Of a stretch of DNA of 64,000 nucleotides, positions 1 to 64,000 are shown in pieces; within the stretch, counting starts at the first letter, position 1; each line of letters starts with the position of its first letter. The DNA comes from Hordeum vulgare subsp. vulgare (taxonomy: Eukaryota > Streptophyta > Magnoliopsida > Poales > Poaceae), in the NCBI RefSeq assembly GCF_904849725.1, contig NC_058524.1:508756263-508820262 (forward strand). The letters run 5' to 3'. The notes below the pieces were generated by a model. The model was not told the DNA's origin. It saw nothing but the letters and a program-made list of their open reading frames with translations, and did no database searches. The translations under genes were made by a program, and so were the position numbers.

Positions 1-959
1 CTCCGGAGAGGGGAAATCATCGCCATCGTCATCATCAACCTTCCTCCATCGCCAATTCCATGATGCTCTTCACCGTTCGTGAGTAATCTCATCGTAGGCT
101 TGTTGGAAGGTGATGAGTTGGATGAGATCTATCATGTAATCGAGTTAGTTTTGACGGGGATTGTCCCTAGTATCCACTATGTTCTGAGATTGATGTTGCT
201 ACTACTTTGCCATGCTTAATGCTTGTCACTAGGGCCTGAGTGCCATGATTTCAGATCTGAACCTATTATGTTGTCACCAATATATGTGTGTTTTCGATCC
301 TATGTTGCAAGTTGTAGTCACCTACTTTGTGTTATGACCCGGTAACCGCGGAGTGACAATAGCCGGAACCACTCCCGGAGATGACCATGGTATGAGGAGT
401 TCATGTATTCACCAAGTGTTAATGCGTTGGCCCAGTTCTTTATTAAAAGGAGAACCTTAATATCCTGTAGTTTCCATTAGGACCCTGCTGCCACGGGAGG
501 GATGGACAATAGATGTCATGCAAGTTCTTTTCCCTAAGCACGTATGACTACATACGGAATACATGCCTACATTAGATTGACTAACGAGAGCTAGTTACTT
601 ATCTCTCCGTGTTATAGATGTTACATGATGAATCACATCTGGCATAATCATCCATCACCAATCCAATGCCTACGAGTCTTTTACTAATCGTCCTTGCTAC
701 GTTACTTTGCCGCTATTGTTGTCACTGCTGCTGCTGTTACTTTGTTGCTATTGGTTACTGTTGCTACTGCTGCTATCATACTACCTTGCTACTGATACTT
801 TGCTGCAGACACTAAATCTTTCAAGTGTGGCTGAATTGACAACTCAACTGCTAATACTTGAGAATATTCTTTCGCTTCCCCTTGAGTCGAATCAATAAAT
901 TTGGGTTGAATACTCTACCCTCGAAAACGCTTGCGATCCCCTATACTTGTGGGTTATCA
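1..959 (+). repeat. Gypsy (Athila-type) LTR, 3' portion, plus orientation
   Basis: Ends at 959 in a TACTTGTGGGTTATCA terminus, the mirror image of the LTR at 14860-16277, which begins TGATAACCCACAAGTA. The reverse complement of this stretch follows that LTR closely over its length, so both belong to one family but point in opposite directions. The sequence after 959 is the 3' non-coding interior of element D, so this LTR inserted into D. The left part lies outside the window; it could be a solo LTR or the 3' LTR of an element reaching upstream. A CTG/TTG-rich tract lies at about 702-800. Confidence 0.85.
702..800. repeat. CTG/TTG-rich microsatellite-like tract in LTR
   Basis: Irregular run of CTG, TTG and TTA triplets inside the LTR near its 3' end. 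The same place in the sister LTR (about 15040-15135) and in the B LTRs carries the complementary CAG/CAA run. Leucine-rich open frames across it are by-products of the repeat. Confidence 0.7.
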
Positions 960-1881
960 GTATGGTGGACTCATACGGAACAACTTTGGGTTTATGGAAG
1001 TGGATGCACAAGCAGTATTTCCGCTTAGTACAAGTGAAGGCTCGCAAAAGACTGTGAAGCGACCAACTAGAGAGCGACAACAGTCATCAAAATGCATTGA
1101 GATTAACCAACATTGAGTGCAAGCATGAGTAGGACATAAATCACTATGAACATGAATATCATAGAGGCTATGTTGTTTTTGTTTCAACTACATGCATGAA
1201 CATGCGCCAAGTCAAGCCACTTGAATCATTCAAAGGAGGATACCATCCTATCATACTACATCATAGTCATCTCAAAATTTATGTGGGCAACCAAGACAAA
1301 CCATTATAAGCTCCTAGGTAATTAAGCATGGCATCAACAACTATGATCTCTAAGTTGTCATTGCAAACACGTTTCTCCCACAACAAAGCTGAACTAGGGA
1401 CAGATAGGTAGTCATATTTACAAAAACAAAATAGACCGAGTTCATACCAGCTTTTCCAGGCTCAGTCACTTCATCATATATCGTCATTATTGCCTTTCAC
1501 TTGCACGACCGAACGATGTGAACAATAATAAGAGTGCTCGTGCATTGGACTAAAGCTGGAATCTGCAGGCAAACACAAAGCAGAAGACAAAGTAATATGG
1601 CTCTATGACAGCTAAACAAGTATGCATGCGAGAGCCACTAAACATTGTAACCATGGTCTTCTACCTTGACCCAAAGAAAAACAAAACCATTTACACGGGA
1701 AAGCTCCCAACAAGCAAAAGAAGAAAAAGAAAATCTTTTTGGGTTTTCTCAACTAGACAGACACACGAAAATAAAACGAGAAAAAGAAAATAAACTAGCA
1801 TGGATGATACAGTGGCAAAGTGTGAACACCGACGAACAAAGTGAAAGCATAAGCAAGAATGTAAAGTCGGTGAGAAACACG
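960..1881 (-). other. 3' non-coding region of element D
   Basis: No convincing gene. The stretch aligns with 49310-50222 of element B; both contain TATGGTGGACTC followed by a GTTTATGGAAGTGGATGCAC block that is also recognisable in P (about 21485) and Q (about 25995). Short open frames here are not conserved. Confidence 0.75.
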
Positions 1882-1895
1882 TTCTCCCCCAATCT
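1882..1895 (-). other. Internal polypurine-tract-like site of D
   Basis: On the minus strand reads AAGATTGGGGGAGAA, close to the LTR-adjacent polypurine tract of the related element B (AAGCTTGGGGGAGT). It lies directly downstream of the ATHILA-type ORF, far from any LTR. Confidence 0.5.
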
Positions 1896-1917
1896 TAGGC
1901 TTTTGGCCTAAGTTGGT

Positions 1918-2939
1918 CTACTCCCAAGGATGGTCCGGGCGATACCCAAAATCATAATGGGGGTTATACGGGAGCCTTGCAGCCACTGCTTGAATAGCTG
2001 TCTCACGGAGACCAGCAGCCTTTGCCTCCCTCTCATACTCCTCTGCCTCTCCTCTGGTTATGTAATATCTCCGTTTTACCAGAAAGCTAAAGAAGGCAGG
2101 AGCAGGAAGGGTAATATGGAAAACACGATGCCGGTTAAATATCAAACGGTATAGGAGGGATTCATCATCCCTCTCAAGGAACTGATAGCGTGTCAAAGCG
2201 GTGCGATCAAGCAAAGTTGTATGGAGCGGGGGATATCCTTCGTGGATATGTACTCCAAGAAAATTTGCTATGCGGCTGGCATAGATCCCACCAAAGAAAT
2301 CCCCTTCATTAGCATTATTGTTCTGCCTCCTTGCTATAATAGCTCTCATGTTGAAACTTTTATGACCCGTTACTGCGCTCTTAGGAATACTAAGGTCGGG
2401 TGCGCAGAGGTGACAATGCTCAATCTTGTCATTAATGCATCTGCCTATGAAGAGGGCAAAATAATGCAAGGCAGGAAAATGAATGCTCCCCATGGTAGCA
2501 TGTGTAAGATCTCTAGTTTCTCCAACAGTTATACCAGAGAAAAATCTCTAACCGAAGATTTAGGAGGATCATTGAGACTACCGCAAATAGGTATCTTGCA
2601 AATTCTATTGAAATCCTCTAAATCCATGGTATACGATTTGTCATAGAGATCAAACAGTATAGATGTATCACGGCCAACTGAAAATTTGAATCTACAAACA
2701 AAAGAGGCAGTGAGAGCAGCATATTGTTCAAATTTATCGGAGATGAATTCTTCGAGTCCGACGTTGTGAACAAGTGTATCAAACTCGTCTTTGAAACCTG
2801 CCTCAATCATGAATTCATCAGAAGGCCATTTACATGGTTGTACCTGTGCGTTCCTCGGTTGGTAAGGATCGGGCTCCCAAATCGCAAGACGGGGACCTCT
2901 CTTGATTGAGGAACCACCATGATAGTTTCTCCTGAACAT
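1918..2939 (-). pseudogene. ATHILA-type accessory ORF of element D, frameshifted
   Basis: Two overlapping-style pieces: 2529-2939 begins with ATG (MFRRNYHGGSS) and contains WPSDEFMIEAG and CRFKF; 1918-2493 in another frame carries ASRIANFLGVHIHEG and ends GYRPDHPWE. Together they parallel 50444-51337 of element B (WPSDEFLRAAG, SIHFPVLRYFSLFVGKC, GGIYATRLAKHFEIP). The family resembles the plant 'ATHILA ORF' proteins often annotated in retrotransposons; its biochemical role is unknown. It is in the position where an env-like gene would sit, downstream of gag-protease. At least one frameshift separates the pieces near 2500-2530, so no single protein is possible. Confidence 0.65.
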
Positions 2940-3334
2940 CTTCCTTTTCTGAAATTTTCAGTGACCCAAAGGAAAAGTGAACAAGGCTCAACTAAACTAG
3001 TAGAAACTACTCCCACAAGTGCCTAGAGGCCATATTACGCATCAAAACTACTTGGGACGACCTAAAATTAGCATGCAAAGCTCAAGAAAAGGGTCACTAA
3101 TGCTGCAAAAATACGCGAAGTATGAGGCACTAGAGCAAAAACTAATTGGACCAATGGAGGAGTCACTTACCAAGGAGTAATTTCCCCCAAACAGTTCGGA
3201 GAATGGTGCTTTGAGCAAGGAGATCGAAAATCCTAGGAAGAAGAGCAAGAACATGGGTTTGAGCTGCGAAACGATTTTTTTTGGAGGTAGGAGAAGCACA
3301 TGTGAGCTAGAATGAGTGGAGGGGGTGCACGTGG

Positions 3335-3394
3335 GCCCGACAAGCCTGGTAGGCGCGGCCAGGGGGTGCCCGCGCCTCCAGGGCTTGTGGCCCA
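3335..3394 (-). promoter_or_regulatory. LTR-like GC hairpin in the interior of D
   Basis: Arms with CAAGCCTGGTAGGCGCGG and GCGCCTCCAGGGCTTGTGG face each other across a G-rich loop. It has the form of the hairpin in the LTRs, and the AT-rich sequence beside it (now beyond the C insertion, about 11700-11780) also resembles LTR U3. It is upstream of the ATHILA-type ORF in transcription order. C inserted at its edge (3403/3404). Confidence 0.6.
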
Positions 3395-3403
3395 CTGGTG
3401 CAG

Positions 3404-5054
3404 TGCTACTGCAACAAAAGACCTTCCAACGGCGCCAGAAACAAGCGTGCTGACGGGAGACTATTCTTGTCTTGATTCTCCTCAGCAACGGCACCAGGAA
3501 TCCTTCTGCTATGGCTACGCCTTTAGGGACTTCCTAGGCAAATATGCAAAGTATTCCCCCGTGGCCTTGGAGCCTTGTCTTGGTGTTCCCTCGAAGCGGA
3601 ATGGGTGATGTAGCATATCAATGGTAAGTATTTCCCTCAGTTTTGAGAACCAAGGTATCGATCCAGTGAAGGAATATCACAAGTGCCTACAGAAACACAA
3701 AGAGCTTGCTCCCAACGCTATGAAGGGGTTGTCAATCCCTTATAGATTGTTTGCCAAGTGAGAACTGAAAGCAACAAAGTAACAAAGCAAAGTAAAAGCA
3801 AAAGTGGAAACGATAGGTGTGAATAGACCCGGGGGCCGTAGTGTTCACTAGTGGCTTCTCTCATGAAAGCAAGTAGACGGTGGGTGAACGAATTACTGTC
3901 GAGCAATTGATACAACCGCGCAAAGTCGTGACGATATCTATGACAATGATTGTATCTATAGGCATCACGTCCAAAACAAGTAGACCGATACTTTGTGCAT
4001 CTACTACTACCACACGTCGACCGCTATCAAGCATGCATCTAGTGTATTAAGTCCAAAAGAACAGAGTAACGCCTTAAGCAAGATGACATGATGTCGATGG
4101 ACAATCTCATATCTACGACAAAGCCCATCTACTTACCCTTGATGGCAACTACATGATGTGTGCCTTGTTGCCCCTACTGTCACTGGGAAAGGTCACCACA
4201 CGGTAAGAACCCAATACCAAGCACTTCTCCCATTGCAAGAATGATAGATCTAATTGGCCAAACAAAACCCGAGACTCGGAGAGACTTACAAGGATATCAA
4301 ATCATGCATATAAGAAATCAGCAAAGAGTCAAATATATATATCATAGATAATCTGATCGCAAATCCACAATTCATCGGATCTCGACAAACACACCGCCAA
4401 AGAGAATTACATCGGATAGATCTCCATGAAGATCATGGAGAACTTTGTATTGAAGATCCAAGAGAGAGAAGAAGCCATGTAGGTACTAACTACGGACCCA
4501 TAGGTCTGAAGTGAACTACTCATGAGTCATTGGAGGGGCGATGATGTTGATGAAGAAGCCCTCCAACTCCAAAGTCCCCTCTGGCAGGGCACCGGGAAGG
4601 GTCTCCAGATGAGATCTCGCGGAAACGGAAGCTTGCGGCAGCGGAAAAATGTTTTCGTGGACGCCCTGATTTTTTCTGGATTTTTAGGGAATTTATAGGC
4701 CAAAGACCTAGGGCGGGGGGCGCTAGGGAGGCCACAAGCTTGGTTGTCGCGGCCTCCCCCTGGCCGCAGCAACAGGGCTTGTGGGCTCCCTGTGGGCCCA
4801 CTTGCTTGGCCCTCAAGCCTCCCGATCTTCTTCCGTTCTGGAAAAAATCATTTTGGGGATTTTATTCCGTTTGGACTCCGTTCCAAAATCAGATCTGAAA
4901 AGAGTCAAAAACATAGAAAAAACAAGAACTGGCACTTGGCACTGAGTTAATAAGTTAGTCCCAAAAAAGATATAAAAGGTAAACAAAACATCCAAAGTTG
5001 ACAAGATAACAACGTGAAACCATCAAAAATTATAGATACGTTTGAGACGTATCA
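3404..5054 (-). repeat. 3' LTR of element C
   Basis: TG...CA-bounded repeat nearly identical along its length to 10026-11678. On the minus strand it starts TGATACGTCTCAAACG and ends GTTGCAGTAGCA. A TATAAAT box (4691-4697) lies just downstream of a GC hairpin (4731-4786) in transcription order. The U5 end contains two primer-binding-site-like relics (3423-3437 and 3478-3496). Confidence 0.93.
4731..4786 (-). promoter_or_regulatory. U3 GC hairpin, C 3' LTR
   Basis: Arms of about 24 nt (4731-4754 and 4762-4786) around a TCCCCCT loop, with TTGTCGCGGCC pairing against GGCCGCAGCAA and outer CCACAAGC against GCTTGTGG. The TATA box is 34 bp further on in transcription direction. Confidence 0.75.
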
Positions 5055-5055
5055 A

Positions 5056-5069
5056 GCATCCCTAAGCTT
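5056..5069 (-). other. Polypurine tract of element C
   Basis: Minus strand AAGCTTAGGGATGC directly beside the 3' LTR, the expected place for plus-strand priming. The same motif recurs twice inside the element (6979-6992 and 7034-7047). Confidence 0.65.
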
Positions 5070-7699
5070 AACTCCTGCTCGTCCTCGAGTAGGGAAGTGA
5101 TAAAGAATGAATTTTTGATGCTTTCATGCTACCTAGCATAGATGTCCTTTGTAATAACTCTTATGTGACGTGAATGTTTAGATCCATTAGATTCAAAAGA
5201 ATAGCTTGCTATTGACGTGGAAACAATAATACTTCAAGCAAACTAGGCCAAAAGAAAGTTATCCCTACAAAATCATATAGTCTGGCTATGCTCTATCATC
5301 ATTGCACAATGAATTTAAATCATGCACAACCCCGGTATTGGCCAAGTAATTGTTTTCACACCTTTACTTTCTCAAACTTTTTCGACTCTCACGCAATACA
5401 TGAGCGTGAGCCATGGTTTTAGCACTATAAGTGGTGTGGAGTGTGGTGGAGGTTGCAAGAAAAGCAAGGAGAAGATTGTCACATTAACTAGGCATATCAA
5501 TGAGCTGTGGAGATGCTCATCAAAATAGATATCAATGTGAATGAGTAGGGATTGCCATACAAATGAGGCACTAGAGCTAAGAGTATGTGAAAGCTCTTAA
5601 AGAAAACTAGTGGGTGTGCATCCAACTTGCTTGCTCACGAAGACCTAAGGAAATTTTGAGGAAGCCTGTCATTGGAATATACAAGCCAAGTTATATAATG
5701 AAAATTTCCCACTAGCTATATGGTGGTGACAAAACAAGAGACTCTCAATCGTGAAGATCATGGTGCTTAATATGCACAAGTGTGGAAAAGTGGTAGCATT
5801 GTCCATTCTCTCTTTTTCTCTCATTTTTTTTGAATGTGCTCTTTGGCCTCTTTTCTTTGCTTTTTTTGGTGGGCATCTTTGGCCTCTTTTATTTCCTTAG
5901 ATGGGACAATGCTCCATCAATAATGATCATCACACTTACAACTCAGAACTTAGAGCAATGATGACTCTATATGGAATGCCTTCGGTAGTGTACCGTGACA
6001 ATGATCTAGCATGGCATGGATATTAATGGAAACATCATGCTAGCTATCTTACGATCATGCAATGTAAATGTAGAAGTGGTGGCACATGTCATGGTGGTAG
6101 TTGCATGGCAATATATCTCGGAATGACTTTGAAAACGCCATAGTAGGTAGGTATGGTGGCTGTTTTGAGGGAGGCTAATGGTGGGTTTTGTGCACTGGCG
6201 AAAGTTGCACGACACTAAAGAAGATAGTGATGGTGGAAGGTGAAAGTGCATCTAAACCATGGACTCAACATTAGTCATGAAGAACTCATATACTTGTTGC
6301 AAAAAAATTATAAGTAAGCATTCAACGCATACTCCTAGGGGAAGGGTTGGTAGGTATAAACCATCGCGCGATCCCGACCGCCACGCAAAGGATGACAATC
6401 GATACACTAATCATGCTCAGACTTCATCACATAGCGGTTCACCATATGTGCATGCTACGGGAATCACTAACTTCAACACAAGTATTTCTAGATCCACAAC
6501 ACCTTTCTAGTATAACTTCAATATTAACATAACCACAACTCAAAACTAGTTGAGATGAATCAAACTTCTCTAACTATTCAATGCACATGAAGGAGGAAGT
6601 TTTTGTATCCCTTTGGATAACTACCCCTTTTGAGACTACTTTCAAAGCATAGATCAACTACCAAGCCACGCACCTCCGTGCTCTAAAAGATATAAGTCAA
6701 GCACATAGAGCAAAATCAACTAGCTCAAAAGATATAAGTGAAGCACATGTGAGCTGAATTGCCTAACCAAAGGATATAAGTGAAGCTCGACAAAATCACG
6801 GTGAGTGCATGTCTCTCTCTCTAGGTGTGCAGCAAGGATGATTGTGACACAACAAAAATAAAAGACTCCTATGATACAAGATGCTCCAAGAAAAACACAT
6901 AACATGTGGTGAATAAAAATATAGCCCCAAGTAACGTTACCGATGGATTGAAGACGAAAGAAGGGATGCCTTCCCGGGGCATCCCCAAGCTTAGGCTTTT
7001 ACGGCATCCTTGAATCATAGTGGGGTGCCTTGGGCATCCCCAAGCTTGAGCTCTTGCCAGTCTTTATCTTTTTTTCCATAAGAACTTCACCCAAAACTTG
7101 AAAACTTCACAACACGAAACTTAAACAGAAACTCGTGATAACATTAGTATAAGAAAGCAAACCACCACTTCCTTAGGTACTGTAGAAAACTTGAATTCTA
7201 CTTATGTTGATGTTGGGTTACTGTATTTTCAATCTTCCATGGCTAATACCCCCCGATACTATCCATAGTTTCATCAAAATAAGCAACCAACACAACAAAA
7301 ACATAATCTGTTAACAGCACACCAGTCTGTAGCAATCTGTATACTTCGTATACTTATGGTACTTCAAAAATTCTGAAACATTACGACAGTCTGAAGAATT
7401 TGCGTAGCAATCAGCAGGAAAAAGAATCAACTCAAAATCTCTTACATAAAAATAAATGAAAATTATTTTCATGAGCAGAAAGTTTCTGTCTTTTCCAGCA
7501 TGACCAAACGATCATCCCCAAGACTAATCATAACGGTTTTGCTTGGCACAAACGCAAAAAGAAACACAAAAAACACAATCATAACAGAATTTTGAAAGTT
7601 TGGAAAAGACAAAACAGAAAGGAAAATTATAGATTCGTTGGGTTGCCTCCCAACAAGCGGTACTGTTTAACGCCCTTAGCTAGGCAAAAGATGATGGAA
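5070..7699 (-). other. 3' non-coding region of element C
   Basis: About 2.6 kb with no credible coding frame, reverse transcriptase or integrase remnant. It holds two polypurine-like copies of AAGCTTGGGGATGC (minus strand, 6979-6992 and 7034-7047), just downstream of gag-protease in transcription order. Otherwise AT-rich with short homopolymer runs. Confidence 0.75.
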
Positions 7700-9786
7700 T
7701 CACGTATAGTCATCTTTGGTGCTCAAACCATAAGTACCCCTCATCATAGATTCATAAGGCAATCTTATTTTCTTTCTAGGAAAGTGCTCCGTGCCCTTCT
7801 TTAGGGGAAATTGAAATCTAATATTCCCTTCCTTCATATCGATGATAGCACCAATAGTCCTTAGGAAAGGTGTACCAAGAATAATGGGACATGAAGGATT
7901 GCAATCTATGTCAAGTACAATGAAATCCACGGGTACATAGTTCTTATTTGCAACAATAAGAACATCGTTGATCCTTCCCATGGGTTTCTTGACAGTAGAA
8001 ACTGCAAGATGCAAATTAAGAGAACACTCTTCAATCTCATGAAAACCAAGAATATCACATAAAGATTTTGGAATCGCGGAAACACTAGCACCCAAATCAC
8101 ACAAATCATTGCACTCATAGTTTTTGATCTTGATTTTGATAGTAGGTTCCCACTCATCATGAAGTTTTCTAGGTATAGAGACTTCTAGTTCGAGCTTCTC
8201 TTCCAGAGATTTCATCATAGCGTCTACGATTTGTGCGGTAAAGGCTTTGCTTTGACTATAAGCATGTGGAGAGTTTGCAATGGATTGCATCAAAGAGATG
8301 CATTCAAACAAGGAGAAATTATCATAATTGAATTCCTTGAAATCCAAAGTGGGAGTTTCATTACTACCCAAAATTTTGATTTCTTCTACTCCACTCTCCA
8401 CACCTTTATCATCAAGATAGGTGGACTCCGAATCATTGGGGCGTTTTTCAACCAAAGTGGATTCATATCTAGCCCCTTCATCAATAGGTTTGACACACGA
8501 AAACAAAGATTCAAGAGGACACACACCAAGCACTTTAATATCTTCGTGATTTGCATCACTAGAACGCACCCTTTTAAACCATTCATGCCTAGCGCGAATT
8601 TGGGCGGTTCTTTCTTTGCTCTCATTCATGGAGACACGCATAGCTTTCGAAGTTTCATCCAAGTTGACCTTGGGAGGAGCACATCTAACTTTCAAAGCAT
8701 CAATATCACAAGACATCCTATCAACGCTCTTAGCCAAATCGTTAATTTTGAGTAGTTTTTCCTCTATGGACGCATTGAAAATCTTTTGAGAGTTGATGAA
8801 CTCTTTGATATTACTCTCTAAATCAGAGGGTAATTTGTTATGATTTCCATAAGCCTTGTTGTAGGAATTTCCATAATTGTTAGAGGAGTTACTAGGAAAA
8901 GGCCTAGGAACATAGTTTCCTCTAAAAGCATTGTTGTTGCCAAAATTGTTCCTACCAACAAAGTTAACGTCCAAACTAGCGTTGCTACTCTCAATCAAGG
9001 AAGATAGTGGCATGTCATTAGGATATAAAGGAGTGTTTCTACTAGCAACCAAATTAATCAACTCGTCCATCTTAGCACTAAGCGAGTTAATTTCTTCTAT
9101 AGCGTGTACCTTTTTGCTAGCAGGTGACCTTTCAGTATGCCACTAAGAGTAGTTGGTCATGATATTGTCTAGGAGTTTTGTAGCGTCTCCTAACATGATT
9201 TCCACGAACGTTCCACCTGAGGCAGAGTCCAAGATATTGCGAGAAGCGAAATTCAAACCAACATAAAAGATTTGTATAATCATCCACAAACTCAAGCCAT
9301 GAGCGGGACAATTTCTTATCATAAGCTTCATCCTCTCCCAAGATTGTGCAACGTGTTCATGATCAAGTTGCTTGAAATTCATGATATCGTTACGTAAGGA
9401 GATAATCTTATCCGGAGGAAAATTCTTGGATATGTAAGCATCTTTGCACTTATCCCAAGAATCGATACTATTTTTAGGCAAAGAAGAAAACCAAGTTTTT
9501 GCGCGATCTCGCAACGAGAAAGGAAAAAGCTTCAACTTAATCACGTCATTATCCACATCTATTTTATTTTGCATATCGGAAAGCTCAATGAAGGTATTGA
9601 GATGGGATGCGGCACCTTCACGGCACCTTCACTAGGAAGGACAGAGAATTGCTCTTTCATAACAAGATTCAGCAAAGTTGCGTTGATTTCATACGATTCC
9701 GCACTAGTGGCGGGAGCAATCAGAGTACTAATAAAATCATTATTATTGGTACTTGAGAAGTTGCAAAGTTTGGTGTTTTCAGCCAT
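7700..9786 (-). pseudogene. gag-protease of element C, broken by an 11-bp duplication and a stop
   Basis: The start is the ATG at 9784-9786 (MAENTKLCNFSS). The gag core follows (LKLFPFSLRDRAKTWFSSLP, about 9480-9530; AQSWERMKLMIRNCPAHG). Near the C-terminus is a retropepsin-like domain with the active-site motif [11 protein letters not shown] (about 8075-8105) and the later CPIILGTPFLRTIGA. The gag would form the particle and the protease would cut it. Two lesions: GGCACCTTCAC is tandemly duplicated at 9611-9632, and 11 bp shifts the frame; TAG at 9143-9145 stops the gag after MTNYS. The frame relation of the pieces matches exactly one 11-bp insertion. No pol follows. Confidence 0.85.
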
Positions 9787-9997
9787 GATGACTTCAACAA
9801 ACAAACAAGCACACAAGCTAGCAAGAAAAATGGCAAAGGAAAACGGCAAAAAGGCAAAAGGCAAAAGAAAACGACAAAGGAGAAAGGCAAATGAAAACGG
9901 CAAATGTGAAGTGGGGGAGAGGAAAACGAGAGGCAACAGGCAAAAAAGTAAATGCAAGAGATGAGTTTGTGAGACCTACTTGGATAGATCTCTCCTT
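9787..9997 (-). other. Leader of element C
   Basis: Non-coding sequence between primer-binding site and gag start, low in complexity, with repeated TTTGCCGTTTTC/TTTGCC units on the minus strand. This is the usual place for a packaging signal, but no structure can be assigned. Confidence 0.6.
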
Positions 9998-10014
9998 CCC
10001 CGACAACGGCGCCA
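9998..10014 (-). other. Primer-binding site of element C (tRNA-Asp type)
   Basis: Minus strand TGGCGCCGTTGTCGGGG, complementary to the 3' end of plant tRNA-Asp apart from one base relative to the D, P, Q and B sites. Eleven bases separate it from the 5' LTR. Confidence 0.85.
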
Positions 10015-10025
10015 GAAATTCTTCT

Positions 10026-11678
10026 TGCTACTGCAACAAAAGACCTTCCAACGGCGCCAGAAACAAGCGTGCTGACGGGAGACTATTCTTGTCTTGATTC
10101 TCCTCAGCAACGGCACCAGGAATCCTTCTGCTACGGCTACGCCATTAGGGACTTCCTAGGCAAATATGCAAAGGATTCCTCCGTGGCCTTGGAGCCTCGC
10201 GTTGGTGTTCCCTCGAAGCGGAAAGGGTGATGTAGAACAGATGGTAAGTATTTCCCTTAGTTTTGAGAACCAAGGTATCGATCAAGTGAAGGAGTATCAC
10301 AAGTGCCTGCACAAAAACAAAGAGCTTGCTCCCAATGCTATGAAGGGGTTGTCAATCCCTTATAGATTGTTTGCCAAGTGAGAACTGAAAGCAACAAAGT
10401 ACCAAAGCAAAGTAAAAGCGAAAGTGGAAATGATAGGTGTGAATAGAACCGGGGGCCGTAGTGTTCACTAGTGGCTTCTCTCATGAAAGCAAGTAGATGG
10501 TGGGTGAACGAATTACTGTCGAGCAATTGATAGAACCGCGCAAAGTCGTGACGATATCTATGGAAATGATTATATCTATAGGCATCACGTCCAAAACAAG
10601 TAGACCGATACTTTCTGCATCTACTACTATTACTCCACACGTCGACCGCTATCCAGCATGCATCTAGTGTATTAAGTCCAAAAGAACAAAGTAACGCCTT
10701 AAGCAAGATGACATGATGTAGATAGACAATGTCATATCTATGACAAAGCCCATCTTGTTACCCTTGATGGCAACTATACGATGTGTGCCTTGCTGCCCCT
10801 ACTGTCACTGGCAAAGGTCACCACACGGTAAGAACCCAAAACCAAGCACTTCTCCCATTGCAAGAATCATAGATCTAGTTGGCCGAACAAAACCCAAGAC
10901 TCGGAGAGACTTACAAGGATATCAAATCTTGCATATAAGAAATCAGCAAAGACTCAAATATATATCGTAGATAATCTCATCACAAATCCACAATTCATCG
11001 GATCTCGACAAACACACCGCCAAAGAGAATTACATCGGATAGATCTCCATGAAGATCATGGAGAACTTTGTATTGAAGATCCAAGAGAGAGAAGAAGCCA
11101 TCTAGCTACTAACTACGGACCCATAGGTCTGAAGTGAACTACTCATGAGTCATTGGAGGGGCGATGATTTTGATGAAGAAGCCCTCCAACTCCAAAGTCC
11201 CCTCCGGCAGGGCACCGGGAAGGGTCTCCAGATGAGATCTCGCGGAAACGGAAGCTTTCGGCGGAGGAAAAGTGTTTTCGTGGACGCCCTGATTTTTTCT
11301 GGATTTTTAGGGAATTTATAGGCCAAAGAACTAGGGCAGGGGACGCCAGGGAGGCCACAAGCTTGGTTGCCGCGGCCTCCCCCCTGGCCGCGGCAACAGG
11401 GCTTGTGGGCTCCCTGTGGGCCCACTTGCTTGGCCCTCAAGCCTCCCGATCTTCTTGCGTTCTGGAAAAAATCATTTTGGGGATTTTATTCCGTTTGGAC
11501 TCCGTTCCAAAATCAGATCTGAAAAGAGTCAAAAACATAGAAAAAACAGGAACTGGCACTTGGCACTGAGTTAATAAGTTAGTCCCAAAAAAATATAAAA
11601 AGGTAAACAAAACATCCAAAGTTGACAAGATAAGAGCATGAAACCATCAAAAATTATCGATACGTTTGAGATGTATCA
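10026..11678 (-). repeat. 5' LTR of element C
   Basis: Pairs with 3404-5054. It contains the U3 hairpin at 11354-11410, a TATAAAT box at 11314-11320 and primer-site relics at 10045-10059 and 10101-10118. The terminal bases are followed by the TGCAG target duplication. Confidence 0.93.
11354..11410 (-). promoter_or_regulatory. U3 GC hairpin, C 5' LTR
   Basis: The cleanest copy in the window: left arm 11354-11377 and right arm 11386-11410 with TTGCCGCGGCC against GGCCGCGGCAA unbroken, outer arms CCACAAGC / GCTTGTGG, loop TCCCCCCT. Confidence 0.8.
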
Positions 11679-12000
11679 TGCAGCCCCCAGACTAGCTCTT
11701 CGTCTCAGTATTTTTCAAAAATTCCAGAAAAAATCATACTTGATTTTCAGGACGTTCGGAGAACTTCTATTTTCGGGGTACTTTTCTACGGTATTCTAAA
11801 AGCATAAAACTGGGAAAACTAAACTAAATCTATCATTTTTCTTCTAAGCAACCGAAGGTGAAAGCTTGGAACAGAGGTTTGTGACTCCTCGATTCATCCA
11901 TCTCATGCTCATCGGAAGAAATTCGTCAATAAGGTTGCTCAAGTTTCCTTGACAAACCTTTTCGAATCGCAAAAGAGAACAGAGAATTTTCGAATAGTCA

Positions 12001-14780
12001 CTAGGTCATCTCAATGGGGATGTGAATCTCCCCAACAAGCAAATCATACTTCATGTTAACAGGAGGAATAAGGCATTCAAAGCTCCCAATAAGAATCGAT
12101 GAAGTTTTTTTCGATAGCATTGATGCAATGTACTCGATATTGTTTCTTTGGAAAGTGCACCGTATGCTCATTACCATAGACATGGAAAGTGACATTGCCT
12201 TTGTTGCAATCTATAACAGCCCCTGCAGTGTTCAAAAAGGATCTTCCAAGGATGACTGCCATGGCATCGTCCTCGGGAATATCCAGAATAAGAAAGTACG
12301 TTAAGATAGTAACGTTAGCAACCACAACAGGCACATCCTCAAAAATGCCGATAGGGAAAGCAGTTGATTTGTCGGCCATTTGCAGAGAGAATTTAGTGGG
12401 TGTCAACTTATCCAGTTCAATCCTACGATAAAGAGAGAGAGGCATAACACTAACACCGGCTCCAAGGTCACATAAAGCAGTTCTAACGTAGTTGCCTTTA
12501 ATGGAGCAAGGTATAGTGGGCACTCCGGGATCACCTAGTTTCTTAGGAGTTCCACCCTTGAAGGTATAGTTAGCGAGCATGGTGGAAATCTGAACCTCAG
12601 GTATCCTCCTCTTTTTAGTCACAATATCTTTCATGTACTTAGCATACAGAGACATTTTGAGCATATCTGTCAAACGCATTTGCAGAAAGACAGGTCTGAT
12701 CATTTCAACGAAGCGATCAAAATCCTCATCATCCTTTTTCTTGGATGGTTTGGGAGGAAAGGGCATGGGTTTCTAAACCCATGGTTCCCTTCCTTTACCA
12801 TGCTTCCTAGCAGCAAAGTCATTCTTATCGTATCTCTATTCTTAGGATGTGGGTTATCAAGATCAACAGGTTCAATCTCCACATCCTTATCATTGCTAGG
12901 TTGAGCATCAACATGAACATCACTATTGATATTATCATTAGGCTCATGTTCATCACCAGATTGTGTTTCGGCATCAGAGACAGAGACATCGTTTGGACTC
13001 TCAGGTGTAGCAGCAACAGGGTTGCTAGCTTGAAAATTCCTACCATCTTTCTTCTTCTTCCTAGGATGACTAGGTGCATCAGTGCTAACTCCTTGAGAAT
13101 CTTGTTCAATTCTCTTAGGATGACCCTCAGGATACAAAGGTTCCTGAGTCATTCTACCGCCTCTAGTGACGACTCTGACAGAATTGTCATTCAACTCATT
13201 GAGCAAGTCATTCTGAGCTTTAAGTACTTGTTCTACCTGAGTAGTAACCATAGATGCATGTTTACTCAGAAGTTTAAGATCATTGACATTTCTGTCCACA
13301 CAAGCACTTAAATGACTAAGCATACGAGCATTCTATTCCAATTGTCTGCTAACATAATCATTGAAACTCCGTTGTTTGGCCACAAATTTATCAAATTCAT
13401 CTAGGCATAAGCTAGCAGGTTTATCAAAAGGAATATCACTCTCATCAAACCTACGCAGAGAATTTACTTCTACTACCTGTATCGGGTTATCAAGACCATG
13501 GATCTCTTCGATAGGTGGTAGATTTTTGACATCCTCAGATTTAATGCCTTTCTAGATTTCTTAGCTTCTTGCATATCTTCGGGACTGAGGAATAGAATAC
13601 CTCTTTTCTTCAGAGTTGGCTTAGGAGGTGGTTCGGGAATAGTCCAAGCATTCTCATTGCACAAGATATTATTCAATAGAATCTCAGCTTATTCTACGGT
13701 TCGTTCCCTAAAAACACAACCGACACAACTATCTAGGTGGTCTTTGGAAGCATCGGTAAGTCCATTATAGAAGATATTAAGTATTTCATTCTTCTCAAGA
13801 GGGTGATCAGGCAAAGCATTCAGCAGTTGGACGAGCCTCCCCCAAGCTTGTGGGGGACTCGCTTCTTCAGCTTGAGCAAAGTTGTATATTTCCTGCAAGG
13901 CAGCTTGCTTCCTATGGGCAGGGAAATATTTTTCAGAGAAGTAGTAGACCATATCCTGGGGGCTATGCACACAACCAGGAGCAAACGAAGTGAACCAGGT
14001 CTTAGCATCATCCTTTAGTGAGAAAGGAAACAGCTTGAGGATATAGTAGTCGCGAATTTTTTCCTCACTAGTGAATAGGGTGGCTATATCGTGCAGTTTG
14101 TTAAGATGGGTTACAACCATTTCAGACTCATAACTGTGAAAAGGATCAGATTCGACCGGAGTGATTAACTCAGGGTCGACAGAGAATTCATAATCCTTAT
14201 CGGTCACAAAGATAGGCGAAGTGGCAAACTTCGGGTCGTATTTCATCCTAGCGTTCAGAGATTTTTCTTTCCACTTGAGCAGTAATTTCTCAACATCATA
14301 GCTATCCTTACACGCAAGAAAATCCTCAGCTATCTCTCCCTCCACAACATAACACTCAGGAATATCAGGCAATTCATTTCTAGGAGAGCTAGTTCTAGCA
14401 GGCAAAATAGCAGGTTCTACTTCAATAGTATCAGTAGTTTCAGAAGTATCATCACATCTAGCAGCAACTCTAGCAATTTGTGCATCAAGGAATGCACCTA
14501 GTGGCAAGGCAGTATCAAGCATAGCATCATCAGGCAAAGCAGTATCAGGCATAGCATCATCAGGCAAAGCAGTATCAAGCATAGCATCATCATAAGCATC
14601 ATGGGCAGCAGAAGTAGCATCATCAAGCACAGGCGACATATCAAGATTTCTAGCAGGAGGTGATGTCACAAACTTACTCATAAATGAAGGTGAATCAAGT
14701 GCAGAGCTAGACGGCAGTTCCTTACCTGTCCTCGTAGTTGAGGGCAAGACTTTAGTTCTTGGATCTCTCAGATTCTTCAT
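12001..14780 (-). pseudogene. gag-protease of element D, multiply broken
   Basis: Parallels the intact gag-protease of element B (52124-54991) from MKNLRDP (ATG at 14778-14780) to a TAG at 12001-12003. Visible parts: an Asp/Ala-rich N-terminus with three 10-residue repeats DAMxDTALPD (about 14510-14600), the gag core LKLFPFSLKDDAKTWFTSFA, QAWGRLVQLLNALPDHP, and the protease motif CDLGAGVSVMP (about 12460). Breaks include a stop at 13689-13691, a short deletion near 13553 where B has about 7 more bases, a frameshift near 12760 and extra T residues near 12105. It would not give a full protein. Confidence 0.85.
14510..14600 (-). repeat. 30-bp coding tandem repeat in D gag
   Basis: Three near-identical 30-bp units around AGCATCATCAGGCAAAGCAG encode DAMLDTALPD / DAMPDTALPD. 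Element B has an expanded, scrambled version at 54640-54830. Confidence 0.75.
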
Positions 14781-14831
14781 AGTGACCATCAGACGTAAAT
14801 CCCAAGTGACTCTGAGAATATAGTTGTGCCT

Positions 14832-14848
14832 CCCCGGCAACGGCGCCA
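14832..14848 (-). other. Primer-binding site of element D (tRNA-Asp)
   Basis: Minus strand TGGCGCCGTTGCCGGGG, an exact match to the complement of the tRNA-Asp 3' end, 11 bases inside the 5' LTR. Confidence 0.9.
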
Positions 14849-14859
14849 AAAAATAGTCT

Positions 14860-16277
14860 TGATAACCCACAAGTATAGGGATCGCAATAGTTCTCAAGGG
14901 TAGAGTATTAAACCCAAATTTATTGATTCGACTCAAGGGGAAGCCAAAGAACATTCTCAAGTATTAGCAGTTGAGTTGTCAATTCAACCACACCTGAAAG
15001 ACTTAGTATCTGCAGACAAGTATCAGTAGCAAGATAGTGTGATAGCAACAGTAGCAATAGTAACCAGTAGCAGCAGAGTAAGAGCAGTAGCAGCAGTGTA
15101 ACGGTAGCAGCAGTGACAGCAGTAGCAGCAAAGTAATGTAGCAAGGACCAGTAGTAAAAGACTCGTAGGCATTGGATCGGTGATGGATGATTATGTCGGA
15201 TGCTATTCATCATGCAACTGTTATAACACAGAGAGATATGTAACTAGCTCCAGTTCATCAATCTAATGTAGGCATGTATTCCGTATGTAGTCATACGTGC
15301 TTAGGGAAAAGAACTTGCATGACATCTATTGTCCATCCCTCCCGTGGCAGCGGGGTCCTAATGGAAACTACGGGATATTAAGGTTCTCCTTTTAATAAAG
15401 AACCGGACGAACGCATTAACACTTGGTGAATACATGAACTCCTCATACTATGGTCATCTCCGGGAGTGGTTCCGGCTATTGTCACTCCGGGGTTGCCGGG
15501 TCATAACACATAGTAGGTGAATACAACTTGCAAGATAGCATCTAAAACACACATATATTGGCGTCAACATAATAGGTTTAGATCTGAAATCGTGGGACTC
15601 GGGCCCTAGTGACAAGCATTAAGCATGGCAAAGTAGTAGCAACATCAATCTCAGAACATAGTGGATACTAAGGATCAATCCTCGTCAAAACTAACTCGAT
15701 TACATGATAGATCTCATCCAACTCATCACCGTCCAGCAAGCCTACAATGAGATTACTCATGAACGGTGAAGAGCATCATGGAATTGGCGATGAAGGAAGG
15801 TTGATGATGACGATGGCGACGATTTCCCCTCTCCGAAGCCCAAAACGGACTCCAGATCTGCCCTCAAAATGAAGAACAGGAGGTGGCGGCGCCTCCGTAT
15901 CATAAAACGCGATGAACTCTTCTCCTTGATTTTTTCCGGGCGTTACGGACTAAATAGAGCTGGATTTGGAGGCGCTGGAGCATCGTGGGCTCCACAAGCC
16001 TGCCAGGCGTGGCCAGGGGGGGCGCCTGGTGGGCTTGTGGGCTCACGGCTCCACTTCCTCCGCTGATTCTTGCGCCAGTATTTTTCATAAATTCCAAAAA
16101 AATTCTCCGTAAATATTCAGGTCATTCCAAGAACTTTTATTTCTGCACAAAAACAACACCATGGCAATTCTGCTGAAAACAGCGTTAGTCCGGGTTATTT
16201 CCATTCAAATCATGCAAATTAGAGTCCAAAACAAGGGCAAAAGAGTTCGGAAAAGTAGATACAACGGAGACGTATCA
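14860..16277 (-). repeat. 5' LTR of element D
   Basis: 1.4-kb LTR; on the minus strand it starts TGATACGTCTCCGTTGTATC and ends TACTTGTGGGTTATCA. A CAG-rich tract is at about 15040-15135. The U3 GC hairpin is at about 15990-16042. The LTR at 1-959 is the same family in reverse. The related B LTRs extend past the homologous U5 end by roughly 90 bases. Confidence 0.9.
15990..16042 (-). promoter_or_regulatory. U3 GC hairpin, D LTR
   Basis: Arms CCACAAGCCTGCCAGGCG and GCGCCTGGTGGGCTTGTGG around a G-rich loop, in the same place relative to the LTR start as in the other families. Confidence 0.7.
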
Positions 16278-17446
16278 ACTACCTTCAATGGTTTATTGAA
16301 TCTCGATCATAGTGTTACACATGTTCATAATATTGGTGCCAAAAGATACAAAGTAATAATGATAGTACCAATTACTTGTGGCACTGCCGCTTGAGTCATG
16401 TTGGTGTAAATTGCATGAAGAAGCTCCATGTTGATGGATATTTGTACTCACTCATTTTTGAAACGTTTGAGACATGCAAACCATACCTATTGGTATAAAC
16501 ACAAGAAGAAACTCCATGCAGATGGATCGTTTGGACTCACTTGATTTTGAATCACTTGAGACATGCAAATCATACCACATGAAACAAGAGAGTAACTTGT
16601 TGGAAGTAATACATTTTTGACGTGTGCAGTCCAATGAGTGCTGAGGCACGCAGTGGATATCGTTATGTTCTTACTTTACTGACGACTTGAGTAGATAGAA
16701 GAGTATTTACTTGATGAACCAGAAGTCTGAAATATTGAAAAGTTCAAAGCTATTTCAGTGTAAAGATTGTCGTGACAAGAGGATAAACTGTCTACAATAT
16801 GATCATAGAGATGAATATCTGAGTTGCGACTTTTTGTACACAGTTGAGACAATGTGGAAATTGTTTCACAATTCATGCCACCTGGAACACCATAGTGTGA
16901 TGGTGTGTCTGAACGTCATAGCCACGCCCTATTTGATATGGTTCATACTATGATGTCTCTTATCGAATTACCACTATCATTTATGGGTTATGCATCAGAG
17001 GCAACCGCATTCACTTTAAACAGGGCACCACGTATTTCCGTTGAGATGACACAGTATAGACTATGGTTTGGAGAAACCTAAGCTGTCGTTTCTTGAAAGT
17101 TTGGGGCTGCGACACTTATGTGAAAAAGGTTTCAATCTGATAAGCTCGAACCCAAAGCGGATAAATGCATCTTCATAGGATATCCAAAACAGTTGGATAC
17201 CTCTCCTATCTCAGATCCGGAAGCAAACTGTTTGTTTCTAGAAACGGATCATTTCTCGAGGAAAGGTTTCTCTCGAAATAATTGAGTGGGAGTGTGGTGG
17301 AACTTGATGAGGTTAAAGAACCGTGACTTCAACCAGTGTGTAGCAGGGCGCAGGAAGTTGTTCGTGTGGTGCCTACACCAATTGAAGTGGAAACTGATGA
17401 TAGTGATCATTAAGCTTCGGATCAAGTTACTACAAACCGTGTATGT
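16278..17446 (+). pseudogene. Copia R1 pol fragment: GAG-pre-integrase and integrase
   Basis: Reading the plus strand near 16360-16480 gives LWHCRLSHVGV and MKKLH, the GAG-pre-integrase zinc-binding region of Copia elements. Downstream, at about 16630-16690, are remnants of the integrase core start (GYRYVLT), and around 16930-17100 the stretch matching the integrase end also present in R2 (57936-58100). Frames are broken by many stops and indels; it is degenerate pol sequence. The remaining 5' part (gag, protease) is not in the window. Confidence 0.75.
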
Positions 17447-18968
17447 TGATGACCCACAAGTATAGGGGATCAATCATAGTGCTTTCGATAAGTAAGAGTG
17501 TTGAACCCAACGAGGAGCAGAAGGATCTGACAAGTGGTTTTCCGCAAGGTAAAAACTGCACGCACTGAAATTGTCGGTAAGAAGTGATTGTGTGGTGAGA
17601 TGATTCGTAGCAAGCAACAAGTAACAAAAGTAGAAACGGTGCAGAAAGGTGTCCCAATCCCTTTTGTAGCAAGGCACAAGCCTGGACAAAGTCTTATAAG
17701 AGGAAAATGCTCCCGAGGACAGATGGGAATTTCTGTCATGCTAGTTTCATCATGTTCATATGATTCACGTTCGTTACTTTGATAGTTTGATATGTGGGTG
17801 GACCAGCGCTTGGGTACTGACCTTACTTGGACAAGCATCCCACTTATGTTTAACCCCTCTCGCAAGCATCCGCAACTACGAAATAAGAAGTAAGACAAAG
17901 TCTAACCATAGCATTAAACTAATGGATCCAAATCAGCCCCTTACGAAGTAACGCATAAACTAGGGTTTAAGCTTCTGTCACTCTAGCAACCCATCATCTA
18001 CTTACTACTTCCCAATTCCTTCCTCTAGGCCCAAATAATGGTGAAGTGTTATGTAGTCTACGTTCACATAACACCACTAGAGGAAAAACAACATACAACA
18101 TATGAAATTACCGAACGAATACCAAATTCACATGACTACTATTAGCATGACTTATCCCATGTCCTCAGGAACAAAAGTAACTACTCACAAAGCATAATCA
18201 TATTCACGATCAGAGAGGTAATGAGTAGCACCAAGGATCTGAACGTAAACTCTTCCACCAAATAATCCAAGTAGCATCAACTACAAAGAGCAATCAACAC
18301 TACTAGCAACCTTACAAGTACCAATCGGAGTCGCGAGACGGAGATTAGTTACAAGAGATGAACTAGGGTTTGGAGATGAGATGGTGCCGATGAAGATGTT
18401 GATGGTGATGAGTCCCCTCTGATGAGAGGAGTGTTGGCGATGACGATGGCGATGATTTCCCCCTCCGGGAGGGAAGTTTCCCCAGCAGGATCGTCCTGCC
18501 GGAGCTCTAGATTGAATCTGCTCAAGTTCCGCCTTGTGGCGGTGGCAAAACCACGAAAAATCTCCTCCTTGATTTTTTTCTTGGACGAAACCCTCCATAT
18601 AGCAAAAGAGGGGGCAGTGGGCTAGCAGGATGCCCACAAGACCCCATGGAGCGGCCTGGGGGGTTGGCCGCGCCGTGCAGGCTTGTGGCCACCCCCTGGC
18701 GCCTCTCTAGCGCTTCTTCAGCCCAGTAATTTTTATAAATTGGGAAAGAAATCCACGTAGATTTTCACGGCGTTTGGAGTTGCGCCGAATAGGTATCTCT
18801 ACTTTCCTCCACTTTCAGGCCAGAATTCCAGTCACCGGTATTCTCCCTCTTCATGTAAACCTTGCAAAATAAGAGAGAAAAGGCATAAGAATAGTACCGT
18901 GAAGTGAAATAACAGCCAAAGAAGCGATAAATATCAACATGAAAACATGATGCAAAATGGACGTATCA
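17447..18968 (-). repeat. 3' LTR of element P
   Basis: On the minus strand starts TGATACGTCCATTTTGCATC and ends ACTTGTGGGTCATCA. It pairs with 42269-43788. The U3 GC hairpin lies at 18632-18690. Confidence 0.92.
18632..18690 (-). promoter_or_regulatory. U3 GC hairpin, P 3' LTR
   Basis: Outer arms CCCACAAG / CTTGTGG with inner GCGGCC against GGCCGC; more decayed than the copy in P's 5' LTR (43456-43513). Confidence 0.55.
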
Positions 18969-18982
18969 ACTCCCTCAAGCTT
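18969..18982 (-). other. Polypurine tract of element P
   Basis: Minus strand AAGCTTGAGGGAGT directly abutting the 3' LTR, the primer site for plus-strand DNA synthesis. Confidence 0.75.
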
Positions 18983-19031
18983 AGACATCGCTTGTCCTCA
19001 AGCGAAAGCCTAGCTCAATAAATACGTCCAC

Positions 19032-20686
19032 TGCTACTGCAACAAAAGACCTTCGAGCGGCGCCAGAAACAAGCGTGCTGACGGGAGACTATTCTTGTCT
19101 CGATTCTCCTTAGCAACGGCACCAGGAATCCTTCTGCTATGGCTACACCTTTAGGGACTTCCTAGGCAAATATGCAAAGGATTCCCCTGTGGCCTTGGAG
19201 CCTTGCGTTGGTGTTCCCTCGAAGCGGAAAGGGTGCTGTAGCACAGCAATGGTAAGTATTTCCCTCAGTTTTGAGAACCAAGGTATCGATCCAGTGAAGG
19301 AGTATCACAAGTGCCTGCACAAACACAAAGAGCTTGCTCCCAACGCTATGAAGGGGTTGTCAATCCCTTATAGATTGTTTGCCAAGTTAGAACTGAAAGC
19401 AACAAAGTAACAAAGCAAAGTAAAAGCGAAAGTGGAAACGATATGTGTGAATAGACGCGGGGGCCATAGTGTTCACTAGTGGCTTCTCTCATGAAAGCAA
19501 GTAGACGGTGGGTGAACGAATTACTGTCGAGCAATTGATAGAACCGTGCAAAGTCGTGACGATATCTATGGCAATGATTATATATATAGGCATCACATCC
19601 AAAACAAGTAGACCAATACTTTCTGCATCTACTACTATTACTGTACACGTCGACCGCTATCCCGCATGCATCTAGTGTATTAAGTCCAAAAGAACAGACT
19701 AACGCCTTAAGCAAGATGACATGATGTAGATGGACAATGTCATATCTATGACAAAGCCCATCTTGTTGCCCTTGATGGAAACTACACAATGTGTGCCTTG
19801 CTGCCCCTACTGTCACTGGGAAAGGTCACCACACGGTAAGAACGCAATACCAAGCACTTCTCCCATTGCAAGAATCATAGATCTAGTTGGCCAAACAAAA
19901 CCCAAGACTCGGAGAGACTTACAAGGATATCAAATCATGCATATAAGAAATCAGCAAAGACTCAAATATATATCATAGATAATCTGATCACAAATCCACA
20001 ATTCATCAGATCTCGACAAACACACCGCCAAAGAGAATTACATCGGATAGATCTCCATGAAGATCATGGAGAACTTTGTATTGAAGATCCAAGAGAGAGA
20101 AGAAGCCATCTAGCTACTAACTACGGACCCGTAGGTCTGAAGTGAACTACTCACGAGTCATTGGAGGGGCGATGATATTGATGAAGAAGCCCTCCAACTC
20201 CAAAGTCCCCTCCGGCAGGGCACCGGGAAGGGTCTCCAGATGAGATCTCGCAGAAACGGAAGCTTGCGGTGGCGGGAAAGTGTTTTCGTGGACGCCTTGG
20301 ATTTTTCTGGATTTTTCGGGAATTTATAGGCCAAAGACCTAGGGCAGGGGGGCGCCAGGGAGGCCACAAGCTTGGTTGCCGCGGCCTCCCCTCTGACCGC
20401 GGCAACAGGGCTTGTGGGCACCCTATGGGCCCACTTGCTTGGCCCTCAATTCTCCATATCTTCTTCCATTCTGGAAAAAATCATCTTGGGGATTTTATTC
20501 TGTTTGGACTCCCTTCCAAAATCAGATCTGAAAAGAGTCAAAAACACAGAAAAACAGGAACTCGCACTTGGCACTGAGTTAATAAGTTAGTCCCAAAAAA
20601 GATATAAAAGGTAAACAAAACATCCAAAGTTGACAAGATAACAGCGTGAAACCATCAAAAGTTATAGATACGTTTGCGACGTATCA
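19032..20686 (-). repeat. Solo LTR of the C family in element P
   Basis: 1655-bp LTR homologous to both C LTRs, flanked by a perfect TCCAC repeat (19027-19031 and 20687-20691). The P sequence on both sides joins exactly as in Q around 25190 (GTCCACATGTTTAGG). No interior remains, so it is best explained by recombination between two LTRs. It keeps the U3 hairpin (20363-20419), the TATAAAT box (20322-20328) and a primer-site relic near 19051-19066. Confidence 0.93.
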
Positions 20687-20691
20687 TCCAC

Positions 20692-22100
20692 ATGTTTAGG
20701 GAGAGAGGTGTCGACAAAACAAGATACGAACATGCATGCATCTTGATCAAGCTCAGAACAACAATACCAACATATAATCTCTCATGCTAAAGTGATAATT
20801 GCTTCACAAAGTAAAGCATGGATCAAGAACCTTACCGAGAAGTAACAACCGATAGCCTTTAGTCATTGAAGCAATTGCAATTTATCACAACATCAGAAAG
20901 AGTCAAATAAGAGCTTGTAAAGCAAATCCACATACTCAATCATTCTTTCATTCTCTACAATTGCTACAACTCCCGTGGTACTCATGAGATCAAAGTTTTA
21001 GCTGAACACAGAGAAAGATAGGGGCTTATAGTATTGCCTCCCAACTGCTTACCTCAAGAGTAATGTCAACAATAATAATTCATGAATGCCTACCTCCAAG
21101 TTGACATATGAATATTGATCTTTCCCAAGCATGTGACGATAGCCAAGACAAAATCAAAATAAGGAATTGGTGAAGATCACCATGACTCTTTCAAGGGTAA
21201 AAAGTAAAGGTACAACATAGGCCCTTCGCAGAGGGAAGCAGAGGTTGTCATGCGCTTTTGAGGTTCGGATGCGTGTCCTCTTAGTGCGGAGGAACGTCAC
21301 TTTATATTGCCTCCTGTGATAAAGAACTTTATTATGCAGTCTGTCGCTTTTATGTCTTCCTCATCACAGGTTCGTATAAAGCTTATTTTCCACACACTAA
21401 TAGATCATACATATTAGAGAGCAATTTTTATTGCTTGCACCGATGACAACTTACTTGAAGGATCTTATTCAATCCATAGGTAGGTATGGTGGACACTCAT
21501 GGAAAAACTGGTTTGAAGGTTTATGGATGCACAAGTAGTATCTCTACTTGGTGCGGGAGTTTTTGGCTAATATGAGGTGGAAGCAATCGTCACATGCTAA
21601 GGGATCTCTAATCATATAACATTGTTCGGAACCAAGAAAACACAATTCATTATGTTGTCTTCCTTGTCCAACATCTACTTCTAGGCATGCAATAGTTTGG
21701 TGAGTGTTCACAATCATAGATGGTGTCAGAGATGATATATTTATATGTGAACCTCTCCTTCTTTATCACTTCCTATTAATTGCAACAATGGCCAAGGTCT
21801 ACGTTTGCCTACCCTCAACAAGTTTCAATCCTCATTCCTTTTTATATGTGAAGCTATCACTTCCCATAAGATCATTACATGATCTTTCATGCTTTTGTTC
21901 TATTCTCACTCTTTTGATCATGGCAAGAGGCAAAGCCCTTCAACTAAGACACTCTTTATTATATGGCTCACGAGCAAGAATACATCGGGGGTGACACAAA
22001 ACAAAACTCAAGACTAAAACACTAAGACTTTTAAACTACTAGAGAAAAAGAAAACTAAAACAAAGGTAAAGGAAAAAGATGTGATGGTGATACGATGCCG
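20692..22100 (-). other. 3' non-coding region of element P
   Basis: No gene seen. It aligns with 25190-26620 of Q. It includes the conserved block with CCCTTCGCAGAGGG (21220-21240), shared with Q and with the different family B, and the TGGACxCTCATGG...GTTTATGGATGCAC block near 21485. Confidence 0.75.
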
Positions 22101-22143
22101 GGGCAACTCCCCCAAGCTTGACAAAAGCCAAGGGGATTGCCCA
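22101..22143 (-). other. Internal polypurine tract within a hairpin (P)
   Basis: Minus strand AAGCTTGGGGGAGT at 22106-22119, the same motif as the LTR-adjacent tract. Arms GGGCAACTCCCC and GGGGATTGCCC can pair around it. It sits just after the stop of the small ORF. Confidence 0.55.
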
Positions 22144-22152
22144 TACCAATGC

Positions 22153-22569
22153 TCAGTTGTCTTCCTTTGGTGGTGATGGCGGAGGAGTTGTTGAAGAGGT
22201 CTTGAGCTTGTTTAATTTCCACTTGAGCATAAAATTATGCTCCCTCAGATCATTATTTTCCTCTTCAGGCTTCAACACCCTTTGGCATAATTCCTGCTTA
22301 CTCTCCTGCAAGAAACGAGAAGGGATAAACAAGGTCTTACGCTTCTTCCTTGAGCCAGGGAGGCTCGACTTCTTGAACTCCACATGTGTGTGTCCAGGTT
22401 GAGGTATAGGAGCCTTCTCTTCATCAGAACTTGTTTGTTCCTTCCCCTTGGGATCATAGTCTTCTTCCACATCAGTGGTCCAGCCATATGGATCAAAGTC
22501 CCCATAGACCTTGGGGTTAGCAAGGTAATCAGCCACATAGCTCTCCCCTTCTGAATCTTGAGAAGACAT
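22153..22569 (-). CDS. Env-position accessory ORF of element P, unknown function
   Basis: A 138-codon ATG-to-stop frame (MSSQDSEGESYVADYLANP) downstream of integrase and upstream of the 3' LTR, where env-like genes sit. I do not recognise a known family. The N-terminal two-thirds is acidic (DVEEDYDPKG, SSDEEKAP), followed by a basic patch (SRKKRK, about residue 75) and a leucine-periodic tail (EEENNDLREHNFMLKWKLNK) ending in a proline run and KEDN. The tail could be a short coiled coil; one heptad leucine present in Q is proline here. No signal peptide or membrane segment is visible, so it is not a classical envelope protein. The Q copy (26671-27082) is also open although both gag-pols are broken. 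Confidence 0.6.
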   Translation of the reverse strand: MSSQDSEGESYVADYLANPKVYGDFDPYGWTTDVEEDYDPKGKEQTSSDEEKAPIPQPGHTHVEFKKSSLPGSRKKRKTLFIPSRFLQESKQELCQRVLKPEEENNDLREHNFMLKWKLNKLKTSSTTPPPSPPKEDN

Positions 22570-22654
22570 CTTGACCTAGATCTGCGGCAGAAAACAGGCT
22601 CGAAACGAAAAACAGAAGAGATGTGCGTGATGCAGGGGTCAGACCAAACGGAAG

Positions 22655-22788
22655 TATATATATATTGATTTTTTCGAGACCAGAAGGAGTACCCTGCACG
22701 AAAACGGAGTCCGGGAGGCGCACGAGGTGGCCACAAGCCGTCACGGCTCGGCCAGGGGGTCGGCCCGCGCCGTGCAGGCTTGTCGCCT
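22655..22788 (-). promoter_or_regulatory. Candidate internal promoter of P: GC hairpin plus TATA
   Basis: Between the integrase stop (22858) and the small ORF start (22569). The hairpin at 22728-22788 pairs CACAAGCCGTCACGGC with GCCGTGCAGGCTTGT. In transcription direction it is followed by TATATATATA at 22655-22665, about 90 bp before the ATG. The AT-rich sequence upstream of the hairpin (22800-22870) resembles LTR U3, so the whole may be a duplicated LTR promoter. Confidence 0.5.
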
Positions 22789-22857
22789 CCTCGCGCACTT
22801 TCCGGACTACTTCCAATTTTTGTATTTTTTCAAATATTCCAAAATGGAGAAAATTTC

Positions 22858-23604
22858 CTATTGGGAAAGTTTTGGACTCTGTTTTCTTACCGAATCACAT
22901 ACCTCTTCGTTTTCGGAGTCTGAAACAGGCTGGTAAATATCCCTTAGGTATTGTTCCGGAGTTATGGTATTGATAATATTGCTTTCAACATTTATGGGAG
23001 TACCTGAGATATAATGCTTGATTCTGTGCCCATTTACCACTCTCAGACAATTACCTTCCGTGTTGTTGATTTTGATAGCACCGGAATGATATACTTCCTC
23101 AACAACATAGGGACCCTCCCATTTAGAGAGAAGCTTGCCTGCAAAGAATCTTAAACGAGAGTTATATAGCAAGACATAATCACCTACATTGAACTCACGC
23201 TTTTGTATCGTCTTATCATGCCACCTCTTAACCTTCTCTTTGAACAGCTTGGCATTCTCGTATGCGTGAGTTCTCCACTCATCAAGTGAGCTAATATCAA
23301 ATAACCTCTTCTAACCGGCAAGTTTGAAATCAAAGTTGAGCTCTTTGATTGCCCAATAAGATTTATGCTCAAGCTCAAGAGGTAAGTGACATGCTTTCCC
23401 ATACACCATTTTGTACGGAGACATGCCCATGGGATTCTTATAGGCAGTTCTATAAGCCCACAGTGCATCATCGAACTTCTTAGACCAATTCTTTCTAGAC
23501 CTGTTTATAGTCTTTTGCAGAATTAGTTTAATCTCTCTATTACTTAGCTCTACTTGACCACTGGACTGAGGGTGGTAGGGAGACACAATTCTATGGTTGA
23601 CATC
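22858..23604 (-). pseudogene. Element P integrase C-terminal half
   Basis: Continues the P pol frame interrupted by Q. It contains [18 protein letters not shown], which includes the catalytic Glu region of the DDE integrase, then [20 protein letters not shown] and a C-terminal domain with VGDYVLLYNSRLR and KWEGPYVVEEVY. A TAG at 23311-23313 (after NFDFKLAG) replaces a Glu codon seen in Q. The frame ends at 22858. Integrase would join the cDNA to host DNA; this copy cannot be made whole because of the Q insertion and the stop. Confidence 0.85.
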
Positions 23605-25135
23605 TGATGACCCACAAGTATAGGGGATCAATCATAGTCCATTCGATAAGTAAGAGTGTCGAACCCAACGAGGAGCAGAAGGCTCTGATTAACGGTTTTT
23701 AGCAAGGTAATAACTGCAAGCACTGAAAGTAGCGGTAACAAATGATGGTGTAGTGAGGTGAAACGTAGCAGGTGGAAAGTAACAAGTAACAAGTAATAGC
23801 AACGGTGCAGCAAAGTGTCCCAATCCCTTTTATAGCAAGGGACAAGCCTGAACAAAGTCTTATAGGGGGGAAATGCTCCCGAGGACACACGGGAATTTCT
23901 GTCATGCTAGCTTTCATCATGTTCATATGATTCGCGTTCGTTACTTTGATAGTTTGACATGTGGGTGGACCGGCTCCTGGGTACTACCCTTACTTAGAAA
24001 AGCATCCCACTTATGATTAACCCCTCTCGCAAGCATCCGCAACTACGAAAGAAGAATTAAGACAACGTCTAACCATAGCATTAAACTAGTGGATCCAAAT
24101 CAGCCCCTTACGAAGCAACGCATAGACTGGGGTTTAAGCTTCTGTCACTCTAGCAACCCATCATCTACTTACTACTCCCCAATGCCTTCCTCTAGGCCCA
24201 AATATGGTGAAGTTTTATGTAGTCGACATTCACATAACACCACTAGAGGAAAAACAACATACAACATATCAAAATACCGATCGAATACCAAATTCACATG
24301 ACTATTATTAGCATGACTTATCCCATGTCCTCAGGAACAAAAGTAACTACTCACAAAGCATAATCATAATCATGATCAGAGGTGTAATGAGTAGAATCAA
24401 GGATCTGAACATAAACTCTTCCACCAAGTAAACCAACTAGCATCAACTACAAAGAGTAATCAACACTACTAGCAACCTTACAAGTACCAATCGGAGTCGC
24501 GAGACGGAGATTGGTTACAAGTGATGAACTAGGGTTTGGAGATGAGATGGTGCTGATGAAGATATTGATGGAGATGAGTCCCCTCCGATGAGGGGAGTGT
24601 TGGTGATGACGATGGTGACGATTTCCCCCTCTGGGAGGGAAGTTTCCCGAGCAGGATCGTCCTGCCGGAGCTCTAGATTGGTTCTGCTCAAGTTCCGCCT
24701 CGTGGCGGCGGCGCCTCCTCGAAAAAGCTCCGCTCTGATTTTTTTTCCGAACGAAACCCTTCATATAGCAGAAGAGGGGGGCCAGTGGGCCACCAGGGTG
24801 CCCACAAGCCCTGTAGCCGCGGCCAGGGGGGCAGGCCACGGCTACCAGGCTTGTGGGCCCCTGGCAGCTCCCCTCTGGCACTTCATTCACCCAGTATTTT
24901 TTATAAATTCCCAAAAACTTCCATGTTGATTTTCAGGGCATTTGGAGTTGCGCAGAATAGAGGACTCAGACTTGCTCCTTTCCCAGTCCAGAATTCCAGC
25001 TGCCGGTATTCTCCCTCTTCAAATAAACCTTGCAAAATAAGAGAGAAAAGGCATAAGTATGGTACCACAAAGTATAATAAGAGTTTATAAAGCGATAAAT
25101 ATCAACATGAAAGCATGATGCAAAATGACGTATCA
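23605..25135 (-). repeat. 3' LTR of element Q
   Basis: Pairs with 36600-38127. It carries the U3 hairpin at 24800-24858 and a TATATGA box at 24762-24768 (minus strand), 31 bp beyond the hairpin in transcription direction. Confidence 0.93.
24800..24858 (-). promoter_or_regulatory. U3 GC hairpin, Q 3' LTR
   Basis: Arms of 25 nt (24800-24824 and 24834-24858) match at 22 of 25 positions by eye, with GCCCACAAGCC outside and TAGCCGCGGCC / GGCCACGGCTA inside, loop AGGGGGGCA. Confidence 0.8.
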
Positions 25136-25149
25136 ACTCCCCCAAGCTT
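25136..25149 (-). other. Polypurine tract of element Q
   Basis: Minus strand AAGCTTGGGGGAGT directly beside the 3' LTR. Confidence 0.8.
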
Positions 25150-26620
25150 AAACCTCGCTTGTCCTCAAGCAAAAAACCAAGATCCATAAACATGTCCACA
25201 TGTTTAGGGATGAAGGTTTCGATAAAACATAATACGGACATGAGGGCATCATGATCACACATAGAACAACAATACATCATAAAGATTCTTATGGGAAAGT
25301 AACAATTCCTTCACAAAGCAAAGTATGAATCAAAAACCTTACCGAGAAGTAGCCAACAATGGTCCATAGTCATTGAAGCAATTGCAATTTGTCATAACAT
25401 CAGAAAGAGTCAAATAAGAGCTTGTAAAGCAAATCCACATACTCAATCATCTCTTTTGTTTTCCACAATTGTTACAACTCATGTGGTACTCATGGTATCA
25501 AAGTTTCAGTTGGACACAAAGAAAGATAGGGTCTTATAATTTTGCCTCCCAACCATTTACCTCAAGGGTAAAGTCAACAATAATAAAGCATAAGTACTCA
25601 TCTCCAAGTTGATATATGAATATAAATCTTTCCCTAGCATATGACGTTCAGCAAGATGAAGACGGAATAGGGAATTGGTGTTGATCACCATGACTTTCAC
25701 AAGGACAAAAGTAAAGGTACAGGATAGGCCCTTCGCAGAGGGAAGCAGAGGTTGTCATGCGCTTTTATGGTTTGGATATACGACCTCTTAGTGTAAAGGA
25801 ACGTAACTTTATATTGCCCCGTGTGATAAAGAACTTTATTATGCAGTCTGTCTCTTTTATGTCTTCCTCATCACAGGTTCGTACAATGCTTATTTTCCAA
25901 ACACTAATAAATCATACATACTTTAGATAGCAACTTTTTATTGCTTGCACCGATGACAACTTACTTGAAGGATCTTACGCAATCCATAGGTAGGTATGGT
26001 GGACTCTCATGGCAAAACTGGGTTGAAGGTTTATGGATGCACAAGTAGTATTTCTACTTAGTACGGAAGTTTTGGCTAATATGAGGTGGAAGCAATCATC
26101 ACATGCTAAGGTATCTCTAGACATATAACATTGTTTGGAACCAAGCAAACACAATTCATTATGTTGTCTTCCTTGTCCAACATCTACTTCTAAGCATGTA
26201 ATAGTTTGGTGAGTGCTCACAATTATAGAAAGTGTCTAAGATGATATATTTATATGTGAAACTCTCTTTCCTTATTACTTCTTATTAATTGCAACAATGA
26301 CTGGGGTCTATGTTGGTCTATTCTCAACAAGTTTCAATCATCATACTTGTTATATGTGAAGCTATCACTTTCCATAAGATCATCTCATGATCTTTCATGC
26401 TATCATTCTTTTCATACTTTTGATCACGGCACAAAACAAAGCCCTTGACTAAGATACTCTTTATTATATAGCTCGCAAGCTCGAATACATAGGGGGAGAC
26501 ACAAGGCAAAAGACTCAAACTAAACACTAAAGACTTATCCCACTAGAAAAAGAGAAAACTGAAAAGGAAAACTAAAAACAAAGGTAAAGGCAAAAGATGT
26601 GATGGTGATACGATACCGGG
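25150..26620 (-). other. 3' non-coding region of element Q
   Basis: No gene seen; parallels 18983-22100 of P without the solo LTR. The conserved block with CCCTTCGCAGAGGG is at 25727-25747. Confidence 0.75.
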
Positions 26621-26658
26621 GCAACTCCCCCAAGCTTGGCACAAGCCAAGGGAGTTGC
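26621..26658 (-). other. Internal polypurine tract within a hairpin (Q)
   Basis: Minus strand AAGCTTGGGGGAGT at 26624-26637. GCAACTCCC and GGGAGTTGC flank a central AAGCTTGGC...GCCAAG, giving a near-palindrome directly after the accessory ORF stop. Confidence 0.6.
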
Positions 26659-26670
26659 CCATACCAATGC

Positions 26671-27082
26671 TCAGTTGTCTTCCTTTGGTGGTGGCGGAGG
26701 AGTTGTTGCAGAGGTCTTGAGCTTGTCTAATTTCCACTTGAGCATGAAATTCTGCTCTCTCAGATCATCATTTTCCTCCTCAAGCTTCAACACCCTTTGA
26801 CAAGGTTCCTTCTTACTCTCCTGCAAGAAACGAGAAGGGATAAACAAGTTCTTATGCTTCTTCCTTGAGTCAGGGAGGCTCGACTTCTTGAACTCCACAT
26901 GAGTGCGTCCAGGTTGAGGTAGAGGAGCCTCCTCTTCATCGGAACTCGTTTGTTCCTTCCCCTTGGGATCATAGTCCTCTTCCTCATCAGTGGTCCAGCC
27001 ATATGGTTCCAAGTCCCCATAGACCTTGGGGTTAGCAAAGTAATCAGCCACATAGCTCTCCCCCTCTAAATCCTCAGAAGAC
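26671..27082 (-). CDS. Env-position accessory ORF of element Q, unknown function, leucine-zipper-like tail
   Basis: A 137-codon frame starting MSSEDLEGESYVADYFANP, collinear with the P copy. Acidic centre (DEEEDYDPKG, SSDEEEAP), basic patch (SRKKHK), then LEEENDDLREQNFMLKWKLD, which continues KL: leucines fall at positions 0, 7, 14 and 21, as in a leucine zipper of three heptads. It ends PPPPPKEDN. No membrane segment. It may dimerise or bind nucleic acid or Gag, but that is inference. The ATG was chosen because the frame opens there in both copies and a TATA-like site lies about 90 bp upstream. Confidence 0.62.
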
Positions 27083-27167
27083 ATCTTGACCAGATCTGCG
27101 GCAGAAAACATGCTCGAAACGAAAAACAGAGGAAAACTACATGATACGGAGATCAAAACCATCGGGC

Positions 27168-27298
27168 GTATATATAATGATTTTTTGTGGACCAGAAGGA
27201 GTGCTCCGCAAGAAAACGGAGTCCGGGAGGCACACGAGGTGCCCACAAGCCCTGTAGCCGCGGCTAGGGGGGAGGTCGCGGCTACCAAGCTTGTGGCC
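27168..27298 (-). promoter_or_regulatory. Candidate internal promoter of Q: GC hairpin plus TATA
   Basis: Hairpin 27241-27298 with GCCCACAAGC outside and TAGCCGCGGC / GTCGCGGCTA inside. TATATATA at 27169-27176 lies about 65 bp further in transcription direction and about 90 bp before the ORF ATG at 27082. The same arrangement is at 22655-22788 in P. Confidence 0.52.
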
Positions 27299-27368
27299 GC
27301 CTCGTGCGCTCTCCGGAGTGCTTTTTATTTTTTTATTTTTCCATAAATTCCAAAACGGAGAAAATTTC

Positions 27369-28229
27369 CTACTGGAAAAGTTTTGGAGTCCAATTACTTA
27401 TTGAAACACATACCTCTTCGTTTTCAGAGTCTGAAACAGGCTCATAAACATCCCTTATGTACTCCTCTGGAGTTATGCTATTGATGATATTGCTCTCAAC
27501 ATTTATGGGAGTACTAGAGATATATTGCTTGATTCTTTGCCCATTTACCACTCTAGGAAAATTACCTTCCGTGTTATTGATTTTGATGGCACCGGAACGA
27601 TATACTTCCTCGACAACGTAGGGACCTTCCCATTTAGAGAGAAGCTTGCATGCGAAGAATCTTAAGCGAGAATTGTATAGCAGGACATAATCACCTACAT
27701 TGAACTCACGTTTCTGTATTCTTTCATCGTGCCATCTATTAACCTTTTCCTTGAACAACTTGGCATTCTCATATGCCTGGGCCCTCCATTCATCTAATGA
27801 GCTGATATCAAACAACAGCTTCTCACCGGCAAGTTTGAAATCGAAGTTGAGCTCTTTGATTGCCCAATAAGCTTTGTGTTCTAGCTCAAGAGGTAAATGA
27901 CAGGCCTTACCGTAAACCATTTTATACGGCGACATGCCCATGGGATTCTTATAAGCAGTCCTATAAGTCCATAGTAAATCATCAAGTTTGCTAGACCAAT
28001 TCTTTTGAGATCTATTGACAGTCTTTTGTAAGATCAATTTGATCTCCCTATTACTCAACTCCACTTGATCACTAGACTGAGGATGATAAGGAGATGCAAC
28101 TCTATGGTTGACATAATACTTAGCGAGCATCTTGCGGAAAACACCATGAATGAAGTGTGAACCGCCATCAGTCATCAGATATCTAGGGACTCCAAATCTT
28201 GGTAAAATGACTTCTTTAAGAATCTTAAT
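27369..28229 (-). pseudogene. Element Q integrase C-terminal half
   Basis: Frame from the insertion of the inverted-LTR unit to the stop at 27369. It starts with [19 protein letters not shown], containing the second catalytic Asp, then [19 protein letters not shown] with the catalytic Glu, [20 protein letters not shown], and the C-terminal VGDYVLLYNSRLR and KWEGPYVVEEVY. This half has no internal stop. The integrase is split by 4.3 kb of foreign DNA, so the element is dead. Confidence 0.87.
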
Positions 28230-29037
28230 TGTAACATCCCAAATTTTGGAATGTTAATATAATTATTAGATTGATTGTTTGTTTGTTTGAGTGAAATTTG
28301 AAACTTTTCAAAAACTTTTGAATGAGAGGGAATAAAATGACTTTCCCCTTCTCCGGTGAATTCAAATTCATCCATTTAAAATCAATGAGAGAAGATGACA
28401 TGACTTCTTCAACTATAAAGAATTTGAATGGAGCTCGCATTTGAATTTCTTTCGGTTTTGATTTGCAATTCTATTCTTCTTTTCTCCACTCAAGAAATGC
28501 CGAGAAATATATTCTATCAAACAAAAAAGAGAGGAGGAATATGACCCTCCAAAACTAGGGGCATATTTGAAATATTTTGAGCCAAGAAAACCAAAATTTA
28601 TATTGAGTAAATAATTGCAAAAAGAAATAAAGCTTTTAGGGATTTTCTGAAAAAACATTTTTTTAAAGTTTTTATTTTGGTCGTGGGATAATGCCCATCA
28701 TTTAGATTTTATTTTTCTGATAATTTAATATATAAAAACTATTTATTCCAAATTTATTTGGTTTCCTTTTTAATCATTTACTTTCCGGGTTTTGAAAATA
28801 GAAAAGAAATCTCTATTAAATGGAAATAGAGTTGTCCCATTAAGACACTTTCCAAAATTAGGCCCAACCGACATCATCTCCTACCTCTCGTCTCCTTCCT
28901 CATGTTACAAAAGCTTTCCATATCCATGGAGACAGGAACCTCCACCTTCCCGATCTCCCTCGTCCTTCCATCCCGGCGCCTCCCGAGGCCACCTATAAAA
29001 CCCCCTCCCTCTCCTCGTTCCATTTTTTCCATCACCG
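28230..29037 (+). repeat. Left inverted arm (U3 of LTR, plus orientation)
   Basis: About 808 bp matching the reverse complement of 31741-32564, with scattered substitutions and lacking about 15 bp present in the right arm. It contains a TATAAAA box at 28994-29000. The match stops at CCATCACCG. Confidence 0.9.
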
Positions 29038-29967
29038 CGTCCTCTCCCTGCCCGTAGCCTCCTCGCCACCATCTTCCCCTTCCTGTCAAGAACACCACCA
29101 GGAGCTCTCCTGGATCGCCCTTGCCGAGGTCCTCCAGCGCCCAGGCACTCCCCACCACCTCCTATCCATCCCGCTCCACCCCCCACATCGCCTCCACCCC
29201 TCACCTCGTCGCCCCCTTGGCCCTGCAGGACCACCTCGCCGGCCGTCTACACGAAGTAGGAGCCACCAGGAGCCCGCGTCTCCACCTCGACCGGAGCTCC
29301 CCAAGCGTCGACCTCCCCAAGTGCCGAACCTCCCCTCCTCCGCCATCCCCACCCCCGCCGGCGACCACCCCCCACGCCGGAGCTGCTCACCCCGCCGGCC
29401 ACCTCGCCGGAGGAAACCTCCCTGACAGCCACGTGAGAAACCTCTCTGACCTCTCTGTTGTGATTTTTTTGTTGGTTACCGTTACATCTTGATCCTAAGG
29501 CCCCTAATAGATCACTTAATAGACGAACCGTTTTCTTCTAATGTGCAGGCGTTTGTTAGTTTACACCGCAGCGCACTCGTCTAAGCCAACCAGAGATCGC
29601 CACGTGGCCCCATTCAATATTTAGATTTTAGTTTTCTATTTCCGAAACAGAACCAGTTCAATTTTGTTTCCCTTATATCTTTTAATCTAGGAGTCCAATG
29701 AGGTTGATTCTTTTTCCAGTAGATCACAATTTTTCTGTAGTTTTCGAAAACATATTATTTGCCTATGTTTGAAATTTCAAAATTTGAATTAAATCAGATT
29801 TAGTTTAAATCTTGTTTTGCTTATTCCAGGAGTTTAAAAATAGCTTTTAATTTGATTCTTTTTGCTGATGCTTCCTAGTGATCATATATTTCTGTAGTTT
29901 AAGTTTCAATTTTTTAAATATTGTTACTTGGGGTTTTACCAAAAACAGGTTCTGTTTTGATTAGGTG
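29038..29967 (+). other. Unique part of left arm: GC-rich then AT-rich leader-like sequence
   Basis: Begins about 40 bp after the TATA box. 29038-29440 is very GC-rich with CCGCCGGCGACC-like motifs; 29450-29967 is AT-rich with long T runs. There is a possible splice donor (ACGTGAGAAA, 29430) and acceptor (TGTGCAGG, about 29543). Proline-rich and glycine-rich open frames here lack recognisable domains. It may be the normal R-U5 of the LTR, deleted in the right arm, or an acquired sequence. Confidence 0.5.
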
Positions 29968-29985
29968 AAGTGAATTTTTTCACTT
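29968..29985. other. Perfect hairpin at the junction of the two arms
   Basis: AAGTGAA, four T, TTCACTT. It marks where plus-oriented leader sequence meets the minus-oriented gag; the gag stop codon (29980-29982) lies inside it. Confidence 0.75.
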
Positions 29986-31119
29986 TATGCAATCATTAGC
30001 AAACTGTCCTGCTTCCTTGCAACGAAAGCAAATGAGTTCTGACAAGTCTCGAGACGTCTTAGTGATTTCTTTTGCTCCTTGGGTTTCTGGCTTCCTTCCT
30101 GAGCACATGTATTTGTGGTGGCAAAATTCCATACACTTGTAACATCTGACATGACTCAGGTCTTTATCTGCAGAGATTTGGCTCTTCCGAGGGTACTTTT
30201 TCTTCTTTCCGGACTCCTTTATTTTGGCCAGTTCTTTTATTTCAAGTGGATCAAACTCCACTTTTTCCGTCGGGAAAATTCCCAGATACTCTTGGCTTCC
30301 CTTCGTGTAATCCTCTGAATAATGTCCTTCTTCTCCACATGAGTAACATGCATTGGAGAAAAATCTGGTTAGGCCTTGTCCATCAGGGTCTCCAATATTT
30401 TCCTTCATCACAAGTTTTTCTAAAATCTTCTTCGTGAGTGTTTCCTCCATTGCTTCTTTCTGTTGCTTGACAACTTGTTGCACCTTGGGGTAAATGTGAC
30501 ATTGAGCTGGGTAGTGGGTGGTTCCTCCACAAAGGAAACAAGTCACCTGACTACTTGGGCACTCCTCAGCTGGGTGATTTTCTTCATAATGAGTGCATCC
30601 ATCCTTGTGTTCTTCCTGGGTGTGTCCTATTTCTCCACAGATCTTGCATGCACAAGTCTTATCCTTCGGATTATCATAGCACTTCTGAATAAGTCGGGAT
30701 CTTAACAGAGTGTTCTTGAATTCGTCCCAAGTTTCTGCTCCACTAAATCCTTGTATGGCATGGTGCATTTTCCACCAGATAGCAGCACTTTGGGTAATGT
30801 ACTGGAGAGCGTGTGCCACTTCATATTTCCTTGAGATCAAGTTGCTCCCGAAGTGGTCCTCCATGTTCTGAATCCATATTTTAGCCTCCAGCTGGGTCAT
30901 AGGTCCAGAGACTACAAGTCCAGCTTCATACTCCATCTGGTAGGGTTGAGGTTTTGGGGATGAGACGGGTAAGAGAGGGAGGGAGATACACACAATACAA
31001 ACAATATTTTTGAGAATAGGTTTTATTTGTGGCCGTCGGAAAACACACACCAATGACGGCTCACAAATCATCGTATCTAACGTGGGTATATAAAAGGGGT
31101 TTGGACTTCTAATGGTCAT
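29980..31119 (-). pseudogene. Truncated gag with multiple zinc knuckles
   Basis: An open frame of 379 codons; an alternative ATG at 30934-30936 (MEYEAGLVVSGPM) may be the real start because the residues before it look like leader. A gag capsid-like part (LEAKIWIQNMEDHFG, AAIWWKMHHAIQGF, about 30700-30900) is followed by several CCHC-type knuckles: CKICGEIGHTQEEH, CFLCGGTTHYPAQC, CYSCGEEGHYSEDY (last Cys replaced), CYKCMEFCHHKYMC and CFRCKEAGQFANDC (His replaced by Gln). These would bind RNA during packaging. The frame stops right after the last knuckle, inside the junction hairpin, with no protease or pol. Probably Gypsy, from the primer-site type and gag style. Confidence 0.75.
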
Positions 31120-31416
31120 ATTATTATTCGAACACTTCAGGGTCTTCTAGTTCTTCGGGTCTTGAGAGTCTTGTGTTGGTGTAGCTTAAATTCTTCAAAC
31201 GCGTGGTGAAATCCTCTTTACTTTGAAGTAGAACTCCGTTGATTCGTCATGAGGTCAAAGGGGTAAGGGGATTGTATAACTATTTGAGGTGAGAGAGAAT
31301 ATTTGATGAAATCAGAAGAGATGAGAAGTGAAAGGTGTTCTCGAAAATAAGACTTTTGAGAGATCCTATCCTAAGAAGATTCCAGTTTCAAGGGTCACGT
31401 CCTACAGTCAACATGT

Positions 31417-31428
31417 GCTCTGAAACCA
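31417..31428 (-). other. Primer-binding site, initiator tRNA-Met type
   Basis: Minus strand TGGTTTCAGAGC, one base from the common TGGTATCAGAGC, four bases inside the LTR end. It shows that the right LTR is a 5' LTR in minus orientation and a different lineage from the tRNA-Asp-primed elements around it. Confidence 0.75.
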
Positions 31429-31432
31429 TATC

Positions 31433-32564
31433 TGTAGCGACCCGACTCAAAACGAGTCAAGCCTCTGTGTTTCTGTGCCATCCCTGCATCAGTATGCTGG
31501 CACACACAGTACATCAATGTATATATCAAAGTGCAATCATATGTAAATAGCGTAAAACTGATATATATACCTTAAAATTTCAGCGGAAGCAGTCAAGGGA
31601 GTGGAGTCCCAAATAACACCAACGGCAGGTTGAGTGCGGACCGTAACCCTGAATCGTACACTTACTCGTCGAAGAAAGTATCTACAACATAAGACGTTGC
31701 AGCCGTGTAGGTCAGCATATTGAAGATAATAATTTATAGGCGGTGATGGGAAAAATAGAACGAGGAGAGGGAGGGGGTTTTATAGGCGGCCTCGGGAGGC
31801 GCCGGGATGGAAGGACGAGGGAGATCGGGGAGGTGGAGGTTCCTGTCTCCATGGATATGGAAAGCTTTTGTAACGTCAAGAAGGAGACGAGAGGTAGGAG
31901 ATGATGTCGGTTGGGCCTAATTTTGGAAAGTGTCTTAATGGGCCAGCTATATTTCCATTTAATAGAGATTTCTTTTCTATTTTCAAAAACCGGAAAGTAA
32001 ACGATTAAAAAGGAAACCAAATAAATTCGGAATAAATAGTTTTTATATACTAAAATTATCAGAAAAATAAAATCTAAATGATGGGCATTATTCCACGGCC
32101 AAAATAAAAACTTAAAAAATGTTTTTTTTCAGAAAATCCCTAAAAGCTTTATTTCTTTTTGCAATTATTTACTCAATATAAATTTTGGTTTTCTTGGCTC
32201 AAAATATTTCAAAAATGCCCCTAGTTTTGGAGGGTCATATTCCTCCTCTCTTTTTTGTTTGACAGAATATATTTCTCGGCATTTCTTGAGTGGAGAAAAG
32301 AAGAATAGAATTGCGAATCAAAACCGAAAGAAATTCAAATGCCAGCTCCATTCAAATTATTTATAGTTGAAGAAGTCATGTCATCTTCTCTCATTGATTT
32401 TAAATGGATGAATTTTAATTCACCGGAGAAGGGGAAAGTCATTTTATTCCCTCTCATTCAAAAGTTTTTGAAAAGTTTCAAATTTCACTCAAGTTTCAAT
32501 CACTCAAACAAACAAACAATCAATCTAATAATTATATTAACATTCCAAAATTTGGGATGTTACA
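31433..32564 (-). repeat. Right LTR of the inverted-LTR unit (5' LTR, minus orientation)
   Basis: 1132 bp, from TGTAACATCCC at its outer end to GGGTCGCTACA at the inner end, beside the primer-binding site. A TATAAAA box lies at 31778-31784. Its outer 824 bp match the left arm. Confidence 0.88.
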
Positions 32565-35500
32565 TTAATAGATGTGTGGTGATCAACATTTCTAGTGGGG
32601 ATAGCTTCTACCCACTTAGTGACGTAATCAACATCAACTAAGATGGGAGTATACCCATTGGAACTCGGGAAGGGTCCCATATAATCAAAGCCCCAGACAT
32701 CAAATGGTTCAATGACAAGTGAATAGTTCATAGGCATTTCCTGACGTTTACTGATGTTCCCTATTCTTTGGCATTCGTCACAAGACAAGACAAACTTATG
32801 GGCATCCTTGAAGAGAGTGGGCCAATAGAAACCTGATTGCAATACCTTATGAGCAGATCTATCTCCAGCATGGTGTCCTCCGTAGGCTTCGGAATGACAC
32901 TTCTGCAGGATCTGTCCCTGTTCATGTTCAGGCACACAACGTCTAATAACACCATCTACTCCTTCCTTATAAATGTGAGAATCATCCCAAAAGTAGTGTC
33001 TCAAATCAAAGAATTTCTTCTTTTGGTGGTAGGTGAAACTAGGTGGTATGTATTTGGCTACGATTTAGTTTGCGTAATCAGCATACCACGATGCACTATG
33101 TGAAGTGCGGATGACATTCATTTGCTCATCGGGAAAGTTGTCATCTATAGGTCGTGGGTCATCAAGGACATTCTCTAGCCTGGACAAGTTATCTGCTACA
33201 GGGTTATCAGCACCCTTTCGGTCAACAACGTGCAAATCAAATTCCTGTAGCAGGAGAACCCATCTGATTAGCCTAGGCTTGGCGTCCTTCTTCTCCATAA
33301 GGTACTTAATAGCAGCATGATCAGAGTGAATAATGACTTTGGAGTCAACTATATAAGATCTGAACTTTTCACATGCAAACACGACTGCTAAAAATTCCTT
33401 CTCTGTAGTGGCATAGTTTCTTTGGGCACTGTCTAGAGTTTTACTAGCGTAGTGAATGACATTCAACTTCTTGTCAACTCTTTGTCCTAGAAAAACACCA
33501 ACAGCATAATCACTAGCATCGCACATGATTTCAAAGGGCAAGTTGCAATCAGGTGGTTGAACAATAGGTGCGGTTATCAAGGCTTTCTTAAGTATTTCGA
33601 AAGCTTCCTCACAATCCTCATCAAAAACAAAAGGAACATCCTTCTGCAAGAGGTTGGTAAGAGGCCTAGAAATCTTAGAGAAGTCTTTAATGAACCTTTT
33701 ATAGAAACCAGCATGACCTAGGAAACTTCGTATACCTCTAATATCTGTGGGGCAAGGCATTTTCTCAATTGCATCAACCTTAGCCTTATCAACTTCAATG
33801 CCTTTCTCAAAGATTTTGTGTCCTAAGACGATGCCTTCATTAAACATGAAGTGGCACTTCTCCCAGTTCAAGACGAGGTTGGTATCTTTGCATCTCTGTA
33901 AGACTCGATCAAGGTTGCTGAGGCAATCGTCAAAGGAAGAACCGTAAATGAAGAAATCATCCATGAAAACCTCAACAATCTTTTCACAAAAGTCGGAGAA
34001 TATAGCCATCATACATCTTTGAAAGGTGGCAAGTGCATTGCATAAGCCAAAAGGCATACGTCTATAAGCAAAGGTACCTAAGGGCCATGTGAAAGTGGTT
34101 TTCTCCTGAACAGATTGTGCAACAGGTATTTGCAAGAAACCTGAATAACCGTCTAGAAAGCAGAAGTGTGTGTGTTTAGATAGCCTTTCTAGCATTTGGT
34201 CGATAAATGGCAAAGGATAATGGTCTTTCCTGATTGCCTTGTTCAGTTTCCGGAAGTCTATCACCATCCTATAGCTAGTAATAATCCTCTGTGGGATTAG
34301 TTCATTCTTATCATTAGGAACGACGGTGATACCCCCCTTCTTAGGTACGCGATGTACTGGACTTACCCAATCACTATGAGCAATAGGATAAATGATTCCT
34401 GCTTCCAGAAGCTTTAACATTTCTTTTCTCACGGCCTCTTTCATCCTAGGATTGAACCTCCGTTGATGATCAGCGATTAGCTTAGAATCAGGATCAGTTT
34501 TAATCTTGTGCTGACATAGAGTGGGACTAATACCCTTAAGATCATCAAGAGTATATCCAATAGCAGCACGGTGCTTCCTCAAAGTTTTTAATAACTTCTT
34601 CTCTTCGTTATTCGAGAGGTGAGCACTAATAATAACAGGATATATCTCCTTCTCATCAAGATAGGCATACTTAAGTGTACCTGGTAACTGTTTTAGCTCG
34701 AACACAGGATCACCCTTTGGTGGGGGAGGATCCCCAAGCAGTTCAACAAGCAGATTATTCTTAAGAATAGGATATTGTTCTAAAACAATTTTATCTATCT
34801 CATCTCTTTCATCCATATGCATATCATTTTCATGCTCAAGCAGATATTGCTCTAAAGGATCCGTAGGAGGCACGGCAATATAGGCAAGAGCAATGATTTC
34901 ATCCCTACGAGACGACTCTTTTTCATGGGGTTGTCTTCCAAACTTGGAGAAGTTAAATTCATGAGACACACCCTCGAAACTAACAGTGACAGTCTGTTTA
35001 ATGCAATTAATATGAGCATTGACAGTGTTGAGAAAGGGTCTACCTAATATGATGGGACAAAAGCTATCGTGCGCAGTAGCAAGGACGAGGAAATCAGTAG
35101 GATACTTCGTCTTACCACACAAGACTTCTACATCTCTCACAATTCCCACAGGGCAGATAGTGTCCAGATAGTGTCTCTATTAGCTAGCATAATAGTGACA
35201 TCAATGGGTTCTAACTCAGCAGGTGCAATCTCATCTTTGATTTCATCATATAGGGACCGGGGTATTGCACTAACACTAGCACGCATATCACATAAACCAT
35301 GATAACAGTGATCTCCTATCTTGACAGAAACAACGGGCAGGCCAACTACAGGTCTGTATTTGTCTTTCGCGTGAGGTTTAGCAATTCTAGCGGAGTCCTC
35401 ACAGAATTTGATAACATGGTCGTCTATGTCTTCGGCTAAGAGATCTTTGATAATAGCAACACTAGGTTCAACTCTCATTTCCTCAGGGGGTGCAAGTGGT

Positions 35501-36493
35501 CTAATGTAACCCCTACGTATCACAGTTGGAGCTTTAGAATAATCCTTTTTCTTAGCAGGGTAAGGTGGTTTCTCAGTGTAGGCACAAGGAACAATAGGAT
35601 CATTATAGGCAATGACTTTCTCTTCAACTAGATTGGGTTTAACTATGTTGACATCTACAGGAGGATGATACTTAAACCACTTCTCTTTGGGAAGATCAAT
35701 TTGAGCAGCAAAAGATTCACATAGAGAAGCTACTATCTGAGAGTAAAGTCCATACTTAGCGCTAAAATCTCTAGAAGTGTTTGTTTCAACAAAAGATTTA
35801 ACGCAATCAAACTGGAAATTCATACCTGACTCCTTACCTTCTTCAAGCTCCCAATCTTCAGAGTTACATTTGATTCTTTCCAATAAATTCCACTAGTGGT
35901 CAATATCCTTCTTCATAAAAGAACCGGTACAAGAAGTGTCAAGCATGGTACGATCTTCATGAGAAAGCAGAGCATAAAAGTTTTGAGTGATAATTTCTCT
36001 CGAGAGCTCATGATTGGGGAATGAATATAGCATTGATTTAAGCCTCCCCCTAGCTTGAGCTATGCTTTCCCTGTCACAAGACCAAAAGTTATAAATATAA
36101 TTCCGATCACGATGTACTAAATGCATAGGATAAAACTTTTGATGAAATTCCAATTTCAACCGATTGTAGTCCCATGATCCAGTATCAGCACATAGCCTAT
36201 ACCATGTAAACGCCTTATCCTTCAAAGATAAAGGAAATACTTTCTTCTTTACCTCATCCTTGGGCAAACCTGCAAGCTTAAATAAACCACAGACTTCATC
36301 TACATAGATTAGATGCAAGTCTGGATGTGATGATCCATCTCCTGTAAAAGGATTAGCCAGCAGTTTCTCAAGCATACCCGAAGGAATTTCATAAAAGATA
36401 TTTTCAGTGGTACTTAGGTTGAGGAGCAACTCCTCATGCTTCCATTCGTGGTGAAGATACCCCGAACAAATTCCTCAAAGGAACAGTTTCCAT
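32565..36493 (-). pseudogene. Element Q gag-protease-RT-RNase H-integrase N-terminal half
   Basis: ATG at 36491-36493. Gag (LSLKDKAFTWYRLC, MHLVHRDRNYIYNFW) is followed by a protease with CDMRASVSAIP near 35281, where the usual Gly of the active-site motif is Arg. Reverse transcriptase shows [36 protein letters not shown] and FMDD at 33956-33967; RNase H has [11 protein letters not shown] and [13 protein letters not shown]; the integrase zinc region and first Asp (FDYMGPFP) precede the 28230-32564 insertion. Breaks: TGA at 36434-36436 and a nearby frameshift, TAG at 35893-35895, an 11-bp tandem duplication at 35154-35175 and TAA at 33065-33067. Domain order protease-RT-RH-integrase is typical Gypsy. 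Confidence 0.9.
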
Positions 36494-36571
36494 AGTGACA
36501 AGTGACAATAAATTTCAGCACAGTATATAAATGTTTCCTTACCAAATTCCACTTACCAAAGGCACATCCCT

Positions 36572-36588
36572 CCCCGGCAACGGCGCCA
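36572..36588 (-). other. Primer-binding site of element Q (tRNA-Asp)
   Basis: Minus strand TGGCGCCGTTGCCGGGG, 11 bases inside the 5' LTR. Confidence 0.9.
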
Positions 36589-36599
36589 GAAAAGAGTCT

Positions 36600-38127
36600 T
36601 GATGACCCACAAGTATAGGGGATCAATCGTAGTCCTTTCGATAAGTAAGTGTGTCGAACCCAACGACGAGCAGAAGGCTCTGATAAACGGTTTTTAGCAA
36701 GGTAATAACTGCAAGCACTCAAAGTAGCGGTAACAAGTGATGGTGTAGTGAGGTGAAATGTAGCAGGTGGAAAGTAACAAGTAACAAGTAATAGCAACAG
36801 TGGAGCAAAGTGGCCCAATCCCTTTTGTAGCAAGGGACAAGCCTGAACAAAGTCTTATAGGGGAAAACGCTCCCGAGGACACACGGGAATTTCTGTCATG
36901 CTAGTTTTTATCATGTTCATATGATTCGCATTCGTTACTTTGATAGTTTTACATGTGGGTGGACCGGCGCTTGGGTACTGCCCTTACTTGGACAAGCGTC
37001 CCACTTATGATTAACCCCTCTCGCAAGCATCCGCAACTACGAAAGAAGAATTAAGACAATGTCTAACCATAGCATTAAACTAGTGGATCCAAATCAGCCC
37101 CTTATGAAGCAACGCATAGACTGGGGTTTAAGCTTCTGTCACTCTAGCAACCCATCATCTACTTACTACTACCCAATGCCTTCCTCTAGGCCCAAATATG
37201 GTGAAGTATTATGTAGTCGACGTTCACATAACACCACTAGAGGAAAAACAACATACAACATATCAAAATATCGAACGAATACCAAATTCACATGACTATT
37301 ATTAGTATGACTTATCCCATGTCCTCAGCAACAAAAGTAACTACTCACAAAGCATAATCATAATCATGATCAGAGGTGTAATGAGTAGCATCAAGGATCT
37401 GAACATAAACTCTTCCACCAAGTAATCCAACTAGCATCAACTACAAAGAGTAATCAACACTACTAGCAACCTTACAAGTACCAATCGAAGTCGCGAGACG
37501 GAGATTGGTTACAAGTGATGAACTAGGGTTTGGAGATGAGATAGTGCTGATGAAGATGTTGATGGAGACGAGTCCCCTCCGATGAAGGAGTGTTGGTGAT
37601 AACGATGGTGATGATTTCCACCTCCGGGAGGGAAGTTTCCCTGGCAGGATCGTCCTGCCGGAGCCCTAGATTGGTTCTGCTCAAGTTCCGCCTCGTGGCG
37701 GCGGCGCCTCCTTGAAAAAGCTCCGGTCTGATTTTTTTTCGGGTGAAACCCTTCATATAGCAGAAGAGGGGGGCAGTGGGCCACCAGGGTGCCCACAAGC
37801 CCTGTAGCCGCAGCCAGGGGGGCAGGCCGCGGCTACCAGGCTTGTGGGCCCCTGGCAGCTCCCCTCTGGCACTTCTTTCGCCCAGTATTTTTTATAAATT
37901 CCCAAAAAATTCCACGTTGATTTTCAGGGCATTTGGAGTTGCGCAGAATAGAGGACTCAGACTTGCTCCTTTCCCAGTCCAGAATTCCAGCTGCCGGTAT
38001 TCTCCCTCTTCAAATAAACCTTGCAAAATAAGAGAGAAAAGGCATAAGTATGGTACCACAAAGTATAATAACAGTCCATAAAGCGATAAATATCAACATG
38101 AAAGCATGATGCAAAATGGACGTATCA
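36600..38127 (-). repeat. 5' LTR of element Q
   Basis: Pairs with 23605-25135. The U3 hairpin is at 37791-37849, where GCCGCAGCC faces GGCCGCGGC. The right boundary meets the ACATC target repeat. Confidence 0.93.
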
Positions 38128-41100
38128 ACATCGTACTTAGCAAGCGTTTTACGAAAAGCACCATGAATGAAGTGTGTACCACCGTGGGTCATTAGATATC
38201 TAGGGACTCCAAATCTAGGGAAGATAACTTCTTTCAGCATCTTGATAGAGGTGTTGTGGTCAGCACTACTAGTGGGGATAGCTTCTACCCACGTAGTGAC
38301 ATAGTCAACAACAACTAAGATATGTGTATACCCGTTGGATTTTGGAAAAGGTCCCATATAATCAAAGCTCCAAACATCAAATGGTTCAATGACAAGTGAA
38401 TAGTTCATAGGCATTTCCTGAAGTTTGCTAATATTACCTATACTTTGACATTCGTCACAAGACAAGACAAACTTACGGGCATCCTTGAAGAGAGTGGGCC
38501 AATAGAAACCTGATTGCAATACCTTGTGTGCAGTTCTATCTCCAGCATGGTGTCCTCCGTAGGCCTCAGAGTGACACTTCTGTAGGATCTGTCCCTGTTC
38601 ATGTTCAGGTACACAACGTCTAATAACACCATCTACTCCTTCCTTATAAAGGTGAGGATCATCCCAAAAGTAATGTCTCAAGTCAAAGAAGAATTTCTTA
38701 TTTTGCTGGTACGTGAAACTAGGTGGTATGTATTTGGCAACGATATAGTTCGCATAATCCGCATACCACGGTGCACTACGTGAAGCATTTATGACATTCA
38801 TTTGCTCATCGGGAAAGCTATCACCAATAGGTTGTGGGTCATCAAGAACGTTCTCCAACCTAGACATGTTATCTGCTACTGGGTTATCAGCACCCTTCGT
38901 GTCGACAAATTGCAAATCAAATTCTTGTAGCAAGAGAACCCATCTGATAAGTCTAGGTTTAGCGTCCTTCTTCTCCATGAGGTACTTAATAGCAGCGTGA
39001 TCAGTGTGAATAGTAACTTTGGAATCAACTATGTAAGACCTGAACTTTTCACATGCAAACATGACTGCTAAAAATTCCTTCTCCGTAGTTGCATAGTTTC
39101 TTTGGGCACTGTCTAGAGTTTTACTAGCATAGTGAATAACATTCAACTTCTTGTCAACTCTTTGCTCTAGAACAACACCAACAGCATAATCACTAGCGTC
39201 ACACATGCTCTCAAAAGATAAGTTCCAATCAGGTGGTTGAACAATAGGTGTAGTTATCAAAGACCTCTTAAGTATTTCGAAGGCTTCCTCACAATCATCA
39301 TCAAAAACAAAAGGAATATCCTTTTGCAAGAGATTGGTAAGAGGCCTAGAAATCTTAGAGAAGTCTTTAATGAACTTTCTATAGAAACCAGCATGACCAA
39401 GGAAACTTCTTATTCCTCTGATATCTATGGGGTATGGCATTTTCTCGATTGCATCAACCTTAGCCATATCGACTTCAATACCTCTTTCAGAAATTTTATG
39501 TCCTAAGACGATGCCTTCATTGACCATAAAGTGGCACTTCTCCCAATTCAAGACAAGATTGGTATCTTTACATCTCTGCAAGACTCGATCAAGGTTTCTG
39601 AGGCAATCGTCAAAGGAAGACCCGTAAACGGAGAAGTCATCCATGAAAACCTCAACAATCTTTTCACAAAAGTCAGAGAATATAGCCATCATACGTCTTT
39701 GAAAGGTGGCAGGTGCATTACATAAGCCAAAAGGCATACGTCTATAAGCAAAGGTACCGAAAGGGCAGGTGAAAGTGGTCTTCTCCTGATCAGATTGTGC
39801 AACTGGTATTTGGGAGAAACCAGAATAACCGTCTAGAAAGCAGAAGTGTGTGTGTTTGGACAGCCTTTGTAGCATTTGGTCGATAAAAGGCAAAGGGTAA
39901 TCATCTTTCCTAGTGGCTTTATTCAATTTCCTAAAATCGATCACCATCCCATAGCCAGTGATAATCCTCTGTGGGATCAATTCATCCTTATCATTAGGGA
40001 CAACGGTAATGCCTCCCTTTTTAGGTACGCAATGCACCGGATTCACCCAATTGCTGTGAGTAATAGGATAAATGATACCCGCTTCCAGGACCTTTAGTAT
40101 TTCTTTGCTCACTACTTCTTTCATCTTAGGATTTAATCTCCTTTGATGATCAGCAACTGATTTGAAATCAGGATCCGTTTTAATCTTGTGCTGACATAGA
40201 GTAGGACTAATGCCCTTAAGGTCATCAAGAGTATATCCAATAGCAGCACAGTGCTTCCTCAGAGTTTTTAGTAACTTCTTTTCTTCATGCTCTGAGAGGC
40301 TAGCACTAATTATAACAGGATATATCTCTTTTTCATCAAGATAAGCATACTTAAGAGTATCAGGCAACTGTTTAAGCTCGAACACAGGATCACCCTTTGG
40401 TGGGGGTGGATCCCCAAGCAGTTCAACAGGCAAGTTATTCTTAAGGATAGGATATTGTTCTAAGACAACTCTCTCTATCTTATCCCTTTCATCCATATGC
40501 ATATCATTTTCATGCTCAAGAAAGTATTGCTCTAAGGGATCAGTAGGAGGCATGACAATAGAGGCTAAGGCAATAGTTTCATCCCTACTAAGCAACTCCT
40601 TTTCATGAGGTTGTCTATCGAACTTAGAGAAATTGAACTCATGTGACACGCCTTCGAAGCCAACAGTGACAGTTTGCTTTTCACAATCAATATGAGCATT
40701 GACGGTATTGAGGAAAGGTCTACCAAATATGGTCGGACAAAAGCTATCTTGTGCGGTAGCAAGAACAAGGAAATCAGCAGGATACTTCATTTTACCACAT
40801 AAGACTTCAACATCCCTAACAATTCCCACAGGGCAGATAGTATCTCTATTGGCAAGCTGAATAGTGACATCAATAGGCTCTATCTCAGCAGGTGCAATCT
40901 CATCTTTGATTTCATCATATAAGGATTGAGGTATTGCACTAACACTAGCACCCACGTCAATAATACATGATAACAATGATCTCTATCTTAACAGACACCA
41001 CAGGCATGCCAACGACAGGCCTATGTTTGTGTCTAACGTGAGGTTTAGCAATTCTAGCAGCATCTTCACAAAAGTGAATATTATGTCCCTCAACTTCTTC

Positions 41101-42162
41101 AGACAGAAGATCTTTGATAATAGCAATGCTAGGTTCAACTCTAATTTGCTTAGGGGGTGTAGGTGTTCTAATATAGCCTCTACGTATCACAGTTGAAGCT
41201 TCAGAATGATCCTTTATCCTAACAGGGAAAGGTGGTTTCTCAATGTAAGCACTTGGGATAACAGGACCACTATAGGCAATGACTTTCTCTTCAACTGGAG
41301 TGGGTTTAACTACATTGACTTCTAAAGGAGGATGATATTTAAACCACTTCTCTTTGGGGAGATCAATATGAGCAGCAAAGTATTCACACAATGAAGCTAC
41401 TATCTCAAAGTCAAGTCCATACTTAGCGCTAAAATCACTAAAGGTAATTGTCTCAACAAAGGATTTAACGCAGTCAAAAGTGAAATTCATACCTGACTCC
41501 TTACCTTCTTCAAGCTCCCAATCTTCAGAGTTGCATTTAATTCTCTCCAATAAATTCCATTTGAAGTCAATATCTCTCTTCATAAAAGAACCGGTACAAG
41601 AAGTGCCAAGCATGGTGCAATCATCATGAGAAAGCCGAGCTTAGAAGTTCTGAATGATAATTTCTCTCGAGAGCTCATGATTGGGGCATGAATATAGCAT
41701 TGGTTGAAGCCTCCCCCAAGATTGAGCGATGATTTCTCTGTCATGAGGCCAAAAATTATAAATATAATTCCGATCACGATGTACTAAATGCATAGGATAA
41801 AACTTTTGATGAAATTCCAATTTCAACCGATTGTAGTCCCATGATCCAGTATCATCACATAGCTTATACCATGTCAACGCCTTATCCTTCAAAGATAAAG
41901 GAAAGGCCTTCTTCTTGACCTCATCCTAAGGCACACCTGCAAGCTTAAATAAACCACAAACTTCATCTACATAGATTACATGCAAGTGTGGATGTGATGT
42001 TCCATCTCCTGTAACAGGATTAGCTAGCACTTTCTCAAGCATACCCGAAGGAAATTCAAAGCAAATATTTTTAGTAGGTGCAGCAGGTTGAGGAGCAACC
42101 ATTCGTGCTTCCATTCGAGGTGAAGATACCCCGAACAAGCCCCTCAAAGGATTAGTATCCAT
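38128..42162 (-). pseudogene. Element P gag-protease-RT-RNase H-integrase N-terminal part
   Basis: ATG at 42160-42162 (MDTNPLRGLFG). Gag: LKDKALTWYKLC-type core. Protease: [10 protein letters not shown] near 40950. Reverse transcriptase: [40 protein letters not shown] at 39636-39647. RNase [16 protein letters not shown]. Integrase: FDYMGPFP and, before the break, LMTHGGTHF, where the second catalytic Asp (TDGG in Q) is His (38184-38186). Breaks: TAG at 41926-41928, TAA at 41641-41643 and a frameshift near 40980. From the protease onward a 900-codon frame stays open and runs on into the Q LTR to a chance stop at 38010. Confidence 0.9.
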
Positions 42163-42240
42163 AGTGACAAGTGACAATAAATTTGAACACACTATATGAA
42201 TGTTTCCTTACCAAGTTCCACTTAGCAAAGGCGCTTCACT

Positions 42241-42257
42241 CCCCGGCAACGGCGCCA
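42241..42257 (-). other. Primer-binding site of element P (tRNA-Asp)
   Basis: Minus strand TGGCGCCGTTGCCGGGG, 11 bases inside the 5' LTR; identical to the Q site. Confidence 0.9.
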
Positions 42258-42268
42258 GAAAAGAGTCT

Positions 42269-43788
42269 TGATGACCCACAAGTATAGGGGATCAATCGTA
42301 GTCCTTTCAATAAGTAAGAGTGTCAAACCCAACGAGGAGCATAAGGATCTCACAAGTGGTTTTCAGCAAGGTAAAATCTGCAGGCACTGAAATTGTCGGT
42401 AACAAGTGATTGTGTGGTGAGATGATTCGTAGCAAGCAACAAGTAACAAAAGTAGCAACAGTGCAGAAAGGTGGCTCAATCCCTTTTGTATCAAGGGACA
42501 AGCCTGGACAAAGTCTTATAGGAGGAAAAACGCTCCCGAGGACACACGGAAATTTATGTCATGCTAGTTTCATCATGTTCATATGATTCGCATTCATTAC
42601 TTTGATAGTTTGACATGTGGGTGGACCAGCGCTTGGGTACTTCCCTTACTTTGGCAAGCATCCCACTTATGATTAACCCCTCTCGCAAGCATCCGCAACT
42701 ACGAAAGAAGAATTAAGACAAAGTGTAACCATAGCATTAAACTAGTGGATCCAAATCAGCCCCTTAAGAAGTAACGCATAAACTAGGGTTTAAGCTTCTG
42801 TCACTCTAGCAACCCATCATCTACTTACTACTTCCCAATGCCTTCCTCTAGGCCCAAATAATGGTGAAGTGTTATGTATTCGACGTTCACATAACACCAC
42901 TAGAGGAAAAACAACATACAACATATCAAATTACCGAGCGAATACCAAATTCACATGACTACTATTAGCATGACTTATCCCATGTCCTCGGGAACAAAAG
43001 TAACTACTCACAAAGCATAATCATATTCATGATCAGAGAGGTAATGAGTAGCATCAAGGATCTGAACATAAACTCTTCCACCAAATAATCCAACTAGCAT
43101 CAACTACAAAGAGTAATCAAGACTACTAGCAACCTTACAAGTACCAATCGGAGTTGCGAGACGGAGATTGGTTACAAGAGATGAACTAGGGTTTGGAGAT
43201 GAGATGGTGTTGATGAAGATGTTGATGGTGATGAGTCCCCTCTGATGAGAGGAGTGTTGGTGATGACGATGGCGACGATTTCCCCCTCCGGGAGGGAAGT
43301 TTCCCCGGCAGGATCGTCCTACCGGAGCCCTAGATTGGTTGTGCTCAAGTTCCACCTCGTGGCGGCGGCGAAACCACGAAAAAGCTGCTCCTTTATTTTT
43401 TTCCTGGACGAAACCCTCCATATAGCAAAATAGGGGGCCAGTGTGCCAGCAGGGAGCCCACGAGCCCCCATGGCGCGGCCTGGGGGTGGCCGCGCCTTGC
43501 AGGCTTGTGGCCACCCCCTGGCGCCCCTTTGGGCTTCTTCGGCCCAGTAATTTTTATAAATTGGGAAAAAATCCGCGTTGATTTTCACGGTGTTTGGAGT
43601 TGCGCAGAATACGTATCTCAACTTTGCTCCACTTTCAGGCCAGAATTCCAGTTGCCGATATTCTCCCTCTTCATGTAAACCTTGCAAAATAAGAGAGAAA
43701 AGGCATAAGAATAGTACTGTGAAGTAAAATAACTGCCAAAGAAGCGATAAATATCAACATGAAAACATGATGCAAAATGGACTTATCA
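42269..43788 (-). repeat. 5' LTR of element P
   Basis: Pairs with 17447-18968. On the minus strand it starts TGATAAGTCC rather than TGATACGTCC. The U3 hairpin is at 43456-43513 (GGCGCGGCC against GGCCGCGCC). Confidence 0.92.
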
Positions 43789-45257
43789 TAGGTCGACAAG
43801 GTCGCGTACTACTATAGAGTGGTACGGTAACCTTGTCTTGGAGGTCATGTTGTTGAACAACAATGAACCTACGAGCTATGGGGAAGCGATGGTGGGCCCG
43901 GATTCCGACAAATGGCTGGAGGCCATGAAATCCGAGAGAGGATCCATGTATGAAAACAAAGTGTAGACTTTGGAAGAACTACTTGATGGGCGTAGGACTG
44001 TTAAGTGAAGATGGATCTTTGAAAGAAAGACAGACGATGATGGTGAAAAGTCACCATTAAGAAAAGCTCGACTTGTCGCAAGGATGTTTCCGACAAGATC
44101 AAATAGTTGACTATGATGAGACTTTCTCACTCATAGCGATGTTAAAAAGTTTATTGGAATTATGTTAATAGTTGTTGCATTATTTATGAAATATTGCACA
44201 TAGGATGTCAAAACATTGTTTCCTCGACGGTTTCCTTGAGGAAAGGTTGTATGTGATACAACCAGAAGGTTTTGTCGATCCTAAAGATACTAACAAGTAT
44301 GCAAGCTCCAGCGATCCTTCTATGGACTGGTGCAAGCATCTCGGAGTTGGAATGTACGCTTTGATGAGATGATCAAAGCTTTTGGTTTTATACAAGGTTT
44401 GTGAGAAACTTGTATTTCCAAAGAAGTGAGTTGGAGCACTATAGAATTTCTAATAAGTATATGTGCTGGACATATTGTTGATCGGAAGTAATGTAGAATT
44501 TCTGTAAAGCATAAAGGTTGTTTGAAAGGGGTTTTTCAAAGGAAAACTTGGATAGAGCTACTTGAACGTTGAGCATCAAGATCTATAGAGATAGATCAAA
44601 ATGCTTAATAGAACTTTCAATGAAATACATGCCTTGACAAGTTTTTGAAGAAGGTCAAAATAGATCAGCAAAGAAGGAGTTCTTGGTTGTGTTGTAAGGT
44701 GTGAATTTGAGTAAAGACTCAAAGCCCGACCATGGCAGAAGAAAGAGAAAGCATGAAGGTCGTCTCCTATGCCTTAGCAATAGACTCTAAAGTATGCCAA
44801 GCTGTGTACCGCACCTGATGTGTGCCTTGCCACAAGTCTGTTAAGAGGTACACAGAGCGATCCAGGATTGAATCACTAAAACAGCGGTCAATGTTATCCT
44901 TAGTAAATTAATGAACTAAGGAATTTTTCTCGATTATGGAGGTGGTTAAAGAGTCCGTCGTAAAGGGTGATGTCGATGCAAGATTTGACACTAATCCGAA
45001 TAACTCTGAGTAGTAAAACGGATTCGTATAGTAGAGTAAAATATTTGGAGTGTTTCCGAATAGAACGTAGTAGCAGCATCTCTAAGATGACATAAATATT
45101 TGTAAAGCACACACGGATCTGAAAGATTCAGAACCGTTGACTAAAACCTTTCTCACGAGCAAGACGTGATCAAACCCCAGAACTATATGGGTGTTGGATT
45201 TGTTAAAATCACATGGTGATGTGAACTAGATTATTGATTCTAGTAAAAGTGGGAGAC
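43789..45257 (+). pseudogene. Copia R1 pol fragment: reverse transcriptase and RNase H remnants
   Basis: Resumes the R1 sequence interrupted by P. Reading frames give NNEPTSYGEAMVGPDSDKW, KARLVAR, VDYDETFSLIAML and SWNVRFDEMIKAFGF, hallmarks of the Copia reverse transcriptase, in several frames with stops. The end (about 45120-45257) matches the RNase H tail and the purine tract AAAGTGGGAGAC just before the 3' LTR. R2 carries a parallel stretch at 58460-59883. It is non-functional. Confidence 0.82.
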
Positions 45258-46719
45258 TGTTGGAAATATGCCCTAGAGGCAATAATAAAGTTGTTATTAT
45301 TATATTTCTTTGTTTATGATAATTGTTTATTATCCATGCTATAATTGTATTGAATGAAAGAATAGATACATGTGTGGATACATAGACAAAACAATGTCCC
45401 TAGCAAGCCTCTAGTTGGCTAGCCAGTTGATCAAGGATAGTCAAGGTTTTTTTGACTATGTGCAAGTGTTGTTGCTTGATAACTAGATCACATCATTAGG
45501 AGAATCATGTGATGGACTAGACCCAAACTATGAATGTAGCATATTGATCGTGTCGTTTTATTGCTATTGTTTTCTGTGTGTCAAGTATTTATTCCTACGA
45601 CCATAAGATCATATAACTCACTTGCACCGGAGGAATACCTTGTGTGCATCAAACGTGACAACATAACTGGGTGACTATAAAGGTGCTCTACAGGTATCTC
45701 CGAAGGTGTCCTTGAGTTAGTACGGATCAAGACTGGGATTTGTCACTCCGTGTGACGGAGAGGTATCTCGGGGCCCACTCGGTAATACAACATCACACAC
45801 AAGCCTTGCAAGCAATGTGACTAAGTGTAAGTCACGGGATCTTGTATTACCTAACGAGTAAAGAGACTTGCCGGTAACGAGATTGAAATAGGTATGCGAA
45901 TACCGACGATCGAATCTCGGGCAAGTAACATACCGAAGGACAAAGGGAGTGACATACGGGATTATATGAATCCTTGACACTGACGTTCAACCGATAAGAT
46001 CTTCGGAGAATATGTAGGATCCAATATGGGCATCCAGGTCCCGCTATTGGATATTGACCGAGGAGTACCTCGGGGCATGTCTACATAGTTCTGGAACCCG
46101 CGGGGTCTGCACACTTAAGGTTCGACGATGTTTTAGTATAGTTGAGTTATATGTGTGGTTACCGAATGTCGTTCGGAGTCCCGGATGAGATCACGGACGT
46201 CACCAGGGTTTCCGGAATGGTCCGGAAACAAAGATTGATATATAGGATGGTTTCATTTGGTTATCGGAAAGTTTCGGGCAATTTCGACAGTGTACCGGGA
46301 GTGACGAATGGGTTTAGGGTGTTCACCGGGAGGGGCCCACCCACCTGGGAGTGAGACCAAGGCACTAAGGTGGCGCCACAAGTCCTTAGTGGGCTGGTGG
46401 AGTCAGCCCAAGGGGCCCATGGCGCCACATAAGAAAATACCAAAGGAAAATAAAAAAAGGGAAAGAGGGAGGTGGGAAGGAAGAGGAGGACTCCTTCTTC
46501 CCAAACCGAATTGCAGGAGTCCTCCTCCTCCCCATGGGTGGCGCACCTTGAGGGCTTGTACCACAAGGCTAGCCCTCCCCCTCCCTCCTATATATAGTGG
46601 TGTTTTAGGGCTGATTTGAGACAACTTTTGCCACGTGCAACTCAACGCTTGACCACATAGTTCTACCTCTAGATCGGATTTCTGCGGAGCTCGGGCGGAG
46701 CCCTGCAGGAGTAGATCAT
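45258..46719 (+). repeat. Copia R1 3' LTR, first part
   Basis: Starts TGTTGGAAATATGCCCTAGA, the signature I associate with BARE1/WIS/Angela LTRs. A TATATATA box is at 46589-46596. B is inserted after 46719 and the LTR resumes at 56655; the two parts sum to about 1.81 kb, the usual size for these LTRs. Confidence 0.9.
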
Positions 46720-48312
46720 TGATGTCAACTGTTCTTCCCCTTGCAACGGCACCATAGGAATGCTGCTAGAACTCTCCGGCAATCGAAACTAAAAGAATGT
46801 TGTTGACGACCCACCAACACGTGGGGTCGTAGCAGTTTTTGAGGGTAGAGTATTCGATCCAAATTTGTTGATCGCCAAAACAGGAGGTGAGAGAATACTC
46901 TCGAGTATTAGCAGTTGAATTTGTCAGGTTCAACCACACCTGAAAGATTAGTATCTGCAAGCAAAGTAGTAACACCAAAGTAGCGAGTAACGGTAGTGGC
47001 AAGGAACAGCAGTAGTGACAGCAGTAGCAAGTAGCAACAGTAGCAAGCGACAGTAGTAGCAACAGTAGTAGCAGAGCAAGACAAGTAACAGCAGCAGCAA
47101 CAGTAGTAACAACAGCAGAGCAAGACAAGTAACAGCAGTAGCAACAGTAGCAACAGCAGCAGCAGAGCAAGACAAGTAACAGCAGCAGTAGGACAAACTC
47201 GTAGGCAATGGGTCGGTGATTTGTTTGGATGATATTCATCATGCAATAGTTATAACACGGAGAGATATGGGGCTAGCTCCCGTTCGTCAATGTGATGTAG
47301 GCATGCATTCCGTGTGTCGTCATACGTGCTTAGGCAAAAGAACTTGCATGACATCTATTGTCCATCCCTCCCGTGGCAGCGGGGTCCAAAAGGAAACTAC
47401 GGGATATTAAGGTTCTCCTTTTAATAAATAACCGGACCAACACATTAGCACTTGGTGAACAGATGAACTCCTCAAACTATGGTCATCACCAGGAGTGGTT
47501 CCGGTTATTGTCACTCCGGGGTTGCCAAATCATAACACATAGTAGGTAACTACAACTTGCAAGATCGGATCTAAAACACACATATATTGGTGACAACATA
47601 ATAATATCACATCTGAAATCATGGCACTCGGGCCCTAGTGACAAGCATTAAGCATGGCAAAGTAGTAGCAACATCAATCTCAGAACATAGTGGATACTAG
47701 GGATCAATCCTCATCAAAACTAACTCGATTACATGATAGATCTCATCCTACTCATCACCGCCCAGCGAGCCTACGAATAGATTACTCACGAACGACGAAG
47801 AGCTTCATGGAATTGGAGGGGGAAGAAGGTTGATGATGATGATGGCGATGATTTCCCCTCTCCGGAGCCCAAGACGGACTCCAGATCTGCCCTTCAGATG
47901 AAGAACAGGTTGTGGCGGCGCCTCCATATCGCAAACGCGACGAAAACTTCTCTTTTTATTTTTTCTGGGACAAAAGTGAACTTATAGACCTGAGGTTGGG
48001 GGCGGCAGAGCCATGTGGGACCCACAAGCCTGCCCACTGCCACGAGGGGGGTGGTGGCAGAGCCAGGGCTTGTGGCCCACTGGCCCACCCCCTCTGGTGG
48101 AACTTGGCGCAGATATTTTTCATATTTTCCATAAATGATCTCCGTAAATTTTTAGGACGTTTGGAGAACTTTGATTTCTGCACAAAAATAACACCAAGGC
48201 AATTCTGCTGAAAACAACGTCAGTCCAGGTTAGTTCCATTCAAATCATGCAAATTAGAGTCCAAAACAAGGGCAAAAGAGTTTGGAAAAGTAGATACGAT
48301 GGAGACGTATCA
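46720..48312 (-). repeat. 3' LTR of element B
   Basis: On the minus strand starts TGATACGTCTCCATCGTATC. It carries the U3 hairpin at 48021-48077, a CAG/CAA-rich tract at about 46975-47190, and two primer-site-like relics near its U5 end (46737-46754 and 46773-46789). Confidence 0.92.
46975..47190. repeat. CAG/CAA/GTA-rich microsatellite-like tract
   Basis: Irregular AGCAGCAACAGTAGTAACAG triplet run containing three copies of GAGCAAGACAAGTAACAGCA. The B 5' LTR has a shorter version (about 55315-55530), a length difference arising after insertion or during reverse transcription. Confidence 0.8.
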
Positions 48313-48326
48313 ACTCCCCCAAGCTT
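48313..48326 (-). other. Polypurine tract of element B
   Basis: Minus strand AAGCTTGGGGGAGT directly beside the 3' LTR. Confidence 0.8.
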
Positions 48327-50222
48327 AAAACCTTGCTTGTCCTCAAGCAACTCAATTGACAAACTGAGAGAGAAAGAAAAACTTTGACAAACTCTGTTTG
48401 ATCTTGTTGTTGCAACTATGTCTAACTCATAACCAGAGTTTCAGCAAGATCACAAGTTAACCACATCAGCAAGTGACACAAAGGTCTCACGGTAAACTAA
48501 TGTCAATGGCATAATCAGCTAACGAGCAAATAATAATGAGTTTCAAATACCAACACTTCAATCAAAACAAGCATGTAGCAATATGAATAGGTGGTATCTC
48601 GCTAGCTCTTTCTGAGACCGCAAAACATAAATGCAGAGCACTTTCAAAGATCAAGGGTTGACTAAACATTGTGATTCATGGCAACGAAGATCCAGTCATA
48701 GTCATACTCAATATCAATCAAAAGCAAAGCATAAAAATGACAAAGGTGCTCTCTAATTGGTGCTTATATAAGAGGAGGATGACTCGACAGGAAAATAAAT
48801 AGACAGGCCCTTCGCAGAGGGAAGCATTGATTTGCAGAGGTGCCAGAGCTCAAGCTTTGAAAACAGAGATAATAATTTTGGGTGTCATGCTTTCATTGTC
48901 AACGCAATGACCAAGAGTTCTCAATATCTTCCATGCTACTCATGCTATAGGCGGTTCCCAAACAGAAAAGTAAAGTTTTAACTCCCCCACCACCAATAAA
49001 TCACACTCCACGGCTAGCCGAATCCTCGGGTACCGTCCATACTAACATCAATCCGGGGGGGAGTCTTGTTTTACAGTTATGTTTTTGATTTAAGCGTGGA
49101 ACTGGGCATTCCAATTACCGGCCCCTTTCTCGTGAATGACAGTGAATAAACACATGTCGAGGATAACACTCCTAGCATGGAAGATACCAATAGCCCCCTG
49201 TCACCACATGAGCGGTTCGGGCATGCAAACCAGATTATTTCTTGAAGGTTTAGAGAATGGCACATGCAAATTTACTTGGAACGGCAGGTAGATACCGCAA
49301 ATAGGTAGTTATGGTGGACTCTCATGGAAAAACTTTTGGGTTTATGGAAGTGGATGCACAAGCAGTATTCCGCTTAGTACAAGTGAAGGCTAGCAAAAGA
49401 CTGGGAAGCGACCAAATAGAGAGCGACAACAGTCATCAAGATGTAATGAGTTTGACAAACATTGGATGCAAGCATGAACAGGTTATAAATCACCATGAAC
49501 ACGAACATCATAGAGGCTATGTTGATTTTGTTTCAACTACATGCATGAACATGCGCCAAGTCAAGCCACTTGAAACATTCAAAGGAGAATACCATCCTAT
49601 CATACTACATCATAGTAATTTCAAAATCTATATTGGCATTCAAGACAAACCATTATAAACTCTCAGCTAAATAAGCATGGCATCAGAAAATATGATCTCT
49701 AAGTTGTCATTGCAAACATGGTTCTCTCACAACAAAGCTAAATCTGGGTCGACAAGCTAGTCATATTTACAAAAATAAAATAGATAGAGTTCATACCAGC
49801 TTTTCAGTCTCAGTCACTTCATCATATATCATCATTGTTGCCTTTCATTTGCACGATGAACGATGTGAACGATAATAAGAGTGCTCGTGCATTGGACTAA
49901 GCTGAATCTGCAGGCAAACACAAAGGAGAAGACAAAGTAATATGGCTCTTTTGAAAGCTAAACAGGTAAACATGTAAGAACCAATAAACATTGTAACCAA
50001 TATCTTCTATCTTGACACAAAGAAAAAGAAAAGTATTTACACGGCAAAGCTCCCAACAAGAAAAAGAAGAAAGAAAAATCTTTTGGGGTTTTCTCAAAAG
50101 GACACAAAACAAGAAAACAAGAAAACAAAAATAAACTAGCATGGATAATACAGTGGCAAAGTGTAAACACCGGCTAACAAAGTGAAAGAATCAGCATGAA
50201 TGTAAAGTCGGTGAGAACACGT
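48327..50222 (-). other. 3' non-coding region of element B
   Basis: No gene seen. It carries the conserved block with CCCTTCGCAGAGGG at 48806-48826 and the TATGGTGGACTCTCATGG block near 49308, both shared with the P/Q family. Confidence 0.75.
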
Positions 50223-50236
50223 ACTCCCCCAAGCTT
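50223..50236 (-). other. Internal polypurine-tract-like site of B
   Basis: Minus strand AAGCTTGGGGGAGT, identical to the LTR-adjacent tract 1.9 kb away, just after the ATHILA-type ORF. CTTAGGC and GGCCTAG beside it form an inverted repeat. Confidence 0.6.
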
Positions 50237-50443
50237 AGGCTTTTGGCCTAGCTTGGTCTACTCCCATGGTGGGAAATAACCATCTCCAGGATACTCCGGA
50301 GCAGACTGTGGATGCCACTGCTGTGTGAGCTCCTCTGGCTCCCACTGATAAACTGGCGTCTGGTACTCGACTGGCGGCTCGGGCACGGGCGCCTGTGGTT
50401 GGGCCAAGCCCCAATATGCGTAGATGTCCGAGGGCATAATAGT

Positions 50444-51337
50444 TTACCTGCCTGCATGAAGATCGAACAAAGAAGGAACAGGCAAAGTAATAGTCTCTCG
50501 AGTACCCTGACTAAATACCAGGTTATAAATCATCCGTCTACTAGCATCTCTATCCAGAAAATCATGGCAAACCATGTTGTCATAATCCAGATATTTCTCA
50601 GGGAGAAGCATCACTCCTTCCTCTCCCAGTCTAATGGGTATCTCAAAGTGTTTGGCAAGACGGGTAGCATAGATACCTCCATAGACAACACCTCTAGAAC
50701 GGTTCATGTTCAACCGTTGAGCTACTATAGCGCCCAAGCTATAAGTCTTATCGTTATAAAGGCCTTCACGCAAAACCGCAAGGTCTAGAGAACTAAGTGA
50801 TCCAGCCTCCCCACAGCCAATCAAACATTTTCCCACAAATAGTGAGAAGTACCGAAGTACAGGAAAATGTATGCTAGCAATTCTAGCACGAGACACTCCT
50901 CTCTCCTCTCCAACAGCAATAGAACCAATGAAATCCTCCAAGTCCCGTGGACGAGGGTCACGGATATTCTCAACATAAGGTAATTTGCATACATTGCAAA
51001 AATCCTGCAGCGTCATGCACTGGGGGACATCGTATATCATGAACTCAACCATGGGAGGATTCTTCCTCGGATAAAAATTGAAGCTTTGAACGAAAATATT
51101 GGTGAGGAGGAGGTATTGTGAGCACTTATCTTCAACGAACGCAGTAAGACCTGAGTTCTCCACCAAGTAATAAAAGTCTTCATTAAGTCCGGCGGCGCGC
51201 AAAAATTCATCACTTGGCCACTCGCACGCTCGAACTTCTGTGACTCGAGGGACTGCGTACTTGGGGTGGTTCTTCTCATCCTCCTTGGGGTTACGGCTTG
51301 AAGAGCCTCTCGAGAACCTCCTCGTATTTTCCTTTTT
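50444..51337 (-). CDS. ATHILA-type accessory ORF of element B, start codon probably lost
   Basis: An open frame of nearly 300 codons between a TAG at 51338-51340 and the stop at 50444. Conserved parts: WPSDEFLRAAGLNEDFYY, FVEDKCSQYLLLTNIF, MVEFMIYDVPQCMTLQDFCN, SIHFPVLRYFSLFVGKC and GGIYATRLAKHFEIPIRLG. This is the plant ATHILA ORF type; function unknown. There is no ATG in the first 45 codons; the place matching D's ATG (MFRRN) reads ACG here (NTRRF), so the natural start may be mutated. It sits downstream of gag-protease and of an LTR-like hairpin (51740-51796). The D copy extends further at its C-terminus. Confidence 0.68.
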   Translation of the reverse strand, partial: KKENTRRFSRGSSSRNPKEDEKNHPKYAVPRVTEVRACEWPSDEFLRAAGLNEDFYYLVENSGLTAFVEDKCSQYLLLTNIFVQSFNFYPRKNPPMVEFMIYDVPQCMTLQDFCNVCKLPYVENIRDPRPRDLEDFIGSIAVGEERGVSRARIASIHFPVLRYFSLFVGKCLIGCGEAGSLSSLDLAVLREGLYNDKTYSLGAIVAQRLNMNRSRGVVYGGIYATRLAKHFEIPIRLGEEGVMLLPEKYLDYDNMVCHDFLDRDASRRMIYNLVFSQGTRETITLPVPSLFDLHAGR

Positions 51338-51340
51338 CTA

Positions 51341-52123
51341 GCTCTAAAAAATTCTGAAATTTTTAGAGACTTCGAAAGAAAAGTGAATAAAGATTAACCC
51401 AACTTGTAGCAACTACTCCTACTAGTGCCTAGGGACCATATCACGCGCTAAAACTACTTGGGACCAGCTAAAATCGACATTTATAGCTCAAGAACATGGT
51501 CACCAAGGTAGCAAGAATTCGCGAAGGATAAAGCACTAGAGCAAAAACTAATTGAACCAATGGAGGAGTCACTTACCAAGGAGTAATTTCCCCAAAACGG
51601 TTTGGAGAATGGTGCTTTGAGCAAGGAGATCGAAAATCACAGCCAAATGAGCAAGAACACGGGTTTGAGCTGCGAAACAATTTTTTCTGGAGGTGGAAGA
51701 AGAGGCTGGGAGCTGGAATGAGTGAAGGGAGTCCCTGTGGGCCCCACAAGCTTGCGCTCCGCCACCAGGGGGTGGCAGTGGCAGGGCTTGTGGCCCACTG
51801 GTCTGGCCCCCATGTCAGCTCTCAGGCCCAGTAATTTTCAAAAAATCCAGAAAAAATCATACTAAATTTTCAGGACCATTGGAGAACTTTTATTTTCGAG
51901 GTATTTTTCTCCGGGACGCTAAAACTGAAAACAGGAAAAACTAAACTAATTCTATCATTTTTCTTCTAAGAAACAGAAAATGAAAGCTTAAAACAGAGGT
52001 ATGTGACACTTTGATTCATCAATTTCATGGTCATCGAAAGAAATCCGTCAATGGGGTTGATCAAGTCCTCATGACAAAACCTTCTCGAATCTCAAGAGAG
52101 GACGGAGAATTTTCTAATAGCCA
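51341..52123 (-). other. Spacer between gag-protease and ATHILA-type ORF in B, with LTR-like module
   Basis: No pol. It contains an LTR U3-like stretch (51820-51960: ACTGGGCCTGAG, TTTTGAAAATTACTG on the minus strand) and the GC hairpin. It parallels 2940-3403 plus 11684-12000 of D. Confidence 0.7.
51740..51796 (-). promoter_or_regulatory. Internal LTR-like GC hairpin of B
   Basis: Arms GGCCCCACAAGC...CGCCACC and GGTGGCAGTGGCAGGGCTTG face each other. It is placed upstream of the ATHILA-type ORF. No clear TATA box follows, unlike P and Q. Confidence 0.55.
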
Positions 52124-54991
52124 CTAAGTCACCTCAATGGGGATATGTATCTCCCCAACAAGCAAATTATACTTCATCTTGACACAAGGAATATGGCATT
52201 CAAAGCTCCCAATGAGAATCGATGAAGTCTTTTCGATAGCATTGATGCAATGTACTTGATATCGTTTCTTCGGAAAGTGCACTGTGTGCTCATTACCGTT
52301 GACATGGAAAGTGACATTGCCTTTGTTGCAATCTATAACAGCCCCTGAAGTGTTTAAAAAGGGTCTTCCGAGGATGACAGCCATGGCATCGTCCTCGAGA
52401 ATATCCAAGATAACAAAGTCTGTTAAGATAGTGGTGTTAGCAACCACAACAGGCACATCCTCGCAAATGCCGATAGGGAAAGCATTTGATTTGTCGACCA
52501 TTTGTAGAGAAATTTTAGTGGATGTCAACTTATCCAACTCAAGTCTATGATAAAGAGAGAGCGGCATAACACTAACACCGGCTCCAAGGTCACATAAGGC
52601 AGTTCTTACGTAGTTTCCTTTAATGGAGCAAGGTATAGTGGGCACTCCGGGATCACCAAGTTTCTTAGGAGTTCCACCTTTAAAAGTGTAATTGGCAAGC
52701 TTGGTGGAGATCTCAAGATCTGGTATCTTCCGTTTATTAGTCACGATATCTTTCATGTACTTGGCATACGGTGACATCTTGAGCATATCAGTTAACCGCA
52801 TCTGCAGAAAGATGGGTCTTATCATCTCAATGAAACGCTCAAAATCCTCATCATCCTTTTTCTTGGATGGCTTAGGAGGAAAGGGCATAGATCTCTGAAC
52901 CGATGGCTCCCTTTCTTTGCCATGCTTCCTAGAAGTGAATTCATTCTTATCGTATCTCTTATGTTGTGGGTTATCAGGATTAACCGTAGGTTCAATCTCC
53001 ACATCCTCATCATTGCTAGGTTGAGCATTATTATGAACATCAGTGTCCATATTGTCACCAGGTTCATGTTCATCACCAGATTGTGTTTCTGCATCAGACA
53101 CATAAATATCATTAGGTTCTTCAGATGTGACAATATATGGTGAACTGGCATGCAGGCTTCTATCATCCTTCTTCTTCTCCTTAGGATGACTAGGTGTATC
53201 AGCATTGATTCCTTGAAAATCTTGATCAATTCTCTTAGGATAAACTTCAGGATACAAAGGTTCCTGAGTCATTTTTCCTCCTCTAGTAATGACTCTGACA
53301 GAGTTGTCATTTAATTCATTGAGCAGGTCATTCTGAGCTTTAAGTACTTGTTCTACCTGAGTAGTAATCATAGAGGCATGTTTACTCAAAATCTTCAGAT
53401 CATTGATGTTTCTATCTACACAAGCACTTAAATGGCTAAGCATACGAGTACTTTGTTCCAAATGTCTGCTAACATAATCATTGAAACTCTGTTGTTTGGC
53501 AACAAAATTGTCAAATTCATCAAAGCATAGGCTAGCAGGTTTGTCAAAAGGAATATCACTCTCATCAAACCTACGTAGAGAATTCACTTCCACTACCTCT
53601 ATCGGGTTATCGAGAATATGGATCTCTTCGATAGGTGGTAGATTTTTGACATCTTTAGATCTAATGCCTTTCTCTTGCATAGATTTCTTGGCTTCTTGCA
53701 CATCTTCGGGACTGGGGAATAGAATACCTCTTTTCTTTGGAGTTGGCTTAGGAGGTGGTTCGGGAATAGTCCAAGCATTATCGTTGATCAAGATGTTATT
53801 CAGTAGGGTCTCAGCTTGTTCTACACTTCGTTCCCAAAAAACACAACCGGAACAACTATCTAGGTGGTCTCTAGAGGCATTGGTAAGTACGTTATAGAGA
53901 ATATCAAGTATCTCGTTCTTCTTAAGAGGGTGATCAGGCAAAGCATTTTGTAGTTGGACGAGCCTCCCCCAAGCTTGTGGAAGACTCTCTTCTTGGAGTT
54001 GAGCAAAGTTGTATATTTCCTGCAAGGCAGATTGCTTCTTATGGGCAGGGAAATATTTCTCACAGAAGTAATAGACCATCTCCTGGGGACTACTCACACA
54101 TCCAGGAGCAAGAGAGGTGAACCAGGCTTTAGCGTCATCCTTTAGAGAGAAAGAAAATAGCTTAAGGATATAGTAGTGGCGGATCTTCTCCTCATTAGTG
54201 AAAAGGGTGGCTATATCGTGTAGTTTGGCAAGATGGGCTACGACCGTCTCAGACTCATAACCGTGAAAAGGATCAGATTCGACTAGTGCGATTATCTCAG
54301 GATTGATAGAGAATTCATAATCCTTATCGGTGATAAAGATAGGTGAAGTGGCAAACTTCGGGTCATATTTCATCTTAGCCTTCAGAGATTTTTCCTTCCA
54401 CTTGAGAAGTAATTTCTCAGCGTCGTAGGCATCCTTACACACAAAAAAATCCTCAGCTATCTCTCCCTCCATAACGTAACCCTCGGGTATATCAGGCAAT
54501 TCATATCTAGGAGAGCTAGATCTAGCAGGAGCAAAAGCAGGTCCTATCTCAAAAGTATCGGCAGTATCAGAAGCATCACGAGCATTGGCAGTAACTCTAG
54601 AAATATGAGCATCAAGGAACACCCCTAGTGGAACATCAGGCAAAGTAGTATCTCTAGCAGTATCAAGCATAGCATCATCAGGCACAATAGCATCTCTAGC
54701 ATCATCAGGCAAAGAAGTATCAAGCATAGCATCTCTAGCAGTATCAAGCATAGTATTATCAGGCATAGCATTTCTAGCAGTATCAGGCATAGTATCAAGC
54801 ATAGCATCTCTAGCAGTAGCATCATAAGCATCATCAAGCACACGCGACATATCAAGATTTCTAGCATGAGGTGATGTCGCAAACTTACTCATAACTGAAG
54901 GTGAATCAAGTGCAGAGCTAGATGGCAATTCCTTACCTCCCCTCATACTTGAGGGCAAGACTTTGGTCTTCGGATCCTTCAGATTCTTCAT
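52124..54991 (-). CDS. gag-protease polyprotein of element B, intact 955 codons
   Basis: ATG at 54989-54991 (MKNLKDPKTKVLPSS), stop TAG at 52124-52126. The N-terminus is Ser-rich, then residues about 55-125 hold repeats around DAMLDTARD. The gag core is at about residues 240-410 (LKLFSFSLKDDAKAWFTSLA, QAWGRLVQLQNALPDHPLK, NVLTNASRDHLDSC). A proline-lysine hinge (PEPPPKPTPKKRG) and a long charged middle follow. The retropepsin-like domain at about residues 760-870 has active-site CDLGAGVSVMP, then [12 protein letters not shown]. Gag would assemble the particle and the protease would process it; pol functions are absent. Only intact copy of this gene type here; D has a broken one. Confidence 0.88.
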   Translation of the reverse strand: MKNLKDPKTKVLPSSMRGGKELPSSSALDSPSVMSKFATSPHARNLDMSRVLDDAYDATARDAMLDTMPDTARNAMPDNTMLDTARDAMLDTSLPDDARDAIVPDDAMLDTARDTTLPDVPLGVFLDAHISRVTANARDASDTADTFEIGPAFAPARSSSPRYELPDIPEGYVMEGEIAEDFFVCKDAYDAEKLLLKWKEKSLKAKMKYDPKFATSPIFITDKDYEFSINPEIIALVESDPFHGYESETVVAHLAKLHDIATLFTNEEKIRHYYILKLFSFSLKDDAKAWFTSLAPGCVSSPQEMVYYFCEKYFPAHKKQSALQEIYNFAQLQEESLPQAWGRLVQLQNALPDHPLKKNEILDILYNVLTNASRDHLDSCSGCVFWERSVEQAETLLNNILINDNAWTIPEPPPKPTPKKRGILFPSPEDVQEAKKSMQEKGIRSKDVKNLPPIEEIHILDNPIEVVEVNSLRRFDESDIPFDKPASLCFDEFDNFVAKQQSFNDYVSRHLEQSTRMLSHLSACVDRNINDLKILSKHASMITTQVEQVLKAQNDLLNELNDNSVRVITRGGKMTQEPLYPEVYPKRIDQDFQGINADTPSHPKEKKKDDRSLHASSPYIVTSEEPNDIYVSDAETQSGDEHEPGDNMDTDVHNNAQPSNDEDVEIEPTVNPDNPQHKRYDKNEFTSRKHGKEREPSVQRSMPFPPKPSKKKDDEDFERFIEMIRPIFLQMRLTDMLKMSPYAKYMKDIVTNKRKIPDLEISTKLANYTFKGGTPKKLGDPGVPTIPCSIKGNYVRTALCDLGAGVSVMPLSLYHRLELDKLTSTKISLQMVDKSNAFPIGICEDVPVVVANTTILTDFVILDILEDDAMAVILGRPFLNTSGAVIDCNKGNVTFHVNGNEHTVHFPKKRYQVHCINAIEKTSSILIGSFECHIPCVKMKYNLLVGEIHIPIEVT
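54640..54830 (-). repeat. Coding tandem repeat in B gag N-terminus
   Basis: Imperfect units such as AGCATAGCATCTCTAGCAGT encode variants of DAMLDTARD. The array is longer and more shuffled than D's three regular units. Confidence 0.7.
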
Positions 54992-55042
54992 AGTGATCAG
55001 CAGATATAAATCCCAAGTGACTCAGAGGTTATAGCAATACCT

Positions 55043-55059
55043 CCCCGGCAACGGCGCCA
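55043..55059 (-). other. Primer-binding site of element B (tRNA-Asp)
   Basis: Minus strand TGGCGCCGTTGCCGGGG, ten bases inside the 5' LTR. Confidence 0.9.
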
Positions 55060-55069
55060 GAAAAATGCT

Positions 55070-56649
55070 TCATGTCAACTGTTCTTCCCCTTGCAATGGC
55101 ACCAGAAGAATGCTGCTAGCACTCTCTGGCAATCGAAACTAGAAGAATATTGTTGACGGCCCACCAGCGCATGGGGTCGTAGCAGTTTTTGAGGCTAGAG
55201 TATTAGACCCAAATTTGTTGATCGCCAAAACAGGAGGTGAGAGAATACTCTCGAGTATAAGGAATTGAATTTGTCAGGTTCAACCACACCTGAAAGATTA
55301 GTATCTGCAAGCAGAGTAGTAACAGCAAAGTAGCGAGTAACAGCAGTGGCAAGGAACAACAGTAGTGACAGCAGTAGCAAGTAGCAACAGTAGCAAGCGA
55401 CAGTAGTAGCAATAGTAGCAGCAGAGCAAGACAAGTAACAGCAGCAACAGTAGTAACAGCAGCAGAGCAAGACAAGTAACAGCAGTAGCAACAGCAGCAA
55501 CAGAGCAAGACAAGTAACAGCAGCAGTAGGACAAACTCATAGGCAATGGGTCGGTGATTTGTTTGGATGATATTCATCATGCAATAGTTATAACATGGAG
55601 AGATATGTGGCTAGCTCCCGTTCGTCAATGTGATGTAGGCATGCATTCCGTGTGTCATCATACGTGCTTAGGGAAAAGAACTTGCATGACATCTATTGTC
55701 CATCCCTCCCGTGGCAGCGGGGTCCAAAAGGAAACTACGGGATATTAAGGTTCTCCTTTTAATAAAGAACCGAACCAACGCCTTAGCACTTGGTGAACAC
55801 ATGAACTCCTCAAACAATGGTCATCATCGGGAGTGGTTCCGGTTATTGTCACTCCAGGGTTACCGGATCATAACACATAGTAGGTAACTACAACTTGCAA
55901 GATCGGATCTAAAACACACATATATTGGTGACAACATAATAATTCCAGATCTGAAATCATGGCACTCGGGCCCTAGTGACAAGCATTAAGCATGGCAAAG
56001 TAGTAGCAACATCAATCTCAAAACATAGTGGATACTAGGTATCAATCCCCATCAAAACTAACTCGATTACATGATAGATATCATCCTACTCATCACCGCC
56101 CAGCGAGCCTACAAATAGATCACTCACGAACGATGAAGAGCTTCATGGAATTGGAGGGGGAAGAAGGTTGATGATGACGATGGCGACGATTTCCCCTCTC
56201 CGGAGCCCAAGACGGACTCCAGATCTTCCCTCCAAATGAAGAACAGGTTGTGGCGGCGCCTTTGTATCGCAAGCGTGACGAAAACTTCTCTTTTATTTTT
56301 TCTGGGACGAAAGTGAACTTATAGACGTGAGGTTGGGGACGGCAGAGCCGTGTGGGCCCGACAAGCCTGCCCACCGCCACCAGGGGGGTGGTGGTGGAGC
56401 CAGGGCTTGTGGCCCACTAGCCCACCCCCTCGGGTGGAACTTGGCGCAGATATTTTTCATATTTTCCCTAAAGGATCTCCGTAAATTTTCAGGACGTCTG
56501 GAGAACTTTGATTTCTGCACAAAAATAACACCAAGGCAATTCTGCTGAAAACAGTGTCAGTCCAGGTTAGTTCCATTCAAATCATGCAAATTAGAGTCCA
56601 AAACAAGGGCAAAAGAGTTTGGAAAAGTAGATACGATGGAGACGTATCA
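55070..56649 (-). repeat. 5' LTR of element B
   Basis: Pairs with 46720-48312. The terminal CA at the U5 end is GA here (plus strand TC at 55070). Hairpin at 56357-56413; primer-site relics at 55087-55104 and 55123-55139. Confidence 0.92.
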
Positions 56650-56654
56650 ATCAT

Positions 56655-57005
56655 CACCACCACCGGAGTGTCGTCACGCTGCCGGAGAACTCATCTACTT
56701 CTCCGTCTTGCTTGCTGGATCAAGAAGACCGAGATCATCGTCGAGCTGTACGTGTGGTGAACGCAGATGTGCCTTCCGTTCGACACTATATCGGAAAGGA
56801 TCGTGAGACGGATCATGAGACGGTTCGTGGGACGGTTCGAGGGACGTGAAGACGTTCCACTACATCAACCGCGTTTCTTAATGCTTCCTGCTATGCGATC
56901 TACAAGGGTACGTAGATCCAAATCTCCTCTCGTAGATGGACATCACCATGATAGGTCTTCATGTGCGTAGGAAAATTTTTGTTTCCCATGCAACATTCCC
57001 CAACA
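56655..57005 (+). repeat. Copia R1 3' LTR, second part
   Basis: Continues the LTR after the ATCAT repeat and ends CATTCCCCAACA, the usual terminus of this family. It contains the U5 motif GGATCAAGAAGACCGAGATC, parallel to 61379-61400 in R2. Confidence 0.88.
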
Positions 57006-57935
57006 CCTTCTAGGGGGGAGGCCAAGGAAGAAGAAGAATGAGTGGGGCTCTCTCCCCCTCTCTCCGGTGGCGCCGGAGTGCCACTAGGGCTAGGATTGTG
57101 ACGGTGATCTACATCAACAACCTTGCTACCGTCAACACCAACTTTCTCCCACTCCATGCAGTGGTGTAACACCCCTTCTCCCCGTTGTAATCTCTACTTA
57201 AACATGGTTCTCAACTCCATATGTTATTTGCCAACGATATTTGGCTATCCTATGATGTTTGTGTATATACGTTTTGTCCTATGGGTTAATCGTGATCTTG
57301 GTTTGTATGATTGTATATTTTATTTATGGTGTTGTCCTACGGTGCCCTCCGTGTCGCGTAAACATAAGGGGCCCCGCTGTAGGGTGTTGCAATATGTTCA
57401 TGGTTTGCTTATTATCGGTGTTGCGGGGGTGACAGCATCCTAAACGCGGATAAGTGGGTTATGGCATATGGGAGTAAAGAGGACTTGATACTTAATGCTA
57501 TGGTTGGGTTCACGACCTTAATGATATTTAGTTGTTGTGGATGCTTGCTAGAGTTCCAATCATAAGTGCATATGATCCAAGAAGAGAAAGTATGTTAGCT
57601 CATGCCTCTCCCTCATATAAAATTGCAAGAATGATTACCGATACTTGTTATCGATTGCCTAGGGACAAATGACTTTCTTGTCGACAAACACTATCCACTT
57701 TTATTACCTTGCAATTTATTCGTGGTATTATTCTCGCAAATTACTCGTAGTTTTATTCTTGCAAAATAGTGTCATACTTGTTTTAGGTAAAGCAAACGTA
57801 AAGCATGTGTAGAGTTGTATCGACGGTCGATAGAACTTGAGGGAATATTTGTTCTGCCTTTAGCTCCTCGTTGGGTTCGACACTCTTAGTTATCGAGAAA
57901 GGCTACAATTGATCCCGTATACTTGTGGGTTATCA
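57006..57935 (+). repeat. Gypsy LTR S, 3' portion, plus orientation
   Basis: Ends CCGTATACTTGTGGGTTATC plus A, an Athila-like LTR terminus, followed directly by Copia R2 integrase sequence. It also carries CCTCGTTGGGTTCGACACTC, as in the P/Q LTRs, but most of it differs from the other LTRs here. R1 is inserted in it at its left edge. Confidence 0.78.
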
Positions 57936-59883
57936 CATAGCCGCACCCTATTGGATATGGTGCATACTATGATGTCTCTTATCGAATTACCACTATCGTT
58001 TTTGGGTTAGGCATTAGAGACAACCGCATTCGCTTTAAATAGGGCACCACATAATTCCTTTGAGATGACACCGTATGAACTATGGTTTGGAGAAACCTAA
58101 GTTGTTGTTTCTTAAAAGTTTGGGGCTGCGACGCTTATGTGAAAATGTTTCAGCCTGATAAGCTCGAACCCAAAGTAGATAAAAGCATCTTCATAGGATA
58201 CCCAAAACAGTTGGGAATACCTCCTATCTCAGATTCGAAAGCAAAGTGTTTGTTTCTAGAAAAGGTTCCATTCTCGAGAAGAAGTTTCTCTCAAAAGAAT
58301 TGAGTGAGAGGATGGTGGAAACTTGATGAGGTTATTTAACCGTCACTTCAACCAATGAGTAGAAGGGCACAGGAAGATGTTCCTGTGTCGCTTCCACTAG
58401 TTGAAGTTGATAGCGGATGATGGTGATCATGAAGCTTTGGATCAAGTTACAACAAAACCTCGTAGGTCGACAAGGAAACAAACTGCTCCAGAGTAGTACG
58501 GTAATCATGTCTTGGAGGTCATGTTGCTACACAACAATGAGCCTACGAGCTATGGAGAAGCGATAGTGGGCCTGGATTCCGACAAATTGTTGGACGCCAT
58601 GGATCCATGTATGAAAACAAAGTGTAGACTTTGGAAGAACTACTTGATGGTCATAAGGCTTTTAGGTACATATGGATCTTTAAAAGGAAGACAGACGATG
58701 ATGGTAAATGTCACCATTAAGAAAGTTCGACTTGTCGCAAAGATGTTTCCAACAAGTTCAAAGAGTTGACTATGATGAGACTTTCTCACTCGTAGCAATG
58801 CTAAAATTCTGTTGGAATTATGTTAGCAGTTGCTGCATTATTTATGAAATCTCGCAGATAGGATGTCAAAACATTGTTTCCTCGATGGTTTCCTTGAGAG
58901 AACGTTGTATGTGATACAACCAGAAGGTTTTGTCGATCCTAAGGTTGCTAACAAGTATGCAAGCTCCAACGATCCTTCTATGGACTGGAGCAAGCATCTC
59001 GGAGTTGGAATAAGTACTTTGATGAGTGATCAAAGCTTTTGCTTTTATATAAAATTTATGAGAAACTTGTATTTCCAAGAAAGTGAGTGGGAGCACTATA
59101 GAATTTCTGATGCATCTATGTGGTTGACATATTGTTGATCGGAAATGATGTAGAATTTCTGGAAAGGAGTTTTCCAAAGGAAAACCTGAATTAAGCCTGC
59201 TTGAATGTTGAGCATCAAGATCTATGGAGATAGATCAAGACGCTTGATAAAACTCTCAATGAACACATACCTTGACAAGATTTTGAAGGAGTTCAAAATG
59301 GATCAGTCAAAGAAGGAGTTCTTGACTGTATAGTAAGGTGTGAATTTGAGTAAGACTCAAAACCCGACCATGACAGAAGAAAGAGAAAGGACGAAGGTCG
59401 TCCCCTATGCCTTAGCCGCAGGCTCTAAAGTATGCCATGCTGTGTACCACACCTGATGAGTGCCTTGCCATGAGTTTGTCAAGGGGTACAAAAGTGATAC
59501 AGGAATGGATCACCGGACAGCGGTCAAAGCTATCCTTAGTCACTAGTGGAATAAGGAATTTTTCTCGATTATGAGGTGATAAAAGAGTTCGTCGTAAAGG
59601 GTTACGTCGATGCAAGCTTTGATACGAATCCGGATGACTCTGAGTAGTAAAATGGATTCATATAGTGGAGCAGTCACTTGGAATAGTTCCAAATGGCACA
59701 TGGTAGCAGCATCTACAAGATAACATAGAGATTTGTAAAGCACACACAGTTCTGAAAGATTCAGACCCATTGACTAAAAACCTCTCTCACAAGCAAGATA
59801 TGATCAAACCCCATGGGTGTTAGATTCATTACAATCACATAGTGATGTGAACTAGATTATTGAATCTAGTGCAAGTGGGAGGT
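57936..59883 (+). pseudogene. Copia R2 pol fragment: integrase end, reverse transcriptase, RNase H remnants
   Basis: The second BARE1/WIS/Angela-like copy. It opens with the integrase stretch that also lies at 16917 in R1, passes the point where P is inserted in R1 (about 58470, CTCGTAGGTCGACAAGG), and shows NNEPTSYGEAIVGLDSDK, VDYDETFSLVAMLK and QPEGFVDPKVANKY. Many stops and small indels. It ends with the purine tract AAGTGGGAGGT before the LTR. It serves as an uninterrupted reference for R1. Confidence 0.82.
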
Positions 59884-61558
59884 TGTTGGAAATATGCACT
59901 AGAGGCAATAATAAATTGGTTAATATTATATTTCCTTGTTCATGATAATCGTTTATTATCCATGCTAGAATTGTATTGATTGGAAACTCAAATACATGTG
60001 TGGATACAATAGACAACACAATGTCCTTAGTGAGCCTCTAGTTGACTAGCTCGTTGATCAAAGATGGTCAAGGTTTACTAGCCATAGACAAGTGTTGTCA
60101 TTTGATAACGGGATCACATCATTAGGAGAATGATGTGATGGGCATGACCCAAACTATGAACATAGCATATGATCGTGTTAGTTTATTGCTATTGTTTTCT
60201 AAATGTCAATGTATCTCTTCCTATGACCATGAGATCATGCAACTCCTGGACACCGAAGGAATAACTTGTGTGCATCAAACGTTGCAACGTAACTGGGTGA
60301 CTACAAATATGCTCTACAGGTATCTCCAAAGGTTGGCGTGAATCAAGACTGGGATTTGTCACTCCATATGACGGAGAGGTATCTCGGGGCCCACTCGGTA
60401 ATACAACATCACAATAAGCATTGCAAGCAATAAGACTAAGGAGTTAGTCACGAGATCTTGTATTACGAAATAAGTAAAGAGACTTGCCAGTAACGAGATC
60501 GAACTAGGTATAGAGATATCGACGATTGAATTTCGGGCAAATAACATACTGATGGACAAAGGGAAGGGAACAACATACGAGATTAACTGAATCCTTGACA
60601 TAGAGGTTCAACCAATAAAGATCTTTGTAGAATATTTAGGAGCCAATATGGGCATCCAGGTCCCGCTATTGGTTATTGACCGGAGAGTGTGTAACGTCAT
60701 GCTGCATAGTTCTCGAACCCGCAGGGTCTGCACACTTAAGGTTAGGTGACGTTTTGGTATAGTTGAATTATTGATGTTGGTAACTGAAGGTTGTTAGGAG
60801 TCCGGATGATATCTCAGACGCCACGAGGGTTTCCGGAATGGTCTGGATATGAAGATTGATATATGGGAAGTATCCATTTGGCTTCCGGAAGGTTTTCGGG
60901 CATTACCGGTAAAGTACCGGGAGTGACGAATGTGTTCCGGAGTTCTATCGGGAGGGGCCACCCACCCGGGAGAGAACCAAAGGGTGGCACACCACCCCTT
61001 CGTGGGCTGGTGGCTAGCCCAAGCGAGCCTATTTCGGTCAAGGGAGAAAAAGGAAAGGAGGGTGGCCCAAAACCAAATTGGGAAGGAGGAATCCTTCCAA
61101 GTTATATTGGAGGACTCCTCCCTCTCCTCTTGGTTCGGCAAAACTCTAGGGCCTTGCCCTAGGGTGCCACTCCTCCCCTCCCTCCTATATATAGTGGAGC
61201 TGAGAGAGGCTTTTGTCACCTCAAGCCAAGGCGCAACCCTCTCTCCCTCCACCACTTCGTGACACCCTGTTGCTAGTTCGGTTCGGTACGACGAAGCCGC
61301 GCCGGAGTAGCTCCACCACCATCGCCGCCACGCCGTCGTGTTGCCGGATAATTCAGCTACCTCTTAATCTCTCTTACTGGATCAAGAAGGCGGAGATCGT
61401 CATCGAGTTGTATGTGTGCTGAATGCGGATGTGCCGTCTGTTCGGCATTAGATCGGGATGGATCGTGATGGGATCGCGGGACGGATCGTGATAAGATCGC
61501 GGGACGACTTGTGATTTGGATCACGAAGATGTTCCACTACATCAACCGTATTATATAT
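59884..61558 (+). repeat. Copia R2 3' LTR, truncated
   Basis: Starts TGTTGGAAATATGCACTAGA and parallels R1's LTR; a TATATATA box is at 61186-61193. It is cut near ATCAACCGTATTATATAT by sequence T, so the last roughly 120 bases are missing. Confidence 0.87.
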
Positions 61559-64000
61559 TGTAACGACTAAGATGCGGTCCTTTCCGATTTGGGGAACGAG
61601 GCCCCGAATTGGAAAGAAGCGCATCTAAGCGTTTCGCAAGCACGGTAACATAGCACATACATAATAATAACTGAATGACAATAAGGGATTCAACTGGCAT
61701 ATCATTAATATACCAGAGTACATCAAGCATCCAAACAAGGTAGTTCCGCTACGGACTACAAAACATGAGAAATCACTATGCTACCCTGCATGCTGGCCCA
61801 CGATCATGACCACGCCTCAGTTGTCTGGATAGTTCACGTACAAGATGTCGTTCTCCTCATCGTACTGCCACGCCAACTGCGTGCCATCGTGATCACTTGT
61901 CTCGGGGGTACCTGAACCTGTTGGTGTTGTGAAGGAATATGTGAGCTACAGGGACTCAGCAATCTATGACCTCGATGCCAGAACTAGTCAAGTTATTAGG
62001 TTGGAAAGGTGGAGTATTTAGGTTGCAGCATCCTAAGCTTTATATGGTGGCTAACTTACGTAGAACTTGAATTGAAGGTGGTCTATTCTAGCGGTCGATG
62101 ATAGATGATCACTAAGTGATCCTGAACACCTACCTACGTCAATCATAACCCCACCATGTTCCCGATCGAAGAGAGATCTTTGAAGGCGACAGTCACGGTG
62201 ACGCACACAGTTGGCAATTTTATTAGAGTTATATTTAAGTTATCTATAACCGGATGTTAACAAATATTCCAAGTTGCCACATAACCGCGGGCACGGCTTT
62301 CCGAAAGATTAAACCCTACATGGGTGCTCCAACTAGTCCATCACAAACGTACACGGGCCGCAAAGTAATCCCCTATCACGAATCTCGTGATCTCGTCAGA
62401 TTCCTTAGAGGAAAACCTCAACACTGGGGAGAACCAAAGCTTCACCAGGATTCCTATACGCAAGATATATCGCTAAGGTAAGACAAGACTAGCAGGACCT
62501 CCCGACGTGTCGACGACCCTGATAAGAGCCGCGTATCTCAGCCTCAGGACACGCCGGATGAGCGATGGTTACCACGCCAAAACACCGAGTTGCCCTGGGG
62601 AGCGTAATAAGCTGCTCTGGGTTGGACCAACACTCAAAAGGAGCACTGGCCCGGGTTGTTGATTAAATTCCTCGGGGTAGCTATTCCCTATGCAGATTAT
62701 TATTAAGTGATTAGCAAATTAACACCAATGTTGGGTCCTGCCGGACAAGTCTTAACACTACGCGATTTATCGAGGGGGTCCCTATAACAACCTCGAACGT
62801 GTAGGAGCGATCAATATGGAATCAAACACCGGTAGCCGGTAACTATGGCGGCAATAATGGAACAAAACACCCGGCAAAAGGCTAGCCCTTCTGTTATTTA
62901 CCAAGCATATAGGTGCATTAATTAAATAACATATTTAGCATAATGATATCAACTCATGTTATCACATGAGACAAAGAACCTGCAACTAGCAATCCTAACA
63001 TTAGAAGCTTAGCAAAGCTACTTAGCCATTCAAGATTTGCTAGGAAGGGATAAGTGTTTGGGTTTCATGGAAATTCAGGAGGAAATTATTTCAGTGGTAG
63101 GCAGCAAGCATATGACAAAGGAAATGTAATCTAGCATAACAAGTCTAGAGATGGAATCAAGGTCATATCATCTTGCCTGTGATATCCTAAGCTTGGAACT
63201 GCTCTTTTTCGTCCTGCACGTACTCTCCCGAATCCACGTACTCGTTCTCCGATCCCGGTGCTACCCAACATAAAAATAGCATCCAATGAACAACAGCACC
63301 TCAAGATGCAACAAGCACATGATGCATGAGATGAATATGGGCATGCATCTCTATTCTATTCACTAGCACAAGCATGAGAAGGAAATACAAGTTCCTGGAC
63401 AGAAATGCACTATAAGCTATCTTGACATGCCTGAGAATGACATGATCAGATGCGTCACGTGAAAACGATGCAAAACCATATAAAGAACATTACAAACGGA
63501 GCTACGGATCAACGGGAATCAACGAAACAAGAAAATGAAGTGCTACGTGTCAAATTCATCACAACACACCCCAATGGCATAACTCTGGCATTTCCAGGTT
63601 GCCAAGACATAAAACAAACCAACATGGATGGGGTGGAGCAAAGAATAACACAACACCATCATCTATGCACTCACAAACATCAAAACACCAAAACTACACA
63701 ATCTGCCATAAATAACATCATAGCACTTTGAGAGCTACATGCAAGGCACCTACAGCCACCCAAACATGCCAAATAAGATATGTGGCAGTAGCTATCCAAG
63801 AGTACTACAAGCACAAGAAAAAATAGAATGCAAAGGAGTTTCACACAGAAAGTTACACAGCTGCTAACTTGCCCAAAAATATCAGATTTCAGGGACTTCG
63901 TGAAAATTCCAGATTCTCACTAGCTGTTTATGCTGTGAAGCATTTTGACAGCACCTAAAACAATATCTACTGGACTCCAAATGGAATGAAAATTTACAAA
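61559..64000 (-). repeat. LTR-like sequence T, unassigned family, runs off the window
   Basis: Starts TGTAACGACTAAGATGCGGT at a sharp break in the R2 LTR. Read on the minus strand it ends GTCGTTACA, a plausible LTR terminus, so I favour minus orientation. No gag or pol motif is seen. A 42-codon coding-like stretch lies at 61817-61945. The rest (to 64000) holds only short, unsupported open frames. Confidence 0.5.

Follow-up and report, generated by a model that had tools for sequence, protein, structure and literature searches.

A barley retroelement unit with U3 starts at both outer ends, inverted LTR arms and a perfect target duplication

Complex LTR-retrotransposon insertions in Triticeae have reportedly arisen by template switching, and the rearranged cDNA is said to integrate with a target duplication. 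The unit described here occupies positions 28230-32564 of the 64-kb stretch of DNA that we analysed (the window). It resembles those insertions in its proposed aberrant reverse transcription, in its rearranged cDNA and in its target duplication. The ordinary LTR retrotransposon with an initiator tRNA-Met primer-binding site (PBS) and a zinc-knuckle gag is also a close match: the unit likewise has one complete LTR, a PBS-like site, a gag-like open reading frame (ORF) and a 5-bp duplication. Unlike such an element, it has inverted arms, it has neither a second U5 end nor an internal junction of polypurine tract (PPT) and U3, and no pol domain was found by Pfam among its 21 ORFs of at least 70 aa. 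Among DNA transposons, those with long terminal inverted repeats, such as foldback and Mutator-like elements, likewise combine extended inverted arms with a target duplication. In contrast to those elements, the ends of the unit are the U3 starts of a retroelement, followed by an LTR, a PBS-like site and a gag-like ORF, and no transposase domain was found among the same 21 ORFs. Non-autonomous DNA transposons with terminal inverted repeats are also without a transposase. A search for relatives of the unit in viral contigs, genome contigs and plasmids confirmed none, and these are non-plant collections whose silence says little. In the scan of viral contigs, five stretches fitted a peptide pattern and none of them was confirmed.

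Outer ends, target site and host elements

The unit has a U3 start at both extremities, each pointing inward. It opens with TGTAACATCCC at 28230 and closes with GGGATGTTACA at 32554-32564, which is the reverse complement of the start. Each terminal 11-mer occurs once on the plus strand of the window, and the exact 11-base U3 start is found nowhere else in it. When the unit was compared with the window by BLASTN, one inverted match stood far above chance besides the self-match, listed from both sides. It joins the left arm (28230-29038, plus strand) to the right arm (31740-32564) over 825 columns with 94.9% identity. The ungapped inverted segments of the arms are 65 nt at 100%, 440 nt at 97% and 315 nt at 96%. 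The alignment used for the K2P distance contains 22 substitutions and 4 gaps in 807 sites; the BLAST count for the same arms is 26 mismatches and 3 gaps in 830 columns. The sequence-only reading had described U3 starts at both outer ends, facing inward, with about 0.8 kb of inverted similarity, and both the BLASTN match and the direct comparison of the two ends bear this out.

The left arm comprises the U3 start and U3, and its TATA box is at 28994. The counterpart of this box in the right U3 is located at 31779-31784 on the minus strand. The likeness of the arms ends at 29038/31740, ~40 bases beyond the TATA box, and the point of divergence (29039/31739) is near the expected transcription start. 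Close to the U3 start, 15 bases of the right arm, 32493-32507, have no equivalent at 28286/28287 in the left arm; these look like a local duplication in the right arm or a loss from the left arm. A search of 27900-33000 for repeat families of at least 20 nt (seed 11) returned inverted pairs only and no direct family; two LTRs in direct orientation were thus not found. Neither U3 start is internal, with a PPT directly on its 5' side; both adjoin the target. Because both U3 starts are outermost, the unit is without an ordinary internal PPT-LTR junction.

A perfect 5-bp duplication, TTAAT, adjoins both ends of the unit at 28225-28229 and 32565-32569. The unit lies in a host retrotransposon, H1 (23605-38127, minus strand), which it interrupts in the integrase. 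BLAST places the LTRs of H1 at 23605-25137 and 36600-38127. As read from the sequence, H1 is flanked by ACATC on both sides, and the BLAST match extends 2 bases further, to 38129. H1 is in turn held by a related outer host, H0, with LTRs at ~17447-18968 and 42268-43788 and with flanking 5-mers that agree at 4 of 5 bases, again as read from the sequence. The whole forms a three-level nest over ~17446-43788, in which H0 holds H1 and H1 holds the unit.

H1 interrupts H0 ~115 bases away from the corresponding position in pol. The target is therefore present in H0 without interruption (38128-38577, minus strand), and both flanks of the unit match this copy by BLASTN. The left flank matches 38128-38246 up to position 28229, and the right flank matches 38242-38577 from position 32565. 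The two matches overlap by 5 bases, 38242-38246, where the duplication lies; in the paralog this 5-mer is TTGAT, with a single base changed relative to TTAAT. TTAAT and the empty paralogous site together show a short target site duplication within the 4-6 bp of LTR retrotransposons. The integrase of the host is in frame across the site: the right flank contributes 500 nt (2 mod 3) and the left flank is in codon phase 2 at 28224, a result of coordinate arithmetic in which the flanks were translated separately and left unjoined. By Pfam, the left integrase half matches rve with 22.2 bits, below the cut-off of 32.6, and the right half matches Integrase_H2C2 with 49.6 bits, over the cut-off. It had been claimed from the letters that TTAAT flanks the unit exactly and that the host integrase reads through the empty site. 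The exact flanks are confirmed at both positions and by the paralogous site, and the frame agrees by coordinates.

Internal sequences and divergence of the arms

Read on the minus strand from 32564, the right side of the unit contains an LTR, a PBS-like 12-mer, a leader and a gag-like ORF, in this order. The LTR is complete (31433-32564, 1,132 bp, TGTAACATCC...GGTCGCTACA), ending with GGTCGCTACA at 31433, and its part 31740-32564 is the right arm. The 12-mer at 31417-31428 on the minus strand agrees at 11 of 12 positions with what we take to be the initiator tRNA-Met PBS motif, and it is the sole site with at most one mismatch on either strand of the window. An LTR ending in TG...CA and followed by a PBS-like site is found on the right side only (31433-32564 and 31428-31417). 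The gag-like ORF (29980-31146, minus strand) is 388 aa long from stop to stop and is truncated at the inner junction; its stop codon ends at 29980, near the junction at ~29975. It matches Pfam zf-CCHC with an E value of 7.1e-4 and 20.0 bits, slightly below the cut-off of 20.8. Four knuckle-like motifs are recognized in it by pattern, and two of these deviate at the H or the last C. It is one of the 21 stop-to-stop ORFs of at least 70 aa inside the unit. The Pfam scan gave no match for the other 20 at E up to 0.01, and zf-CCHC for this one at E up to 1e-3. Rfam at gathering scores gave no match in 28000-32900.

The left inner sequence, 29039-29975 on the plus strand, is C-rich and then AT-rich. 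The C content is 51% in 29011-29430, and an AT-rich stretch extends beyond, to ~29975. This composition suggests that the sequence represents the R/U5 of a longer LTR type, in sense orientation on the plus strand. The ~0.94 kb was compared with the right U5 and with the gag/leader part, in both orientations each, and nothing above shuffles was found: 178, 190, 173 and 63 of 200 block shuffles scored as high in the four comparisons. Its ORFs of at least 70 aa have no Pfam match. Nothing corresponding to the left 0.94 kb was detected in the right LTR. The shorter R/U5 of the right LTR implies that the two templates were different or that one of them had a deletion, which could predate or follow integration. 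The inner junction is placed at ~29975, an approximate point. A 7-bp hairpin, AAGTGAA-TTTT-TTCACTT, spans the zone at 29968-29985. It is weak evidence of a strand switch, because 96 of the 2132 61-bp windows sampled contain a stem of at least 7 bp.

The K2P divergence of the arms is 0.0278 ± 0.0060 (22 substitutions in 807 sites), that of the H1 LTRs is 0.0411 ± 0.0053 (61 in 1529) and that of the H0 LTRs is 0.0661 ± 0.0068 (96 in 1519). Divergence thus falls in the order of nesting, from H0 through H1 to the arms of the unit. The arms differ significantly from the H0 LTRs (p 1e-4) and not from the H1 LTRs (Fisher p 0.13). Since the latter difference is not significant, the age is compatible with arms that came from different parents. 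The arms behave as an LTR pair that was identical at integration, and modest prior differences are possible. With 1.3e-8, the rate in common use for grasses, the arms would be ~1.1 My old. Substitutions are somewhat unevenly spread along the arms (KS p 0.044) and sparse toward the outer ends; the outermost 133 sites of the left arm have none.

Proposed origin and rival explanations

The plus-strand DNA of an LTR element starts at the U3 start, which is set by the polypurine primer. A DNA with a U3 start at both 5' ends therefore contains the beginnings of two plus strands, linked tail to tail. We consider it probable, with room for doubt, that the unit arose from two plus-strand 5' pieces of cDNA that were joined in this way and integrated through two U3 ends. 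One part would be a plus strand running U3-R-, ~1.75 kb in all, and the other a plus strand running U3-R-U5-PBS-gag. The joining could occur in one step if a growing plus strand switched to another plus strand as template. Alternatively, two incomplete cDNAs could be end-joined, also in one step. Either route would leave exact U3 starts at both outer ends with no additional assumption. The integrase of an LTR retrotransposon would then have used two U3 ends, and normal strand transfer would have produced the 5-bp duplication. The U3 and U5 ends have TGTA in common and are identical at 7 of the 10 outer bases (10 of 20), and this likeness makes it plausible that the integrase accepts two U3 ends. 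The proposal is also supported by the order of LTR, PBS-like site and gag-like ORF on the minus strand at the right and by divergences that follow the nesting, and the junction hairpin lends it weak support. Several points stand against it. Hairpins like that at the junction are not rare, the arms are not significantly less diverged than the H1 LTRs, and substitutions are somewhat unevenly spread along the arms. In addition, the arms differ in sequence beyond R, for which one template alone is an insufficient explanation.

Three features lead us to favour the integration of a DNA that already had two U3 ends, as the sequence-only reading had suggested: the exact ends, the perfect 5-bp duplication and an arm divergence no greater than that of the H1 LTRs. 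The part of that reading that finds no support is the literal snap-back, in which one strand folds onto itself and copies its own 5' part. The inverted arms are of one type and the 7-bp hairpin lies at the junction, as a fold would have it. In its strict form, however, the product is palindromic up to the turn; the arms of the unit lie 2.7 kb apart, with unlike sequence between them, so that a later rearrangement would be required. The strict form was rejected as the main reading, as the strand past the junction is not its own complement and the centre is non-palindromic. We regard a snap-back origin as highly improbable; a strand switch or join that links two separate places gives a better fit.

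Changes after insertion offer another route to inverted arms. The element could have been a normal minus-strand insertion whose left (3') LTR was later inverted in place through its TGTA/TACA ends by microhomology-mediated repair, with a deletion of U5, the PPT, pol and part of gag. Deletions are frequent in such elements. The U3 start agrees with the U5 end, read inward, in TGTA and in 7 of the outer 10 bases, so a break anywhere within 4 bases would suffice. The earlier argument that an inversion must break precisely at the edge of the element was too strict in this respect, since the break may fall anywhere in the shared 4-bp TGTA. Its judgement that the event is unlikely stands: at least two events are required, one of which must hit the 4 bases at the edge although several kb are available, and the outer ends and the duplication are intact. 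We find this history rather unlikely. An error of assembly would also give inverted arms, as long inverted repeats can mislead assemblers. However, 22 substitutions and 4 gaps distinguish the arms, the inner sequences are unlike, and a perfect duplication with an in-frame empty site is hardly the product of a misassembly. We give this explanation next to no credence.

The unit could also belong to a multi-copy family that moves in inverted form with LTR-derived inverted ends. Its long inverted ends and open gag-like ORF would suit such a family, which we nevertheless consider very unlikely. No further copy with the same ends or structure was found in the 64-kb window, and the RNA of such an element would end in antisense R/U3. 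As this RNA should fail in first-strand transfer, a single copy is expected, and the unit is probably a one-off accident. A bolder version, in which elements with two U3 ends are a recurrent product accepted by integrase and the unit comes from a lineage multiplied in inverted form, with gag between convergent U3 promoters, seems to us far-fetched.

Under the proposed joining of two plus-strand parts, a locus of this kind, in which an integrated unit has U3 at both ends and an exact duplication, would be evidence from nature for the ability of a retrotransposon integrase to join two U3 ends. It would also indicate that joined plus-strand parts give an integrable DNA. The inward-facing U3 promoters and the 0.8-kb inverted arms could yield hairpin or double-stranded RNA directed against the unit's own family.

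Other repeats are present in the window. Three direct copies of ~1.66 kb, 94-95% alike, are located at 3398-5062, 10026-11686 and 19026-20690, with starts ~6.6 and 9 kb apart; they may represent the LTRs of an element that is tandem or nested. Another inverted pair, of 0.98 kb and 91% identity, is formed by 1-959 and 14860-15838. Segments of 1-959 have further inverted matches at 47086-47867 and 55443-56205.
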